In this document: positions 1 through 64,000 of the stretch, piece after piece
Layout of the letters: each line of letters begins with the position of its first letter
Numbering within the stretch: the first letter of the stretch is position 1
Source: Prevotella sp.
GTDB taxonomy: Bacteria; Bacteroidota; Bacteroidia; Bacteroidales; Bacteroidaceae
DNA: 64,000 nt
Assembly: GCA_016286575.1 (NCBI GenBank)
Contig: JAEETB010000001.1
Span: forward strand, 1 to 64,000
Direction of reading: 5' to 3'
The notes under the pieces: generated by a model
Told to the model about the DNA's origin: nothing
The model's database searches: none
What the model saw: only the letters and a program-made list of their open reading frames with translations
Program-made: the position numbers and the translations under genes

Positions 1-110
1 GTAATCTCATTACACTCCAGACGCCTTTTCATCAATAGCATCTCATCATGCATAGCCTTCATATCTGACATGCACTCACCATTGTCATCGAGAGTATATA
101 TCTTATTCAT
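1..110 (-). CDS. partial IS66-associated ORF (N-terminus MNKIYTLDDNGECMSDMKAMHDEMLLMKRRLE...), runs off the window
   Basis: Open minus-strand frame from ATG at 108-110, directly downstream of an IS66 TnpA-like ORF; coiled-coil-like start. Confidence 0.35.
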   Translation of the reverse strand, partial: MNKIYTLDDNGECMSDMKAMHDEMLLMKRRLECNEI

Positions 111-125
111 TATTATATTGCAATC

Positions 126-482
126 TTAGTTTGGATAGCAGTAGACAGCAACTGCATACAGGTTATTACTCTTAATCTCAATACTGTCACCATCAGGACT
201 CTGAAGCTGTAACATCTTAACCTCCCAGGTCATCTGCTTTGGAGTTTCTTCCTCCAGCGAGAGGGATATGAAAGAGTGCTGCGGCTGCTCCACTGGCTTT
301 GTTGCAGAATAGGTTTTCTTGAACTCCATGAGCCAATTGTAGTCCACTGCTTCATCCTTACCGCTCGGCTTTGCCGCTTGCCACCAACGGGACGCAAGAA
401 TATTACGCAGGCTCCTTCCATTACGGTTCTGGTTGTAGTCCTGCATTACTTTCTCAAAATACTCTCTTGTCTCCATAATCAA
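126..482 (-). CDS. IS66-family accessory protein (TnpA-like) carrying an in-frame extra segment
   Basis: METREYFEKVMQDYNQNRNGRSLR... aligns by eye with the ORF at 7955-8374 and the start of 24332-24613; extra NILASRWWQAAKPSGK segment. Confidence 0.7.
   Translation of the reverse strand: MIMETREYFEKVMQDYNQNRNGRSLRNILASRWWQAAKPSGKDEAVDYNWLMEFKKTYSATKPVEQPQHSFISLSLEEETPKQMTWEVKMLQLQSPDGDSIEIKSNNLYAVAVYCYPN
361..403. repeat. short double-hairpin repeat, copy 1 (inside tnpA-like ORF)
   Basis: ccgctCGGCtttGCCGCTTGCcaccaacgggacGCAAGaat; same core as copies at 13896, 14970 and 25986. Confidence 0.7.
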
Positions 483-531
483 CTGAAATTTGAATTTGGC
501 GACAAAGGTAAATATTATATTTTGAATGACC

Positions 532-553
532 TTACGCTAAAATGATGGCTTAC
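532..553. repeat. IS66-type terminal inverted repeat (right end of the element that begins left of or within position 1)
   Basis: ttacgctaaaatgatggcttac resembles termini at 8393-8414 and 24663-24684. Confidence 0.6.
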
Positions 554-620
554 ACTCCATCCTCCAGAAACAACAGAGAATTATGAACAACGGTTTTATA
601 TAATGAGTTTTCAAAAGTAT

Positions 621-3600
621 TCATGAGTTATAAGCTCTGTGACATTCTACCCTCATTAATTTCTCTTGCATTTTAAATCTTAACATGCCACTAGATGTAA
701 CACCTTCTTTAAGGTAACTGGCAAAGTTCACCACCTCATCAGAAATGAACTCTTTCACATATCCTTTATTCAATGCATATTCCAAAATTGTTAACGATAG
801 TGTACTCAATGCATATGAAAGGAGCGGAAGCACTTTAAGTACAAAAGTCCTTGCCTCAACTAATAGTTCTGGTTTAGCAGGGTCCCCTATTACGTTATTC
901 ATCTCCAAGAATGTAGCCCCTTCTACAAACATAAGAAGCAGTGTCTCCATTCGCTTGATTCCTTCCGCTGTAAAATCTCTATTTTCCCCTCCCTCAAACA
1001 ACTTTCTCATCTTCTTTACTGTTGTGTCAGAAAAGAACAGATGCTCAAAAAGATGTGGTGCTTCGGCCAACCAAGAACAATAGAATCGAATAAGATCTTG
1101 CACTGAAGATGATAATAACTCATCCATATCTGTAGAATCCAGTTTACTCTTAAAAGTCTGAATTACGCCTGCTGTCACTCCCGTCTTAAAGGAAACTTCT
1201 TTAATCCAAGATTCCTCTGTTTCTTCATCACTTACCAAGTCTGCTATTTCAAAAATCTTCTTAATGCGTTGCTCTACAGCTTGTTCTCTATTCCTTGTTC
1301 GCAATCGATATGCAAACAAAGCATTCGAGAACATTTTCTCTCCATCCTCCTTAAAACTATTGATTTTCAAAAGTGTATTATGTTGAATCGAATCAACACT
1401 ATTCGTTGTCAACACGTCAGCCAACATCTTGTTGATAGGGTCATCTACTGTCAAACACTGATCTCCTTTCGCAAAAATTTCATCGGTAATGGCATACCAA
1501 TCCCTACTCGTAGGGGCATCTTGATAACCTATCACATGGCTTGGAACAAGTATAGAGGCCCCTTGGGAACTAAATCCTGCACGACCCGCTCTTCCTGTTG
1601 CATTTAGTATTTCTTCAGCACTTATCATCACTGGCCTTCCCTTATCTTGGTCAAATCTCATTTCACCTGCAATGATAACAACATCTACAGGAAGGTTTAC
1701 ACCTTGAGCCAAGGTTGGTGTTGCAGCCATAACATCTATGGTTCCTTTGAAATAAGATTCCATCACCCATCTTTCCTCACGCAATAAACCCGCATGATGA
1801 ACTGCCACATTCATTTCTTCGGAAATATAGGAGTATTGTGAACCTCCTAGTTCTATACTAATACTCTTAAATAACCTTTTATCTCTTGATGTCGGTGTGG
1901 CTGTGCGTAAATTCAAGTCTTGTATTTGTTTAGCGAGTGTCAGAGCAATGGATGGTCTGTCAATAAACACAATAGATTTCATTCCAAGGGATGCAAATTT
2001 GGCAGCAAGTTGCATGGAAACCGCATTCTTATTCGAACTTACATACCAATTCTTATCAGCAGATAGAAACAACTTTTTGTCCAACAAAGGAACTAGATAA
2101 AAATCATCCATATTACTAGAATCCCATTCGCTCTTCAGTGAGAACAAGCAATAAGGTGTGGCCTTCATCATTTCTTTATCTGCTTTCCCTGGGGCTTTAG
2201 TTTTCCCTCTACTTCTTGCTTCGTCCAGTATTGTTATCAGTTCATCAATCTCTCTTTGCTTATACATCAAGCATCCTTGCAACTGACTGGTAGGTTTCCA
2301 CGGCATAGAGAGGTTTAAGCATTCGCGCCCAGTTACATCACTTATCCAGTTCGATATTTCCTCCCCATTCTCTACCATAGCTGATATTAGCACATAATCA
2401 GCATTAGGCCTTCGCAAAAAGAAAGAGAGCAAACATAACATAGCTCCTAATGATCGATGATCTCCGCCTTTATCTTTACTACTGATTATATGGAATTCAT
2501 CCATTACAACTAGCTGCACATCGTCAAAACGGCTAGGATTTAGCGTCATTATTGTGGTACAGCGTTCTGGAGTCATCACCCATACTGGTGCATCCTCTTC
2601 TTGTAACGTAGTAAACTCCCCTCCAAAATACAATCCTTCCGTTTCTTCAATTCCAAGTAGTGTCGTTATATTCCTTACAACTTGATATTCGAGTGCATGT
2701 GTAGGTACTATATATACCACCCTGCCACCGGAAAGCACAGTCTGTATTATCTTCAACTCAACAAGGGTTGATTTGCCCGCACCAGTTGGGAATGTAATAA
2801 CTGACGAGATGCCAGGAATAAGGAAGCCCTTGTTGATGGCATCCAAATGGTTATCCCATAAATAAGGTCTCTTATGAGCTATTTTGCGTATGGTTTCGCT
2901 CCAGCGCTCCTTGACAACTATCCTACTTTCTATTTTTACAGTTGCATGTTCTATCAGTATTTTTGATGCCATCTTCAGCAAACGTGAAAGTCTGTTGAGG
3001 CTGGGATAGACGTGTCTTAAGGGTGATCGCTGAAAATGAAATGTAAATAATGACAGTTCTGTTACGATGTCAAAGTAGGTGGCATCGAACTCTGTATCGT
3101 TCCCAGAAAGTACTCTGGCTAAATGAACAATTCCTCCCGTCAATGTCTTCCACAACAAAGATTCCGCCCTTTCTTCAATACTGTCGGCATTTTGAACTTC
3201 TTTGTCTGAAATGGCAATAATGCTTCCTAAACGCCCTTGTGCCAAATAGCATAAGGCCATAACGAAATCCTTGCGCGACGGATTATCTATTTCGTTCCAT
3301 TTGATATACCCTGCAGTTTCTTCCGCATCCGCAAAATAATGTCCTATGATGAAAAGCAGTAACGCAACTAGTTCTGGTGGCGCATCATATTTATCAATGG
3401 CTACTGCACTTGGTTCAGCAATTTTTGCTAATAGTTTATGGCACATAGCTGCAACATATGCAATAGAACTGTTTAAAGACTCAAATTGTCCAGACTCTAA
3501 ATAAACCTCCAAAGCCAAAGACAGTTTACCTAAATATTCTCTGTCCTGTTCAAGTTCTTCAGCAGGAAATTGAAGCACATCGCCCGCATACTTTGTTCTC

Positions 3601-3743
3601 ATGCCAAGAATGTGGGCATATATCTTAGAAAGCATCTGTGGCAGGTGGTCAATGTCAACACCATCCACAGAGGGTATTTCTTTAATATAGTCTGCTGTTA
3701 CGCTATTAAACATATTATTGCTTTTTGCTTTCCAGAATGGCAA
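621..3743 (-). CDS. hamB: Ski2-like SF2 DEAD/DEAH helicase, HamB-like (Hachiman); likely start at 3713
   Basis: Walker A FPTGAGKST, DEFH box, ATPTLAQGVNLP, NATGRAGRAG; immediately downstream of a HamA-like gene. Confidence 0.7.
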   Translation of the reverse strand: MPFWKAKSNNMFNSVTADYIKEIPSVDGVDIDHLPQMLSKIYAHILGMRTKYAGDVLQFPAEELEQDREYLGKLSLALEVYLESGQFESLNSSIAYVAAMCHKLLAKIAEPSAVAIDKYDAPPELVALLLFIIGHYFADAEETAGYIKWNEIDNPSRKDFVMALCYLAQGRLGSIIAISDKEVQNADSIEERAESLLWKTLTGGIVHLARVLSGNDTEFDATYFDIVTELSLFTFHFQRSPLRHVYPSLNRLSRLLKMASKILIEHATVKIESRIVVKERWSETIRKIAHKRPYLWDNHLDAINKGFLIPGISSVITFPTGAGKSTLVELKIIQTVLSGGRVVYIVPTHALEYQVVRNITTLLGIEETEGLYFGGEFTTLQEEDAPVWVMTPERCTTIMTLNPSRFDDVQLVVMDEFHIISSKDKGGDHRSLGAMLCLLSFFLRRPNADYVLISAMVENGEEISNWISDVTGRECLNLSMPWKPTSQLQGCLMYKQREIDELITILDEARSRGKTKAPGKADKEMMKATPYCLFSLKSEWDSSNMDDFYLVPLLDKKLFLSADKNWYVSSNKNAVSMQLAAKFASLGMKSIVFIDRPSIALTLAKQIQDLNLRTATPTSRDKRLFKSISIELGGSQYSYISEEMNVAVHHAGLLREERWVMESYFKGTIDVMAATPTLAQGVNLPVDVVIIAGEMRFDQDKGRPVMISAEEILNATGRAGRAGFSSQGASILVPSHVIGYQDAPTSRDWYAITDEIFAKGDQCLTVDDPINKMLADVLTTNSVDSIQHNTLLKINSFKEDGEKMFSNALFAYRLRTRNREQAVEQRIKKIFEIADLVSDEETEESWIKEVSFKTGVTAGVIQTFKSKLDSTDMDELLSSSVQDLIRFYCSWLAEAPHLFEHLFFSDTTVKKMRKLFEGGENRDFTAEGIKRMETLLLMFVEGATFLEMNNVIGDPAKPELLVEARTFVLKVLPLLSYALSTLSLTILEYALNKGYVKEFISDEVVNFASYLKEGVTSSGMLRFKMQEKLMRVECHRAYNS

Positions 3744-4527
3744 CTACACGCTCACTCAAATCCTGCATCCATTCCCTCATCTGGGTCAGATAGATTGAAG
3801 CCCCTTTTCTTCGTTCCACATCTCCAATAACAACGGCATCATATCCCTTAAAAAGACCTTGACGCCCTTTATCAGTATTATGACATGATTCACGGGTTAT
3901 ACCTATACGATAAGTCCAATGATCATGATTAGCAAATGAAGGGCTCAACTCTATATATAAATCGCGATTGTTTACCGGGGAAACGAATTGAGTTAATTCT
4001 GACTTCAGTTTATTATCATATATATGCTTTTCGTAGTCCTTAAATTCAGGCAACACTTTATTCCTTACAAAATCACGGGGATTAGTCGTACATTTGTCCT
4101 CTGTAATAATAATCCGTCTTATCTTGTTGTCTGCGGTCAACACCATTGCTAATCCATCAATACCATGCTTAGCCCGTGCATCATGTGGGGCAACCATATG
4201 GATTGGGCAACCCGGATAATCCTGATGCAATTTGATGTTCAGTGCTATCCACGACATCATCTGAAACAGCCATCCATCCCGATGGTCTATCAGCGTTTCA
4301 TTATCAGCAGGAACAACTAACCTACTTATCATATAGTCAATTGACCCATTGTCTGATGGCATTTCTTCTGGTGCGAGTTTCTCTATAATCATATAGACAT
4401 GCCCATATTCGCCCAGCACCAACTGAGCAATCCATTCTGCTAGTTGTTGCTTATCCACAACCTCATAGTCATCATCGACGACCAAAGGGGAAAGGTCTGT
4501 TCCTATAATTCTAATTGGGTATGCCAT
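3715..4527 (-). CDS. hamA: HamA-like (DUF1837-type) PD-(D/E)xK nuclease
   Basis: 270 aa; GIDGLAMVLTADNKIRRIIITEDKCT resembles a D...ExK nuclease core; coupled to a HamB-like helicase. Confidence 0.6.
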   Translation of the reverse strand: MAYPIRIIGTDLSPLVVDDDYEVVDKQQLAEWIAQLVLGEYGHVYMIIEKLAPEEMPSDNGSIDYMISRLVVPADNETLIDHRDGWLFQMMSWIALNIKLHQDYPGCPIHMVAPHDARAKHGIDGLAMVLTADNKIRRIIITEDKCTTNPRDFVRNKVLPEFKDYEKHIYDNKLKSELTQFVSPVNNRDLYIELSPSFANHDHWTYRIGITRESCHNTDKGRQGLFKGYDAVVIGDVERRKGASIYLTQMREWMQDLSERVVAILESKKQ

Positions 4528-4560
4528 AATTACATTTTATCATTCACCCTTCACATCCAT

Positions 4561-6588
4561 TCAATACTCCAGCGACAGCATCTCCTTTGTCAATTGATTC
4601 ACTCCGCTTACGTCCTGTCTCACCTGCTGAATTTCTTGCTGAATAGCCTCATTATCAAAATTCAATTTCTCCAAGATATAATGGTGCCTGTACTCAAACT
4701 CCTTGAACAAGTCATCCCAAGTCAGAGCATATATTTCGTAACGGTCTTGAATATTCACAAGATACCGCTTGTTGTAAACCTTAAAGCTGTCATACTTGTC
4801 AGTGACGTCCTTGTCTAGTGTTTTCCCCACTACAAAGAATTTCCAAATTCTGCTTTGAGCATTGAACTTTGGATCATTCTTTATCAGTCTGAAATAATCC
4901 TCTGTCTGCCTATACTCTTTAATACCAATCTCAACTGATGGCCGTTTTAGTTCCACTATGATGTTGTCCTCCAGCATCGACGATGTGTTTGCATCGTTCA
5001 CCATTCTCTTCCTCGCCAAGAAAATATCAGGTCTTCTATTCTTCTGCTCGTTGTCAATAGATACGTCTTCTGGTTTCTCTTTTCCATCGAGCACATAAGT
5101 ATAATTTGCCAGAGCCTTTTCAAAAGTCACGTCAGCTGAAACCAGATTGAATTGTTCCCCAAACAGCCAAAAGCATTTCTCCATTATCTTTTGGATGTGA
5201 TCTCTCTCCGTTGTAAACTTTTCCAAATCATTAACCAGCAATTTCAGTCTCTCAATAGCAACCAGACGATTATGCATCATGTTTGCCACTTTGCTGATGT
5301 TCTTGATAGAGGTCGTTTTTAAAACATTGTAAAGTCCACTCCTCTCTTCTTCCGTAAGTGTAACGATATCTTCCAGAATACTCAGGATTTTCTCTCGCTC
5401 ATCTGAACTCAAAAGGATATTCAAGAATGCCACAAGTGTTTTTGACTGGTCCTCGTTCAATCCATTGAATATTTTTGGTTGAATAGAATATATCTGCTTG
5501 ATGGTTTCTATTAAGTCCTGTTTACGGCTTTGGTCATATATGTCTTGCTTAAAACTCGGTAATATTCCCTCACGTTCATACCCGTTTACCAACTTGACTG
5601 CTGCAACCTCCTGTACAAAACCCTTTTCCTTTTCTTCCAGCAGCTTCTTCAGTTTCTTTTGCAGCGACTTATATACCCCGTCTGCCTGATTCTTCACTCC
5701 ATCAAACCGTTCTGAAGGATTCTCTTCGTATTCAAAATTATCAAAATACGCAGACTTTACATATATGCTATGATAAAAGCCCGTTGTCTTGTTATTAAAT
5801 GAAGTAAGAGTCTTAAAGTTCTCATTCAGATTAGATTTCATCATGTAAAAATAGAACTTATCACTTATTCTCTTATTCCATCTAATATAGGTTACATCGA
5901 AATGGCTGTTTTCTATATCCATTGGAATATCATCCGAGTCTGCAATGATATCATCATAAGCCATCTCAATTCCATTTATTTTCAACGCTACGCCCTGTGC
6001 TTCTTTCAAGTATAAGAACCACGCGAACTGTTGTTCTAAGTACTCATAAAAAGACTCCTGTTCCAAATTATCAACCGAAATATCATGCAGATTGATGAAT
6101 TTGACTTCTGTGCCTGTTGAATAAACGGTTTTGTCTAGAGTCCTCTCCTCTGTTGTTTCATACGAAGATAGATCCTGAACATCAATTGATATGGTATATT
6201 CTTTTAACTCATCTTGCTGATTCAAATACCTGGTAGTCCATTCTGCACGATAGGCAAACTTCTGGAACGAGAATCTGCCTTTTCCTTTCTTACCATGCAC
6301 GTCTGAAGTTCGCTGATATGTTTGCCTCTTTTGGGAATCAAGAAACTGTCCAAATGTATACTCAAGCAGGTCTCTTCTGATACCTTTACCATTATCAGAA
6401 ATAATCAAATATGCCAAATTCCCCAATTCATCAGCCTTCTGATACTGAATATCGACGACCTTTGCCTCTGCATCAAAGCCATTCCAAATATACTCAACGA
6501 TAGCCTGACGATAATCATCAGTTAATCCGGAATTGATTACGCTTCTGCTGCTTGCAGATAGCTTATGCTTTACGTTATTAGTAGCCAT
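4561..6588 (-). CDS. GHKL-type ATPase fused to C-terminal PD-(D/E)xK nuclease-like domain
   Basis: N-terminal EYIWNGFDA / ISDNGKGI / GKKGKGRFSF GHKL motifs; C-terminal RRPDIFL...IIVELKRP...YRQTEDY nuclease-like motifs. Confidence 0.75.
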   Translation of the reverse strand: MATNNVKHKLSASSRSVINSGLTDDYRQAIVEYIWNGFDAEAKVVDIQYQKADELGNLAYLIISDNGKGIRRDLLEYTFGQFLDSQKRQTYQRTSDVHGKKGKGRFSFQKFAYRAEWTTRYLNQQDELKEYTISIDVQDLSSYETTEERTLDKTVYSTGTEVKFINLHDISVDNLEQESFYEYLEQQFAWFLYLKEAQGVALKINGIEMAYDDIIADSDDIPMDIENSHFDVTYIRWNKRISDKFYFYMMKSNLNENFKTLTSFNNKTTGFYHSIYVKSAYFDNFEYEENPSERFDGVKNQADGVYKSLQKKLKKLLEEKEKGFVQEVAAVKLVNGYEREGILPSFKQDIYDQSRKQDLIETIKQIYSIQPKIFNGLNEDQSKTLVAFLNILLSSDEREKILSILEDIVTLTEEERSGLYNVLKTTSIKNISKVANMMHNRLVAIERLKLLVNDLEKFTTERDHIQKIMEKCFWLFGEQFNLVSADVTFEKALANYTYVLDGKEKPEDVSIDNEQKNRRPDIFLARKRMVNDANTSSMLEDNIIVELKRPSVEIGIKEYRQTEDYFRLIKNDPKFNAQSRIWKFFVVGKTLDKDVTDKYDSFKVYNKRYLVNIQDRYEIYALTWDDLFKEFEYRHHYILEKLNFDNEAIQQEIQQVRQDVSGVNQLTKEMLSLEY

Positions 6589-6745
6589 ATTTCGTATTAT
6601 GACATTATTCTCTTCGTCTCTGTGCTCACAGATTACCCTGTAGACTTATTCCTTTTCCCCAACTGCCGCCAAAAACAAGAAAGAGCAAAAAGCCCAAACA
6701 CCTTTCACCAAAGCCATGATCTTTCCGCTCTTCATTTCACGTTCA

Positions 6746-7027
6746 TCACTTAGTAAGAATATCATCCTCCCCCAACGGCTCATACGCCCCGTCCTTCGAT
6801 TCAAAAAGTACCGACCCGCTCTCCAGGCACTCCAGCGAATGCCACCAGTCTTTCTCTACCACAAGCATGCGGTTTTCGCCATTCGCGTCAAGCAGAACAC
6901 GCTCTGTCTCGTTGCCATTCTCGTCGTAGAATATCCAACGGATCTTTCCACGAATAACGACAACTGTCTCCGAGCGTAAACCACCATATGAACGTAACCC
7001 CGATTTTACGGGCATTACCGCTAACAT
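6746..7027 (-). pseudogene. 5'-truncated WbuC-like cupin; the first ~16 codons come from the adjacent IS66 end
   Basis: SETVVVIRGKIRWIFYDENG...HSLECLESGSVLFESKDGAYEP parallels WbuC at 33192-33632 (SESVICLEGCLDWIFYEE...HTIEVHEPSTIFEAKDGAYEP); N-terminus missing at the IS boundary. Confidence 0.65.
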
Positions 7028-7076
7028 GATTTTTTGAAAAATTTTATCTGATTGTACTTTGCGCCACTTGATAGTA

Positions 7077-8024
7077 TCAAGCGACCTTTTTTTCCTGCTT
7101 CTTTCCAGGTGTATAATAACACGGGATCATTGACCTGTAGTCATCATCGCCATTCATCATACGGGTCAGTATGTCCTCAACATACTCACCAAAATCAATA
7201 TCGTTCATCTTGCAGCTCTCATACAGAGAGTACATGAAGGCAATATTGGTCGCAGCGTCATGGCTGCCAGAGTTCAGCCAACACCTCCTACCCATAGCCG
7301 CTCGAACTTGTTCGCTTATATGAGCGTAGCGAGTCTTAAGAATGTGACGAAAAACGGATTCGACCGCATTGTTATGCATTTCTATTCTACCATCATGAAG
7401 GAATTTCTTGAAAGCTTCCTCGTCATCGAGTATGTAATTTACCGCTCGCATGACCAGTGCCCCATATTTGTCTTTTTCAGCTCTTATCTTCTTCAGTAGG
7501 CTCATTATCTTGCCCACTATCGAAGCACTGTATTCCAATCGGAACCGATGTCGCCTCTCTGGCGTGTAGTTTCTCGCTTTGGCCTCACGCTCTATCAGGA
7601 ACAATGCATTAATAAGCTGTATCAGCACCAGTACGCGATGGTCAGAGACGAAAGCGTCACCAGATAGTGGGCTTCCTTCCTTATAGAGCATCACCACCAG
7701 TTTCTTCTCCAGTGACAAGGCGGCATGGATATACTCCGTATTGTACTTGAAGTCATCTTCCTTGCTCTTGCGGCTGCGTACCAGTATGCGGGTCTCATCG
7801 TTCTGCACAAAGTTGCAGCTTCTTATCACTTCCAGCATCAGTACTTCCAACCGTGTTCTGAGGTAGTCCATTATCTGATGGATGTATTTGTTCAGCGTAG
7901 ATTGTGGGAAGTGGCACTTCATACTCTCAAGCATCCTGATGACATTCTCCTCACTCAAGTAATAGGCAAACTTCGACTCGAAGTAGAAACGGCAGAAGCT
8001 GGGCATAAGCGGATTACCCTCCAC
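7077..8024 (-). CDS. IS66 transposase (TnpC), N-terminally truncated, with in-frame insertion
   Basis: EMHNNAVESVFRHI...GRRCWLNSGSHDAATNIAFMYSLYESCKMND typical of IS66 transposase C-terminus. Confidence 0.75.
   Translation of the reverse strand: MEGNPLMPSFCRFYFESKFAYYLSEENVIRMLESMKCHFPQSTLNKYIHQIMDYLRTRLEVLMLEVIRSCNFVQNDETRILVRSRKSKEDDFKYNTEYIHAALSLEKKLVVMLYKEGSPLSGDAFVSDHRVLVLIQLINALFLIEREAKARNYTPERRHRFRLEYSASIVGKIMSLLKKIRAEKDKYGALVMRAVNYILDDEEAFKKFLHDGRIEMHNNAVESVFRHILKTRYAHISEQVRAAMGRRCWLNSGSHDAATNIAFMYSLYESCKMNDIDFGEYVEDILTRMMNGDDDYRSMIPCYYTPGKKQEKKVA
7298..7343. repeat. short double-hairpin repeat, copy 2 (inside transposase ORF)
   Basis: ccgctCGAACttGTTCGcttatatgagcgtagcgagtcttaagaatg; shares frame and tail with copy at 25986. 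Confidence 0.65.
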
Positions 8025-8374
8025 GATGGTCTGCGGCTTTTTGCCAAGCTATTACTGTTGATGTCTATGAATCCTCCGTCGGGACTCTCAAGCCGGAGGT
8101 GAGATACCTGCCAGACTGGCTTGGGTTGAGTCTTCTCCTCTTCGATGACCAAGGGAATGAAAGACTGAGGGTCTGGTTCCGATTCCTGGACTGGCTTTGT
8201 CTCATTGGGATATGTCCTTTTGTATTCCTGCAGCCATTTGTAGTCAATGCCTTCATCCTGGCAGTACTTGCGGAGGCTGCGCCCGTTTCGATGCTGGTTG
8301 AAGTCCTGCATCACTTTTTCGAAATATTCCTTTGTCTCCATACTGTAATAGTTTAAACGGAGGCAAAGGTACAT
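7955..8374 (-). CDS. IS66 TnpA-like ORF, 3' end frameshifted over the transposase remnant
   Basis: METKEYFEKVMQDFNQHRNGRSLRKYCQDEGIDYKWLQEYKRTY; C-terminal tail is an out-of-frame reading of the transposase. Confidence 0.65.
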   Translation of the reverse strand: MYLCLRLNYYSMETKEYFEKVMQDFNQHRNGRSLRKYCQDEGIDYKWLQEYKRTYPNETKPVQESEPDPQSFIPLVIEEEKTQPKPVWQVSHLRLESPDGGFIDINSNSLAKSRRPSWRVIRLCPASAVSTSSRSLPIT

Positions 8375-8559
8375 CTTTATGTTGATATCACCTTACGTTC
8401 ATATGGTGGGTTACAATTCATCCCCCAAACTTCCCATCCTTACTTTCAAATGAATCAAATTCGTTATTCCTTCGTTCTACCCAAGCTCTACCCATACTCT
8501 TTGAGTAAGCCTAGAGTATGCCTGCAAGCAGGCTAGAAGCAGCCTAGAGTATGGCAACA

Positions 8560-11500
8560 CTATACATCATCATCTTTATTCACAATTCGTTCTGGGAGCG
8601 CACTTGATTTGTAGTTCCTCGCTTTGTCCAACTCTAATCTGTTACTTCTTGAATAAAATTTAGCCATACCAGCCAAATAGAGTAACTTGGTGTTGCCAGC
8701 ATCTTGTTCGGACATCACATCGAAACGCCACTTATACAAGAGCAAATCCAAAGTATTTCCAAAGTAGTAAGAGTTTCTGTCCGCTTCTGCCAAATATTTA
8801 CGCACGTTCTCAGCCCATTTATCCGGCTGCTCGCTAACTACGATACCTATGAGCAGGTGTTTCGCAATAGGATTTATAGGATTGTTAATCTTATCATATA
8901 TCAAATTGGCCAGTTTGGCTGAATAAATATCGTCTTTATACCATGACAGCATATTGAAAGGAATAGAGACAATGACATCCACCAAGCGTTCATCGTCTGA
9001 TATATTGCTGTCACTAAATGTTTCATCCAACTGAAGGCTGAAGCCATCATAACCAGCCACGCCATCACGAGCCAATGCAGGAGCCATAAGGTAGATGACT
9101 TTTACAACAGCAAGCCATGCCTTGGTTATGGAATCAAATAGTTCTTCTTTCAGTTCTGGACGAATATAGTCACTGTTGCGCATAGCTTTAGACGCTATAC
9201 CAATCATCTCCTGCAGATAGGAAACGGAGTAGTTCTTCATCACATGGTAAACATCCTGATGATATGGTCGCGACGGATTATAGTTTTTATCTTCCCATGC
9301 ATCCTTTATTCTGTCGGGAAGTTTTGACTTCTGGAGATTGTCCTCCAGCTGCTGAATCACATTTTCAATCTGCGCCTCGTTCCTCTTCATCTTAAGCCGC
9401 TGGAATGGATTGACATCTTCAGGGATTCCCACTTTCGACTCTACACTCTGAGTAATATTCTGTATGTCTTTTATCAGCAATTCAGCGGCATCGTTACGCG
9501 TACGGTCGCTACCAGTATAGAACTCCATGATCTCTGGATAGTGGGCATAGTTCTCTTTATCGAGGATGATCGATGCAAACTCCTGGGACTTGGTCATCCG
9601 CATTGCTGCAAAATAGTAAACCCAGAAAGCAAAACGAAAACTGAAGAGATGGGGTTCGTACTGACAGAGTATCTGGTTGTTCAGCAGGATATCAAACAAA
9701 TAACGATAGTCTAGCGTTATCTTCTGTGCATCGCAGAATTTCTTTGAAGCATCAAAGAATTCTTCATCGCTGAAATAGTAATGCTCCGTACGTATAATGT
9801 GTTCGCAGATATAACCAAGCACAAACTCACAGTCCTTTACATCAGGAAGAGATTTGTAATTAGGCACTGTCTCGTTATCGAAAATGATAGAGAGCAGGCG
9901 CTGAATCATGGCCGTACGGTTGACGGGGTTGTCGTCAAACGATTTGTTGAACACCTCCAATAGCGAGATACAACTCAACGGTGTACGATGCATATTGAAG
10001 TTGGTAATATCAGCATTCAGTCGTTTCAGCACCTTGTCGTTCTCATCAATCCGCATCTTCTGGTTGTAAACCTCTACCATTTTACGTACCTGAAAAGTCT
10101 GCAATGGTGCCATGAACAAATTGACAAACGAGAAATCCTGATTGGAGGTAAACTCTTTTTCTATAAGGCTTTTCTCCAACATCGAGCTCAACAGCATGAT
10201 GGGTATTTCAGGATACTTAGCCAAAGTGAACGTCAGGATTTCCTTTGAGTCTTTGTTCGACACATTCCAATTGTCGAATACTATCCATCGTACATCCTGT
10301 GGTTTCTTCTCAAAAGTAGCCAACTGATTTTCGAACAGTTTCTCCGGTTTTCCTTTCTTATACAGGGCACAATCTAAAAACAGACCAAACTTATTCTTTT
10401 CACGCCATAAGCGCAGCAGGAAATGCCAGGCAAACGAGGTCAAGCCATATTGGGCTGGCGTAACTATCTTAATACGTTTAGGTTCCTCATTAAGGATGTT
10501 GTCCTCAGAGAAAAGCTTTTCCTTCTTGAGAGTAAACGCTCGGTCAAAACGCTCCACGCTAAAATAGCGGTCCAACCATACCAGCGACTTGTCGCCATAG
10601 ACAGCCATCGAATCGTTGAGGCGTTCTTCAAAGAGGATAGTTACCTTATCCTTGATGGTTGCCTTTTGCTGTTCTATATTCACAATACCGTCTTCCTCTT
10701 CAGTAAAGCTCCCACCAGGGCGGAAAGCATTACGCTTGTCATTCCACTCACGATAGGTAATCTTCTTTACACCATCGGTATCCAGTTCAATGATGCTGTA
10801 GCCAAGGGTATCTTTCTTATCAGTGAACAGCTGGGGTGCCATACACCAGATGTAGGAATCCTTGCCATTATTGTTGCATAATAAATCCTGCTCGTGGCTA
10901 TGTCCGGTAAGAACCAGATCAAAATTCTGCTTAACTATCTTCTTCAACTCTGCAGATGCCCAGTTGGTATAGTAATCGAAAGGATGGTGCATCAAGAGTA
11001 TTTTTTTCTTCTTGTTATTGCTCACCCATTCGTAGAGTCTACGGGTATCTATGCACAAGCGTTTATCGTCTTTCTGAAGCAAGGGGTAGTTATCATCCTT
11101 CACGCCTGCAAACGAAGTAAGTGCAGAATTAAGACAATATACACTCCACTCGTCATTCAGTTCCACAGGATAGCCAATCAGGTTGAACCCATCACGCTCC
11201 AACCCGTGTATCATGTAGTCATTGTACTGAAGGAATTTGTGTAGGAGCAGGATTCCATTCTCTGAATTAACAAACGTGTTAAAAGAATCCTCCGTAAAGT
11301 TCTGGCTCACTACAGGGCCATATACAACTATATTCTCCTTTATCCACGCACGATGTGCGTCATGGTTCCCGGGGACACAGATGATATTCTTCTTTTTGAC
11401 CCCAGTAGCCATGATAGGCTTGATGAATTGTTTATAAAATGCTCGGTAGATATCCGGAGTGTCGGGATTCTTCACCAAATCACCTCCAAGGCACACAAAA

Positions 11501-11631
11501 ACCTCATGGTCGTTCATAAGCTCTTTCTGCTTCTTGAAGTCCTCCAAGAAAGCGTCCATCACTAATCCTTGGTTCTCAGCCTTGTCTTCCGAGAAATGAA
11601 TGTCTGATACAAAGAATATAGCTACCTTCAT
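8560..11631 (-). CDS. calcineurin-like metallophosphoesterase fused to a large STAND-like region without a canonical Walker A
   Basis: SDIHFSED, GGDLV, PGNHDAHR, MHHPFD, LTGHSHEQD metallophosphoesterase motifs; later VTPAQYGLTSFAWHF...DVRWIVFDNWN...MLLSSMLEKSL in a STAND-like arrangement. Confidence 0.75.
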   Translation of the reverse strand: MKVAIFFVSDIHFSEDKAENQGLVMDAFLEDFKKQKELMNDHEVFVCLGGDLVKNPDTPDIYRAFYKQFIKPIMATGVKKKNIICVPGNHDAHRAWIKENIVVYGPVVSQNFTEDSFNTFVNSENGILLLHKFLQYNDYMIHGLERDGFNLIGYPVELNDEWSVYCLNSALTSFAGVKDDNYPLLQKDDKRLCIDTRRLYEWVSNNKKKKILLMHHPFDYYTNWASAELKKIVKQNFDLVLTGHSHEQDLLCNNNGKDSYIWCMAPQLFTDKKDTLGYSIIELDTDGVKKITYREWNDKRNAFRPGGSFTEEEDGIVNIEQQKATIKDKVTILFEERLNDSMAVYGDKSLVWLDRYFSVERFDRAFTLKKEKLFSEDNILNEEPKRIKIVTPAQYGLTSFAWHFLLRLWREKNKFGLFLDCALYKKGKPEKLFENQLATFEKKPQDVRWIVFDNWNVSNKDSKEILTFTLAKYPEIPIMLLSSMLEKSLIEKEFTSNQDFSFVNLFMAPLQTFQVRKMVEVYNQKMRIDENDKVLKRLNADITNFNMHRTPLSCISLLEVFNKSFDDNPVNRTAMIQRLLSIIFDNETVPNYKSLPDVKDCEFVLGYICEHIIRTEHYYFSDEEFFDASKKFCDAQKITLDYRYLFDILLNNQILCQYEPHLFSFRFAFWVYYFAAMRMTKSQEFASIILDKENYAHYPEIMEFYTGSDRTRNDAAELLIKDIQNITQSVESKVGIPEDVNPFQRLKMKRNEAQIENVIQQLEDNLQKSKLPDRIKDAWEDKNYNPSRPYHQDVYHVMKNYSVSYLQEMIGIASKAMRNSDYIRPELKEELFDSITKAWLAVVKVIYLMAPALARDGVAGYDGFSLQLDETFSDSNISDDERLVDVIVSIPFNMLSWYKDDIYSAKLANLIYDKINNPINPIAKHLLIGIVVSEQPDKWAENVRKYLAEADRNSYYFGNTLDLLLYKWRFDVMSEQDAGNTKLLYLAGMAKFYSRSNRLELDKARNYKSSALPERIVNKDDDV

Positions 11632-11647
11632 AATTTCCCCTCCTTAA

Positions 11648-13150
11648 TTATGCTTGTTTATACTTATTCTCTACAGCCTCTACCAGTTTGATGGCATATT
11701 TCCAGTTGTCATCGGTCTTATACTCGGTCTTCCCCCAATAGTCAACGATGGTCTGACCGGTGGTAATATCAGCCATGATATCCTCGCCCTTCAGACAATT
11801 ATATATCTCGTTACCAAATTTCGTCTTCTTTACGAAAGGATTTATCGCATCAGCAGCTACACGTAGCAACTGTACATAGGGCTTCAATTTAATTTTGTCA
11901 CGATCTTTCTCAAAAAGTTTTAGCAACTGATCCTGACCCTGACCGTAGTCAGCCCTCAACTCTGCTGAGAACAGACGTTCGAAGAAAGCATCCAACTCAC
12001 CCACCTTATGCCCGTGGGCTATCAGCGGTGTAAGTTTGCTATTGTATTTCTTTACGAGATTCAACACTCCATCTACCCTCTCCTGCACTTTTGTCCCATG
12101 ACGAGAGCCATTGAAGCGGCTCTCAAGTATAGGATCAAAATAATCCTTCATTGCGTCCATTAAGGCGAAGAGTGCTTGCAAGTTCATTTCCTGCTCTTCA
12201 GTGAGGTACACATCTTTACGAATCAGATAGTTCGAAACCTTATCTTCATCTAGCACCGGAAAACTGTTTTCACCATCCAGTCTTATAAAATACAGGAACA
12301 TGGCAAACAATTCATCGTCTGCCATGGGTTTGGCATTTGCTGGTATCTGGTCTTCTGATGGATTGGTTTCTTCTTGACTAAACAACGTACGCAGTTTACC
12401 CAGCAGTTCCTCTTGATCGTTTTTTGCGAGTTTCAGTTGCGAGAGTTCCCCTTTGGCGGTTAATTCTAGCAATCGCTGTTTAAGATAACAGAACTGTCCT
12501 TTTACGGTCTTGCTATCTGGCATACAGCAGAAATACTTGTAGTTTGTCAGCTCTGTCTGCACTTGCGCCTTCTTCGTTGAATCCTCCAAATAAAGCCGCA
12601 GGGCTTCTTTGCGTTTTTCTTCTGGCCAGTCCACTGGCATTATAGCCAACTTCAGCAGATGCTCATACACCTTTTGTAACGCCATACGGAAGGCATCCAC
12701 CATGTCCGAAGACTTCATTTTCAAGATAGCCCTGAAAGGCTCCAGTATCTCCTCATCAGGCAATGGCATAGAGCCTTCCGCACTGTCATCCGGAAGTTTA
12801 TCCAAGTGATAACCGAAAAGCTGATTCACAATAATGGTAAGGCGTTTAGCCCTACCTTCCGCAAAGAAGTTCTTATCTTCTACTTGGTATTCTACCCCAC
12901 CAAGCTGTTCTATCCACTGCTGTATCTCCTTCAGCCAGTTGTCAAACTGGAAGCGAACAAAGAAACGGATATCCATATCCGCCTGCATACGATAGTAACG
13001 CGACGACAAACCGCGGGCTATGTTGTAGGCCTCCAAAGCAAACAAGAACATATCGCTCCGATGGCGAAAGATGGGCATATTGCCACTCGCCATCATAAAC
13101 TGCAAGTGCTCAAGTCTGGCTGTTATCAATTTTGTCTGGTCTTCTTTCAT
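11648..13150 (-). CDS. uncharacterised ~500-aa helical protein, operon partner of the metallophosphoesterase
   Basis: Long ORF 16 bp upstream of 8560-11631 on the same strand; no motif recognised. Confidence 0.7.
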   Translation of the reverse strand: MKEDQTKLITARLEHLQFMMASGNMPIFRHRSDMFLFALEAYNIARGLSSRYYRMQADMDIRFFVRFQFDNWLKEIQQWIEQLGGVEYQVEDKNFFAEGRAKRLTIIVNQLFGYHLDKLPDDSAEGSMPLPDEEILEPFRAILKMKSSDMVDAFRMALQKVYEHLLKLAIMPVDWPEEKRKEALRLYLEDSTKKAQVQTELTNYKYFCCMPDSKTVKGQFCYLKQRLLELTAKGELSQLKLAKNDQEELLGKLRTLFSQEETNPSEDQIPANAKPMADDELFAMFLYFIRLDGENSFPVLDEDKVSNYLIRKDVYLTEEQEMNLQALFALMDAMKDYFDPILESRFNGSRHGTKVQERVDGVLNLVKKYNSKLTPLIAHGHKVGELDAFFERLFSAELRADYGQGQDQLLKLFEKDRDKIKLKPYVQLLRVAADAINPFVKKTKFGNEIYNCLKGEDIMADITTGQTIVDYWGKTEYKTDDNWKYAIKLVEAVENKYKQA

Positions 13151-13357
13151 ACAAGTTATCTTGAGGTCATCGTAGACTGGCAGTCTACAGATATCGTAAA
13201 TTACTGATTATCAATACTTATATAATAGATTGTTAAGAGACGTAAATAGATTGGGAAGACGGGCAATCCCTTATTTCCTTTGCAACCAGAATCCGACGAA
13301 AACCGCATCCCGGGTAGCAGTTGACAGAGGATTTCACTGAGATAAATAACAAAAAGT

Positions 13358-13891
13358 ATGACAATTAAAAAATGTACGTGTATGAACAGTAACAATTCAT
13401 TATCACCGCATTTCGAGCTCCGCGAATTTGTCGTCAGTCAGACGGCTCTCGATCATGGGCTTGACAACACGCCTCCCGCTGAGGCGGTAGAGAACCTTCG
13501 CGCTCTCTGCGTTCACACACTGGAACCGCTTCGTGAGGCCCTGGGCTTGCCCATCATCATCACCAGCGGCTACCGTTGCAAGAAACTCAACCACCTTCTG
13601 GTGAACCACTCCACGAAGAGCCAGCACATGAACGGCGAAGCAGCGGACTTCTATGTGGGCTGGAACGGTCCCGAAAATGAGAAACCCTCACGCTGGGAAC
13701 TCCTCATCAAGGCCTTCCGCCAGATCATTACGGATGACAGCATTGCTTTCGATCAGTGTATCATCTATCCCTCTTTCATCCACGTGAGCTACGTGCGTTC
13801 CGGTCACAAGAACCGCAGCAAACTCACTCGCGGTTTCGGTAATGGCAAGTATGCCGCCCTGACCCGTGCACAAGCTTTAGCGCTGGAATAA
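13358..13891 (+). CDS. M15-family peptidase (D-Ala-D-Ala carboxypeptidase/endolysin-like)
   Basis: HFELREFVVS...IIITSGYRCKKLNHLL...STKSQHMNGEAADFY. Confidence 0.8.
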   Translation: MTIKKCTCMNSNNSLSPHFELREFVVSQTALDHGLDNTPPAEAVENLRALCVHTLEPLREALGLPIIITSGYRCKKLNHLLVNHSTKSQHMNGEAADFYVGWNGPENEKPSRWELLIKAFRQIITDDSIAFDQCIIYPSFIHVSYVRSGHKNRSKLTRGFGNGKYAALTRAQALALE

Positions 13892-13895
13892 TTTT

Positions 13896-13945
13896 CCGCT
13901 CGACCCGAAGGGGCGCTTGCTACCAACGGGAAGCAAGAATCTTCA
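13896..13945. repeat. short double-hairpin repeat, copy 3
   Basis: ccgctcgacccgaaggggcgcttgctaccaacgggaagcaagaatcttcaa, almost identical to copy at 14970. Confidence 0.75.
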
Positions 13946-13984
13946 ATTTTCAATATTTAATTTTCAATTAAACATTTAGAATTT

Positions 13985-14686
13985 ATGGCACAGATTAAAC
14001 AAGTCGGCATTGGCCGCAAATCAACCGGTACCATCGACGGTATCACCTATTATGTTCGTGGTGGCGTTACCTACGCCCGTAGTACTCCTAACATGCCCGC
14101 CAGTGTTTACAACACCCCTGAGGCAAAGCTGCGTCAGGCCATCTTTAAGATGATCCAGATGCACCTGAAGCACCACCTGCGTACCATCAAGCAGACCTTC
14201 ACGCCCAAGGGCAATGGTAGTGCATCCAACCGCTACTACAGCCTCAACAGTAAGGGCCTTTCTGCCGCACTAACTCCTCTGGCTGAGCTCTATCTGGAAG
14301 GTCAGGATGTCACAATCACCGATGTAGAGGCCGCCATCAGCGCCTACGCTGCTGAGCATCCCACCTCTATTAAGATTGCCTCCAAGAGCGGCTACGCAGA
14401 GGTCTACCTCACAGGCGATTGGCCCGACACTATCACGCTCAACGCCCTTGCAGGCGACAGCACCGTCATCATCATCGTGAATGAGAATGGTGTCCAGACC
14501 ACCATCAACGCGGATGGTACGGTAACTACCGAGACCTATAGCGGCAACTCAGGTGGCGGTTCAGACTCTGGTAACGGTTCGAACTCTGGCTCCGGCAGCG
14601 ATTCAGGCTCAGGAGACTCAGGTTCAGGAGACTCAGGTTCCAGCGGTGATGACTCTGGCGGCGGCGGCTTCGACACCGGTAATTAA
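13985..14686 (+). CDS. DUF6266-like protein with Ser/Gly/Asp-rich C-terminal tail
   Basis: GTIDGITYYVRGGVTYARSTPNMP...; tail SGNGSNSGSGSDSGSGDSGSGDSGSSGDDSGGGG. Confidence 0.6.
   Translation: MAQIKQVGIGRKSTGTIDGITYYVRGGVTYARSTPNMPASVYNTPEAKLRQAIFKMIQMHLKHHLRTIKQTFTPKGNGSASNRYYSLNSKGLSAALTPLAELYLEGQDVTITDVEAAISAYAAEHPTSIKIASKSGYAEVYLTGDWPDTITLNALAGDSTVIIIVNENGVQTTINADGTVTTETYSGNSGGGSDSGNGSNSGSGSDSGSGDSGSGDSGSSGDDSGGGGFDTGN
14606..14635 (+). repeat. two 15-bp tandem units encoding GSGDS in the SG-rich tail
   Basis: ggctcaggagactca / ggttcaggagactca. Confidence 0.7.
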
Positions 14687-14732
14687 TCCTCCCTCTCAAC
14701 AGTATGATGGTATCATTTAAACTTATAAAGCA

Positions 14733-14915
14733 ATGAAGATCAAACTATCACAAGATCAGATTGACAGCATCCTGGAAGATCCCCAGAAGGCCCAGGAAGC
14801 TGGTGTGAAGACCTCCGACCCTTGGTGGGTTATAGTGCTGAAGGTAATAGCCTACATCATCGGTCTCCTCCTTGGAGGTACACTGACCACTTCATGTGTT
14901 TCACACTTGATGTAA
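14733..14915 (+). CDS. small single-TM protein, 'smalltalk'-like
   Basis: 60 aa; WWVIVLKVIAYIIGLLLGGTLTTSCVS at the C-terminus; position within a peptidase cassette. Confidence 0.55.
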   Translation: MKIKLSQDQIDSILEDPQKAQEAGVKTSDPWWVIVLKVIAYIIGLLLGGTLTTSCVSHLM

Positions 14916-14969
14916 CTCTCGCCAGCCCTTCCGCCCCTTGCGGAGCGGAGGGCTTCCCCTTTCAATTTT

Positions 14970-15020
14970 CCGCTCGACCCGAAGGGGCGCTTGCTACCAA
15001 CGGGACGCAAGAATTTTCAA
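14970..15020. repeat. short double-hairpin repeat, copy 4
   Basis: ccgctcgacccgaaggggcgcttgctaccaacgggacgcaagaattttcaa. Confidence 0.75.
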
Positions 15021-15037
15021 TAAAAAAAGGTTATGCT

Positions 15038-15325
15038 ATGCGCAATATTAAGTATTTTTTCGTCAATGAAACGTCATCTCCATCCCCTACTCCTGATGCT
15101 CTTGGCAGCATCGTTTCTGACTTCCGATACAGCCACATCATCGATGCAGCAGGCCTCTCGCGAGCAGAACTCCTCCAACTTCTATCACTCGCCCGTCGCC
15201 ACTATCCAGAAGCCAAGATCCTCAGTCTCTCAGAAATCAACGGTCGGAGTATCCGTCCTAGCGATTCCATGAACCAACTCAGGAAAGAGCTGAGCGACCT
15301 GACGCCACTTCCCCAGAATCTATAA
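15038..15325 (+). CDS. short protein resembling an internally deleted N-acetylmuramoyl-L-alanine amidase
   Basis: MRNIKYFFVNETSS...RYSHIIDAAG...LLQLLSLARRHYPEAKILSLSEIN; amidase-like ends without the catalytic centre. Confidence 0.4.
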   Translation: MRNIKYFFVNETSSPSPTPDALGSIVSDFRYSHIIDAAGLSRAELLQLLSLARRHYPEAKILSLSEINGRSIRPSDSMNQLRKELSDLTPLPQNL

Positions 15326-15330
15326 CAGAT

Positions 15331-15355
15331 GCCTCGTCCACCAAGCGAGGCTTTT
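15331..15355 (+). terminator. intrinsic terminator
   Basis: gCCTCGtccaccaagCGAGGctttt directly after the ORF stop. Confidence 0.6.
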
Positions 15356-15370
15356 CCCACTCCTCAGGGT
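15356..15370 (+). repeat. 15-bp direct repeat, left copy
   Basis: cccactcctcagggt, identical to 16256-16270. Confidence 0.8.
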
Positions 15371-15375
15371 TATCT

Positions 15376-16152
15376 CTAAATTGAATTAATCTCTACCCAA
15401 GCTGGCGACTCTTCTTTTTTGCTCCACAACACATAATCGAGTTGGCGATTGACAAGTGCCTGCAGCAGTTCCTTATGTACGGTTTTCTCCAAGTCGTTCA
15501 CAATGAGCAAACCACGGATATCCTTATCAGATACAAGTCTACGATAGTCTTTTACTTCTTCCATGCCTAGAATAAAGGCGGCCAAGTTATTCTTATCAAG
15601 GTTGCCTACAGCCTGCACTAAGAATTCAGTATTCGGACGAGACACAACATAATCGAAAGTAAAGTCAATGCCCGAACGTCCTTTAATTTGCATTTGAGGC
15701 ACAGCATTTACTCTCTTATCCATCATTAACATCTTTACATTCTTCTGAAAGATGCTACTTCCTTGAGAAGTCATATCATTAATAGCAAACATTGCCATCA
15801 GCAAGCTATATTTACCCTGCTCAAACTTTTCTTTCTCCACCTTCACATCCAAAACACCATCATCACTTATATTCACTCTGAATTTCGAGAGTATCACCTC
15901 CAAAAGATGTTTCTGTTCTGGTTCATTCATGTCAAGACCAGTCGTTTCGGCATTCCATATAGTCTGTCCATCATCCGACAAACAAATAGAATCCATATCT
16001 TCCTTAATATACAATTCGAGCAGATCATTATAGAGTCCTAAAAATGGCGTGGGCATAGAAGTCCATCCTGTTTTAGAATCATAAATTGGTGCTGGCTTAG
16101 CATGAAGCCATCTCGAGTAATCATTTATCATACTGTCTGACAAGACCATCAT
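15376..16152 (-). CDS. DUF1828/DUF1829-like protein
   Basis: TPFLGLYNDLLELYIKEDMDSICLSDDGQTIW (DUF1828-like) and QIKGRSGIDFTFDYVVSRP (DUF1829-like). Confidence 0.65.
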   Translation of the reverse strand: MMVLSDSMINDYSRWLHAKPAPIYDSKTGWTSMPTPFLGLYNDLLELYIKEDMDSICLSDDGQTIWNAETTGLDMNEPEQKHLLEVILSKFRVNISDDGVLDVKVEKEKFEQGKYSLLMAMFAINDMTSQGSSIFQKNVKMLMMDKRVNAVPQMQIKGRSGIDFTFDYVVSRPNTEFLVQAVGNLDKNNLAAFILGMEEVKDYRRLVSDKDIRGLLIVNDLEKTVHKELLQALVNRQLDYVLWSKKEESPAWVEINSI

Positions 16153-16255
16153 TACTTACATCCCTAAGATGAAAAGACATCTTAACCCCCACCTTATCAC
16201 TATGAAAGACATCAAGCACATATATATTAAATCAGTTGAAACAGAGCATGTGCGT

Positions 16256-16270
16256 CCCACTCCTCAGGGT
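16256..16270 (+). repeat. 15-bp direct repeat, right copy
   Basis: cccactcctcagggt, exactly 900 bp from the left copy. Confidence 0.8.
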
Positions 16271-16529
16271 CACCCCGCCAACTAGCAGGGAGCACACTGA
16301 ACACGATATGATTGCCACACACTTCATAGATGATTGACATCCAAATGCATCATGATTTGCAGTAATCGAGGCCAAAGATACAAATAATCCACGAAGATTC
16401 CAAATAAAACGGCAAAAAACTCACAAATGATACTTAAGCATGGGTCAGAAGGCTATTCACACAAGCCCACATTAGCAATGAAACAAAGAAAAAGTTAATT
16501 TCTTACATTACTATCGTAGAAATTTATTA

Positions 16530-16537
16530 TCTTTGTA
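16530..16537 (+). promoter_or_regulatory. Bacteroidetes-type -7 box (TAnnTTTG)
   Basis: tatctttg ~40 bp upstream of the ATG at 16578. Confidence 0.45.
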
Positions 16538-16577
16538 ACCTAAATCCCACAATGGAAAACTTTTAAAAAATACGTTT

Positions 16578-19500
16578 ATGGCAGTATCTGATACACTTAG
16601 AGGATATAGGACCCAGTTCCTTTACACTTTATACAGAATCATTTCCACAAATAATTCTGGAAAAGAGGTTTTCCGTCCTGAAGGAATAGAAGACCTGGAT
16701 ATTCTTGTGGATGACAAAGTGGTAGAGTCAATACAAGTAAAAAACCACAAGAGTAGCCTATTGGGATATGCTCATTTATCATCCAATGCCCATACAACAA
16801 GCTTCTTCTCACGTGGAATAAACACATTGCGTAAGTACCCACAGGCAAAGCTAACATTGTTTTCTTTCTATGTGGTTGATGACGACCTCTCCCAAAAGCC
16901 AAGGTTGTCATACAAGCTCAAACATGATAAATACACAAAATTCTCTACAAACGATATAAATAGTCTTCTCAATGCTTATGAGATAAAGATTAGGTCAGAG
17001 CAGTCATTATATGAAGAGGTTGTTGCTATCTTGAAACAAAGATTTCCCTCCTTTAATCCAGAGTACGAGATTAAATTACTGACTCAGTGGATATACAATG
17101 CGGCTGAAGAAGGTAAAAAACTGACTTACAACGATTTGGTAAATGTGCGCGAACGATATGTTACATTTAATAATCAACAGGCTTCGGTTCTTTCTGAATA
17201 TGGCCTCACCGTTATTAAATTGGACCAAGTACCAGGTATATGTCAAGATAATATAAAAGAAGAGTTTTACAATGGCGTTTCGGCTCGTTTGTATCATATC
17301 CAGGCAGGTTTGGATGTTAAACGAGAGCAGAAACTTTTGCAAATAAAAAACGCATTTATGAACTCTAATGTTGTAATTCTTCATGGTCAATCTGGTCAAG
17401 GTAAGAGTACGTTAGCATATCGATATATAAATGACTATTGCCCATTTGCATATGAAATTAGAAATAGCAATGATGGGAATATCAGCAGAATAATAGCCAC
17501 ACTCTCTGCATTAGCCAAAGACTTACCATGGAAGATTGTATTATACTTAGATGTTATACCATCGAATACTGAATGGGTACAGATTGTCAAGGAGTTTGCT
17601 AACTACGAGAAAGTTCAGTGTATTATAACTATTCGCCAAGAAGATTGGAATCAGAAGAAAAATGAAGTCATTACCAACAATAGTACCATTTCTGAGATAG
17701 AGGTGACACTAATAAAGGAAGAGGCTCATAAAATATATGAGGCTATTAAGTCAGATGACAGGTACCCTTTTCCTTTACCGTTTGAAGATGTATGGAAGAA
17801 AGAGGGCAAACAAGGTTCTCTTCTTGAATTTATTTACTTCCTTAATCATGGGCGCAGTTTGAAGTCAAGAATTGCCGAACAAGTTGAGAAGATCACTGAC
17901 AAAAGCAGGGATTTGCTGGCTTATATTGCATTAGGGAATCACCTCGGTGGTCATATCAACAAGTATTCATTGTCTGATTTGACGAAATTGTCTATTCTTG
18001 AAGTAGAACGACTTGTAAAAAATTGGAATAAAGAATATTTTGTTATCAACGAGGATGGCGAATTCTCTGATGTTCATCCTATTCGTACAAAGCTGATCAT
18101 TGACCAAATATTTAATAACGATGTAAAAATCATAGTGAGATATGGCCTAAATCTGTATAAGCTAGTAAATCCAAATCAAACCGACATCTATCTTATCAGA
18201 TTGATGAACGAGGGTATGTCCGCATGTGATTTGATTGATTGGGAGACAAATCAGAGACAACTCACCCCTGCCCTTTATCATGGTATTGCAAAGGCATTAC
18301 TATGGAAAAGAATAAAGGAATATGAAGAAAAACATAAGGGGCTTATTGACCAACTAAAGAATAAAGTAGGTACAGCATGGAATTGGTATCTTCCCTTTAA
18401 CTTTACAGAAATTGACATTCAAGAATCTGTTGAAAAACTTGTAAAAACAATCAACAACGACATACCCGACCTATCATATATTACCAACCGCTTCGAGCCT
18501 CAATCCATTGTTTTTGAGTATATCGAAAGGTGGCTGTGCGATAAGGAACTGTGTCTTTCTATCAAATCAGGACAAGATTGGTTAAAAGCAGGAGAATTCT
18601 TATATATAGTATCTCAATTAAGCATTACCCCAAAGATAGAAATAGGTACACTTCCATTCAAAGAAACAGGAAGTTCACTTTCGGAAATGTCAACAATACT
18701 CCTAGGATTTAAGTTATACAACTATTCTGACGAAAACATTGCGGACATAGAAAAATCTTTCATTAATAATCTGAGGCATCAATATAATATTGTAAACTTT
18801 GAAATTGATGATGACAGACTGCATATTGTATCATTCCTTGATTATTTTAACAATCACGATGATGAAAGTAGAGCAGGATTTATAACGGAACAGCACAATA
18901 TGGCTATATTAGAACTCTGTCGGAGAGCATTTCCAAAAATCAAGGTATATAATTCTAAAATAATAGATGATACTATTACATCTTTTCTTCCAACTATGCC
19001 CACGGAAAAAAGTATACCTAGAGATAAATTCCCCCTTTATGAGATGACAGAATACTGTACGATATTGAGCAGGTTGTATCAACGGTCATATCTATTACCA
19101 GATCGACTTGCGTATGCAGATACTTGTATATTACTAAGAAAACGATATGCTAAGACAGTCTATGAGGTTGCCCTAAGTATAGAGAAGTGGAGTTGTGACA
19201 AATCAAGAAATAACTCATTGTTGGCCGATGCCTATAAGCAAGCATCCGATCTTATTGCATCCAGTATCATTGAGATACCTAAATCAGAAATAAGTGAATA
19301 TGGATTAGACTACAAATCTGATGAAACATATATCCCTGATGATTTGTATACTCATAAAAACAAGAAAAAGACAGACATAGAAGAGGTTCAGAATCTGATT
19401 TCTACACATATATCCTCACTAAACACTTTTTTCATCCAATCACTTAGTCTTTTAATTGGAGAGCATAATAACAATTACAAACGAACATCGATAGCCAATT

Positions 19501-20501
19501 TATATGAGGCGATTAATCAACTGTACAAATTGCAGACGATGTTCAAAAGAGTTCTTGGCGAATATGTAAACAAGAAGGATTTGGAAAGTGTAGAAAAGGC
19601 AGAAAAAGTCAATCTTAAGATGCTTTGGGTTATATGGGAGGCATATATTAGCAATAACGGCACCAAATTAAATTGTGCAAATCTAATGAGAAGATTTGAT
19701 TTTAAGGAGAAGAACTTAACAAACGAGATTCTTAAAGTGTTGAACACGTATCTCTCCGACCATTCTTCGCAGAAAAAAGCCTCCTATTACGGTTTGTCTA
19801 TCAAGATTGATTGCAAATATGAGGATATTGAGGCCAAAGCTGACATCGTCATAGAGTGTATAGATGCATTACAAAACACATTCTCTAATTACGCTTATTT
19901 CTCATCGGAGCGATTAATCATGGGACGCAAGGTAAAAGAAGTATGGATCAATCCTTTGTATTGTTGTAATGTCCATGATGATTCCAACCTCGACTTACAT
20001 TATACATCAATGTCCATCAACAGATTCTTTGAAATAGAAGAAGATGATAATCTAGAGTCAAGTAGTTACCCGCAATATGATGCTGACAAGGACGCCTATA
20101 ATCTTTGTCCCAAAGTAAGGGATTACAATACTATTATGGCCCAACTTTTTGATATGGTAATGACAACTCATAAAATAACTTCTGCAATACAATTTGTTAC
20201 AGATGACGACAAGGTCGGTTCTGAGGTGATAAAGGATTACGCGGATAAATCGAAAGAGCGCTTCCTTGAAAATAAAGTTATTAATATTCTATCGTATAGA
20301 GTTTCTTTACAGACATCTGACAATGCTGTCAACAACGATATTGGCAAGTTGTTAGATGCGATTGAATCTTTTTATTCGCTCCTCAACATAAATGATGAAT
20401 GGTGGTTAACATGCCAAGATTGCATAGAATCATATCTGGATGTCATAGCAAATGACTGGATGATAAAAGCATGTCTAACAATGAATTACCATGTAAATTA
20501 A
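16578..20501 (+). CDS. Avs-like STAND NTPase with N-terminal Cap4/DUF4297-like nuclease domain
   Basis: N-terminal GIEDLDILVDDKVVESIQVKNH nuclease-like motif; P-loop LHGQSGQGKSTLAYRY; ITIRQEDW sensor-like motif; long helical C-terminus. Confidence 0.7.
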   Translation: MAVSDTLRGYRTQFLYTLYRIISTNNSGKEVFRPEGIEDLDILVDDKVVESIQVKNHKSSLLGYAHLSSNAHTTSFFSRGINTLRKYPQAKLTLFSFYVVDDDLSQKPRLSYKLKHDKYTKFSTNDINSLLNAYEIKIRSEQSLYEEVVAILKQRFPSFNPEYEIKLLTQWIYNAAEEGKKLTYNDLVNVRERYVTFNNQQASVLSEYGLTVIKLDQVPGICQDNIKEEFYNGVSARLYHIQAGLDVKREQKLLQIKNAFMNSNVVILHGQSGQGKSTLAYRYINDYCPFAYEIRNSNDGNISRIIATLSALAKDLPWKIVLYLDVIPSNTEWVQIVKEFANYEKVQCIITIRQEDWNQKKNEVITNNSTISEIEVTLIKEEAHKIYEAIKSDDRYPFPLPFEDVWKKEGKQGSLLEFIYFLNHGRSLKSRIAEQVEKITDKSRDLLAYIALGNHLGGHINKYSLSDLTKLSILEVERLVKNWNKEYFVINEDGEFSDVHPIRTKLIIDQIFNNDVKIIVRYGLNLYKLVNPNQTDIYLIRLMNEGMSACDLIDWETNQRQLTPALYHGIAKALLWKRIKEYEEKHKGLIDQLKNKVGTAWNWYLPFNFTEIDIQESVEKLVKTINNDIPDLSYITNRFEPQSIVFEYIERWLCDKELCLSIKSGQDWLKAGEFLYIVSQLSITPKIEIGTLPFKETGSSLSEMSTILLGFKLYNYSDENIADIEKSFINNLRHQYNIVNFEIDDDRLHIVSFLDYFNNHDDESRAGFITEQHNMAILELCRRAFPKIKVYNSKIIDDTITSFLPTMPTEKSIPRDKFPLYEMTEYCTILSRLYQRSYLLPDRLAYADTCILLRKRYAKTVYEVALSIEKWSCDKSRNNSLLADAYKQASDLIASSIIEIPKSEISEYGLDYKSDETYIPDDLYTHKNKKKTDIEEVQNLISTHISSLNTFFIQSLSLLIGEHNNNYKRTSIANLYEAINQLYKLQTMFKRVLGEYVNKKDLESVEKAEKVNLKMLWVIWEAYISNNGTKLNCANLMRRFDFKEKNLTNEILKVLNTYLSDHSSQKKASYYGLSIKIDCKYEDIEAKADIVIECIDALQNTFSNYAYFSSERLIMGRKVKEVWINPLYCCNVHDDSNLDLHYTSMSINRFFEIEEDDNLESSSYPQYDADKDAYNLCPKVRDYNTIMAQLFDMVMTTHKITSAIQFVTDDDKVGSEVIKDYADKSKERFLENKVINILSYRVSLQTSDNAVNNDIGKLLDAIESFYSLLNINDEWWLTCQDCIESYLDVIANDWMIKACLTMNYHVN

Positions 20502-20565
20502 GCACTTAAAGGTCGAAAGATTTTCGCCACGTTAAACGATTTTTCTGCGATTATTTGCTTTTCAG

Positions 20566-22998
20566 TCAGTCAATCTCAATAGAAACGGCATTTGCAATCT
20601 TTACGTCAATCTCTGAACTGAAGTCTATTTGCTGCTCTTCAGTTTCCAACGACACTATCAACGAGTAGCGCATACCCGCCTCTATTTTATCAAGACTATT
20701 TCGGTTATACCACCAGCCAGATACCGGGAACACCGCTATCAGATTGCATGTCGCTAAGTCTGCCGCCGACATTTCTATCCAATCTTTATGGATTGAACCT
20801 TTAGTACGTTTCTTGATACCTATGTACCAACGCTGGGTATCATTCACTACCTTTACATCATCCTCGTCATAGTCACGCTGTATGCGGTGACGGAATGCAC
20901 GTGGCTTTTCATTCACGTTACTCAACTCAAAACGCAAACCAGCAGAAGCATAGTTGTATTTCTTAAATGAAGAAACATAGTTGTCCGTTGGACCTGGTTC
21001 AATGAAATACGACAATGTAATGGACAACTTTACGGTCTTTTCGCCCATCATCAATAGTGTATCCTTTGGCCAAGGCAGTTCATAGATATGCATCTTATTG
21101 AATGAATTACCTTTCTTTTTCTGTCCTTCCTTCTTACCCTTTTTGTAGGGTTGAATACTGTTTTGAGCAATAAAGGTCACACCATTCTTCCTACTCTCAA
21201 GCATCTTCTCCAAATCAGGCACACCGTAACCGCATACGCGCAAACGTTCATCCTTGTCAGGGAAGTCCTGCTCCATTTGCTCCGTCCATTTTGCAGTATG
21301 CACAAACAAGCCTCTAATGGTTTCAGGCCAATAGCTAGGATTTTCCACTGCTACAAAACCCGCATAGCGAGCAGCTAAAGCTGTTGCAGCACTTGTAGCG
21401 TTGAATGTCCTGAAATATTTGAAATAGGTATGCTCGTTTGAAGTTGTCAGCAACTCCAAATCATTATGTCCATACGTCGCACCATTAACATCCATTGTCC
21501 TGTTACCGCCTTCCATCACAACTTCTGGTTTGATGGGCATGTTGGTCATCCACAATAGCGAGGTGGTACTGTAAGGCGACAGACTTCCTTCACGGGCTAT
21601 CACATTCATGGGGTGACCGTTACTGTCAAGCGCCCTCACCTTCTCGGTATAGGCACCAACAGTCAGGGCATTCCATGCTTGCCCCGGATTTAATATGGCT
21701 CGTGTCTTATTAGCATCTGGGTAGTTTTGCCAGTCAAATTCCTCATCCACATTGCCCGCACACTGAACAAACAGTCGCTTCAGTCCTGGTTCATCACCAA
21801 AACATATCTGGTCAAGTGCACTCGACCACGACGATGGCGTACCATCGCTCCATCCCCTATCCTCAGCCACTGCCATGCAGTAACCCATCACGTCGTTGCC
21901 ATGATTGATTTCTGCTATCGAAACACCTTGCTTCGTAAAGTCGGCCCAAAACTGTTTCTCGGCTCCATCTTGTTTGTTAGCTACTTTCACAGAGCACAGA
22001 CGGAATCTGGGTTCCTCTACTCTTCTATTTGCAAGTGCATCTGTCAGGTCACCGTAAGCAGCAACACCGGCCATCATCGTACCGTGAGGCCATTTATCGT
22101 TTACACCCCATTTATTCAATACAGAATAACGCTCATGATCAGCAATTACAGGGAGCAGCATCGGGTGTCCGGCTATAACACCTGAATCCAATATACAAAG
22201 GTATCTGTTGGTTATGGCATCATAACAGTACTGACTCATAATCATATTCAGCCAGTCCCGCTGTTCTGGACCATCCCCTTCTGCTATAAAACCAGCCAAC
22301 GTCGGTACACTTGAAACCTTGACAAAGGTATCAGAGGCATAGAACAAACGTTCCATATCCTTTTTGTTGGCACAGGCTAGAATAACAATACGCTCTGGAA
22401 ATTTCAGATATCGCTCTTTATATTCTATCTGCAAATTATGCATCAGCGAAAGCACTGGGTCAGCTGTGTTCTCAGCAAACCACAGTTCCACCCATTCTTT
22501 CACTTCAGCAGGCATCTGTCCTTTTCCGTGCCAAAGATCATCTACGGTAACAGTTCTTATCTCCTCTATACTTTCCAACAGGGGTTTGTTCAAACGCTCG
22601 TTATTTTTAGTACGTTTGTTCCCCTTATAGGTTTCTACTTTCTTGTCAAGCCAATCCTTCTGTTTCTTTTTCAAGAACAGAATGGCAGAAGTCACCATGC
22701 CACCTTCTGGTGTTGGTGTATCTTGTACTGATACTATATGGCCTATCGTCGGACTGTCAATAGATTTCAGCGCAAAATCATAGTCAGCCGTGTTTCTCAA
22801 CATGATATAGTAGCCGTCTCTGACCTGTGCTACATCAGCCTTCTTCAAGGCCTCTTCGTCCTTGGCTATCACAGCCTTATACAAATCCAGAATCTTATCT
22901 ACATGCCCACCGCCCCTTTCCGGAAGGTTAGGGGTTCCGAAACCAGAACCCTTATAGTCAAACGCCTCTCCTGCGTATGAGATATCGTAGTGCTTCAT
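20566..22998 (-). CDS. subtilisin-like S8 serine peptidase
   Basis: Triad motifs CILDSG, HGTMMAG and NATSAATALAARYAG. Confidence 0.8.
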   Translation of the reverse strand: MKHYDISYAGEAFDYKGSGFGTPNLPERGGGHVDKILDLYKAVIAKDEEALKKADVAQVRDGYYIMLRNTADYDFALKSIDSPTIGHIVSVQDTPTPEGGMVTSAILFLKKKQKDWLDKKVETYKGNKRTKNNERLNKPLLESIEEIRTVTVDDLWHGKGQMPAEVKEWVELWFAENTADPVLSLMHNLQIEYKERYLKFPERIVILACANKKDMERLFYASDTFVKVSSVPTLAGFIAEGDGPEQRDWLNMIMSQYCYDAITNRYLCILDSGVIAGHPMLLPVIADHERYSVLNKWGVNDKWPHGTMMAGVAAYGDLTDALANRRVEEPRFRLCSVKVANKQDGAEKQFWADFTKQGVSIAEINHGNDVMGYCMAVAEDRGWSDGTPSSWSSALDQICFGDEPGLKRLFVQCAGNVDEEFDWQNYPDANKTRAILNPGQAWNALTVGAYTEKVRALDSNGHPMNVIAREGSLSPYSTTSLLWMTNMPIKPEVVMEGGNRTMDVNGATYGHNDLELLTTSNEHTYFKYFRTFNATSAATALAARYAGFVAVENPSYWPETIRGLFVHTAKWTEQMEQDFPDKDERLRVCGYGVPDLEKMLESRKNGVTFIAQNSIQPYKKGKKEGQKKKGNSFNKMHIYELPWPKDTLLMMGEKTVKLSITLSYFIEPGPTDNYVSSFKKYNYASAGLRFELSNVNEKPRAFRHRIQRDYDEDDVKVVNDTQRWYIGIKKRTKGSIHKDWIEMSAADLATCNLIAVFPVSGWWYNRNSLDKIEAGMRYSLIVSLETEEQQIDFSSEIDVKIANAVSIEID

Positions 22999-23004
22999 CT
23001 GTGT

Positions 23005-23970
23005 TTAGCCGGCTTTTACGTCAAATCCCTTCACACGCTGTCTCAACGACTCTTCAATCATCGCCTTCGTCAGCGGCTTGTTGGTCAAAATCGAAGTCTT
23101 GATGGCATCTGCACATACAGCACAAATCACAGCCTGACTATAGCCCACAAAAGAGCCTGCCAAATTCTCCATAGTTTTGTCAGAGACACGTTTTTCCAGC
23201 TTCTTTTGCAGTAAGGCAACTATCTCTGCCTTTGTAGGCAACATAAACAGCACCACATCGTCAAATCTGCGGAACAGTGCCTTATCCAACACTTTCATAT
23301 CGTTGGTTGCTGCTATCACGATACTCCGTATCAAAGGTTGTTCCGTCAGTTTCAGAAAACTGTTCAGGATGCGCCTCATCTCGCCAACTTCATTATCTCT
23401 TTCGCGCTCCGTGCCAATGGCATCAAACTCATCAAACAGGTAAACGCCCGGATGGGTATTAATCACCTCAAATAGTTCGGCCAATTTAGCACTGGTGCTT
23501 CCTAGAAATCTGGATACGATTTTTTCCAGCTGTACCACATATAGCGGCAGACCTGTCTCGTTGGCTATCACGCTGGCTGTCATAGTCTTTCCCGTACCCG
23601 AAGGGCCGCCAAACAACAGACGACTGCGGTTTTGCAAACCATTCCGCTCCAACAACTCACGCTCCTGATATTCCATAATGGTACGCTCTATACGTGTGCG
23701 AATCTCTTCTGAAACCACGATGTCATCCAGTGTATAAAGGTTCAGCTCCTCTACCACTGAGTCCGACAAGGCCGTGTTCATGAAACTCATCCGCAGCACC
23801 TTGCCCGCAGAGCGGTTTTTATCCACAATTTTACGAATTTCCTGAGCTGCCACCCTATGACCGGCACGAGCTTCAGCCGCTGCTATTTGCAATGCAACAG
23901 TATTAAAGCCCTCCTTATCATCTTGATAATGAGCGTTCAAAAGGGCTAAAATGCGGTCATTTTGTACCAT
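23005..23970 (-). CDS. AAA+ ATPase, partner of the subtilase
   Basis: GGPSGTGKTMTA Walker A, YLFDEFDAIG Walker B, ATNDMKVLDKALFRRFD sensor/arginine-finger region; 6 bp from the subtilase. Confidence 0.85.
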   Translation of the reverse strand: MVQNDRILALLNAHYQDDKEGFNTVALQIAAAEARAGHRVAAQEIRKIVDKNRSAGKVLRMSFMNTALSDSVVEELNLYTLDDIVVSEEIRTRIERTIMEYQERELLERNGLQNRSRLLFGGPSGTGKTMTASVIANETGLPLYVVQLEKIVSRFLGSTSAKLAELFEVINTHPGVYLFDEFDAIGTERERDNEVGEMRRILNSFLKLTEQPLIRSIVIAATNDMKVLDKALFRRFDDVVLFMLPTKAEIVALLQKKLEKRVSDKTMENLAGSFVGYSQAVICAVCADAIKTSILTNKPLTKAMIEESLRQRVKGFDVKAG

Positions 23971-24003
23971 TCCACGTTAAATTGTAATATTCCTAAGATG
24001 GTG

Positions 24004-24011
24004 CAAAAATA
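24004..24011 (-). promoter_or_regulatory. Bacteroidetes-type -7 box for the AAA/subtilase operon
   Basis: caaaaata = reverse complement TATTTTTG, ~34 bp upstream of the AAA start. Confidence 0.4.
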
Positions 24012-24063
24012 CATCTTTTTATCGATATATCCGTAAAATAATTCGTTTTTCTGCAAAAAAAAA

Positions 24064-24105
24064 TGGGTCAGGCCCCCGATTTCGAGGTCCAACCCACCTA
24101 TTTTT
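24064..24105. terminator. imperfect hairpin flanked by A-run and T-run (bidirectional terminator-like)
   Basis: aaaaTGGGTcaggcccccgatttcgaggtccaACCCAcctattttt. Confidence 0.4.
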
Positions 24106-24146
24106 CTATTTCGTGGTAGCACTAATACCCCCCTTAAATCCAACAA

Positions 24147-24176
24147 AAGCCGACCAGATGATCATCTGATCGGCTT
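24147..24176. repeat. 30-bp near-perfect palindrome
   Basis: AAGCCGAcCAGATGATCATCTGaTCGGCTT (one mismatched pair). Confidence 0.7.
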
Positions 24177-24231
24177 CCGCACAAAGAACCTTGAAGAATC
24201 CAGTTCAGTGGCTATAATTTGGACGTCTTTG

Positions 24232-24684
24232 GTAAATTACCATTTTGACGTAAACCTGATTTTCAGCAAGTTACACACAAAACATTTTTGGAAAAAATCA
24301 CTTGGGTTAATAATCAACCCGATTGACAGAGTCAGGCCACCTTTTTTTGCTCTTCCTTGGATGAAAGAGACTTATAATTGCATGGGATGAGAGACTTGTA
24401 ATCATTCTCACCCTTCGTCAGTCTGGGCAGCACATCATTTATGTAATCAAAGAAGTTCAGATCATTGAGCTTACAACTTTCATACAGTGAGTACATGAAG
24501 GCTACATTCTGAGCTGCCATATGGCTACAATTCTTTCGCAGGCTCCTGCCATTGCGGTTCTGGTTGTAGTCCTGCATTACTTTTTCGAAATACTCTCTTG
24601 TCTCCATAATCAACTGAAATATGAATTTGGCGACGAAAGTAAATATTATATACTGAATGACCTTACGCTAGCATGATGGCTTTC
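24232..24684. mobile_element. IS66-derived MITE-like deletion element (~450 bp)
   Basis: Termini gtaaattaccattttgacgtaa and reverse complement of ttacgctagcatgatggctttc; contains a fused tnpA/tnpC remnant. Confidence 0.65.
24332..24613 (-). CDS. chimeric ORF: TnpA N-terminus fused in frame to IS66 transposase C-terminus
   Basis: METREYFEKVMQDYNQNRNGRSLRKNC | SHMAAQNVAFMYSLYESCKLND...EEQKKVA. Confidence 0.6.
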   Translation of the reverse strand: MIMETREYFEKVMQDYNQNRNGRSLRKNCSHMAAQNVAFMYSLYESCKLNDLNFFDYINDVLPRLTKGENDYKSLIPCNYKSLSSKEEQKKVA

Positions 24685-24731
24685 CTATCATTCCTGTTTA
24701 ATTATCTGCATGGCATAAGACAATATTGTGA

Positions 24732-25382
24732 CTACTCCAGGGAGCAGTTCGTAACCTTCCACACATACACTACCTGTGGACATTGATTATCAGAACAAGC
24801 CACAAGTTCAACCTTTATATTTTTCACCTGATCATGAATAGTCCTGTATTCCGTCTCAAAACTCGTCAAACGCTTAAGTTCTGACACATTAAGCATCTTG
24901 GGTTGATGAGAGACAAAAGGGAACCATTCTGCATATTCCGTATCTGGTTCTCTATTGCTATAGTCTGTATCAGGTATATTTCCCGGCTCAGCCTTAATTG
25001 GCGCATATTTAAATCTTTTCAGAAAATGCTCCAATTTTCCACATAGAACAAAATAATTATTCCCTTCTAAAAGTGACAACCTCATTAAATCATTAAATAT
25101 TAATTGATGTTGGTAATCGCTTGATGTAAATTTACCAAGGAACTTTAACTCAATATTACAATCAATTCCTCTAAGTGGAAAGGAAAAGTCTACTCTTCTC
25201 TTATCTAATTTATCATATAACTTCTCCAATTCAACTTCTACTCGAAGTTGTCTCTCAATATATTCCGCCAGCGGATAACGAACTGAACTTTCTAAAAGAA
25301 TGTCTGAACGGCATACTGACTGCTGGTAATTAAGCCAATAAAAAATGGCGTTAGCAAGACGAGTTACTTCCTCCTGATCCAT
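24732..25382 (-). CDS. putative PD-(D/E)xK-like nuclease, 216 aa
   Basis: RVDFSFPLRGIDCNIELKFLGKF (D...ExK spacing); no family recognised. Confidence 0.5.
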   Translation of the reverse strand: MDQEEVTRLANAIFYWLNYQQSVCRSDILLESSVRYPLAEYIERQLRVEVELEKLYDKLDKRRVDFSFPLRGIDCNIELKFLGKFTSSDYQHQLIFNDLMRLSLLEGNNYFVLCGKLEHFLKRFKYAPIKAEPGNIPDTDYSNREPDTEYAEWFPFVSHQPKMLNVSELKRLTSFETEYRTIHDQVKNIKVELVACSDNQCPQVVYVWKVTNCSLE

Positions 25383-25386
25383 AAAA

Positions 25387-25656
25387 TCACTTCAGGTTCT
25401 CAAAGAAAGCCTTTAAGTCGTCATAATGAATATCGTTTATACCTTCTATAATGACACGGACTTGTGGGATATCAAGATGAATTTCAACGAACTGATTATG
25501 AAGTTTTCCCTCCATAAACTCTGATACAACTTCATCCATATATTGTTGGGGATAGTCCTTTGTCCATCCACCACGCAATATCGTTAATCGCGCAGCACCT
25601 TCCGCAATCTGCTGTTGATACACATCCACATCTGGATATCGATTTACATCTATCAT
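25387..25656 (-). CDS. uncharacterised 89-aa protein, operon partner of 24732-25382
   Basis: ORF 4 bp upstream on the same strand. Confidence 0.55.
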   Translation of the reverse strand: MIDVNRYPDVDVYQQQIAEGAARLTILRGGWTKDYPQQYMDEVVSEFMEGKLHNQFVEIHLDIPQVRVIIEGINDIHYDDLKAFFENLK

Positions 25657-25687
25657 GATCTAAGATTTTTGAGAATATTTATTATTA

Positions 25688-26077
25688 GTATGCATCCAAC
25701 CTTTTTTACCATAAGCCCTAGCCCCAACATTTGCTGGGGTTCTTGGACACTATAAGTAAATTGGACTATTTGTTGTTTTGAGACCATCAAGCAGGTCGTT
25801 AATACGCTTCTGATAACCATTTCGTTCCATATCAGACATCCCCCCTACAGCCGACGCCTCTGCTTCCAGCTACATCGCGTACCGGCATTGCATAATCATG
25901 CGCTATATATCTATCTTCAAATCCCATAACGTTTCAATGTCTTTACTACTTACTGCCATATCTTCTGTTTTTAGAATTAATGGCACCGCTCGGCTTTGCC
26001 GCTTATTCGAGCTCCGCGAGTCTTAAGAAAGGTAATAACTATATCTCAGACCACCTAAAAAGGGGTTGGATGCTTAC
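25688..26077. mobile_element. MITE-like element with imperfect ~20-bp terminal inverted repeats
   Basis: gtatgcatccaaccttttttacc ... cctaaaaaggggttggatgcttac; same terminus at 45585. Confidence 0.6.
25986..26031. repeat. short double-hairpin repeat, copy 5 (inside the MITE-like element)
   Basis: ccgctCGGCtttGCCGcttattcgagctccgcgagtcttaagaaag. Confidence 0.7.
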
Positions 26078-26262
26078 TCAAAGTCTACAATGTCCTCAAA
26101 GGTCTTTGACTCCAAATGCACGTGACATTCCTCATTGACATCAAACCATAGCCCCCCCTATTAATGGCAAATCCCATAATCAGTCCATGCTATTGATCCA
26201 CATGCTCCCCCAACGGACACACTCTGTATAGTGAGAATATATGGTATTTCATACTTTAGATA

Positions 26263-27321
26263 TTAGATAGAGTTAACCTTCTTCCTCACAAAAACCTTGT
26301 TAATTTCATCCATAGTAGCATTATTGATGACCGAGGCATGCCCATGATGTTTCACTTCAACACTCTGCTTGTCATAGATGTCAAAGGTATACTCAACATA
26401 GCCGTAATTCTTTTGTGAGGACTTAGACGTTCCCGTCCAGTCTAACTGACAAAAACATTCCCTGTATTGCTTTACCATATCTGGTTCAGGAAGTCCTTGC
26501 CTTTTGAAAATAGTGGTGCAGGCAAGTACAGGTTTTCGTGATGCAAAAGTATCTCTCATCTTAAATCTGACTGGCAGGTGGTCTGATGATGAAGAAGAAT
26601 GATGGGGAAGCTTCGTAAGCAAAGGCTGATCGAACGCTTCCGGATTGAGCATATCTATCTCGTCATTCTCTGTATCAGCCAAAAACAATAGTTTGTGCCT
26701 ACCGTCTTTATTCCCAATACTTATCTGAAGTGAGATTGACAGGTCATTTTTGTGAATTGTCGCATTTTTCTCCAACTTATAATTAATTTTGCTGCCGTGA
26801 GGTGAAAGTGCATCAATTTGTACATCCAAGTTTCCAAAGGCATCACTAAAAGAGAGGTGCTTGACGGGCTGTGATTCGTCTTTGATGACAGATATTGTTT
26901 CATGACTCAAAAATTTTCTCTTTGTGAGACCAAGTACGGTGTCTATAAGATGCTTATCCTCTTTATTGTAATTCACTTTGTTCCAAGCTGCTCCATTCAA
27001 GTCGTAAGGCAGTATAACTATTGTATCTTCACTACAATAGTAGTTAAGAATCTCGTTGAGGCCATAGGTGTGGTCGTAGTCGGGATGTGACCAGACAAGC
27101 ATATCCACTTTTCTGTCTTTCAGTCCATAGCGTTCCATGATGTCAAGCGTCTTATGTACACCTTTGTATTTGAAGCTATCAATAACAATGGAGTAAAGGA
27201 GTTTGTTGTTGTCGCCTTTATCCAAAAATACGATAAGAATACTTTCTCCACGCTCTGAATATCCTATGACATAAACTTTGACCACAAGGTTGTCTCTGGA
27301 TGTAATTTCCATACTAATCAA
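26263..27321 (-). CDS. metallo-beta-lactamase-fold hydrolase (ComEC/Rec2-like)
   Basis: WSHPDYDHTYG, FLADTENDE, LPHHSSSSSD motifs. Confidence 0.7.
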   Translation of the reverse strand: MISMEITSRDNLVVKVYVIGYSERGESILIVFLDKGDNNKLLYSIVIDSFKYKGVHKTLDIMERYGLKDRKVDMLVWSHPDYDHTYGLNEILNYYCSEDTIVILPYDLNGAAWNKVNYNKEDKHLIDTVLGLTKRKFLSHETISVIKDESQPVKHLSFSDAFGNLDVQIDALSPHGSKINYKLEKNATIHKNDLSISLQISIGNKDGRHKLLFLADTENDEIDMLNPEAFDQPLLTKLPHHSSSSSDHLPVRFKMRDTFASRKPVLACTTIFKRQGLPEPDMVKQYRECFCQLDWTGTSKSSQKNYGYVEYTFDIYDKQSVEVKHHGHASVINNATMDEINKVFVRKKVNSI

Positions 27322-27532
27322 GATTGATAACCTTTATATCCATCAGAGTGGAATACTTGTCTTCTATTGAAGATACGGACACATCTCTAACAGAATATGA
27401 CACCTTCTTGATACTCGCATTATCATTAATAATACCAAATAATTCTTCAGAAGAGGAACGCTGATTAACAACACCTTCATCGGAATTTCCAAGAATCAGG
27501 TCGAAAATATTGTCATTGCTGTGGTTCGCCAT
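27314..27532 (-). CDS. uncharacterised 72-aa protein
   Basis: Short ORF overlapping both neighbours in a tight operon. Confidence 0.5.
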   Translation of the reverse strand: MANHSNDNIFDLILGNSDEGVVNQRSSSEELFGIINDNASIKKVSYSVRDVSVSSIEDKYSTLMDIKVINLD

Positions 27533-28361
27533 GTTCGTTGAGGTAGTTAATTGTTACAGACATTTTATATAGTTCAAACATGTAGTCGTTGATTAATTCG
27601 AGAGAGGATGACAACGCTGCAGGGAATGTAAGGTTGTCCTTCCTTATAATGTACTCATCGATATATGTATCAATATCCAAGACAGCCTGAAATGGCCTTT
27701 CACTTTCTATGCGTCGGCAATGAGTGGAATAATTAACCTTGACGGAACGATTTGCATTATCGCCCTCTGTCATGGTCTTCATGAACCTGTCGTGATATTC
27801 GCGTTCTATGATAGTTGTATCAGCATTATCAATGGTGTGGCCCTCAAAGAATCCTGTCTCGAACGTGTTATTCATATCCTCTGTCCCGGCAAAAGAGTCT
27901 CCTCCGATTTTTCTTATACCGATACGTTTGATCTTTATGTATCTGTCGGATTCCATGAAAGTCGTAAGGTATCTGTTCAAGTAGTTAAAATAGTCATCAA
28001 TGTTGGTATAATGAACACAATCCACCTGAAATGTCATGAAGAGACCAGCAATCTCCATGTTCACCTTATCTTGATGCCCATCGAAATGACTTTCACGGAA
28101 GTGATGAATGGGCAGAGAGTCAAAGGCACTTATAGGCAAAGCCCGCTGACGAGCAACTTCCTCCATTTTTGAGAGGTCGAAACTCGCTTTATTAAGGTAT
28201 GACTGGCCATAGTCGTTAAAATGATTGTTCAGAACGGGAGTTGCTTTGAATATATCTATCCACTTGTTGATATCTGTGACACCGTCATAGTCCACTCGAA
28301 TAAGAATTTTTTTCAGCATATTTTCACGCATACTGTAGCGTGTAAAGTTCTCTTTGGGCAT
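27513..28361 (-). CDS. uncharacterised protein, possibly TIGR04255-like
   Basis: 282-aa ORF in operon; overall pattern (KRIGIRKIGG..., FQAVLDIDTY) only loosely suggests the family. Confidence 0.5.
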   Translation of the reverse strand: MPKENFTRYSMRENMLKKILIRVDYDGVTDINKWIDIFKATPVLNNHFNDYGQSYLNKASFDLSKMEEVARQRALPISAFDSLPIHHFRESHFDGHQDKVNMEIAGLFMTFQVDCVHYTNIDDYFNYLNRYLTTFMESDRYIKIKRIGIRKIGGDSFAGTEDMNNTFETGFFEGHTIDNADTTIIEREYHDRFMKTMTEGDNANRSVKVNYSTHCRRIESERPFQAVLDIDTYIDEYIIRKDNLTFPAALSSSLELINDYMFELYKMSVTINYLNEHGEPQQ

Positions 28362-28381
28362 AACACAATTATTTATTGAGG

Positions 28382-29197
28382 CTATTTTGTTTTATCTAAC
28401 TTTACAACTTCAATGATATGGTCAACAGGTTCCACATTAGTAAGGCCAGTATTTTCCTCAAACACAATCCGAGCACGTTGAGTCTGCTGGCTTAAAGCTA
28501 TATCGCGGTAGGTGATACTGCTCTTAACCATCCCTATCAGACGTGACTGAGTGTTGTGTTGAGACCCCTTGATAAACATAATCTCGGGCTTTAACACGAC
28601 AGGGCCACCGCTATTGCCCGGGAACACGAGGGAGTCGATGATGAAGTCTGTGCTGGATCCTTCTAACAAGTCATTAATCCGGGCAATGGCGCCCATACGT
28701 AGAATCGTATAGTTACGCGATTCACCCACCAAACCCAAAGGAAACCCAAGAGTAAAAACGCCATCGCCCTCAGTCACGCCCAAAGATTTCATCTCTGCAA
28801 TGGTATAGCTGTCTTTATCATACCTAAATGCTGTCAAATTAACCTGATCTGCTTGCAATTGTCTGTAATAATCCATCGACAGAGGTACAGCCGACACATC
28901 GACTTTCTCATCAGGGTGGGATTTATAGATAGGGACTCCGTTTTCGTACAGATCTATTTTGTATTTCTTTGCTGCTTCGTCACCTTCTGGATTGAACAAT
29001 AAGTAAATCTCTTTTCTACCTCCAACAACGTGTTTGTTAGTTATGAGATGGACATAATACTCACCTTCATCAGATTCTTCCTTCACATCGTTATAGCCAA
29101 AAAGGAAACCCGTACCGATCCAGGAGCAGTCAGTTTTGCCCGTACTGCTTCCGATGGCAACCACACAATTGAGATATCGAGATTGGATAAGAGCCAT
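28382..29197 (-). CDS. trypsin-like serine peptidase
   Basis: LITNKHVV (His), KVDVSAV (Asp), PGNSGGPVV (Ser). Confidence 0.8.
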   Translation of the reverse strand: MALIQSRYLNCVVAIGSSTGKTDCSWIGTGFLFGYNDVKEESDEGEYYVHLITNKHVVGGRKEIYLLFNPEGDEAAKKYKIDLYENGVPIYKSHPDEKVDVSAVPLSMDYYRQLQADQVNLTAFRYDKDSYTIAEMKSLGVTEGDGVFTLGFPLGLVGESRNYTILRMGAIARINDLLEGSSTDFIIDSLVFPGNSGGPVVLKPEIMFIKGSQHNTQSRLIGMVKSSITYRDIALSQQTQRARIVFEENTGLTNVEPVDHIIEVVKLDKTK

Positions 29198-29198
29198 A

Positions 29199-30062
29199 TC
29201 AGTAGAATTTTTCTATATTGCGGGAATAAGTAACCTTATTGTTGCTGTCCATCATCAGGATTTTATGCAACTCTACTTTTAATATCCCTGTCTGCTTAAA
29301 CTTTTTGCCTATGAAATCATAGGTTTCAAAGTAATCTTTATTATCAATGAGACAGAGCAGTTCAACTCCTGCCCTCGTGAGCCGTCGAACCTGAAAGTCT
29401 ACTTTTATTACTTGCTCTTTAGTGTTTTCAATGGAATACAAATAGCGATTGTTGACTGGTGCAACGCAATTTCCAATAGGAATACTCCTTGTATGCGTAA
29501 GTTCGTCTGGAGTCATCAGACCTATCTCGATTAAAGAAATGACGTTCATCAGGGGCAACCCGTATTCATCCCCAGTGAGAATATACTCACCAAAGCATAG
29601 ATACTTCAATGCATCAATAAAGAGTTGAGCATCTGACCTGGTCATGTTCCGAAGAACATCAAGAGTCCTCAATGAAAAAGAGTTTGGGTGCTTCACTTCT
29701 CCTGCAAGAATCTGAGCCCAGAGGTTCTGCATGGTTTCATCAGAAACATCCTCCACAATCTTATTAAATCGGTTGAGCCAGTCATCATCAACAGGTTCGT
29801 CTGTTACAACTTCATTGTCTGAGACTATAGTTCTCGCCTTTCCTGATACTCTTTTGAAATTCTCAAAATGTTTTCTCTCCTTTAACAGAGTATAGTTTAT
29901 GGCATCTTTATCATCTTTGGGAAAATCTTCATTTTCAAAGATAATCTTGGCCAATTTACTTGTAGAACTCGTTTCGTTGGTTCCAAGCATGTTTGTTATA
30001 GTACAGTTAAACTTATCACCAAACGATATGTTCTTTCCTGTTGTTATGTTTGTCTCGCACAT
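29199..30062 (-). CDS. DUF2806/TIGR03899-like protein
   Basis: DDDWLNRFNKIVEDVSDETMQNLWAQILAGEVKHPNSFSLRTLDVLRNM. Confidence 0.6.
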   Translation of the reverse strand: MCETNITTGKNISFGDKFNCTITNMLGTNETSSTSKLAKIIFENEDFPKDDKDAINYTLLKERKHFENFKRVSGKARTIVSDNEVVTDEPVDDDWLNRFNKIVEDVSDETMQNLWAQILAGEVKHPNSFSLRTLDVLRNMTRSDAQLFIDALKYLCFGEYILTGDEYGLPLMNVISLIEIGLMTPDELTHTRSIPIGNCVAPVNNRYLYSIENTKEQVIKVDFQVRRLTRAGVELLCLIDNKDYFETYDFIGKKFKQTGILKVELHKILMMDSNNKVTYSRNIEKFY

Positions 30063-30077
30063 AGTGTTGTTAATATA

Positions 30078-30150
30078 GTCGAGTATGGAGAGGGACTTTC
30101 ACCCTTCCTTCTCACGGAACCGTGCTTGATAGTCGCTCGTCACACGGCTC
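30078..30150 (-). ncRNA. orphan group II intron 3' end (domain V + domain VI)
   Basis: Minus strand GAGCCGTGTGACGAGCGACTATCAAGCACGGTTC (34 nt, domain V-like with GCGA loop) followed by CGTGAGAAGGAAGGGTGAAAGTCCCTCTCCATACTCGAC. Confidence 0.65.
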
Positions 30151-30172
30151 TTCGTGTTTAACTCATTTGTCG

Positions 30173-31156
30173 TTACAAATATTCCATCAACTTTTTATTC
30201 TTCTTAGGACTTGTCATCCATATCGAACCTTCTTTTTGAAAGGTCTTCCATAAATCACCTAGCAGGATATTCTCTTTGTTAACTAATTGAGAGTTTATGC
30301 CATTCATATCTTTATCATCACGATTAAGTACAGAATGTAGTAGCTGTGAGATGATTGAGAAAAATAATCCTACAGCTTTCTCTATTTCATTACCAGACTC
30401 ATGCTCCAAATGGATTTCCCCTCCGAATTCAACACTCCTATTTCTCTGGACTACTCCTAAAATAGCTTGCATAGCCTGCTCAACATCCGTAAACAAAACT
30501 ATATTATACGCATTCTCCTTTCGGATATGCTTTTTATGATTTACTAGCCATGCCATCAAGATAGTCATTTCAAAAAACAAGTCAGACAACAAAACCTCTG
30601 GAATTACAATCGACCTGTCTATATTACCGATGTTATGACTAACTACCTCTGAACAGTCTGGGGCAATGGTACCCACCACATTTATAATGGCTTCACAGAT
30701 TACCTGAAAATCAGTTCCTTTTGGATTATGAATATTCTTTATTACAGATTCGTCAATGTTATCATAGACTAAATCCAACAGCTCCAATCTCTTATCTTTT
30801 GGGAAAGCGACATTTTTAAAAACTATATTCTCAAGAAAAGCCATCATTTTAAGATACGATCTGTTACTAACATCTACTGTGAAGAATGTCCTTTCACTAT
30901 CTCTTTGAAAGCTTTGGAGCACTTTTTCCATCAGAGAGAAAGATTCTTCTGATAATATAATATCCTCGTAGGACATGGTTTTATTATGCGATAATAAGAA
31001 CTGGGCTAAATCACCAAAGCGAACCTTTAGCATCATCTCGTCGCTTGTAAACGAGATAGCACTTGCATATTTATTATCACCGGTAGTTTTGTCTTCCCAA
31101 AAATAAATTTTATTGCTCATTGCCCAACAACTTAATATCCTTATGAATAATATCAA
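30173..31156 (-). CDS. uncharacterised partner of the NACHT ATPase (likely start at 31120, MSNKIYFWED...)
   Basis: Start ATGAGCAATAA overlaps the NACHT stop codon; no recognised motif. Confidence 0.65.
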   Translation of the reverse strand: MILFIRILSCWAMSNKIYFWEDKTTGDNKYASAISFTSDEMMLKVRFGDLAQFLLSHNKTMSYEDIILSEESFSLMEKVLQSFQRDSERTFFTVDVSNRSYLKMMAFLENIVFKNVAFPKDKRLELLDLVYDNIDESVIKNIHNPKGTDFQVICEAIINVVGTIAPDCSEVVSHNIGNIDRSIVIPEVLLSDLFFEMTILMAWLVNHKKHIRKENAYNIVLFTDVEQAMQAILGVVQRNRSVEFGGEIHLEHESGNEIEKAVGLFFSIISQLLHSVLNRDDKDMNGINSQLVNKENILLGDLWKTFQKEGSIWMTSPKKNKKLMEYL

Positions 31157-33005
31157 AAACTCTAGTCATCCTGTATTTATTATTAAAAAGGATCAATGAG
31201 TCCATCTGAGTAATTAACTCATTGATATTATCGCCTGTAACAGCATGTCCCTGTTCCGACCCGATAAAATTAACTGCGACCTTTTTACCTTTTGCCTTTT
31301 TCATAAAGGCTTCGTTCGGGGGCACATCTCCTAATATCATAACAGAACGAAGTGTACTAAGATTTAATATCTTATGAGGAACAGCACCTCCTGTATAATT
31401 GAAAATAATAATTTTCTGTAATCCCTTAAAGTTTTCTATCCAACTAGCAACTTCTTGCGATAATATATTCCATGGTAGTGCTAAAATTGTAAATGGGAAT
31501 GGAGATTTCAGATGTTCCAGATTATAACCCGTAGCACTGTAAATCATCAGAGATCTGGCTGTAGTATCTATCTTATAGTCTATAATGCCTTTTGTATATA
31601 AATGCATAAACTCTCCAAGGCACAGCTCCTTATAAAATTTCTCTACCACATCCATGCCTTCGAAAGAAACCTTTAGCCCATGATAGAATAATTCCTTTGC
31701 TAAGAAAAATTCCAAGAACGATTTATGCGAGAACTTTATATATCCTTCAGAATCTCTGTTAATCAGTGAACGTCCCGACCAACTATAGGGGTCTTGAAAG
31801 GATTTTTCCTTCAAAAACACCTCAAATTCTTCACGAGTGATGAATAAACCTCCTCTTTTAGCTTTATTTTGATATATATCCACCGCTAACTGATTGGAAA
31901 AATCATATAACTTTTCCTTAAGGCCTTCTATTTCGTTTTTCTGATTCCAATTATTTACTTCCCTATCTAGCCACTTGTCTATTAACATCTGATATAGTTC
32001 ATATAGCGTAGGGTTATTAATCTTCTCCTCAAGAAGGTCATCGATATATGATAGTAAGAGTGGCCTTACCATCACATCCCTTGCCTGAGTTACAATTTGT
32101 TTTGCTTTCTTACGCGATTTTCTTGTATGATATTTCTTCTTTAAATACTGATCGATATCATTATCATCGAAAAAAGATATATAATGGCGCGTATATTCCT
32201 GAAAATTTTTCTCGCGTCCATAAAAAGTCAATTTTGATTGACGAGGTTCTTCCGTTGCATTAGAAAAGAACTGCGTCCTACATGTAACAATAACAACATA
32301 GAAACGCTTTATTGCCTCCTCTAATTTCGGGATAAATCGCTTAAAGTCCGTAACTGCCTCTGTATTTTCATCAAGAGCATCAAGAATAAGAATTGTTGTT
32401 GAATGATTGGGGATCTTCTCTATATCTTTAATAACATTATCATTAGAAAGGCTCAACAATTGTATATCATAAATCATCGTCCCTTTTGTATGCGAGTTCA
32501 CATAATCAATAAGCAGATTTACAGAGAAAGTTGTCTTTCCCATCCCAGAACCCGCAAGGACGCAATATAAGAACTTGCTAGTATTTTTTGGAACAAGAAC
32601 GTTGTTAATGTAAAAATCGAGTAGATCTGTAGGTTGTGCAATATTCTGATTCTCGATAGGGTCTAAAGTGTCATCGGGTGGTATCAGCTGGAATTTTGTT
32701 CTTACGTAGCATGCTCTATTCTTCTTATCCATAAAGCTAGCAAACTCTCGACCAAGCCTCGCCTCGATGGTCATTTTTCTCCATTTGCAGACAGCAATCC
32801 TTTTCCTATAGAACCACCAAACGGCATATCCTATAATACCTAATACTAAGACTACAGGTATTGTAATATCAAGGATTCTGTTAATTGTTTCCGGCTCCAC
32901 CTTGTACCCCCAAGTCTCTAACATTGATGATAATCGATTACCATCAACACCTAGCCAATCAAAAGGATTAAAAAAAGATAGAAGCATGTTCTTTATTACA
33001 ACCAT
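31110..33005 (-). CDS. NACHT-type STAND NTPase with N-terminal transmembrane helix
   Basis: TM ITIPVVLVLGIIGYAVWWFY; P-loop VLAGSGMGKTTFS; ILILDALDE; VIVTCRTQFF; FSHKSFLEFFLAKEL. Confidence 0.85.
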   Translation of the reverse strand: MVVIKNMLLSFFNPFDWLGVDGNRLSSMLETWGYKVEPETINRILDITIPVVLVLGIIGYAVWWFYRKRIAVCKWRKMTIEARLGREFASFMDKKNRACYVRTKFQLIPPDDTLDPIENQNIAQPTDLLDFYINNVLVPKNTSKFLYCVLAGSGMGKTTFSVNLLIDYVNSHTKGTMIYDIQLLSLSNDNVIKDIEKIPNHSTTILILDALDENTEAVTDFKRFIPKLEEAIKRFYVVIVTCRTQFFSNATEEPRQSKLTFYGREKNFQEYTRHYISFFDDNDIDQYLKKKYHTRKSRKKAKQIVTQARDVMVRPLLLSYIDDLLEEKINNPTLYELYQMLIDKWLDREVNNWNQKNEIEGLKEKLYDFSNQLAVDIYQNKAKRGGLFITREEFEVFLKEKSFQDPYSWSGRSLINRDSEGYIKFSHKSFLEFFLAKELFYHGLKVSFEGMDVVEKFYKELCLGEFMHLYTKGIIDYKIDTTARSLMIYSATGYNLEHLKSPFPFTILALPWNILSQEVASWIENFKGLQKIIIFNYTGGAVPHKILNLSTLRSVMILGDVPPNEAFMKKAKGKKVAVNFIGSEQGHAVTGDNINELITQMDSLILFNNKYRMTRVFDIIHKDIKLLGNEQ

Positions 33006-33191
33006 TTAACTTATATAAAACAAAGATTTAAAATTGGATTAATCTGTATGATATAGATACTCGATCATATCACCTCTCCCGCATACTTCATCTTTTTCCC
33101 AAGCACAGTACACAAAACCATCTGGAAGTCCTTACGATATAGACTTGTCTAGATTAAACATACTGTTTTATTACATTTCGCGAAATCAGTC

Positions 33192-33632
33192 TTACCTCTG
33201 GGGTTCATACGCCCCATCCTTCGCCTCGAATATCGTGCTCGGTTCATGCACCTCTATCGTATGCCACTTACCTAACGGCACCTGTATTCCATAAGTTCCC
33301 TCTCTCGGGCATACTCTGAAGCGTGCGACTTCCTTGAATTGTGTTTCATCAGCAGTTGTCTCGCCATCGTGAATGGGGCCACCGGTGTCAACGGTCGGGA
33401 GTTCTTCGTAGAAGATCCAGTCGAGACAGCCTTCGAGACAGATGACCGATTCGGAGGTTTTCAGATGACGATGGATAGGAACACGAGTCCCAGGCTCAAG
33501 GGCATTGAGCATGCGCTGGGAAGTATCAGCAGGGGTGGTGCGAAGATCAAAGTTCTGGCGCAGGCGCTCCGAATTCTTTGCTTTCTCGTGCAGCGCAGAT
33601 AGCAATTCGTCATTGATAAGTTGGATGTCCAT
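33192..33632 (-). CDS. wbuC: WbuC family cupin-fold protein
   Basis: PIHRHLKTSESVICLEGCLDWIFYEE...WHTIEVHEPSTIFEAKDGAYEP. Confidence 0.8.
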   Translation of the reverse strand: MDIQLINDELLSALHEKAKNSERLRQNFDLRTTPADTSQRMLNALEPGTRVPIHRHLKTSESVICLEGCLDWIFYEELPTVDTGGPIHDGETTADETQFKEVARFRVCPREGTYGIQVPLGKWHTIEVHEPSTIFEAKDGAYEPQR

Positions 33633-33647
33633 ACCTTAGGTCAATTT

Positions 33648-34640
33648 TCACTTTTTATTTTCACGTAACGAGGCGAGGTATTCCTCATGCAAATGATAAT
33701 ATTTCATCATAAACAATACATACGCCAATCCTGCCAACAGAGCAATCTCCACTAAATATATCCAATGCGCCACTATAATATCCGGAATGACATAGATAGC
33801 AATCAATGAGATCACCAGTTGCAGTGCCATATAGACACCCGACACAACCACATGCGGTATCTTCAGTTCATTCGCCATCAACTGATAGGCGTGTTTGCGG
33901 TGAGCCTCTCCTAAGTTTTCATGCAGCATCATGCGATGGAAAATAGTCATCATGCCATCCGCACCATAAACCAAATATAGCACAATCCACGCGACATCTC
34001 CTGTCACCATCATCAGTCTGCCAATACAGAACACAAGTATCATCGCCATGCCGACACTACCGACATCACCAGCAAAGCATTTCGCTTTCGTCCTAAAGTT
34101 AAAAAAACAGAACACCAATACCGACAGTATTACCACCACCAGCATACTTTCTTCTATGAACTCATATTTCCTGTTCAGCAAGAACAGCGGGAATAGAATC
34201 ACCAGCGAATAACCACCAGTGATACCATTGATACCATCCATAAAATTGAAAATATTCGTGCCAGCAACAGCAACAATTAAAGCAATTGGTATGACATACC
34301 ACATATCCCAATGCAGTAGACCTATCTCATACAACACCAAAAACATCGCAGTAAACTGCGCCACCAGCCTTAGTGAGTCTGGTAAAGAGTGGATATCATC
34401 TACAAAACTAATCCCGGCCGCAAGCGTTACACCTGCTAATAACCATGGATACTGGAAACCATACATGACACTCCATATCCACAGGGCGATGGTAAAAATG
34501 ATACCACCGCCACGTAATACAATTCGTTTGTGCGAACTACGCTCGTTCGGCTTGTCAATGATGTTAAACCGATCAGCAATCTTAAAATAACATACTTCCA
34601 GCACAAACAGCAGTGCCAGAATCAAAATGTAAGTCAGCAT
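33648..34640 (-). CDS. WecA-like polyprenyl-phosphate sugar-1-phosphate transferase (GT4-type membrane family)
   Basis: Multi-TM; KPNERSSHKR, NIFNFMDGINGITG, CFAGDVGSVG. Confidence 0.85.
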   Translation of the reverse strand: MLTYILILALLFVLEVCYFKIADRFNIIDKPNERSSHKRIVLRGGGIIFTIALWIWSVMYGFQYPWLLAGVTLAAGISFVDDIHSLPDSLRLVAQFTAMFLVLYEIGLLHWDMWYVIPIALIVAVAGTNIFNFMDGINGITGGYSLVILFPLFLLNRKYEFIEESMLVVVILSVLVFCFFNFRTKAKCFAGDVGSVGMAMILVFCIGRLMMVTGDVAWIVLYLVYGADGMMTIFHRMMLHENLGEAHRKHAYQLMANELKIPHVVVSGVYMALQLVISLIAIYVIPDIIVAHWIYLVEIALLAGLAYVLFMMKYYHLHEEYLASLRENKK

Positions 34641-34649
34641 ATTTTTTAT

Positions 34650-36440
34650 TTAGAAATTCACAGCCACATCCAAGGTATTACCAGAAGACCCAATGGCAAC
34701 CTGTCTATTATGTTTTGCAAACAACAAATCACTCAACCACCACGTCAGCTCGGCTGAGCCGATGCCGATGGCTGCACCAGCAGCAACGTCATACCAGTGA
34801 TGATGCTTGTTGACCACACGTTCTACGCCTATAGCCGTAGCTGCTGCATAGCCAGCAATTGGGATCCAGATACAATCTTTTCTAAATTCTTTGTCTATCG
34901 ATCTTGCCGCAGCGAATGCCATCGAGGCATGACCTGATGGGAACGACTTGTTATCAGAATGGTCAGGTCGCTCTTCGCTGACAATTGCCTTCAGGGCAGA
35001 CTTTGCGCCAAAGGCCACAATCATCGATGCGCCCGTATTCACAAAGAAACGGGGCCAGTTATGTCCACCTTCCCAATGAGTTGCCTTGCGTTTCTCTTTA
35101 GATTTATCCCACCAATTTTTACCAAACTCGTACTGGATGCCAACATTGATATCAAACCACCCGTTGCTACAATCCCAAAGAGTACTGTTATCAAACCTTG
35201 CATCAAGGAAGCCACCCGTTGTCGCTTGATAAGAAACATCAGCAAATATTTTTGTTTTGTTGCTTATGGAAAAAACCTGTTCTGTACCTATACCTAATAA
35301 GGGGCATTCAGCATACGAAGAGGAAAAATTAGAAGCCAAGCCAGCCCGAGGATAAACAATGGCATTCCATTTCCTATCCTTTTGATAACCTCCTATGATA
35401 TTATGCAGATTAAAGAACATATCAGCATAAAGAGCAATAAAGCCCCTCTTGTCAAGTTCGCCATTTGGATCATCTTTAGCAGCCAAATAGGACGCATGAT
35501 GATTGATAATGATACCATTTTGCCAATTAAATCCACCTCTTACACCGACCTCGGGTGTGAACCACTTTCCTATACCAAGGTTTATTCCAAAAGTTTTCCC
35601 ATTAGGAAACACATTTGCGAAATCTGTCTCGTATGGATTTATAAGTGACATCCCTAGACCTGCTTGAACAAACCAGTTATCCCAAAACGAATTGATGGCG
35701 ACATCACCTACACTATTGCCGAAAATATTGGACACTTTATAGAATCTATTTTCCGATGACAGATTCATCTCAACTCCAACATTAATCTCCGCATAACTAT
35801 TGCCTCCATGATCAGTGCCAGAAGCAACACCATTGACACTTGCCACAAAAGAGTATTCGAGGTCGGCAAATATTCTCCATCTATTATTGATTCGATAAGT
35901 GTTCGTAATCCCCAAGCCCATCAGTGGTCCTCCCCCAGAGCCAAGGTTAAACCAAGCGCCAGCATGAGGAGCCAAGATGAGATTCCATTTTCTGCTAGGT
36001 CTATATTCACCAAATAGATTGTGTAAGTTTAACTGTATATCCCCATTAAATGTCAGGAATCCACCGTCGTGATAGCTACCGCCTTTCACGCCGTATGGTT
36101 TATACCAAATATTATAATTGTCTTTGATAATACCATTATTCCATTTTACTTTAAATCGTCCTCCGAATTCGGGAGAGAACCACTTCCCTACAGCTAAACT
36201 CACGCCCAGTGATTTTCCATTGGGGAAAACATCTTTTACAGCATGTCCTTTAGGGAACAATAGTGTCATATCTGTACCAACTTGACCATACCAATTATCC
36301 CAAAAAGAATTTGTCAAAATGGAGTCAGCCGATGATTTTTCACAATCTTCAGCATAAACACTTACTGAAAGACAAATAGTAATCAAAACAAACAAATACT
36401 TCATCCTCAAATTCTTAAATTTTATAATTTTCAAGCACAT
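34650..36440 (-). CDS. tandem outer-membrane-barrel-like domains fused to a PAP2-family phosphatase; likely start at 36404
   Basis: Signal peptide MKYLFVLITICLSVSVYA; duplicated FWDNW...FPNGK...GKWF(S/T)PE...NLHN modules; PAP2 motifs FPSGHAS and HHWYDVAAGAAIG. Confidence 0.75.
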   Translation of the reverse strand: MCLKIIKFKNLRMKYLFVLITICLSVSVYAEDCEKSSADSILTNSFWDNWYGQVGTDMTLLFPKGHAVKDVFPNGKSLGVSLAVGKWFSPEFGGRFKVKWNNGIIKDNYNIWYKPYGVKGGSYHDGGFLTFNGDIQLNLHNLFGEYRPSRKWNLILAPHAGAWFNLGSGGGPLMGLGITNTYRINNRWRIFADLEYSFVASVNGVASGTDHGGNSYAEINVGVEMNLSSENRFYKVSNIFGNSVGDVAINSFWDNWFVQAGLGMSLINPYETDFANVFPNGKTFGINLGIGKWFTPEVGVRGGFNWQNGIIINHHASYLAAKDDPNGELDKRGFIALYADMFFNLHNIIGGYQKDRKWNAIVYPRAGLASNFSSSYAECPLLGIGTEQVFSISNKTKIFADVSYQATTGGFLDARFDNSTLWDCSNGWFDINVGIQYEFGKNWWDKSKEKRKATHWEGGHNWPRFFVNTGASMIVAFGAKSALKAIVSEERPDHSDNKSFPSGHASMAFAAARSIDKEFRKDCIWIPIAGYAAATAIGVERVVNKHHHWYDVAAGAAIGIGSAELTWWLSDLLFAKHNRQVAIGSSGNTLDVAVNF

Positions 36441-37311
36441 CCAATGGCTCCCACCTCAACTCATGGCGTGCCTTTTCATTGCTAAAGGTCAATGACTTGG
36501 TCATTTTCTCTAGCTTATAACTGTTGATTGGTGCTTTGTTCCCAAGTAAATCCCCCACCTTGGCCATACACCATGCCATCCAATATGGAATACTAATAGG
36601 ATTTCTTTTACCTAACTGTTTGGCCACAGACTTGGAGATTTCGCCAAATGAAGGCTGGCGAGTGTCACAAACATTATAAGTACCACCTTTCTGCTCCAAC
36701 AACGGTACCAATCGGGCAATATCATCAGCCATCAAGATACTCTTGATGACATTACCACCAGCAATGTTCATATAGAACCCTTTCTTGATTCCATCTACCA
36801 TAGCCCCAAGATTTCCAGGGGCATCCTTACCCGCAAGCAGAGAAGGTCTAAGGATACCAAGTCGCACCTGATGATCCAAACACCACTTTGTGAGATATTC
36901 CTCTGCCATGATTTTGCTTTTAGCGTAAGGCGAATCACCGTTTAATGGATGTATTTCATCTATCATATCGCCATACTCACAGCCATACACGGCCACTGTA
37001 GAAATAAAAATCAGAGCCTTTGGAACTCCGACTTTCTCCAACGCATTACAAAGATGGATGGTCCCAGTATAGTTCACATCAAAAAACGCCTGCTTCTCAG
37101 CCTCTGTCTTTGGAACCACATGTGCTTTACCACAGGCATGCAGGACCACGTCATACTTCTCAGGCAACTCTGGCACATCTTTAGCCAGATTTGCCTTTAT
37201 CATATCATCCGGCGTGATACCACATGTAGTAACCTCGTATTGTTGCGCCAATAAAGGCATCACGTTCTTACCAAGGAAGCCCGTACCTCCTGTAAATAAA
37301 AGTTTCTCCAT
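36415..37311 (-). CDS. NAD-dependent epimerase/dehydratase (extended SDR)
   Basis: FTGGTGFLGKNV, YGCEYGDMIDE, YAKSKIMAEE. Confidence 0.85.
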   Translation of the reverse strand: MEKLLFTGGTGFLGKNVMPLLAQQYEVTTCGITPDDMIKANLAKDVPELPEKYDVVLHACGKAHVVPKTEAEKQAFFDVNYTGTIHLCNALEKVGVPKALIFISTVAVYGCEYGDMIDEIHPLNGDSPYAKSKIMAEEYLTKWCLDHQVRLGILRPSLLAGKDAPGNLGAMVDGIKKGFYMNIAGGNVIKSILMADDIARLVPLLEQKGGTYNVCDTRQPSFGEISKSVAKQLGKRNPISIPYWMAWCMAKVGDLLGNKAPINSYKLEKMTKSLTFSNEKARHELRWEPLDVLENYKI

Positions 37312-37333
37312 TTTTAAAATGATAACAGCCCAT

Positions 37334-38407
37334 TTAATGATGTAATGTTGCAGGCTTCATCAAATGAGCAAGTATTTGATATACAAATGTTGATAATAGA
37401 CTGTCTGAATAGACAATCTTATGACGCCATCGGTTACGCCACCAGTTTTGTCCCCTCTGCCAAACATATTTCAAAAAGCCACTTTCTTTAGGCTGTGAGT
37501 TTAATGGATTGAACAAGTCTGCCAATACCCTTTCTCCGTATTCCTCGTTACCACACCCCTTAAAGATCTCTCTCTTGAATCCAAGATACGTATAACAAAT
37601 ATAATTGATGGCATCTAAAAAGTGATGCATGTTTTGGTTCTTAACTACAGACCAAAATGGGCTCCAGTGTACAGCCGTATGATAATTCTTCACAAATAGT
37701 CCCCAATCCAGTATCTGTCTCAAATTCATACCCGTAGCAGCAAATTCACTAGCCATATGTCTCAAGACAAAAAGCGCATTAAAATCTGCAGATGGTACAT
37801 AAACATTCTGTCCTTGTATGGTCGCTATCTTTTTCTCAACGCTACAAATATCCTTTAATCTCTTCTCAATCTTCTTTGTTGAGCGATGAGAATAAACATT
37901 CAGGAAATCGTAATGGTTTTCAACCGTCAAGCCTTGATAAACAAAAACCGTATGATGGTGATGACCATTATCTATATCTATTCCAAGTTCCTTTTTTACT
38001 AATTTGTCGGCTTTCTTTTGGTCACCGAACAGATAAATATCCAAATCACTGCATGGTCTATGCGAAGGTATAGGAAAATTCAAACTAAGCCCCCATCCTT
38101 TCAACACCATCATGCGTATATCATGCTGCTGATAGAATTTGGCTAAAGATGCGATAACTTTTTCCTGTCTCTTGTATTCCGATACTTGCTGGGTGGTTAT
38201 TCCTATCCACTCTAATTTTGTTTGTAAGTCGATATTGATGGGGATATTCTCATCTATACACCTCTGAATACCATCAAGAGCAATAGCAGCAACGCCATGC
38301 ATAGAAGCGAGACTCAGGACTTCACCCCAGTTGGTATGGTCTGGGACATGACATTCATTGACATTACCCAGACCATACTTGACTATTTCCAATAAGGATT
38401 CGACCAT
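37334..38407 (-). CDS. nucleotidyltransferase family protein
   Basis: MVLKGWGLSLNFPIPSHRPCSDLDIYL. Confidence 0.7.
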   Translation of the reverse strand: MVESLLEIVKYGLGNVNECHVPDHTNWGEVLSLASMHGVAAIALDGIQRCIDENIPINIDLQTKLEWIGITTQQVSEYKRQEKVIASLAKFYQQHDIRMMVLKGWGLSLNFPIPSHRPCSDLDIYLFGDQKKADKLVKKELGIDIDNGHHHHTVFVYQGLTVENHYDFLNVYSHRSTKKIEKRLKDICSVEKKIATIQGQNVYVPSADFNALFVLRHMASEFAATGMNLRQILDWGLFVKNYHTAVHWSPFWSVVKNQNMHHFLDAINYICYTYLGFKREIFKGCGNEEYGERVLADLFNPLNSQPKESGFLKYVWQRGQNWWRNRWRHKIVYSDSLLSTFVYQILAHLMKPATLHH

Positions 38408-39579
38408 CAGCCTTTATATTCCTTGAAAAGTGCATCAACGCACATTTCTGTCGCATGTCCGCCAATAGCAGACACTTTCATCTTCAGTTTGTCTTTAGTA
38501 AGCTGACATTCTTCCTTATAGTCCATAGTGAGAATATGATTCACCACGTCCTGCTCTGTTTTGAGTACACCAGAAGGCATCTCATGTTCAAAGTCAAGAT
38601 TCAGACCACGAATTTTTTTATATGTGTCATAATCCCATCCAAAACAGATGATTGGCCTTTCCAATATACAATAATCCGAAATGCAAGATGAATAATCGGA
38701 AATCAAAATGTCTGCCACTGCGAACAAGTCATTTATCCTTGGGTATGAAGTGTAATTCCGACAGAAATCATCAAACTGAACACCCATCAACTTATTTGTA
38801 TATGCATGAGTCCTTAGCAATAAAATATATTCATTGCCAAGTTTCTCCTCCCAATATTTTATATTCATTGGTGGGGTTATCGAATAGGTGTCACCATTAT
38901 CTGTACTCTCACGCCATGTAGGCGCATATAGTATGATCTTCTTATCTTTGGGTAACCCAAGCTGTTCTTTCAATTTATCGACTTTTTCTGGTGTAACATA
39001 GTATAATTCATCGTTCCTAGGAAGACCACTGGGGATCATACTCTCTTCTCTGATATTCAAATATTTCTTGTCAAGTTCTTTATTCCACTCGCTTTCATAA
39101 CAGAAAAAATCTACATCTGTAAAATCAAAATCCTTACGATTAGGGACCTGATTTCCCATGGCATTGACGGGTGCGCCATGCCAGGTATTCAAGTAAAGGC
39201 AATTTTTTTTCTTGTAATGCAGACCTCTTTCTATATTAACACAAGCAACCCAGTATTTTGACCTTAGAGAATACTTGAAATAGTCCAAGGTGTCAGACTT
39301 AACCTTTATTGGATTCCCTGGAATTTCAACAGTCAGATCATCTAAGCCCCACACATATTTAAGGTTCTTAAAGCGCTCTTGCTTTATCATGTATTCATAT
39401 ATCGTCCGAGGACTATCGTTATACTTCCGAGTATGTCCTGTAAACAAAACCATTTCATTATCTATGGGATTAAACCATCCCAGAACTTTCAGAGTCGAAC
39501 TGGCACAGAAATGGAATAATCGATTGAACCACCAATAATGTTTCAACCAATAATCTAATTTTGCTCTAAAACCGGTCAT
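38407..39579 (-). CDS. CDP-glycerol glycerophosphotransferase (TagB/TagF)-like
   Basis: LNTWHGAPVNAMG, ILYAPTWRES, DILISDYSSCISDYCILERPIICFGWD. Confidence 0.85.
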   Translation of the reverse strand: MTGFRAKLDYWLKHYWWFNRLFHFCASSTLKVLGWFNPIDNEMVLFTGHTRKYNDSPRTIYEYMIKQERFKNLKYVWGLDDLTVEIPGNPIKVKSDTLDYFKYSLRSKYWVACVNIERGLHYKKKNCLYLNTWHGAPVNAMGNQVPNRKDFDFTDVDFFCYESEWNKELDKKYLNIREESMIPSGLPRNDELYYVTPEKVDKLKEQLGLPKDKKIILYAPTWRESTDNGDTYSITPPMNIKYWEEKLGNEYILLLRTHAYTNKLMGVQFDDFCRNYTSYPRINDLFAVADILISDYSSCISDYCILERPIICFGWDYDTYKKIRGLNLDFEHEMPSGVLKTEQDVVNHILTMDYKEECQLTKDKLKMKVSAIGGHATEMCVDALFKEYKG

Positions 39580-39580
39580 T

Positions 39581-40639
39581 TTATTTGTCTATTTCTAATA
39601 ATGCATCCATAAACAGCTTCATATACTTTTCTTCACCAATAGATACACGCAGACAAGTTCCAAACTCGCCCACGTTCTCATACGACTTGATAAGTATCTT
39701 TTTCTCATCCTTCATTCTACTTACAATTGTATCTGCATCGGTTTTAGGTTCTATAAACAGGAAATTACCTGCTTCTCCCTTATGACGATAGCCATATGCG
39801 TCAAGTGTCTTGATCAGATAATCTCGACCCTGTTCAAAGTTCGAAATCAAATCTTCAAGGATATGAGGTGTCGTTAGAATCTTCTCAGCAAACTTCAATG
39901 CAAAAGCGTTTGTGTTGTGGGGTGTCGTAAGTTTCTGGACTAATTTTATTCCTTCTGCCCATCCCACAACATAGCCTAGGCGGCATCCGGCCATAGAGAA
40001 TAACTTGGAGAAAGTTCTCGTCAGGAAAATATGATCATTTTCCATTGCATACTTAATGAAAGTCTTGGGATAGAAATAATGATATGCCTCGTCAACTATC
40101 ATCGTTATCTCTTTCTCTTTGCAAACCTTTAATATCTTCTGAAACTCTTCCTCGGAATATACATTTCCCATCGGGTTGTTAGGATTCAGAAGTATCAACA
40201 TTTGTGTGTCATTGGTCAAATGGCTGATAATATGGTCGACATCCATTGTCAGGTCTTCATTATAAGGAACCTTCACAAAATCTCTTCCATACATTTCAGA
40301 ATAAACCTGAAACATAAAATAGGAAGGTACTACGCCTACAACTCTGCCACTAACCGAAGTAAATGCTTCCATTATATGTCTAATGCCTTCAGAGGAGCCA
40401 TTCACAAGACAGATATTCTCTGATTTCACACCAAGGTGATTGGCTAATACATTTGTAAAATCTTCGTCTTCAGGATACTGACCTATAAACTGAGGAGTTA
40501 TACCAGAGAGTACCTGATCAATAAACTCCTGGGGTAAACCTCCGGGGTTCTCATTAAGATCAAGACGCAAATAATCTTTTCTGCCATTTTGGGCAAAGAT
40601 CCTAACCAAATTAGGTAAATTGGGGTTTATATAATACAT
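39581..40639 (-). CDS. class I/II PLP aminotransferase (HisC-like)
   Basis: RLDLNENPGG, LLNPNNPMGNVY, IVDEAYHYF, TRTFSKLFSMAGCRLGY. Confidence 0.85.
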   Translation of the reverse strand: MYYINPNLPNLVRIFAQNGRKDYLRLDLNENPGGLPQEFIDQVLSGITPQFIGQYPEDEDFTNVLANHLGVKSENICLVNGSSEGIRHIMEAFTSVSGRVVGVVPSYFMFQVYSEMYGRDFVKVPYNEDLTMDVDHIISHLTNDTQMLILLNPNNPMGNVYSEEEFQKILKVCKEKEITMIVDEAYHYFYPKTFIKYAMENDHIFLTRTFSKLFSMAGCRLGYVVGWAEGIKLVQKLTTPHNTNAFALKFAEKILTTPHILEDLISNFEQGRDYLIKTLDAYGYRHKGEAGNFLFIEPKTDADTIVSRMKDEKKILIKSYENVGEFGTCLRVSIGEEKYMKLFMDALLEIDK

Positions 40640-40675
40640 AATATTCTTATTTTACAAATTGTTTAATTTCGTTGA

Positions 40676-41395
40676 TTAATAATTTGAATCTTCGTTTATC
40701 TTTTTAGCTAGGAGCATGTCACTTACGCAGTCCACCTCTGTCCATTTCGAATCGCAAATATCATCATAGTACAACTCAAAATCTTCGTCAAAAATCATCT
40801 GGACAAGTGCATCCTCGTACCATTGGTCGTAAAAACCATCATTGAGCATTACCTCAATTTTCTCCTTCAATGCTATTGCAGAGGCAGGATTTAGAAGAGT
40901 TATACCAGCATACTCACCATAATAATCATCCAAATTTTTACTCATTACAACCACTTTGTCATGATTTACCTGAACATTGTAGTCGCCGTTTCTTTTTATC
41001 GAACTGTCAAGAAGGACCTTGGGCCTGTCAACAGGTTTACACAACAGTTCCTTAATAAGGCGGTTTTCCATGACGATATCCGCATCAAGGAGAACAACAT
41101 TGTCTTCCGTTAGATAATCTCTAGCAAACCATAGCGAAGCTATCGAATTTGTCACTTCATAGAACGGGTTCATAACAAAGGTGACATCGTATGAAGCAAG
41201 TTCTTCTTTAATTGCCTCACTCATGAACCCTAATACAACAATAATCTTTGCATCATTATCATACTTTTTGATTAGTCTAACCATTCTTTGAAGAACGGTG
41301 TTGTCCTTGTCAAGTTTGTACAAAACTTTAGGTTTGTTTAAGGTTAAAGGGTGCAATCTTGTCCCTTTACCTGCAGCCATAAAAATGTATACCAT
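40676..41395 (-). CDS. sugar/alcohol-phosphate nucleotidyltransferase (cytidylyltransferase-like)
   Basis: MAAGKGTRLHPLTLNKPKVLYKLD. Confidence 0.8.
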   Translation of the reverse strand: MVYIFMAAGKGTRLHPLTLNKPKVLYKLDKDNTVLQRMVRLIKKYDNDAKIIVVLGFMSEAIKEELASYDVTFVMNPFYEVTNSIASLWFARDYLTEDNVVLLDADIVMENRLIKELLCKPVDRPKVLLDSSIKRNGDYNVQVNHDKVVVMSKNLDDYYGEYAGITLLNPASAIALKEKIEVMLNDGFYDQWYEDALVQMIFDEDFELYYDDICDSKWTEVDCVSDMLLAKKINEDSNY

Positions 41396-41413
41396 ATTTG
41401 TTGAAATTTAAAA

Positions 41414-41965
41414 TTACCATAATAATAATCCAAGCCTAAGCATATAGTCCTTGGGGGGGAAGATTATTTCAAAACCATATTGTGCAGCACTCTTCACCAC
41501 ATTACATCCTGTAGCTTCTAAAGGGGAACGTGCTTCATAGGGATTGTTACAACGTTCCTTTCCACAACCGTTCTTACACAATTTGCATGAACCTCCAATA
41601 AAAGAAACTGCAGTGGAATTGTTATGATTATAACAATACTTTTCCATCAGCAGCAAACTCCTGTGATTAATAACTGAAGATTCATTTCTGGCATCCGGAT
41701 TCGATAGTGGAACCTTGACGTAAACAAAAGCCCCATAATCATATTCTGCAAACATTTTAGCATAATCAATATCTGGAATAAATGGACGACAATGCCAATT
41801 GCGATTATACCTGCCACAATAGAAGCAATTCATCTTCGTTCGTTCCTCGAAAATCATCTTCCTTGGATCTACCAAGAAAGCTTCGACTGTGGGATATGTT
41901 TTATGAACTTCTTCCAACATAGAGTTTAAAAATATGTTGGCTTCTTCGTTTTCTTGATGTCTCAT
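41414..41965 (-). CDS. DUF2284-like cysteine-rich metal-binding protein
   Basis: CFYCGRYNRNWHCRPFIPD; CKLCKNGCGKERCNNP. Confidence 0.7.
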   Translation of the reverse strand: MRHQENEEANIFLNSMLEEVHKTYPTVEAFLVDPRKMIFEERTKMNCFYCGRYNRNWHCRPFIPDIDYAKMFAEYDYGAFVYVKVPLSNPDARNESSVINHRSLLLMEKYCYNHNNSTAVSFIGGSCKLCKNGCGKERCNNPYEARSPLEATGCNVVKSAAQYGFEIIFPPKDYMLRLGLLLW

Positions 41966-41999
41966 ATTTTAATTCAATCTCTCACTATTATAGCTTTCT

Positions 42000-43217
42000 T
42001 CATACATTTTGATTTATTATCCCTTCTATCGCAGAGACTACCTTCTGCAGATTTGCTTCTCGTGTTAGATTATGCTCCGCATACTCACGGCTGTTCTTGC
42101 CTTGTTGATCAAGTTCTAGTCTTGTGGCCTGCGCATACTTGCGGAAAGCATCCTCCAGTTCTTCTCTATTATCTGGAGAAGTCACTATTCCACTTTTTGA
42201 GCTTCTAATAATATCAGCAGTGTCACTGTCAAGTTCTATACTTGCAATCACAGGTTTCCCACTTAGCATGTATGCTACCAATTTAGATGGAATACCGAGT
42301 TTTCCGGTACCCGTCTTTAATGCAAGTACCATCACGTCAGCCTTACTCTGCACTTCTGGCACCTTTCCGTCAGGAATAGGACCGAAAAAAACGTTCTTGG
42401 CTCCTCGCTCTTTAACAATATTCATGCAAAACTCCTTAGCGTTTCCGCCACCCATCACGTGAAGCTCTGCATTATCTATCTGGGCATCAATAAATGCATT
42501 AATAATCAAGTCAACATTTGCCTGCGCACTATTATTTCCGGCAAACATAAACTTCACTTTCTCATCACTATTCTTTTTCGCTCCTTTATAGTTCAAAAAC
42601 GCAGATTCATCCTGCCAATTGGCCACAACAAGGAACTGCTCCAAAGGGATATTTCTTGTCTCTGCCAAATAATTGGCCATCCCATCGGAAATTGTTCTCA
42701 CCTTTGCTGCTTTAGATATATAGTATTTGTCGTAAGGTGCCATGATGCTTTTCACGAACCACTGCAATAACGAAACTTTGGGCAGTTTCGTCAATACCGA
42801 TTCGGGATATATGTCCTGTATGGGCACAATATAAGGAATGTTATACTTCACACATGCTTTTGCCACCTGATAGAGGCTCACGAACTGCCACCCGTCATTG
42901 TAGACGAAATCTATCTCGCCATGATGTGCTTTGATATACTCCACGGCCTTCTTTCCAAAGCTATAGCTCTCGTGGAATCTCCCGACAACGGCTGACTTGG
43001 GATGCACATATGAATCTACTACAATTTGTTTAAAGTGTCCTTCTGCTTTCTTGCTGTTTGAAAAATCATAGCCCATCGGTCTAGACGGCCTTGGCGTAAT
43101 AACTGTAACATCATATCGTTCTGACAAACCGACTGTTAAGTCATAATTCATCTGAGCAGACGTCACTGGTTCTGGCAAAAACACACCTGTAACTATCAGT
43201 ATTTTTTTCTTTATCAT
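42000..43217 (-). CDS. glycosyltransferase (GT4/WbuB-like)
   Basis: [69 protein letters not shown]. Confidence 0.85.
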
Positions 43218-43801
43218 AATTTACAGAACCTACGTTTAATGAATTTTGCCGGATTACCACCCACAATTGTCCATGGTTCAACGTCTTTCACGACCACACT
43301 TCCCAAAGCCACAATTGCTCCATTTCCTATCTTTATACCTTTTCCAACGATGGAACTAGCAGCAACCCATGCGTCCTCCCCTATCTCTATTGGGGCAAAT
43401 ATCAAAGGCCTTTCTGGTTTTGATATATCGTGAGATGCAGTACATATATAGGCATATTGACTTATTATGGCATTTCTTTTAAGCGTCACATAATCAATAT
43501 TATATATTTCCGCTTTTGGTCCAATCTCAGAGCCTTCTTCCATGATCAGATTTCGTGGGTCAAAAATCTTACAAGAAGAATATATATATACATTCTTTGA
43601 CACATTTCCACCAAACAAATTAATAATAATTCTTTTCCAACTACTTCCAAAATGCTTGGGAAGCCATCTACAAAGTAAGAGCCAGGATAGTTGAAAAAAC
43701 ATCCTAAATAGTTTTGATCTATAGTTTAACGAACCTTCTCTTGTAATTACATGCATATTATCTCCTTTTGAATTGTTATTACTACACCATTGCCAATACA
43801 A
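43214..43801 (-). CDS. hexapeptide-repeat acyltransferase (WcaF-like); likely start near 43756
   Basis: [51 protein letters not shown]. Confidence 0.85.
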
Positions 43802-44012
43802 ATAACTTGCATAGATTTAACCTGTAGGGGTTCTTTTCGCATTGATGCATAATAAGTCATGATATAATATTTTCTACAAGCACAAAAACTGAACATACTC
43901 CTGAGTATCCACCTTAACCAAAAGAGCCCATAAAACATCCCAAACGAGGTAATAAAGGTATGTTGCATTTCTTCTTCGCCAGCCTTTTTACTTCGTTTGT
44001 CATAAGGATACA

Positions 44013-45194
44013 CTATTTTAGGAACCATTTGCTAAATTTTTCTTCATAATCCTTGTCACTATATTTAAGCACAGGAATGTTATGCATCTCGTATTCGTCT
44101 GCTAATGAAGAATTATACGAAACAACATAATCGACTTTTGGATAATCAAATAATCCTAATACAACCACATTTGGATAGTCTTTAGTCAAACTATCATATA
44201 TGTTTAGATCATCACCAGGATGTGGCTTTAAATATATATTTATATTTCTGCCCGCAAAGCGTTTTACAACATTCTCGTGTTTCTCAGAAAATAGTTCAGC
44301 ACAAACAATAAGTACATCTTTATTACCATTGCGAATCAATTTATCCATACCACTATACTCAAAACTATTTCTATAACGAGCTTCTGGTTTATTATCAAAA
44401 AGAGTATGCTCAAGTATCGTCTGCTGCTCATGATTTATATAATAAGCAACGTCACATTTGATTCGTTTTATTTGGTCATATCCTAATTTACCATGTTGGA
44501 TATATGTTCTTTTCAAATGGGAACTTCCTAATAAATACATCCATCTATCGTAATGGTTATACATAACCAATTCATTACTATTATCCAAATTCTCAATAAA
44601 AAAGAAACACACAAAAAAGGGAAAAGAAGAATAGGCTCGGAATGACACTTCTTCTTTACGATATTTATTAATCATAAAGGAACACACCCTTATTGAATAA
44701 GCATACGCCTTACACAACTGTCCGTAATTAATGCCGCTGAAAACTGAAACAGTTGGCAGTTCTTTATAGGAATAACTTTGTCCTGGTATGTATATATGTG
44801 TTACGTCCTTCACTCCAAAGCCTGCACTTTTATATATGTTGATAAACATTTTTTCGTGAATTGTAAGCTTCGGGCAGAACCTCATATTGTTATAGTGTTC
44901 CCTCTTTACGAAAAGGAACATCAATGAATAAATAACAAACGAGATCGTGCATATAACATACGAAATAAATTTTTCAACTGGAGTAATGTTCCTTGCAATA
45001 ATTCCTGATATACCGCCAGGTATACCTTTTCTCTTTAGAGCAACTTCAGTTCTCCTAAGCCTTAATTCTTTATAAGATGAATACTCTGCATTTTTGGTTA
45101 CTATCTTATAATCATTATGCCTTTGGGTTAAATAACCCCAAATATAGCATCGCATCATTTGCTCGCGTAATGTTCTATTATCTTTGTTAATCAT
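44013..45194 (-). CDS. polysaccharide-associated glycosyltransferase-like protein
   Basis: 393 aa; IQHGKLGYDQIK, IYLKPHPGDD, VSYNSSLADEYEMHNIPV. Confidence 0.6.
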   Translation of the reverse strand: MINKDNRTLREQMMRCYIWGYLTQRHNDYKIVTKNAEYSSYKELRLRRTEVALKRKGIPGGISGIIARNITPVEKFISYVICTISFVIYSLMFLFVKREHYNNMRFCPKLTIHEKMFINIYKSAGFGVKDVTHIYIPGQSYSYKELPTVSVFSGINYGQLCKAYAYSIRVCSFMINKYRKEEVSFRAYSSFPFFVCFFFIENLDNSNELVMYNHYDRWMYLLGSSHLKRTYIQHGKLGYDQIKRIKCDVAYYINHEQQTILEHTLFDNKPEARYRNSFEYSGMDKLIRNGNKDVLIVCAELFSEKHENVVKRFAGRNINIYLKPHPGDDLNIYDSLTKDYPNVVVLGLFDYPKVDYVVSYNSSLADEYEMHNIPVLKYSDKDYEEKFSKWFLK

Positions 45195-45427
45195 TTTATT
45201 AAATATTATATGAGTTCACTTTAAATTGTGTTTTAAAGGTTTTACCTTTTATTTTGATGAAATATAAAGTTGTACTTATTTTCACTGCGGTGAAAAAGCT
45301 AAAGCCATGGGGTTCCAACTCTCCACCATTATACTATTCATTATCTATTCTGCGTTTTATTATAAGTGCAGGGAGATGACGGGCCCCTTAACAACCCCGT
45401 CATTAATCCCCTGCACCACAATAAACC

Positions 45428-45584
45428 ATGTCCAATACCTACCTGGACAAGGCTATTGAGGCCATACCAAAATTCGGAGACCGAATTTCGCTCTTTGCCC
45501 AAAAACTCCGTCTGGCTCAGTACGCTGATGGTACTATTTATGACTATCGTCTCAAAATAGCTCAGGCGGTGTTGTATCTCAAGA
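45428..45584 (+). pseudogene. N-terminal fragment of a tyrosine recombinase/integrase, truncated by an IS end
   Basis: MSNTYLDKAIEAIPKFGDRISLFAQKLRLAQYADGTIYDYRLKIAQAVLYL then an IS terminus at 45585. Confidence 0.45.
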
Positions 45585-45696
45585 GTATGCATCCAACCCC
45601 TTTTTATACGTAAACAGCCAATTTTGACGTATAGCCCCAAAAGGTTGCCCTTTTAGGTAACTTCCGCTTTTTGTTCGACTAAATTTTAAATTATTA

Positions 45697-46083
45697 TTAA
45701 GCTGCTTTGCGAAGACAAATGGTCATGGGCAACATGTTCTCGTAGTCTGTACGCCCAATCGCTATGGCAGCAAAGAGATTCTTGAAATATTTCAATACAG
45801 ACAGCCCCATCATCTGGCAGGTTGCAATGAAAGTATGATACAAGGCCGACATCTCAGCTTTGGCATGGTTACCAAAGAACAGGGAGTTCTTACGTTCCAC
45901 AGTCAGTGGACGTATATTACGTTCCGCAATGTTGTTGTCAATTTCGTATCGCCCATCTTTCCTATATGTGAAAAGTTGCTTCCAGAATTTATTCAGATAT
46001 CGCAGGGCCTTCTGCATCATGTCTCCCAAATGAGCATTCTCATCCAACAAAAGCTCGTTGAGTCTTGTACTCATCGCTATCAT
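45697..46083 (-). pseudogene. IS66 transposase C-terminal fragment
   Basis: YEIDNNIAERNIRPLTVERKNSLFFGNHAKAEMSALYHTFIATCQMMGLS. Confidence 0.75.
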
Positions 46084-46922
46084 GATGTCTGTTGTCGGGC
46101 AATCAGGTCGCTTGTCGCATGAGTGCCGGGAACACGTCTGAAAGAATCAACATTTTCATCATCATAAGGTAGGTAGGCCGTCCTGGTTTCTCCGTCCTTT
46201 GTTTTGTAAACAACCATCTGACGATCATGCTGGATAATCTCAACCCGTTGCTCAAAACTGTATTTCTGATCGTATACCCTGATAATTTCTGCTCCTTCAG
46301 GTAACTTGGACAGATCCGACTTGTGAAGAATCCTGCGGGTGGCCTTCATCGTGTCATATTTCATCCCCTGACGATTCGGACGTTCTTCTTTCTCCGGACA
46401 TGGAGACTTGGTCTCTTCTACCGGTAGTTCTGACGGATCAGAGGGCTTCTCACAATTTGTACCGTCAAAACCATCACGTTCCTCATCACGATCACGATCT
46501 TCGGGCTTAGGCTGAGTGTTTGGCTTTACTTTCTTAGAAATACCCTTCTGACTCTTGTCTGCATATGTCTGCTTGTTCTTAAGCTTTAGTTGAGAAGTCA
46601 GATCGTTTATCTTCGCGAGCATCTGATCAATCTTGAGAGAATCCTGCTCATGAGACGCCATCAGATCATCAATCTTCTTCGAATCAGATTCATGCATTAA
46701 CTTAAGCATATCGAGAGTATCCTGCAGATTCTTGATGAAGGCATCTTTGTCAGCTATAGTCCGGTCGCGCTCCTTCTTCTGCTGAAGCAAGAATTCAATA
46801 TATCTGTTCTTCTCCGAATCTTCCATCGTAAGGTATGCTTTTTGAGGCGTCTCAGGACCATTCTCCCGAGACTCCAAGTGGCGCAAATGCTCCATTCTGG
46901 ACTGCAATTCCTCTAATTCCAT
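46080..46922 (-). pseudogene. IS66 transposase N-terminal fragment
   Basis: Coiled-coil N-terminus, LTSQLKLKNKQTYADKSQKG; breaks off before the catalytic core. Confidence 0.7.
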
Positions 46923-47036
46923 ACCTTCTTATTTTTCTACAAATGTACATAAAAATCTTGAATCCACCAAACATTTTTACCACTTATTTGTCTGATATTC
47001 AGATATTTACGTTAAATATTACTAACAAAAAGGCCC

Positions 47037-47591
47037 TCACTTCAAACGTAGTTTCTTTATCACCGGACTCTCCAGAACTGCGACTAGATCCTTCCAGTCC
47101 ATACGGTAACTTTTCAGACCTTTCTCATCACAATACTCTAAGAGCATGAAGCTATAGCCATTGGTGAACACCTTCTCATGGATATAGTAGGCATGATTCT
47201 CAAAATGCACCATCTTAACCTTCCTCCGGTCTTTCGACATGAAAACAAATACATCCCCATTGTATGGATCATGGTGCGTCATCTGCTTGACTATCTGGAG
47301 CAGACGGTTATAGCCACAGCGCATATCAGTTATTCCTGGGATATAGTAGAAACGCTTCAAGCCTGAGATCGTTAGCATAGGCCCTCCAGTTTCTCTACGA
47401 ATTTCCGAAGGCTCTCGTAGCTTAAGTTCTTCCGCTTGATAAACACACCATTGCTCATGCAGATAGTTACAGCTATTCGGACTGATGCTTGGGAAGGTGT
47501 TTGTTCCTCTGGAGTTTCCCCCTTGGTTTCCGAAGCTGGAGCACCATCTATTTGGATTGGGTGTATTCGCTTGTGCGTATCCCTGTACCAT
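47037..47591 (-). CDS. tnpB: IS66 TnpB (homology begins near 47379, MLTISGLKRFYYIPG...)
   Basis: GLKRFYYIPGITDMRCGYNRLLQIV...GDVFVFMSKDRRKVKMV... Confidence 0.75.
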   Translation of the reverse strand: MVQGYAQANTPNPNRWCSSFGNQGGNSRGTNTFPSISPNSCNYLHEQWCVYQAEELKLREPSEIRRETGGPMLTISGLKRFYYIPGITDMRCGYNRLLQIVKQMTHHDPYNGDVFVFMSKDRRKVKMVHFENHAYYIHEKVFTNGYSFMLLEYCDEKGLKSYRMDWKDLVAVLESPVIKKLRLK

Positions 47592-47713
47592 TTATTAAAC
47601 TCGTTTACCGGTACGCCTTGTTTAAGGCAAAATTCCTCAATGGAGAGGTTGTAAGGCAGACCCTCACTTTGGTATAGAAACCAACATTTTTCAAAATCTT
47701 TGCTACTGAACAT
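47372..47713 (-). CDS. IS66 TnpA-like accessory protein (copy 1)
   Basis: FSSKDFEKCWFLYQSEGLPYNLSIEEFCLKQGVPVNEFNKWYRDTHK. Confidence 0.7.
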   Translation of the reverse strand: MFSSKDFEKCWFLYQSEGLPYNLSIEEFCLKQGVPVNEFNKWYRDTHKRIHPIQIDGAPASETKGETPEEQTPSQASVRIAVTICMSNGVFIKRKNLSYESLRKFVEKLEGLC

Positions 47714-47790
47714 AAAGTCATATTTTTAAGAACAGTGCAAAGGTATATCATTTTATCTTTTCTTGCAATACGTCAAAATTGGCTGCTTAC

Positions 47791-47962
47791 TCACCATCTT
47801 AACCGTTCTCTGGTTCTTCGACATAAAGATAAACACGTCACCATTGCTGGTGTTTAAGTGGTGCTTATGCTTAACGATTTCAAGCAGCCTATGGGCGCCA
47901 CAGCGCATGTCATTGATATCGGGTACGAAATAGAACTTCTTCAGTCCGGAAATGGTCAGCAT
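47791..47962 (-). pseudogene. IS66 TnpB fragment cut by the element ending at 47790
   Basis: MLTISGLKKFYFVPDINDMRCGAHRLLEIV...FMSKNQRTVKMV then IS terminus. Confidence 0.7.
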
Positions 47963-48417
47963 ACCACCTCCAATCTCTCAATCAGATGCTTGAGCTCACT
48001 GAAACTAATGCCTGTCTTCGCGATTCGCATTCCATCCGGGAACTTGATGCTGATGGAAATTTTCTTGTTGATGTTGGCTACCCGGTCTGTGGGGTATTTG
48101 AAAGGATGCCTTACCGGATCATGAACCTTACTCTCCTCACTTACCTTGGCCGCTTCCGACTGAATCTCCGCCTCTTCATCAGCGGGCATTCCTGTTACTG
48201 TTATCGGATAGACCTTCTTATGCGTCTTCCTGTACCATTTATCGAAAGTTGGAAAGTCAACTCCGTGCTTTTTGCAGAATTCCTCTATCGAGATATTCTT
48301 CGGGAGCCCTTCAGCCTGGTACAAAAACCAAAGGCTCTCAAAATCTTTTGAACTGTATACCATTTGCCTCATTCTTAAAACGAGGCCAAAGGTATCATTT
48401 TCCCACTTCATATACAA
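47956..48417 (-). CDS. IS66 TnpA-like accessory protein (copy 2)
   Basis: YSSKDFESLWFLYQAEGLPKNISIEEFCKKHGVDFPTFDKWYRKTHKK. Confidence 0.7.
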   Translation of the reverse strand: MYMKWENDTFGLVLRMRQMVYSSKDFESLWFLYQAEGLPKNISIEEFCKKHGVDFPTFDKWYRKTHKKVYPITVTGMPADEEAEIQSEAAKVSEESKVHDPVRHPFKYPTDRVANINKKISISIKFPDGMRIAKTGISFSELKHLIERLEVVC

Positions 48418-48443
48418 GACGTCAAAATTGACAGCTTACATGC

Positions 48444-48800
48444 TTAACATAGTCCCTCCAGTTTCTCCACCATACTTACAAGGCTCTGGTAGGTTAAGCC
48501 TCTCTTCTGTATTTGAAGACCATCACTTGTACGGATTAAAACTTGTATACCACCTTTCTTTAACTGAAGATCCTGATTGGCTTCTTCATCTGATGGTTCT
48601 ACTGTCACCTGAGTTCCTGACACCGGAGCATCTTCTATCTCCAATGGCACGATAGCCTTGTGCATCTTGTAGTACCATTTATTGAACTCTCTATAGTTTA
48701 CACCTCGACTTACACAGAATGCATTGATCGAAACACCCTTTGGCTCTCCTTCTGTCTTATACAGTATCCAGAGCTTTTCAAAATCACTGTTACTTATCAT
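48444..48800 (-). CDS. IS66 TnpA-like accessory protein (copy 3)
   Basis: ISNSDFEKLWILYKTEGEPKGVSINAFCVSRGVNYREFNKWYYKMHKA. Confidence 0.7.
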   Translation of the reverse strand: MISNSDFEKLWILYKTEGEPKGVSINAFCVSRGVNYREFNKWYYKMHKAIVPLEIEDAPVSGTQVTVEPSDEEANQDLQLKKGGIQVLIRTSDGLQIQKRGLTYQSLVSMVEKLEGLC

Positions 48801-48912
48801 ACCTTATTGCTTTTTGGTTTAACAGCGCAAAGGTACTATCTTTTTTTCAAATTACTCTGTCACACTTTTGGACGCTTACTCATAAAAGAGCTAATAATAC
48901 AGACTAAGAACG

Positions 48913-50076
48913 TTACAGGTTTTCAAAAAACTTCTTCTGCTCTTTATTAATCGCTGGATCAAAAATACTATGATAAGGATAATATTGATCTATTCCCCTC
49001 CATTTTGTACCTGCTATTGGGACCAGATAATCACGGATAGGAAGATATAGTAAAAGTAACAACGCTATTGAATAAGCTATAACTTTCTGTTTAAAATGAT
49101 GCTTTGGTAATTCTGCAATAACAGTTGCGAGAAGAATATAATAAAATGGATCCACATATAATCTAAACCGCCATAGAGCCTGCATAAAACCTGCCAAAAT
49201 GCAGAAGACAAGATAGAATAGACCAAAAGATCCTATAAACAAATCTCTTTGGCGATGTATATAATAAATAAGAACTATCAAAATAAAGAGTCTTCTCAAA
49301 GAGTATACTGCAAAGGTATCGTGTGTACCTTGTCTCTCACTGGACATATATGCAGAGCCTAACGTGCTCATATTTTCACCGATATACCCATTATCAATTA
49401 TGGTAGTCATTAAGTTAGTTAAACTATCACTATTGAAAAAACTTAAAATACCCAAAAAGAATACAATAAGAATTACAAAGGTCCATTTATTATATTTTAT
49501 AAGATGGAATAAAGGAAATACTACTAATAATAAAGCAGAATTATGAAACAACCATGCTAAAAGCACGAAAACATAATATTTTAAAAATACTTTTCGACGA
49601 AGATAAGAAAAACCGTACAAAGCAAATCCAAGTGCTATTGAATGACGATAGACATTAAAATTTAGGACTAAATATGATAATAAGGCATAAATTAAAACAC
49701 AGAGGAATATATACTTTGTCTCTCTTTTAAAGAAAGAAAAAAAAGCTACGTTTATAAAAACGGCTTGTACAATTTTCAACAATATAAAGTCATCGGTTAT
49801 TAATTTACAGAGATAAACGAGCAGAATCCAGCCTGGCTGTCTTTGGTGATCCATATAATACTCAAAATCACTCAAATCAAACGAAGATGTTTTAAAACTT
49901 TTGTATGACTGGATATATCCAAATATATCTGTTCCAACACAATACTGAAGACCTGACAATAAAATGAACCATAACAATAATATACGATACCATATCTGCT
50001 TATTCTTTTGACACCCCTTGATGTCATAAATCACAGCTAAGACAACACAGAACAATATTGATAAGGAATAAATCAT
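48913..50076 (-). CDS. EpsG-family polysaccharide polymerase-like membrane protein
   Basis: Multi-TM; FNVYRHSIALGFALYGFSYL. Confidence 0.7.
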   Translation of the reverse strand: MIYSLSILFCVVLAVIYDIKGCQKNKQIWYRILLLWFILLSGLQYCVGTDIFGYIQSYKSFKTSSFDLSDFEYYMDHQRQPGWILLVYLCKLITDDFILLKIVQAVFINVAFFSFFKRETKYIFLCVLIYALLSYLVLNFNVYRHSIALGFALYGFSYLRRKVFLKYYVFVLLAWLFHNSALLLVVFPLFHLIKYNKWTFVILIVFFLGILSFFNSDSLTNLMTTIIDNGYIGENMSTLGSAYMSSERQGTHDTFAVYSLRRLFILIVLIYYIHRQRDLFIGSFGLFYLVFCILAGFMQALWRFRLYVDPFYYILLATVIAELPKHHFKQKVIAYSIALLLLLYLPIRDYLVPIAGTKWRGIDQYYPYHSIFDPAINKEQKKFFENL

Positions 50077-50106
50077 ACAACTTAACCGAACTGAAATTAT
50101 TTCTCT

Positions 50107-51543
50107 TTACTTTTTCTTTTTATAATCATTGATTATGCTTACTGCATATTCTTTCAATTCTACTATTTCCGTCTTAAAAAACAATAGGGCAAACAATAAC
50201 AATATAAGAAGCATTACGATTTTAACTCCTATTACGTCGTACATCAATTGTGTTATTAGACCTCCTATGATGACAATAATAATAGTAGCAATCATGTAAC
50301 GGTAATGTTCTATTGCTCGGTAATATTTCTGTCCTACGACTGTTTTTATTACCATTGATACGATTGAAGCCACAGCGGTAGCAATAGCAATCCCTGTTAA
50401 TCCAAGAGGAATCTGTAATAGCAGACACAATAAAATATTTACTAAAACAGAACTACTAAAGACCAAAATATTATAGTAAGTCTTTTTTGAAATATCAATA
50501 CCCAATCCTGTGGTTTCGCTAATTATATAACATACTGGGCCAAGAATCAAATAAGGGAAGAAAATTTTTGCGGAACGATACTTTTCACCTAATAATAAAA
50601 AGACCACATCCTGAGAAAGGATAAGGAGTATGGCAAAAATCGCCAACATACACATGAGATAACGGTGTAGCTTTTCAAATTGTCCTGTCTGCGTTTTATA
50701 ATTTTCATATGTGTATGGAAGCCAGAATGTATTAAACCCAGCCTGTATTAAAGAAATAAGACCCGCCAATGCAGCCGCTGATGTAAATAATCCTATACTA
50801 GTATAATCCATTGTTTTTTGCATAACAACTTGTGGTATCGAAGTGTTTGCCCACATTAACACGGTAACAGGTGTCAATGGAAGCGCATATTTAAACATTT
50901 CCTTTGCAAACACTTTATCAACCTTATTAATTACCACGAATCTTTTCCTTTGAATGACAAGAAATATAACCGCCAGAATTAAGTGAGTAACAGTAAGTAC
51001 AAAAAGTGCTGGTTTATAGGATGGTTCCCAAAAACCTACTGCCAAATAGAAACATTTAGAAACAAGCGTCATCAACACTCCTTGTATTGTATACATCTTG
51101 ATATTCTTCTCCATCCTATATGACAGATTCAAATATCGTAATGTAGAGGTGCAGAAAACACTAATAAAAAATAGGTATAGTAGAAAATTATCATTTTCTT
51201 CGAATAAATGTAACGATATAAAGCTATCAAATGGAATTGATGCTATTATTGTTACAGCCAATATGGAATAGGTTATACCAAAACAGAATGAAAAGAGATA
51301 ACCAACAGACTTGTTATTTGGACGCTCGAGATAAAAACGAGCAAAAGCCTGATCCAGTCCTATTAAAATAAAAATACCAAAAAGATTGGAGTAGGTATTA
51401 AAAATGTTAATCTTTCCTACAACATCAGGAGCAAAAAGCCGAGTTGCAAAGGGGGCTGTCAAAAAACCTATTGCGAAAGATATCCATGTTACCATGGAAA
51501 ATCCAACGAATTTTTTTATGAAAGATTTGCCGGTCTCAGCCAT
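50107..51543 (-). CDS. wzx: oligosaccharide flippase (Wzx/MOP family)
   Basis: ~12 TM; TAPFATRLFAPDVVGKINIFNTYSNLFG; FARFYLE. Confidence 0.8.
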   Translation of the reverse strand: MAETGKSFIKKFVGFSMVTWISFAIGFLTAPFATRLFAPDVVGKINIFNTYSNLFGIFILIGLDQAFARFYLERPNNKSVGYLFSFCFGITYSILAVTIIASIPFDSFISLHLFEENDNFLLYLFFISVFCTSTLRYLNLSYRMEKNIKMYTIQGVLMTLVSKCFYLAVGFWEPSYKPALFVLTVTHLILAVIFLVIQRKRFVVINKVDKVFAKEMFKYALPLTPVTVLMWANTSIPQVVMQKTMDYTSIGLFTSAAALAGLISLIQAGFNTFWLPYTYENYKTQTGQFEKLHRYLMCMLAIFAILLILSQDVVFLLLGEKYRSAKIFFPYLILGPVCYIISETTGLGIDISKKTYYNILVFSSSVLVNILLCLLLQIPLGLTGIAIATAVASIVSMVIKTVVGQKYYRAIEHYRYMIATIIIVIIGGLITQLMYDVIGVKIVMLLILLLFALLFFKTEIVELKEYAVSIINDYKKKK

Positions 51544-52691
51544 TACTTAATGTTCTTTTTGAAGATATCTTTGATTCTGTCTTCATTATAACGTTCTACC
51601 ACTAAAGATCTATTCTTTTCTTTCTCCTCTAATGATAAAGAATCAAAAAAACTAGCACTCGTGACTGTTTCAATTGGGAACACTGAGAATCCACAGTCTG
51701 TAAACCATTTGTATAGGGGACTCCTCTCAGACATATAGACTTTTATACCAAGATAAAAACCCATCATTGCCGTCCCTTGGGATTCCTGCCGCCATGCGGA
51801 CAATATCATAGATTTTAACCGCAAAAAATACTTGTTGTACTCCTGAAGAGGAATATATTTTCTTAATGGTTCTAATTGGTTAGGAAATTGTTCCTTATAA
51901 ATTGTTTCAATATCGTCTGCGTATTCTTTTGTACCCCCATAAGACAAAGGCATGATTATTTTAGTTTGTTTTGGTATGTCTATTTGCTTTAAAAAGTCAA
52001 GAACATATAAATGATTATTTGAGAAAGATGCGGAATTCCCAACAAGAACATCGTTTCCAGTTGAAAAATCAGAACCTTTTAATTCTCCAAGGACTTCATT
52101 TAATGAATAATTGAAAATCTCGTAAGAAGGAATTTCCCTCCCGACAAACTCTTTAACATATTCAGCATCATAACCACAACAATATTGAATGCTATCTATT
52201 CTATTCGCTATATACTTAAATTGTTTATTTTTTTGAAAGTCGAAACAATATTTATATCCCTTTAATGTAGCCATAAAATGGAAAAGGCCGCTAGCGTGTT
52301 GTCGTAGAAAGCCATGACTTTCATATTTTAGAGGACTGGCATAGTAAATCTTATATCCTCTCGGCTCCAAAAATTGATTATATAAGTCATAACCATATAT
52401 CTCCCAACACACAGGAATATTCTTGGGGATAAACTTAATAAAATCGATTTTATCATAGGACATGTAATGGGATATTACATGGGTCACCTTTGAAAAATCA
52501 TAATTACTGGCAAACCATTCTAAATTACGAAAATTGACAATTCTTCCCTTGTAGTCCCCTTTTAGCCTTTTAAATGGCTTATCTCCATCACCAAAAACCA
52601 GCACTTCATTACATCCTGGAAATACTTCTTCATATACTCCAAGTGTCCTTTCAATAACTTGATGATCTGTTATAAGATGTAAAATTTTCAT
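51543..52691 (-). CDS. WecF-like (4-amino-fucosyl) glycosyltransferase
   Basis: MKILHLITDHQVIERTLGVYEEVFPG; CWEIYGYDLYN; KTKIIMPLSYGG. Confidence 0.7.
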   Translation of the reverse strand: MKILHLITDHQVIERTLGVYEEVFPGCNEVLVFGDGDKPFKRLKGDYKGRIVNFRNLEWFASNYDFSKVTHVISHYMSYDKIDFIKFIPKNIPVCWEIYGYDLYNQFLEPRGYKIYYASPLKYESHGFLRQHASGLFHFMATLKGYKYCFDFQKNKQFKYIANRIDSIQYCCGYDAEYVKEFVGREIPSYEIFNYSLNEVLGELKGSDFSTGNDVLVGNSASFSNNHLYVLDFLKQIDIPKQTKIIMPLSYGGTKEYADDIETIYKEQFPNQLEPLRKYIPLQEYNKYFLRLKSMILSAWRQESQGTAMMGFYLGIKVYMSERSPLYKWFTDCGFSVFPIETVTSASFFDSLSLEEKEKNRSLVVERYNEDRIKDIFKKNIK

Positions 52692-53846
52692 CTATTTCTT
52701 GTTATCAACTATAATACCTAGAATTCTTGAGATGTCTTCATTTGATAGGGCATGATGCATCGGCAAACATAAAACCTCATCTGCCATCTTGTTAGCTAAA
52801 GGAAGATTATCCTTTTTTGATGACAGAAGTCCGCGATAAGTAGGGAAGTTACTTATCAAAGGATAAAAATATCTACGGCTTAGAATACCATGTTCTTTCA
52901 TCTTATAATAAAGTTCGTCACGGGTAATACCATATTTCTCGCTATCAACAAATACTGGGAAGTAAGAATAATTATGTCTTACGCCTGGCATATCTTCCCA
53001 AAAGGATATACCGGGGATTCCGCGTAACTCTGCACGATATTTCTTTGCCACTTCATTTCTAGCCTTTATTGCATTGTCAACCTGCTTAAGATTAAGTAAC
53101 CCATATGCAGAACGCATCTCGTCCATTTTACCATTAATTCCAGGAGCAACAACCGTTACTTCATCAGTGATTCCAAAGTTTTTTAAGTTGTCTATTCGAA
53201 CTTTCATTTTTTCGTCATGAACAACCAAAGCACCGCCCTCAATAGTATTATAAACTTTTGTCGCATGAAAACTAAGCGTACTCATATCACCTGCATTCAT
53301 TATGCCTGCAAGTCCTTTTTCATCATATGCAGACAATCCATATTGTTCAGATGGTATCTCCACACCAAATGCATGGGCTGCATCATATATAACCCTAAGC
53401 CCATATTTGTCTGCAATTTCCTGTATACGTTTAGTATCGCACGGTTTCCCGTAACAATGCACAGGCATTATACAAGTTGTTGCAGGTGTTATAGCTGCCT
53501 CAATTTTATCAGGATCCATATTGCCCGTCTTTGGATCAATATCTACAAAAACAGGCTTACACCCATTCCACCAAATACTATGTGTTGTAGCAACAAAACT
53601 ATATGGAGTTGTTATCACTTCTCCTGTTACTCTCAATGCTTGAAGAGCCGTCATTAATGGTAATGTTCCATTTGTAAACAAACAAACGTATGGAACATGA
53701 AGATATTCAGCAAGTGCTTTTTCCAATTGTTGGTGGAATTGTCCCATATTTGTAATCCATTTACTTTCCCAAATCTCTTTTAATAGTTTGGAAAATTCAT
53801 CCAATCGTGGGAGTAGAGGCGATGTAACAGTAATAACCTTATTCAT
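52692..53846 (-). CDS. DegT/DnrJ/EryC1 aminotransferase
   Basis: TTPYSFVATTHSI, IYDAAHAFGV, LSFHATKVYNTIEGGALV. Confidence 0.85.
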   Translation of the reverse strand: MNKVITVTSPLLPRLDEFSKLLKEIWESKWITNMGQFHQQLEKALAEYLHVPYVCLFTNGTLPLMTALQALRVTGEVITTPYSFVATTHSIWWNGCKPVFVDIDPKTGNMDPDKIEAAITPATTCIMPVHCYGKPCDTKRIQEIADKYGLRVIYDAAHAFGVEIPSEQYGLSAYDEKGLAGIMNAGDMSTLSFHATKVYNTIEGGALVVHDEKMKVRIDNLKNFGITDEVTVVAPGINGKMDEMRSAYGLLNLKQVDNAIKARNEVAKKYRAELRGIPGISFWEDMPGVRHNYSYFPVFVDSEKYGITRDELYYKMKEHGILSRRYFYPLISNFPTYRGLLSSKKDNLPLANKMADEVLCLPMHHALSNEDISRILGIIVDNKK

Positions 53847-53948
53847 AATTCGAATTCCAAAATTATAATACTAATTTAATCTTTTTTATCTCATTTACAA
53901 TAATACTATTATTTTTTTTGTTTCCTCTCAATATTGAAAGAAGACATA

Positions 53949-54932
53949 TCATAACTTTATTGTAACCATGTATATATTAGAAACATTGATATCACCTTTA
54001 TGATAACTTATAAACAATTTCCTATTTTTATACACAATTCCAGGATAAGAGCAATCCTTATCACCAGAAATTCTTTCAATCGGAACTAATTCTTGTTTAT
54101 TCTTATTAAGTCTATATAGGGTGGTCTGGAGCCCGTACTTATAGCTTCTACCAGCCACCAAAAGATTCCTTTTCGCCTTAATAATTTTAGGACAAGCAAT
54201 TATTTCATCACAATCTTTCCACTGCCATTGTTTATTCGTTAGATTATAGATTCCCAAAGCCGCAAAAATATCCTTACGCACAATAGCCAACAAATGATTA
54301 TTATCTAACTTTGCCACAGAAGCCTCACTGGGATTTCCATCCAAATTGATCTTCTCTACCAGCTTGTAATTAATGCCATCTGAAGTAGTAACCATTCCAA
54401 AATAGGGTGCATAACAGAATCCATATGCTGTCCCATCAATCCATTCTATATTCCATATCCAATTCCAATTCTGACAAACATCAAAATTAACATTTTGCAA
54501 AGGAGTGAACTCTCCGTTGCTTTTTATGAATGAAACACATGAATTTCTTGTTACTGCTTTTCCGTTCTCGTACTTCACCTTTTCTGTTAACAGCATCATT
54601 TTACCAGTAGGAGTTACAGACAGCTGAGGATCTCGCAAATCATAGCCGTCTTCCTTGAAAGATAAAAAAACCTCCCATTTTTCTCCATTTGAAGACTTAA
54701 TGATCTTTATTACGCCACAATCCTTTCCACTGATATCAGCATGCATGTTTGCATTTCTAAATGCGCAGTACAGATTGTCTTGGTATTGTACTAATGCAGT
54801 AAAGGCTGCATGTGAGTCACCTTTCCATATAAGTTTGTCAGAAGATTGTTTTGATAAAATAGTAAAAGATGGAAACAGCAATAGCAGCAGAACACAAGAT
54901 AGAAAATAAATTTTGTGTTTAGTAGATATCAT
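53949..54932 (-). CDS. exported sialidase-fold (BNR-like) protein
   Basis: N-terminal signal/anchor; SHAAFTALVQYQDNLYCAFRN, KSSNGEKWE, DLRDPQLSVTPTGKMMLL. Confidence 0.6.
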   Translation of the reverse strand: MISTKHKIYFLSCVLLLLLFPSFTILSKQSSDKLIWKGDSHAAFTALVQYQDNLYCAFRNANMHADISGKDCGVIKIIKSSNGEKWEVFLSFKEDGYDLRDPQLSVTPTGKMMLLTEKVKYENGKAVTRNSCVSFIKSNGEFTPLQNVNFDVCQNWNWIWNIEWIDGTAYGFCYAPYFGMVTTSDGINYKLVEKINLDGNPSEASVAKLDNNHLLAIVRKDIFAALGIYNLTNKQWQWKDCDEIIACPKIIKAKRNLLVAGRSYKYGLQTTLYRLNKNKQELVPIERISGDKDCSYPGIVYKNRKLFISYHKGDINVSNIYMVTIKL

Positions 54933-54933
54933 A

Positions 54934-56334
54934 TTACCTGCTTAATGCTTTATAATTAATTTTACCCGATTCAAATCTCGGTATTGATTCTATCACTCTC
55001 ACATCAAAGAACTTAGCCATCAAGGCGGTCTTTTCAGAAATAAGTTTCTTAACCTCTTCCTTCAAGTCCTCCTGCGTGATATAAATCAGCATCTGATTGT
55101 CATCACCCGTGCAGGCGCACTCAATACCATTAAAGTTCTCAGAGATAATCTTCTCGCTTTGATCCAGACTAACTCTAAGTCCAAAGAGCTTCAAGAAACG
55201 TTTCTTACGACCTACGATATAGAAGAAACAATCAGCGTCCTTCTTGGCCAAGTCACCAGTCTCATATACCCCGCAGAACTCATCACCTTTAGCTAGGTCC
55301 TCCACGCAGGTACCATAACCCATCGTTACGTTAGGCCCCTCATAGCGCAATTCACCTTCTACATCAGCCTCAGTTATCTCATTGCCGTTCTCATCAACTA
55401 GAATGAGCTTGCCTTCAGGAATGGCATGGCCAATGCTGCCAATATGAGTTGCAGCCTGCTCGGGTGGCAGGAATGCCAAACGGGCTGAAGTCTCAGTGGT
55501 ACCAAAGGTGGCAAAGAAACGCTTACCCTTCTCTACAGCATAATCCACAAATGTCTTGAACAGCATGTCAGACAGTTTGCCGCCTCCCTCTGCCATTGTG
55601 GTCAGGTAGGGCAAATCCATCTTCCAGAAACGCAGGCGGTTCAGAATCTCATAGCTGAACGGTACACCTGTAAAGTTGGTGCCTTTCTGTTCCTTGATAA
55701 ATGCCCAATATTTGGGACTCATCAGGTTCACTTCAATCAGCAGTACCGTTGCACCAGCATAGATGTGGCTGTTGATGACATTGAGTCCCATGGTGTATTG
55801 CATGGGCAGGTCAATGATACCACGTTCTTCGGGAGTCCAGCCAAATACCTTTGCAACATTCTTGGCGTTGCTCTCTATGTTGCCATACTTGTGACGTACC
55901 AGTTTAGGGCTACCCGTAGTGCCGGATGTGGTCATCAGCATGGAAAGGTCTGGATGCAGTGCAGGCGCTTTCTTGCCAGTCTTGCAAAGCACAAACCCCT
56001 TGTAGTCATACACCTTTTCATAACCACTCTCCTCAACCATTGCCTCCGGCATCCAGTAATAGGAAGGACCGTAGGTTTCATCCAACACTTTGAGCAATGC
56101 CTTGTCAATATGTGCACTCAATAATAAGCACACATCCTTGCAGTCATACAACGACAAGAAACCAGCCAGTGCTCCTACCCGGTTCTCACACAGGCAGAAT
56201 ACCAACTCACGCTCTGGTAGAACGGCAGACAGTTCACCACGCAGGTCAACCAGTTCGCCGTATGTTAATTGTCCACCCGCATCATCAATGGCAGCCATTG
56301 CTGATGCAGGCTTCTTATCAATATCAAACAGCAT
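54934..56334 (-). CDS. AMP-binding acyl-CoA/acyl-ACP ligase
   Basis: MLMTTSGTTGSPKLVR; FATFGTTETSARLAFL; YETGDLAKKD. Confidence 0.85.
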   Translation of the reverse strand: MLFDIDKKPASAMAAIDDAGGQLTYGELVDLRGELSAVLPERELVFCLCENRVGALAGFLSLYDCKDVCLLLSAHIDKALLKVLDETYGPSYYWMPEAMVEESGYEKVYDYKGFVLCKTGKKAPALHPDLSMLMTTSGTTGSPKLVRHKYGNIESNAKNVAKVFGWTPEERGIIDLPMQYTMGLNVINSHIYAGATVLLIEVNLMSPKYWAFIKEQKGTNFTGVPFSYEILNRLRFWKMDLPYLTTMAEGGGKLSDMLFKTFVDYAVEKGKRFFATFGTTETSARLAFLPPEQAATHIGSIGHAIPEGKLILVDENGNEITEADVEGELRYEGPNVTMGYGTCVEDLAKGDEFCGVYETGDLAKKDADCFFYIVGRKKRFLKLFGLRVSLDQSEKIISENFNGIECACTGDDNQMLIYITQEDLKEEVKKLISEKTALMAKFFDVRVIESIPRFESGKINYKALSR

Positions 56335-56582
56335 TAAAATTCTATGTTGTGATTCTTCAAGATTTCTTTACCAGCCTCAAATGAAGTGAACTGCATCACC
56401 TCGTCGGGCTCAAACTCAATACCGAAAGCATCCTCAATGATGGCCACAAGGCTCATCTGACCAATGCTATCCCACTTATCTACACTTTCCATGGTAGCAG
56501 CTTCAACTTCTTCCATGGGGATTTCAAGACCTTCTACAAATGCTTCTTTTAATTTCTCAATGTTGCTCATTTTCTTATTCAT
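56334..56582 (-). CDS. acyl carrier protein
   Basis: ATMESVDKWDSIGQMSLVAIIEDAFGIEF. Confidence 0.85.
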   Translation of the reverse strand: MNKKMSNIEKLKEAFVEGLEIPMEEVEAATMESVDKWDSIGQMSLVAIIEDAFGIEFEPDEVMQFTSFEAGKEILKNHNIEF

Positions 56583-57557
56583 TTATTTGTTTAACTCTTT
56601 TTCTATTCTCTCTGCAATCTGCGGTGCTGTGAGTCCATGCTGTTCCCAACAATAACGCAAATCGCCTAATTTTCCATAAAAATCCCCGATACCGATGCGT
56701 ACCAGCCTTGGAGTATTCTCCCTTTCTGAAAGATACTCTGCAATAGCACCACCCAAACCACCAATAATACTATGTTCCTCTACTGAAACGATCAGATTGG
56801 AGTCAGTCATAGCCTTGTCAATACATGCGGTATCAAGTGGCTTGATGGTGTGCATATCCACCACGCGAGCGTTGATACCCATGGTGGCAAGCAACTCTGC
56901 AGCATCAAGGGATTCTCGTACCATCATGCCGGTAGCAATAATGGTTACACCTTCACCTTCTCTCAATTCGTTGGCTTTACCCACCACATAGTCAAAGTCG
57001 TTGGCATATACAATGGGACAATTCAGCAAGCCAGAAAGACGCACATACACAGGGCCTTTCACATCGTGAGCCGCCTTCACTATCTTTATAGCCTCTAAGC
57101 AGTCTGCGGCTGAAAGGATGGTCATATTGGGCAGTGCTCTGGCCATCGCAATATCTTCTGTTGCCCAATGGGATATGGAGAGGGTTTCCATTGCAAAGCC
57201 TGCGGAATTACCCACTATCTTCACATTGAACTGATGATATGCCAGATTGTGTCGTACGAACTCTATGGCCTTTACCAATACAAAGGCCGCATAGGTGCAG
57301 GCATACACCGCACGGCCGTCCTCAGAAGAGAGACCGGCTGCTATGCCAATCATGCTCTGCTCGGAGATACCGGCATTGATCACACGGTCTGGATAGTTGG
57401 TATAAAAACGGTCAAGACTGGCAATAGCCACACTGTCTGCCACAACCACCCGCATATCAGGGTCGGTCTTGGCCAGTTCCATCATGCCAATGCCGGCGGC
57501 TGCTCCTTTTTGCCCTAAACGGGCGTAGGCTTTTATTAATGCTGGACTGTATGACAT
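56583..57557 (-). CDS. transketolase C-terminal subunit
   Basis: FYTNYPDRVINAGISEQSMIGIAAGLS. Confidence 0.85.
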   Translation of the reverse strand: MSYSPALIKAYARLGQKGAAAGIGMMELAKTDPDMRVVVADSVAIASLDRFYTNYPDRVINAGISEQSMIGIAAGLSSEDGRAVYACTYAAFVLVKAIEFVRHNLAYHQFNVKIVGNSAGFAMETLSISHWATEDIAMARALPNMTILSAADCLEAIKIVKAAHDVKGPVYVRLSGLLNCPIVYANDFDYVVGKANELREGEGVTIIATGMMVRESLDAAELLATMGINARVVDMHTIKPLDTACIDKAMTDSNLIVSVEEHSIIGGLGGAIAEYLSERENTPRLVRIGIGDFYGKLGDLRYCWEQHGLTAPQIAERIEKELNK

Positions 57558-57568
57558 TTACAATTTTA

Positions 57569-58432
57569 CTATTTACTATTTATTTCCTCTACAGCTTGTT
57601 GGTACTGCTTTTCGTTCAGCACCGCCTGATGCCAGGACTTATTATTCTCAATAAACGACACACCTTTACCCTTGGTGGTCTCTGCTATCACTACGTAGGG
57701 TTTACCTTCGGGTTTGTATTTCAGGGCTTCCAAAAGCTGGTGGATGTCATGGCCATTCACAGTGATGGACTCAAAGCCAAAGGCTTCCATCTTCTTCTGC
57801 ATATCGCGTTGCGCCATCAACTCCTCAGTGTTGCCGTCCACTGACATACGGTTACGGTCAATGATTACCGTCAGATTATCCAGTTTGTAATGAGCTGCTG
57901 CAATGAAAGCTTCCCACACAGGGCCTTCCTCACATTCAGCATCACCCAACAGGCAGTAGATTTGATATTTCTGTTCAGTTTGTTTGGCAATAATGGCTTT
58001 GCCCACGGCAAACGATATCTCCATACCCAAACTCATGGAACCATACTCCACGCCCAGTTCTTTCTTTAACTGGTGACCAACCAAAAGACCGTCATTCTGC
58101 TCGTAAGTATTCAGCACGTCCACGGGATAGAAGCCCGTCTCTGCACGGGCAGGATATTCTGCCAAACGGGCGTGTTCTTTCCCGGCAATAAAACGGTCAC
58201 GGTCGTTCCACAACGGGTTGTCAATATCATAGTTCAAGATGGCACCATACAACACAGCATAGATTTCCATGCAAGACAGACTGCCGCTCACATGAGCGCC
58301 ACGGTTGCCAGCAGCCAAAGCCATGTCCATCGCATGAAGTCTCATGCGCTTGCACATCGCTTTAATTTCTTCTTCATTTAAAACTTTTCTGTTCATTCTA
58401 CCTTCCTCCATCCACTTTGATGATTTCGCCAT
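57569..58432 (-). CDS. transketolase N-terminal (ThDP-binding) subunit
   Basis: GNRGAHVSGSLSCMEIYAVLYG; LLGDAECEEGPVWEA. Confidence 0.85.
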   Translation of the reverse strand: MAKSSKWMEEGRMNRKVLNEEEIKAMCKRMRLHAMDMALAAGNRGAHVSGSLSCMEIYAVLYGAILNYDIDNPLWNDRDRFIAGKEHARLAEYPARAETGFYPVDVLNTYEQNDGLLVGHQLKKELGVEYGSMSLGMEISFAVGKAIIAKQTEQKYQIYCLLGDAECEEGPVWEAFIAAAHYKLDNLTVIIDRNRMSVDGNTEELMAQRDMQKKMEAFGFESITVNGHDIHQLLEALKYKPEGKPYVVIAETTKGKGVSFIENNKSWHQAVLNEKQYQQAVEEINSK

Positions 58433-59123
58433 TGATATAGGATGCCTGATCTGATGCCAAGAATACAGCTACTTGAGCAATCTCTTCCTTCTTTCCTAAA
58501 CGCCTCAATGCAGATTCCGCAGCCAATTTGGTAAGCATCTCGTCGTTATACTGGTGGATCATTTCCGTCTCAATGGGGCCTGGTGCAATGGCATTCACAC
58601 GGATTCCCATTGGTCCAAGTTCCTTGGCCAAGCATTGTGTCATCATCATCACAGCGGCCTTACTGCTACCGTAAGCTATCTTTCCTGCCTGCGGTTCAAT
58701 ACCGGCTATGGAGCCCATATTAATGATAACGCCTTTCTTCTGTCGTGCCATCCGTTTAGATACCTTCTGGATGATACGGAGCATAGCAAAGTAGTTTATG
58801 GCAAAGAGGTTTTCAATATCTTCTACCTTGCTCATACTCAGCAAACCCACGGTGGAAAAACCGGCATTGTTCACCAGTACGTCAATAGACTGGCCGTCAT
58901 CAATAATAGACTGGATGCCAGCATTGATGGCATCATTATCAGTCAATTCAAAATAGACGGGCTTAATCCAAACGCCAGCTTTTTCTGCCGTTTCTTTCAG
59001 CCAATTTTCGTGCTCAGGTGTTGACTTACGGGCGCAAGCCCAGATGTTGGTTCCTGATGCGGCAAAGGCCTCCACCATGGCTTTGCCTATGCCTCGGTTG
59101 CTGCCTGTGATGATTACGTTCAT
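58398..59123 (-). CDS. SDR-family oxidoreductase (FabG-like)
   Basis: ITGSNRGIGKAM; VNNAGFS; YGSSKAAV; FLASDQASYINGEIIKVDGG. Confidence 0.9.
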   Translation of the reverse strand: MNVIITGSNRGIGKAMVEAFAASGTNIWACARKSTPEHENWLKETAEKAGVWIKPVYFELTDNDAINAGIQSIIDDGQSIDVLVNNAGFSTVGLLSMSKVEDIENLFAINYFAMLRIIQKVSKRMARQKKGVIINMGSIAGIEPQAGKIAYGSSKAAVMMMTQCLAKELGPMGIRVNAIAPGPIETEMIHQYNDEMLTKLAAESALRRLGKKEEIAQVAVFLASDQASYINGEIIKVDGGR

Positions 59124-59132
59124 AAGCTATAA

Positions 59133-60140
59133 TTACAAATCTGTTTCTTGTAATGGGTCACCCCTTTTAATAAATCTCTTAGCAGCTTTCCCCAACAATT
59201 CTTCATAATACTTTGGTGATAAGCCTGCACTTGGTCTAAATGAGCGAATGTTGTCCTTTGAAAACAACTCTCCTTCTGCAATATCCTTTGTCGCATACAA
59301 AGCTCTTCGTTTTCCTTTTTTTACCTCATCAAGTTCGTAAGTCACTTCGCCAAGTGCTTTCTCTACAATACGAATCTCATCAACCATTGTCTTAAACTCT
59401 GCAGGTTCCATTGAGAAACTGGAATCAGGCCCACCTTGTGAACGGGAAAGGATGAAATGCTTCTCTACTACCGTCGCACCAAGTGCTACTGCTGCTACAG
59501 GAACAACAGAACCCATAGTATGATCTGACAGTCCCACTTTCACTCCGAAACGTTTTTTCATGTCGGGAATGGTCATCAGATTTACATGCTCGTATGGTGC
59601 TGGATATTCAGATGTACATTTCAGCAATGTGATATCAAACACTCCTTCTTTTCTGCATGTATTGATAGCCAGTTCTATATCTTCAAGTCCTGCAACACCT
59701 GTAGACATAATCACAGGCTTATGCTGTTGAGCTATCTTTTTGATAAGCGGAATATCATTAATCTCAAAGGACGCTAACTTGAAAATAGAAATGCTCATAC
59801 TTTCCAAGAAATCCACTCCTTCCAAATCAAAGGGCGTAGAGAAGAATATGAGGCCTAAACTCTCTGCATATTCCTTCAGTAAAGGTTGCCACTCATATGG
59901 CATTGCTCCTTCCTTGTACAAATCATAACGTTTAATACCTTTCCAAAGCCCTGATGGTATTGGGCCAAAATACTTGTTGTCGCAATCCATCACCAAAGAA
60001 TCAGGCGTATAGGTCTGGACTTTCACGGCATCCGCACCACTTTCAGCCATTGCCTTGATGGTCCTTTTTGCCAAATCAAAGTCATGTTTGTGGTTCGCAG
60101 ACAACTCAGCAATGATAAACACCTTATTTTTATTTTCCAT
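59133..60140 (-). CDS. pseI: pseudaminic acid synthase (NeuB/PseI family)
   Basis: IIAELSANHKHDFDLA; MSTGVAGLEDIE; GLSDHTMG; FILSRSQGGPDSSFSMEPAEF; C-terminal SAF-like domain. Confidence 0.85.
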   Translation of the reverse strand: MENKNKVFIIAELSANHKHDFDLAKRTIKAMAESGADAVKVQTYTPDSLVMDCDNKYFGPIPSGLWKGIKRYDLYKEGAMPYEWQPLLKEYAESLGLIFFSTPFDLEGVDFLESMSISIFKLASFEINDIPLIKKIAQQHKPVIMSTGVAGLEDIELAINTCRKEGVFDITLLKCTSEYPAPYEHVNLMTIPDMKKRFGVKVGLSDHTMGSVVPVAAVALGATVVEKHFILSRSQGGPDSSFSMEPAEFKTMVDEIRIVEKALGEVTYELDEVKKGKRRALYATKDIAEGELFSKDNIRSFRPSAGLSPKYYEELLGKAAKRFIKRGDPLQETDL

Positions 60141-60744
60141 ATTCGCTTAATGCTTTATCCATATTCCATTCACGGTAGAATCTGGCATACTTTGCAGTTA
60201 ATCGTTCTGTTCCTATACCATTGACCAGAGATTCTTTTTTCAACAGAGACTGAACACTAATTCGTCCATTCTTATGTTCCACTCCTGTTATCACAGCACC
60301 AAAAAACATGGTAAAAACCAGAGCTGGTTTATTATCAGCATAATTATGCCCAACTAATGCATTGAATCCAAGTACGTTCAGCAAAAAATCCTTGTAGTTG
60401 CTGAGAACGAAAATGCTCTCTCCTCGTCCCATCACTTCTGGCGCCAAATAAAAGCCTGGTTCACATATTCCTTTTTCGTAATCAATATCTATAATATTCA
60501 ATACTCCCACAGGTTTATCCGCTTTCAGAATCAGCCAATATATTACATCATCATGGTTTTTGAGATTATGACAATAGCTTAAGTGAGATTCTTCAGTTAT
60601 AGGTTCGGTATTGTTCATACACTTCCTAATGTCAGGATGATTTCTCCATTGTAAAATTAATAGAAGTTCCTCGTCCGTAAGATTGACAAAGTTCTTGTAA
60701 GAATACTTGTCGTATGTATATATTTTGTTCTTATCTATTTGCAT
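60130..60744 (-). CDS. pseH: GNAT N-acetyltransferase (PseH-like)
   Basis: LLLILQWRNHPDIRKCM; position between pseI and pseG. Confidence 0.8.
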   Translation of the reverse strand: MQIDKNKIYTYDKYSYKNFVNLTDEELLLILQWRNHPDIRKCMNNTEPITEESHLSYCHNLKNHDDVIYWLILKADKPVGVLNIIDIDYEKGICEPGFYLAPEVMGRGESIFVLSNYKDFLLNVLGFNALVGHNYADNKPALVFTMFFGAVITGVEHKNGRISVQSLLKKESLVNGIGTERLTAKYARFYREWNMDKALSEYGK

Positions 60745-61697
60745 AAACTACTAAATAAGCCCTTATATTTTTTTATTGTATTTTGAGCAGTGAATCCTTT
60801 CTTGTGACCACCTTTTTCTATTGAATCAATACTAGCAAACAACCTTTCATTAATATCTAGGTCATTAAAACATCCTATGCCCCAGATGTATCCATCTTCG
60901 TTAAGCGCTTGGTAGATATTAATCTGATTATCCACATAGGTTCCAGCAATCACTTCTGTTCCCTGAGAAAGAGCTTCAAGTGCCACCCCACTGGCAGATA
61001 CTACAGCAATTGCTGTCTTAGAAAAAAGGTTAGCCATTTGCTCCGCTGTCTGATTCAAGAATAAATCTACTCCTTTTTGCCTAAAACCCTCAATTCTTTG
61101 TACTCCTATTCTATCAGTAGCGATAACCTTGACTAAATAATGCGGATACTCTCTCTTTATACTATCATAGAATTGCTCTGAATATGAGTATTGGTCTGTT
61201 CCGCCTATACAAATGATTATACCCTCTTTTTTTTCTTGGCGTTCTATGTAGAATGGCTTTCGGAGAATTGTCCAATCAAGTCCTATACAAAATTGAGTAT
61301 ATGATTCTGCGGAGAAATCAGCGGAACGTAGTTTGGTATAGTTTATTATCGCATCTGCGAAATAATGCCTGTCATTTGTACCTATACTTATCAGCTTACA
61401 GCCTTTGTCTTTGATAGACTTCTCGTAATCTGATGTATAGAAATAATTGTCCAAGAATACTATTTCATCTCCCGTCAGATAATCCAGGAACACTTTAAAT
61501 TTTGAGTCATCCGCAGGGAGTTCCACAAGCTTACATACTTTACGCACTTCCTCCTTCTGAAAGTCATTTAGAGACTGAGTAAAGAAAGTACAGTCAAAAT
61601 CATCCTTTAGCATATCTGCAAGTGCTAATGTACGGATAAAATGACCATATCCTATCTGTACACTAGCATCTGCACGTAAAAGCACCTTTTTTTTCAA
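60735..61697 (-). CDS. pseG: UDP-2,4-diacetamido-2,4,6-trideoxy-L-altropyranose hydrolase (PseG-like)
   Basis: LRADASVQIGYGHFIRTLALADML; ICIGGTDQYSYSEQ; GVALEALSQGTEVIAG. Confidence 0.85.
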   Translation of the reverse strand: MKKKVLLRADASVQIGYGHFIRTLALADMLKDDFDCTFFTQSLNDFQKEEVRKVCKLVELPADDSKFKVFLDYLTGDEIVFLDNYFYTSDYEKSIKDKGCKLISIGTNDRHYFADAIINYTKLRSADFSAESYTQFCIGLDWTILRKPFYIERQEKKEGIIICIGGTDQYSYSEQFYDSIKREYPHYLVKVIATDRIGVQRIEGFRQKGVDLFLNQTAEQMANLFSKTAIAVVSASGVALEALSQGTEVIAGTYVDNQINIYQALNEDGYIWGIGCFNDLDINERLFASIDSIEKGGHKKGFTAQNTIKKYKGLFSSLCK

Positions 61698-61703
61698 AAC
61701 AGA

Positions 61704-63014
61704 TCAGTTCAAACGTTTGAATCCTGATTGACATACCGGTCCCTCCAACGCCTTCATAACGTCTTCACCATCTTCAAAATCACGAATGCGAGCAAAAATG
61801 GGATCAAGAGCATCAAAATATGCATCAATAATTTCTGGCGTATGAGCCAAACATGAATTCATATTTGTACCTGCTAAAAAACCCTTTTTCAGCATCTCTT
61901 GAGTAATAAACGTCTTATATGCAAGATGATTAGGGCTATTAAATAGATATACACTCATAGCAGGTATACCTCTTAGATTAATTTCTAAGCCATATTTATC
62001 GGCAAGAGCCTGCCAACGATTACGAACCACTTTACCTTTTTCCGTAATAACCTCCCATGACCTAGTACGTTCCATTTCTGCCAATGCTGCTAACGCCGCA
62101 GTAGGTCCAATACGATCTGTCCAAAATGTCGAACTTATCCAAGAGCCCTGAGCGGCATCCATAATTTCCTTCTTACCAATAACTGCAGCAATCACATAAC
62201 CGTTACCCATTGTCTTGGAGTAGATGGTCATATCAGGATAAACACCGTATTTCTTGTGCAGGCCAAAATAGGTCTCACGGAAACCAGAGGTGCACTCATC
62301 AAAGATAAGGATTACGCCATACTCATTGCAGAGGTTGCGGATATGCTCCAGATAACCTTTTTCCGGTCCAAAGTTACGACATACCTCCATCTTAACGGCC
62401 GCAAGATCGGGAGTGTTGCGAATGATATTCTCAATCTCCTCAAAATCGTTGTAATGGAAAGGAATCGCCGTACCACGAAGTGCACGAGGGACGCCATTGG
62501 TAGGAATACCAGGCAGAAGGTGGCCTGCAAGGGCATCGTTCTCACCAAGATTTACAGACACATACCAATCGTGCCAGCCATGGTAACCGCAAATGGCAAT
62601 TTTATCCTTTCCGCTATAAGCACGGGCAATACGAATACACATAGAGTTGGCTTCACCACCACCACGAGTGTAACGCACACCACCAGCCCAAGGATTGTTC
62701 TGAAGAATCTTTTCTGCGAGATAAACTTCTTCAGGGCAATTTAAAGTCGTTAGGTTACCGTAATCTTTTACCACACGCATAACGGCTTCGTCAACCACAT
62801 CGTTGGCATATCCAAGCGTGTTGGTACCAACGCCCATAGAACAACAGTCATAATAGTGATTGCCATCCAAATCCCATACTTCGCAGCCTTTTGACTTGCT
62901 ATAATATGCAGGCCAATTCTCAGGCAGGAATTGTTCGGGTCTCTTAGAAAGGAGGGATGTTCCTCCAGGAATCATTGTTTTTGCTTTTTTGTAAAGCTCT
63001 TGTCCTTTTCCCAT
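61704..63014 (-). CDS. class III aminotransferase (glutamate-1-semialdehyde aminomutase-like)
   Basis: GGTSLLSKRPEQ; ICGYHGWHDWY; IFDECTSGFR; YSKTMGNGY. Confidence 0.85.
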   Translation of the reverse strand: MGKGQELYKKAKTMIPGGTSLLSKRPEQFLPENWPAYYSKSKGCEVWDLDGNHYYDCCSMGVGTNTLGYANDVVDEAVMRVVKDYGNLTTLNCPEEVYLAEKILQNNPWAGGVRYTRGGGEANSMCIRIARAYSGKDKIAICGYHGWHDWYVSVNLGENDALAGHLLPGIPTNGVPRALRGTAIPFHYNDFEEIENIIRNTPDLAAVKMEVCRNFGPEKGYLEHIRNLCNEYGVILIFDECTSGFRETYFGLHKKYGVYPDMTIYSKTMGNGYVIAAVIGKKEIMDAAQGSWISSTFWTDRIGPTAALAALAEMERTRSWEVITEKGKVVRNRWQALADKYGLEINLRGIPAMSVYLFNSPNHLAYKTFITQEMLKKGFLAGTNMNSCLAHTPEIIDAYFDALDPIFARIRDFEDGEDVMKALEGPVCQSGFKRLN

Positions 63015-63038
63015 TGTTTTACTATTTAAATTGATTTA

Positions 63039-63812
63039 CTATTTAATTTGTTTATCATTTTTTAAAGACTTCGCATATCCTTCATTATTCACAAATCGAC
63101 TATTAATTGCATAAATATCCTTATGATCCATTAAATAATCGATGTATGTTTTCCAATCCTTTTCAATTCCAAGATGTTCAATAAGATTTTTTATGACCTC
63201 GAAATCTTCAGGTTCATCAACAGTGATACGATAATCATTAGCATTATAATTTCCAGCCATATTCTGATATTTACAACTCTTAAAAAGTGTACCTCCATTG
63301 GCAGTCCCATTTTTCCATATATATGGTGTTACATGCTCACGCTCAGAAATTAAGTTTGCTTCTTTATAAGCTTTCTCTAATGCCGAAAATTTAATGACAG
63401 ATGTGTCCAAACCATCTGGGAAAGACACCGCATCTGTACTTACATAGTCGTAATCATGTTGTAATGCAAAATTTACAACTTCATCAATAATATTAGGATC
63501 TATTAAAGGACAATCACTAGTCAATCTCACGACATAATCAGGATGCTCAGAAACAGCTGTTCCATAAAACCTAGATAAGACGTCATCAACAGAGCCTTGA
63601 TAATAATCGACCCCAACTCTCTTTGCCACATCAATAATAAATTTCGATCCTTCTTCTTCGGTTGTGGCTATTTTCAACTTGTTTATAGTTTTTGCGCGTA
63701 AAATCCTTCTTAGATGAATCTCAAGAAGAGTCATTCCATTCACCTCTTTCAAAATTTTAGCTGGTAAACGAGTAGAGCCATAACGTGCTTGAGTAATAGC
63801 TAATACTTTCAT
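63039..63812 (-). CDS. pseF: cytidylyltransferase (PseF/SpsF-like)
   Basis: ITQARYGSTRLPAKIL; VVRLTSDCPLIDPNIIDE. Confidence 0.8.
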   Translation of the reverse strand: MKVLAITQARYGSTRLPAKILKEVNGMTLLEIHLRRILRAKTINKLKIATTEEEGSKFIIDVAKRVGVDYYQGSVDDVLSRFYGTAVSEHPDYVVRLTSDCPLIDPNIIDEVVNFALQHDYDYVSTDAVSFPDGLDTSVIKFSALEKAYKEANLISEREHVTPYIWKNGTANGGTLFKSCKYQNMAGNYNANDYRITVDEPEDFEVIKNLIEHLGIEKDWKTYIDYLMDHKDIYAINSRFVNNEGYAKSLKNDKQIK

Positions 63813-63813
63813 T

Positions 63814-64000
63814 CTATTTCCAATTTACAGGGTTTAATAATTCTTTTTCTTTTATTTTAATTGAACGGATAAAATCAATATCCTCTACATTTAACTGAAA
63901 GCGAGACACCTCAAGGTTCCTTTCTAACTGCTGATGATTGTCAACCCCTACAAGGGCACCATCAACAGCTTTATTACTGAGAACATAACCAAAGGCAATT
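63814..64000 (-). CDS. C-terminal part of an aldo/keto reductase, runs off the window
   Basis: Minus-strand reading IAFGYVLSNKAVDGALVGVDNHQQLERNLEVSRF...NPVNWK*. Confidence 0.6.
   Translation of the reverse strand, partial: IAFGYVLSNKAVDGALVGVDNHQQLERNLEVSRFQLNVEDIDFIRSIKIKEKELLNPVNWK

What the first reader, a model, noticed from the sequence alone, without database searches (positions are those of the whole stretch)
7298..7343. Second in-frame copy of the repeat, in the IS66 transposase, with a covarying hairpin
The transposase reads VESVFRHI-LKTRYAHISEQVRAAMGRRCWLNSGSH, whereas IS66 transposases usually have about 5 residues (like ALGRR) here, so about 42 bp has been gained in frame. The first stem is CGAAC-tt-GTTCG, versus CGGC-ttt-GCCG at 361 and 25986 and CCC-gaa-GGG at 13896 and 14970. 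The sequence changes but the pairing is kept, which suggests selection or copying of a structured nucleic acid. Two subtypes share the 5' half; the 3' half is either CTTGC...GCAAG or CTTA...GAGTCTTAAG.
Basis: partly seen in the sequence, partly recalled or inferred. Interest (0 to 1): 0.72.

Follow-up and report, generated by a model that had tools for sequence, protein, structure and literature searches.

The report
Tiny mobile hairpin element in Prevotella
The extra 42 bases in this transposase gene are one copy of a very small (about 30-47 bp) jumping DNA hairpin, found in tens to about a hundred copies in many rumen Prevotella genomes and in related phage contigs, that drops cleanly in front of an 'AA', often in frame inside genes, with no known enzyme to move it.

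Summary
IS66 homologues from two other genomes lack exactly 14 residues (42 nt, 7299-7340) that this copy has. The segment belongs to a two-hairpin family with 16-18 copies in this genome, up to 111 in a relative, in 72 of 120 genomes of the genus, and almost absent elsewhere in the order. Hairpin 1 and, in short subtypes, hairpin 2 covary beyond shuffled and shifted controls. Empty sites show clean insertion: no target duplication, no deletion, immediately 5' of AA. Two viral contigs, 95.8% identical over 2.5 kb, differ by one copy. Copies nest in one another's loops, in other palindromes' loops and in period-7 tandem arrays. It is therefore mobile DNA of the REP / Rickettsia-palindrome / cyanobacterial small-dispersed-repeat kind. 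It does not fit GTAG or CGTC REPs, MITEs or RAYT-flanked REPINs by the tests run. The mobiliser is unknown: RAYT-like transposases correlate but do not flank it and are dispensable; reverse transcriptases do not track it. Movement as a single-stranded hairpin is the best guess, not shown. The host IS66 copy is decayed, so this insertion is probably neutral.

The parts
7299..7340 (+). the 42-nt element copy, type B 3' module, inserted in frame in the IS66 transposase
   Evidence: exact 14-aa gap in homologues G069 and G080; covariance-model match 7298-7342, E 1.7e-5
7303..7314 (+). hairpin 1 of this copy: CG-AAC-TT-GTT-CG
   Evidence: direct reading; the same stem position covaries across copies
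7315..7340 (+). 3' module of this copy, CTTATATGAGCGTAGCGAGTCTTAAG: CTTA/TAAG stem with inner GC-GTA-GC
   Evidence: direct reading; subtype shared with 25987-26027 and with G020 and G028 copies
7341..7342 (+). AA dinucleotide of the target, just 3' of the insertion
   Evidence: AA follows 152/154 core copies and 32/32 copies retrieved by covariance model; AA is present in most empty alleles
7077..8024 (-). decayed IS66 transposase ORF (315 aa) carrying the insertion
   Evidence: Pfam DDE_Tnp_IS66, 6.4e-18; lacks the N-terminal half and ~51 internal residues relative to the 649-aa homologue
362..398 (+). sibling copy, type A 3' module (37 nt), in a small IS66-linked ORF
   Evidence: net gain 36 nt against the paralogue near 8262, so the junction is not perfectly clean
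13897..13937 (+). sibling copy, type A, intergenic, flanked by AATTTTC / AATCTTC
14971..15011 (+). sibling copy, type A, intergenic, flanked by AATTTTC on both sides
25987..26027 (+). sibling copy, type B, intergenic

Best explanation
The segment is one copy of a genus-restricted, non-coding, non-autonomous mobile element of about 30-47 bp. Its layout is CGCTCG-[hairpin 1]-CGCTT-[hairpin 2]-AAG, with interchangeable hairpin modules. Shown: it is dispersed, its stems are kept by compensatory change, and it inserts exactly 5' of an AA dinucleotide (3' of TT on the other strand) with no target duplication or deletion. Shown: it is found in hairpin loops (including its own), in period-7 arrays and in open reading frames. 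Inferred: it moves as a folded single strand that is joined to a single-stranded or unpaired target, by an enzyme supplied in trans. An HUH/Y1-type single-strand transposase is the likeliest class. In IS66 here it sits in frame in an already decayed gene, so it is a passenger without a host function.
For: Insertion relative to homologues. Copy numbers: 28, 37, 91 and 111 in four relatives, 16-18 in this genome. Covariation in hairpin 1 and hairpin 2. Clean empty alleles in related loci, within-genome duplicates and viral contigs (L157/L170, L198/L198, L052/L052, L330/L309), including 95.8% identity over 2,543 bp with a total gap of 39 nt. AA follows 32/32 model-retrieved copies. Nested insertion at C^AA in the loop of another copy (L037). 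Flanking palindromes >= 6 bp at 21 of 171 sites against 4.3 expected. Lag-7 periodicity only. Loops that begin with G are always GNA (7/7 against 8/40 otherwise, p = 1e-4), as expected of a selected strand-specific hairpin. No duplication and a fixed dinucleotide on one side resemble IS200/IS605 chemistry (established knowledge).
Against: No enzyme is tied to it. G032 (97% complete, 34-37 copies) has no Y1_Tnp domain hit and only a 41-residue RAYT fragment. In the complete genome G141 orientation relative to replication is 15:13 by my count, so there is no lagging-strand bias (n = 28). RAYT genes carry different palindromes. Some junctions are imperfect (8 of 24). Many sampled sites come from pattern searches that contained AAGAA, which biases the AA statistic except. 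Covariation counts are sequences, not independent events.
Confidence: 0.85

Rival explanations
1. It is a REPIN-type element mobilised by the ~265-300 aa RAYT-like Y1 transposases found in this genus.
For: The RAYT-like protein is in this genome (G000:C246) and is enriched among element-bearing genomes: 28/31 versus 44/89, p = 4e-5; >= 10 copies in 14/31 versus 15/89, p = 0.003. Insertion without duplication and hairpin structure fit.
Against: None of the eight long-RAYT genes inspected is directly flanked by the element (nearest about 2 kb away); each carries its own, different palindromes. Fifteen high-copy genomes lack the RAYT, though some are incomplete. There is no conserved terminal GTAG tag. 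The correlation is not corrected for phylogeny.
Confidence: 0.25
2. It moves through an RNA intermediate and reverse transcription, as has been suggested (from memory) for cyanobacterial SDRs.
For: Covariation and GNA loops on one strand; insertion without duplication; analogy with SDRs.
Against: RVT_1 genes do not track copy number: this genome, G018, G022, G028 (99% complete, 21 copies), G031 and G032 have no hit.
Confidence: 0.12
3. It is an ordinary MITE moved by a DDE transposase.
For: Short, dispersed, non-coding.
Against: No terminal inverted repeats. No target duplication in the clean empty/filled pairs. Apparent 4-7 bp direct repeats are explained by period-7 arrays that continue in phase across the element.
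Confidence: 0.04
4. It is a functional structured RNA or terminator kept by selection at each site rather than a mobile sequence.
For: Compensatory changes; many copies lie between genes.
Against: Presence/absence differences between close relatives and viral contigs, insertion inside ORFs in several frames on both strands, nesting, and no Rfam match.
Confidence: 0.04

Closest known systems
Small dispersed repeats (SDR) of Nostoc and relatives (Elhai et al. 2008, doi 10.1101/gr.074336.107; paper not held, described from memory; precise SDR5 insertion inside HIP1 quoted from PMC4390886)
   Same: Very small, restricted to a coherent clade, structure kept by compensatory mutation, found in heptamer arrays and nested in copies of themselves, precise insertion in a short target
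   Different: Longer (30-47 versus 21-27 nt), two hairpins, target is N^AA, Bacteroidota host, also in viral contigs and in frame inside genes; no sequence comparison with SDRs was made
REP / REPIN elements with RAYT transposases (PMC2817692, PMC3116915, PMC3733652)
   Same: Short palindromic mobile repeats; RAYT-like genes occur in the genus
   Different: No conserved terminal GTAG or CGTC tag, does not flank the RAYT genes, often inside genes
Rickettsia palindromic elements (PMC10969869, citing Ogata et al. 2000, 2002)
   Same: Palindromic selfish DNA inserted in frame in unrelated genes
   Different: RPEs are about 150 bp and encode a conserved peptide; here the element is 30-47 bp and is read in several frames and on both strands
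IS200/IS605-derived non-autonomous elements
   Same: Hairpin structure, no target duplication, fixed bases at one flank
   Different: No shared ends with a Y1 element found; no replication-strand bias in the one complete genome tested

Membership tests
Cyanobacterial-type small dispersed repeat | compensatory changes in a shared secondary structure | tested here: met
Cyanobacterial-type small dispersed repeat | embedding in heptameric tandem repeats | tested here: met
   lag-7 identity 0.365 versus 0.258 at random positions, other lags near background
Cyanobacterial-type small dispersed repeat | nested insertion into copies of itself | tested here: met
   L037 and L036
Cyanobacterial-type small dispersed repeat | sequence homology to a named SDR family | not tested
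   SDR sequences were not on hand
GTAG/CGTC-tagged REP | unpaired GTAG or CGTC tetranucleotide at one end of the hairpin | tested here: not met
   7299-7340 has no such terminal tag on either strand (the only GTAG is internal, in the loop of the inner GC-GTA-GC hairpin); in type A both strings lie inside hairpin 2 (direct reading; definition from PMC3733652)
REPIN/RAYT | element flanks the RAYT gene | tested here: not met
   none of eight long-RAYT genes inspected; of 20 Y1 loci only two other Y1 genes have a copy within 200 bp
REPIN/RAYT | RAYT gene present in the genome | tested here: inconclusive
   28 of 72 element-bearing genomes; in this genome yes
MITE | terminal inverted repeats | tested here: not met
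   ends CGCTCG and AAG are not inverted repeats of each other (direct reading)
MITE | target-site duplication | tested here: not met
   clean empty/filled junctions
IS200/IS605 relative | insertion without duplication next to a fixed short target | tested here: met
   N^AA in 32/32 model-retrieved copies; clean empty sites
IS200/IS605 relative | replication-strand orientation bias | tested here: not met
   15:13 in G141, small sample
IS200/IS605 relative | cleavage by a Y1 HUH transposase | not testable with these tools
   needs biochemistry
Rickettsia palindromic element | about 150 bp and encodes a conserved peptide | tested here: not met
   30-47 bp; read in several frames on both strands

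The most novel reading that the evidence does not exclude
A previously unrecognised class of minimal mobile DNA in Bacteroidota. A 30-47 nt strand-specific DNA hairpin with swappable stem modules joins to the 3' side of TT in single-stranded or unpaired targets. It uses an enzyme outside the RAYT and reverse-transcriptase families, or a host replication/repair activity, and it spreads through phages as well as chromosomes.
Probability: 0.35. Interest if true: 0.85.

Novelty: new variant of a known kind. Interest (0 to 1): 0.62.

Why it matters
How DNA segments of a few tens of bases jump is an open question raised by SDRs, CGTC-type REPs and Rickettsia elements. This family offers high copy number, clean empty sites, presence/absence differences in near-identical viral contigs, a cultured host species (Xylanibacter brevis ATCC 19188, L083), and genomes that carry many copies while lacking the obvious candidate enzymes. 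The parallel with cyanobacterial repeats (period-7 arrays, nesting, compensatory stems) suggests a recurrent mechanism. It also adds 13-14 residue segments to proteins, which affects annotation.

Tried and rejected
Target-site duplication: apparent 4-7 bp direct repeats turned out to be period-7 arrays running in phase through the element, and empty sites are clean. RAYT flanking: inspected at 20 Y1 loci, not systematic. RT requirement: no tracking with copy number. Lagging-strand bias: none in G141. Length multiple of 3 among copies in long ORFs (46/52): discarded as evidence because frame-breaking copies are excluded by construction. Rfam: no match in window 1-30000. The SDR paper was not held. 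Literature searches found no description of this family in Prevotella, but subscription papers are not covered.

Full report
OBSERVATION. The IS66-type transposase ORF at 7077-8024 (-) carries 14 residues, LKTRYAHISEQVRA, between FRHI and AMGRR. The two closest homologues in the genus, from G069 (58% identical) and G080 (57%), lack exactly these residues, and so do most of the more distant IS66 proteins aligned. At DNA level 42 nt (7299-7340) lie between CATAGC and AATGTG, and the homologous DNA runs straight through. The gene is decayed: relative to the 649-aa homologue it lacks the N-terminal half and about 51 further residues inside the catalytic region, so retention of frame says little about function.

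THE FAMILY. The pattern CCGCTCG-N-CGCTT-N-AAGAA occurs 10 times in the host genome and never in reversed form. A covariance model of 53 gapless type-A copies finds 16-18 copies in this genome and, at the more sensitive setting used for small sets, 28, 37, 91 and 111 in four relatives. It is present in 72 of 120 genomes of the genus, but in only two others of 393 genomes sampled across the order, each a single weak match. A scan of named genomes returned Prevotella/Prevotellaceae, Alloprevotella and other Bacteroidaceae/Bacteroidales records, most of them from rumen and other ruminant-gut samples, and one isolate, Xylanibacter brevis.

STRUCTURE. Hairpin 1 sits between CTCG and CGCTT and comes in many stems: GGC-TTT-GCC, AGC-TCT-GCT, ACC-TCT-GGT, GCC-GAA-GGA, AAC-TT-GTT and others. 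On a gapless alignment the middle pair is C-G in 27, G-C in 23 and A-U in 1 of 53 distinct sequences. Two-sided changes number 29 against 12.5 +/- 2.0 in shuffles, with almost none when the pairing is slid. Hairpin 2 is invariant within type A. In the short subtype its outer variable pair is G-C 10, C-G 4, U-A 4 with no exceptions; slide -3 there scores nearly as high on covariation but pairs only 51% of cells. Loops that begin with G always end with A (C-GNA-G, 7/7 against 8/40 otherwise, p = 1e-4). This is a strand-specific feature known for very stable mini-hairpins and hints that the + strand is the folded one; that inference is mine.

MOBILITY. Joining the flanks of each copy and searching the fetched DNA finds empty alleles. 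Clean examples are L157/L170 (94.9%), L198 and L052 (duplicates within one locus), L182/L132, L102/L080 and L134/L035. Sixteen of 24 stricter cases are gap-free at the junction. The strongest case is a pair of viral contigs, L330 and L309, which align over 2,543 bp at 95.8% with a total gap of 39 nt, equal to the 39-nt element. L330 carries two copies in frame in one 354-aa protein. The insertion point is immediately 5' of AA: 152/154 core copies (biased by search patterns) and 32/32 copies retrieved by the model. No duplication or deletion is seen at clean junctions.

WHERE IT LANDS. Flanking palindromes of at least 6 bp occur at 21 of 171 sites (4.3 expected). Copies sit in the loops of other palindromes and of other copies (L037, TACC^AACGGGAC). 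Flanks show period-7 repetition and no other period, in phase across the element. One repeated context, GTGAAG^AATTTGCTTCCGC, carries the element in either orientation at two positions, each of the form N^AA. In long open frames it is read in several frames on both strands.

WHO MOVES IT. Y1_Tnp genes occur in 73 of 120 genomes. A 265-300 aa RAYT-like subfamily is enriched in element-bearing genomes (28/31 versus 44/89, p = 4e-5, not corrected for phylogeny), but none of the eight inspected is directly flanked by the element and they carry their own, different palindromes. G032 has 34-37 copies at 97% completeness with no Y1_Tnp hit and only a 41-residue RAYT fragment. Reverse transcriptases are absent from this genome and from several high-copy genomes. 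Orientation relative to replication in the complete genome G141 is 15:13 by my count from the listed positions and a sampled GC skew. The mobiliser is therefore unknown. Absence of duplication and a fixed dinucleotide on one side favour single-strand HUH-type chemistry, at roughly one in three in my judgement. RNA-mediated insertion and host-enzyme ligation remain open.

RELATION TO KNOWN THINGS. The family works like cyanobacterial small dispersed repeats (compensatory stems, heptamer arrays, self-nesting) and like Rickettsia palindromic elements (in-frame residence in genes). It fails the defining tag of GTAG/CGTC REPs and the duplication and terminal-repeat tests of MITEs. I class it as a new variant of the very-small-mobile-repeat kind. 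The confidence of 0.85 on the best explanation refers to its being a mobile hairpin element with clean N^AA insertion, not to the HUH step.

Noticed in passing
flanks of copies, e.g. L014, L031, L065, L144, L160; window 13891-13960: Period-7 tandem arrays of many different heptamers (TTCAATG, AACTCTC, AATTGAG, GAAGAGT, ACAACGG) occur around the elements across Prevotella genomes, recalling cyanobacterial heptamer repeats; their origin is unexplained.
   Followed up: partly
G000:C246:3199-3972 (L304) and L216, L217, L220, L222: RAYT-like genes of 265-300 aa flanked by long palindromes, several with GGGACGG or CCTGTCCC cores that differ from gene to gene; the small element has inserted in loops of similar palindromes (L079, L169).
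   Followed up: partly
window 26056-26079 and 45583-45606: 24-bp inverted repeats, 96% complementary, enclosing about 19.5 kb; possibly ends of a larger mobile unit.
   Followed up: no
window 126-482, 7077-8374, 24335-24622: Three decayed IS66-linked remnants in one window, two of them carrying the element.
   Followed up: partly
L330:1043-2107: A 354-aa protein on a viral contig with two in-frame copies of the element (FLRPDGSKRPKAER and LLRPDGSKRPKAER).
   Followed up: yes
L168:792-5910: Five copies of different subtypes within about 5 kb, several apparently inside ORFs.
   Followed up: no

Follow-up and report, generated by a model that had tools for sequence, protein, structure and literature searches.

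Five genes, closely packed on the minus strand of the window (the whole stretch of 64,000 nucleotides analysed), raise the question whether they constitute a single novel defence operon, in which a trypsin-like protease switches on a metallo-beta-lactamase (MBL) hydrolase, as originally predicted, or whether the functional unit is made up of only some of them.

Organization of the locus

All five open reading frames of the prediction are present, with the coordinates and the compact spacing described. They are listed below, together with a sequence element which adjoins them.

29199-30062, minus strand: DUF2806 gene (PF10987, 3.6e-32), an accessory-genome gene
28382-29197, minus strand: trypsin-like protease gene, 271 aa (PF13365, 2.4e-7)
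27513-28361, minus strand: gene for a 282-aa protein, divergent TIGR04255-family, putative sensor or adaptor (NCBIfam TIGR04255, E 0.0026)
27314-27532, minus strand: gene for an acidic 72-aa protein, in the position of a short variable linker
26263-27312, minus strand: ComEC-like MBL hydrolase gene, putative DNase effector (349 aa from the ATG at 27312)
30078-30152, minus strand: 3' remnant of a group II intron, domain V/VI (Rfam RF00029, 40.9 bits)

The DUF2806 and trypsin genes are separated by 1 bp, the trypsin and 282-aa genes by 20 bp, and the 282-aa and 72-aa genes overlap by 20 nt. Reading the MBL frame from a TTG codon (27321-26263) creates an overlap of 8 nt with the 72-aa gene; the likelier start is the ATG at 27312, located 1 bp past the 72-aa stop codon.

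The contig carrying the locus is 80 kb long and belongs to a genome of 478 contigs. Upstream, genes for a STAND-like NTPase (33005-31110) and an uncharacterised 327-aa protein are followed by the intron remnant, about 15 bp before DUF2806. Because this remnant adjoins it, the DUF2806 gene is located at a disrupted junction; a stretch 84% identical to the remnant is found on a Segatella copri plasmid. An IS66 fragment and an IetA/IetS pair lie downstream, and the island adjoins polysaccharide genes, as judged by inspection of the open reading frames. The data support an apparent operon inside a defence island. Two congeneric genomes gave no match to the island DNA, but this search had no positive control and shows little.

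Some neighboring genes deserve a separate description. The STAND-like NTPase (within 30173-33005) carries an N-terminal hydrophobic stretch, and its gene overlaps that of the 327-aa protein, with which it may form a separate two-gene unit. The IetA/IetS anti-phage pair, an AAA ATPase and a S8 protease, occupies positions 20566-23970 (PADLOC, 9e-65 and 5e-33). A 1307-aa protein (16578-20501) combines a weak Cap4-nuclease N-terminus with a STAND NTPase domain; it matches no PADLOC model and is a possible uncharacterised sensor-nuclease.

Features of the encoded proteins

The assignment of a trypsin fold with an intact catalytic triad was borne out: His, Asp and Ser are found in the motifs NKHVV, VDVSAVP and GNSGGP, at residues 54, 99 and 194, and the protein start does not resemble a signal peptide. 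The closest PADLOC model is PDC-S45 (5.2e-27), and there is a weak match (8e-6) to RT-Protease_XI, a model of RT-fused proteases. Elsewhere, PDC-S45-type trypsins occur alone, in tandem or in type I restriction-modification (R-M) operons, as in Bacillus wiedmannii, with no MBL neighbour. No close relatives were found in viral contigs, and plasmids contain distant trypsins only. Plasmids of Agrobacterium and Phaeobacter carry DUF2806 on its own, and in a further locus (L055) it accompanies other accessory genes.

A PDC-S45 trypsin is also located, in locus L151 (6704-11513), directly downstream of what by inspection appear to be type I R-M subunits. The arrangement is that of B. wiedmannii plasmid p536 (L147), where the protease is linked to type I R-M.

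The hydrolase is ComEC-like and retains its metal ligands, as expected from the prediction, within the motifs SHPDYDH, ADTEND and PHHS; the ligands are conserved across an alignment of 30 sequences. It matches the NCBIfam models for 6A-MBL (1.3e-7, 31.1 bits) and ComEC (7e-5), and the PADLOC models PDC-M48B (3e-7) and LmuA (1e-5). In a tree of MBL sequences it forms a long branch, whose placement is unsure. No close relatives were detected in viral contigs or plasmids, and a first scan of genome contigs with this sequence was empty. A putative DNase activity is suggested by analogy with ComEC-type and published relatives, and the proposal of a nuclease-type MBL as the likely effector is supported.

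The 282-aa protein had been regarded as unknown, a description which needs partial correction. It matches NCBIfam TIGR04255, although weakly, at 17.6 bits (E 0.0026), under the curated cut-off of 30 bits. A profile built on 15 TIGR04255 relatives assigns it 20.9 bits, to be compared with 9.7 for the best of 2000 shuffled sequences and 11.1 for the best unrelated sequence among 719 proteins, and comparison of profiles by hhalign gives a P of 5e-4. In the alignment with L124, a TIGR04255 member from a viral contig, the stretches Y..ED, I.RIG.R.I and LDID, which are key to the family, are common to both proteins. On this sequence evidence, which places the homology above all controls, the protein is taken as a divergent member of TIGR04255. 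Its predicted structure is poor (pLDDT 36.8), and no close relatives were found in viral contigs, plasmids or phages.

TIGR04255 genes in other genomes

TIGR04255 is sporadic, being present in 17 of the 295 genomes sampled from the order. Searching viral contigs for TIGR04255 patterns yielded one member, L124. The 17 loci compared here comprise 16 from the order and the one from a viral contig. All but one of them contain the TIGR04255 gene followed by two genes on the same strand, with gaps not exceeding 11 bp in 15 of these 16, and the gaps upstream of the TIGR04255 genes are mostly of at least 95 bp. The layout is that of a TIGR04255 gene, a short variable protein (67-224 aa) and a variable third gene. 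Most third genes feature, by eye, a SQxCDL-like motif; two are DUF7689 and one looks HEPN-like.

The order of the 282-aa, 72-aa and MBL genes, with junctions of -20 and +1, matches this pattern, the MBL being the third gene. No homologue of the 72-aa protein was found; position and size of its gene match the second genes of two TIGR04255 loci, L040 and L044, which encode 67 and 76 aa. The 282-aa gene, unlike those of the other TIGR04255 loci, does not open its gene run, as the trypsin gene lies 20 bp upstream.

PADLOC analysis of 16 TIGR04255-type proteins produced no matches, and many of the loci have ordinary chromosomal surroundings. Among 74 proteins encoded next to 20 modules, PADLOC detected two type I methyltransferases, one specificity subunit and one defence-type kinase, while none of 67 proteins from 12 control regions matched. 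Enrichment of defence genes around the modules is weak.

Three-gene modules ending in an MBL gene

Eleven other Bacteroidota loci contain, in the same tight order, genes for proteins of about 230 aa and of 159-239 aa, and for a ComEC-like MBL of 325-355 aa. A MBL search led to the similar three-gene order of genome G027 (L011), which adjoins McrBC and a kinase. G624 (L090) and G518 (L091) were recovered by a profile search, and eight further loci (L100, L101, L103, L105, L113, L114, L115 and L117) came from scanning 85,462 species genomes; L102 is L011 found again, and is not counted among the eleven. The L101 operon (4605-6993) is that of Psychroserpens mesophilus. The survey of gene order does not support the five genes as one conserved system: the recurring unit consists of a TIGR04255-type gene, a short protein and the MBL. 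No trypsin or DUF2806 gene lies beside the eleven modules in the flanks examined, and both were found apart elsewhere.

The first genes of the eleven modules form one family, for which a confident model was obtained (pLDDT 85.9, pTM 0.83). In its order of strands and helices it resembles a TBP-like unit that has been duplicated; among solved folds, AdoMetDC and TBP come nearest, with low TM-scores (0.25-0.42). Comparison with TIGR04255 by hhalign detected no sequence relation (P 0.037); the link of these genes to TIGR04255 rests on gene order, protein length and the order of secondary structure elements. An alignment of the 282-aa protein with them was bad and was discarded. Nor is the 72-aa protein regarded as a homologue of the second proteins of the MBL modules, since it scored below shuffled sequences; those proteins have a common C-terminal domain, which the 72-aa protein does not contain.

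One of the modules is part of a mobile element. In L090 it is bounded by a tRNA-Leu gene and a tyrosine integrase and enclosed by 57-nt direct repeats located 6.9 kb apart; it is cargo of a small 6.9-kb integrative element (7373-14408), which also carries a rep-like gene. L103 and L105 adjoin integrases, L105 also, by inspection, type I R-M genes.

Seven close MBL relatives (L106-L112) are found at the end of operons that contain no TIGR04255-type gene and encode a receiver-like protein together with an ATPase of the GHKL (paraMORC-like) type. The ATPase type was checked by Pfam in two of them, one of which also contains EcoRII-N. These operons resemble the paraMORC / Response_reg_2 / R-M loci described in PMC8011034, which makes no mention of MBL. 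Some of them include a cytosine-methyltransferase-like gene.

Comparison with described systems

Activation of gated MBL pro-nucleases by trypsin-like proteases has been demonstrated in Hachiman (HamM/HamA) and AVAST (Avs1), and the nuclease-protease pair also occurs in Lamassu and DRT (Tuck et al. 2025, PMC12799240). Proteolytic activation of a MBL nuclease, as envisaged in the original prediction, is a good idea, and not new in principle. The same work describes defence MBL-type hydrolases as DNA-specific nucleases, and pairs in which the protease is sensor-fused and its gene directly follows that of the nuclease. Like these pairs, the locus encodes in one operon a trypsin-like protease and a ComEC-like MBL that has insertions between its motifs. 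It differs from them in that the protease is standalone, of the PDC-S45 type, and is encoded upstream, two genes from the MBL; moreover, the partners conserved here are a TIGR04255 protein and a short one, and HamA/HamB, Avs, Lmu and RT genes are absent. None of the seven proteins encoded by the operon and its upstream gene pair matches a PADLOC model for the core genes HamB, Avs, LmuB or RT, including the STAND-like protein (33005-31110), for which no Avs model was matched.

The MBL matches the enzyme model of the 6A-MBL system (NCBIfam NF058524, 1.3e-7), but at 31.1 bits against a cut-off of 220 it is not a member. It belongs to the same broad MBL effector family as PADLOC PDC-M48B and the DRT-associated RTasMBL, both of which are matched by the L011 MBL (1.3e-17 and 1.4e-11). 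The locus differs from these systems in having no matches to the partner models, and the module contains no reverse transcriptase. The Canu caspase-nuclease loci (PMC12799240) are likewise three-gene operons ending in a MBL nuclease; their first gene is a caspase, whereas the conserved TIGR04255-type module contains no protease. The search for a named system matching the TIGR04255 / short protein / MBL module found none, and the literature searched contained no paper on TIGR04255 or 6A-MBL. It is an undescribed module which recurs in bacteria and whose last gene probably encodes a DNA-cutting enzyme.

Functional unit and alternative explanations

The preferred explanation, to which we assign a probability of about one half (0.52), is that the 282-aa TIGR04255-type, 72-aa and MBL genes are the functional unit, with trypsin and DUF2806 outside it. 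In this model a complex of the TIGR04255 protein with the short one would sense an intruder and keep the MBL inactive until triggered; the triggered MBL would then degrade DNA, so that phage growth is stopped or the cell is killed. A defence role of the module is suggested by its context. The trypsin, a local neighbour of the conserved unit, may be an activating protease acquired in this lineage, on the lines of the published nuclease-protease pairs, and DUF2806 is probably separate cargo. The locus is best described as a TIGR04255 / linker / MBL-DNase module residing in a defence island, perhaps locally extended by a protease.

A larger role of the trypsin, as in the original prediction, assumes that the MBL is a pro-nuclease: the TIGR04255 and 72-aa proteins would sense infection, and the upstream trypsin, once switched on, would cut gating loops of the MBL and unleash DNA degradation. 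Trypsin and MBL lie within one tight gene run, the protease has an intact triad, a start unlike a signal peptide and a weak similarity to the RT-fused protease model, and HamM/HamA and Avs1 provide proof of the principle. The MBL also spans 155 residues from motif I to HH, about 37 more than the 115-121 of ComEC. In the published pairs, the nuclease has two insertions relative to ComEC, with a conserved Ile in each; both extra stretches of the present MBL contain an Ile of uncertain conservation. The span is however of 156-167 residues in relatives with no trypsin partner, so that the insertions are not specific to such a partner. In addition, trypsin is absent from every other TIGR04255 or MBL module found, PDC-S45-type trypsins have no MBL neighbours, and the protease is separate and placed first, two genes off, rather than sensor-fused with the nuclease just upstream. 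That this trypsin cleaves the MBL is a hypothesis, and activation of the MBL by proteolysis, although possible and testable, is not preferred to a three-gene unit that works without it; we consider the protease-switched arrangement rather unlikely. If true, it would place the published nuclease-protease pair in a fifth sensor context, here with a trypsin that stands alone, and the locus would also test whether proteolytic activation of MBL nucleases reaches beyond the published systems.

Trypsin, DUF2806 and the TIGR04255/MBL genes may instead be independent cargo of the island, brought side by side by chance after insertions and deletions. Each is found elsewhere without the others, and the intron remnant and the IS66 fragment testify to rearrangement at the locus, whereas gaps as short as 1 and 20 bp favour co-transcription over fortuitous contact. 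Such an origin, to which we give nearly even odds, concerns only the link among the five genes, and is compatible with the three-gene explanation; nor do the alternatives exclude one another. A different role for the three genes themselves would be that of an addiction module akin to toxin-antitoxin systems, in which the TIGR04255 and short proteins restrain a toxic MBL and the set maintains a mobile element but has no genuine role against phages. The compact overlapping operon on the small integrative element of L090 and the sporadic spread (17/295 genomes) agree with it; that MBLs of this family accompany paraMORC-type operons and occur in McrBC/R-M islands speaks against it, and we regard it as improbable.

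TIGR04255 genes nearly always open a three-gene operon whose last gene is exchangeable, and there are modules with this layout that have a DNase-type MBL at their end, one of them carried by a small integrative element; this provides a testable function for TIGR04255. More broadly, TIGR04255 could mark a class of three-gene immune modules, large and hitherto undescribed, whose third genes are exchangeable (SQxCDL-motif, DUF7689, HEPN-like or MBL), and of which the locus would be the MBL version with a captured trypsin switch. This generalization is doubtful, somewhat more so than activation by the trypsin taken by itself; if true, it would make the locus a new sensor context for protease-activated nucleases.

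The SQxCDL-like protein, an undescribed TIGR04255 partner, corresponds to no Pfam family; its gene recurs in third position in L040, L041, L048, L025, L049 and other loci.
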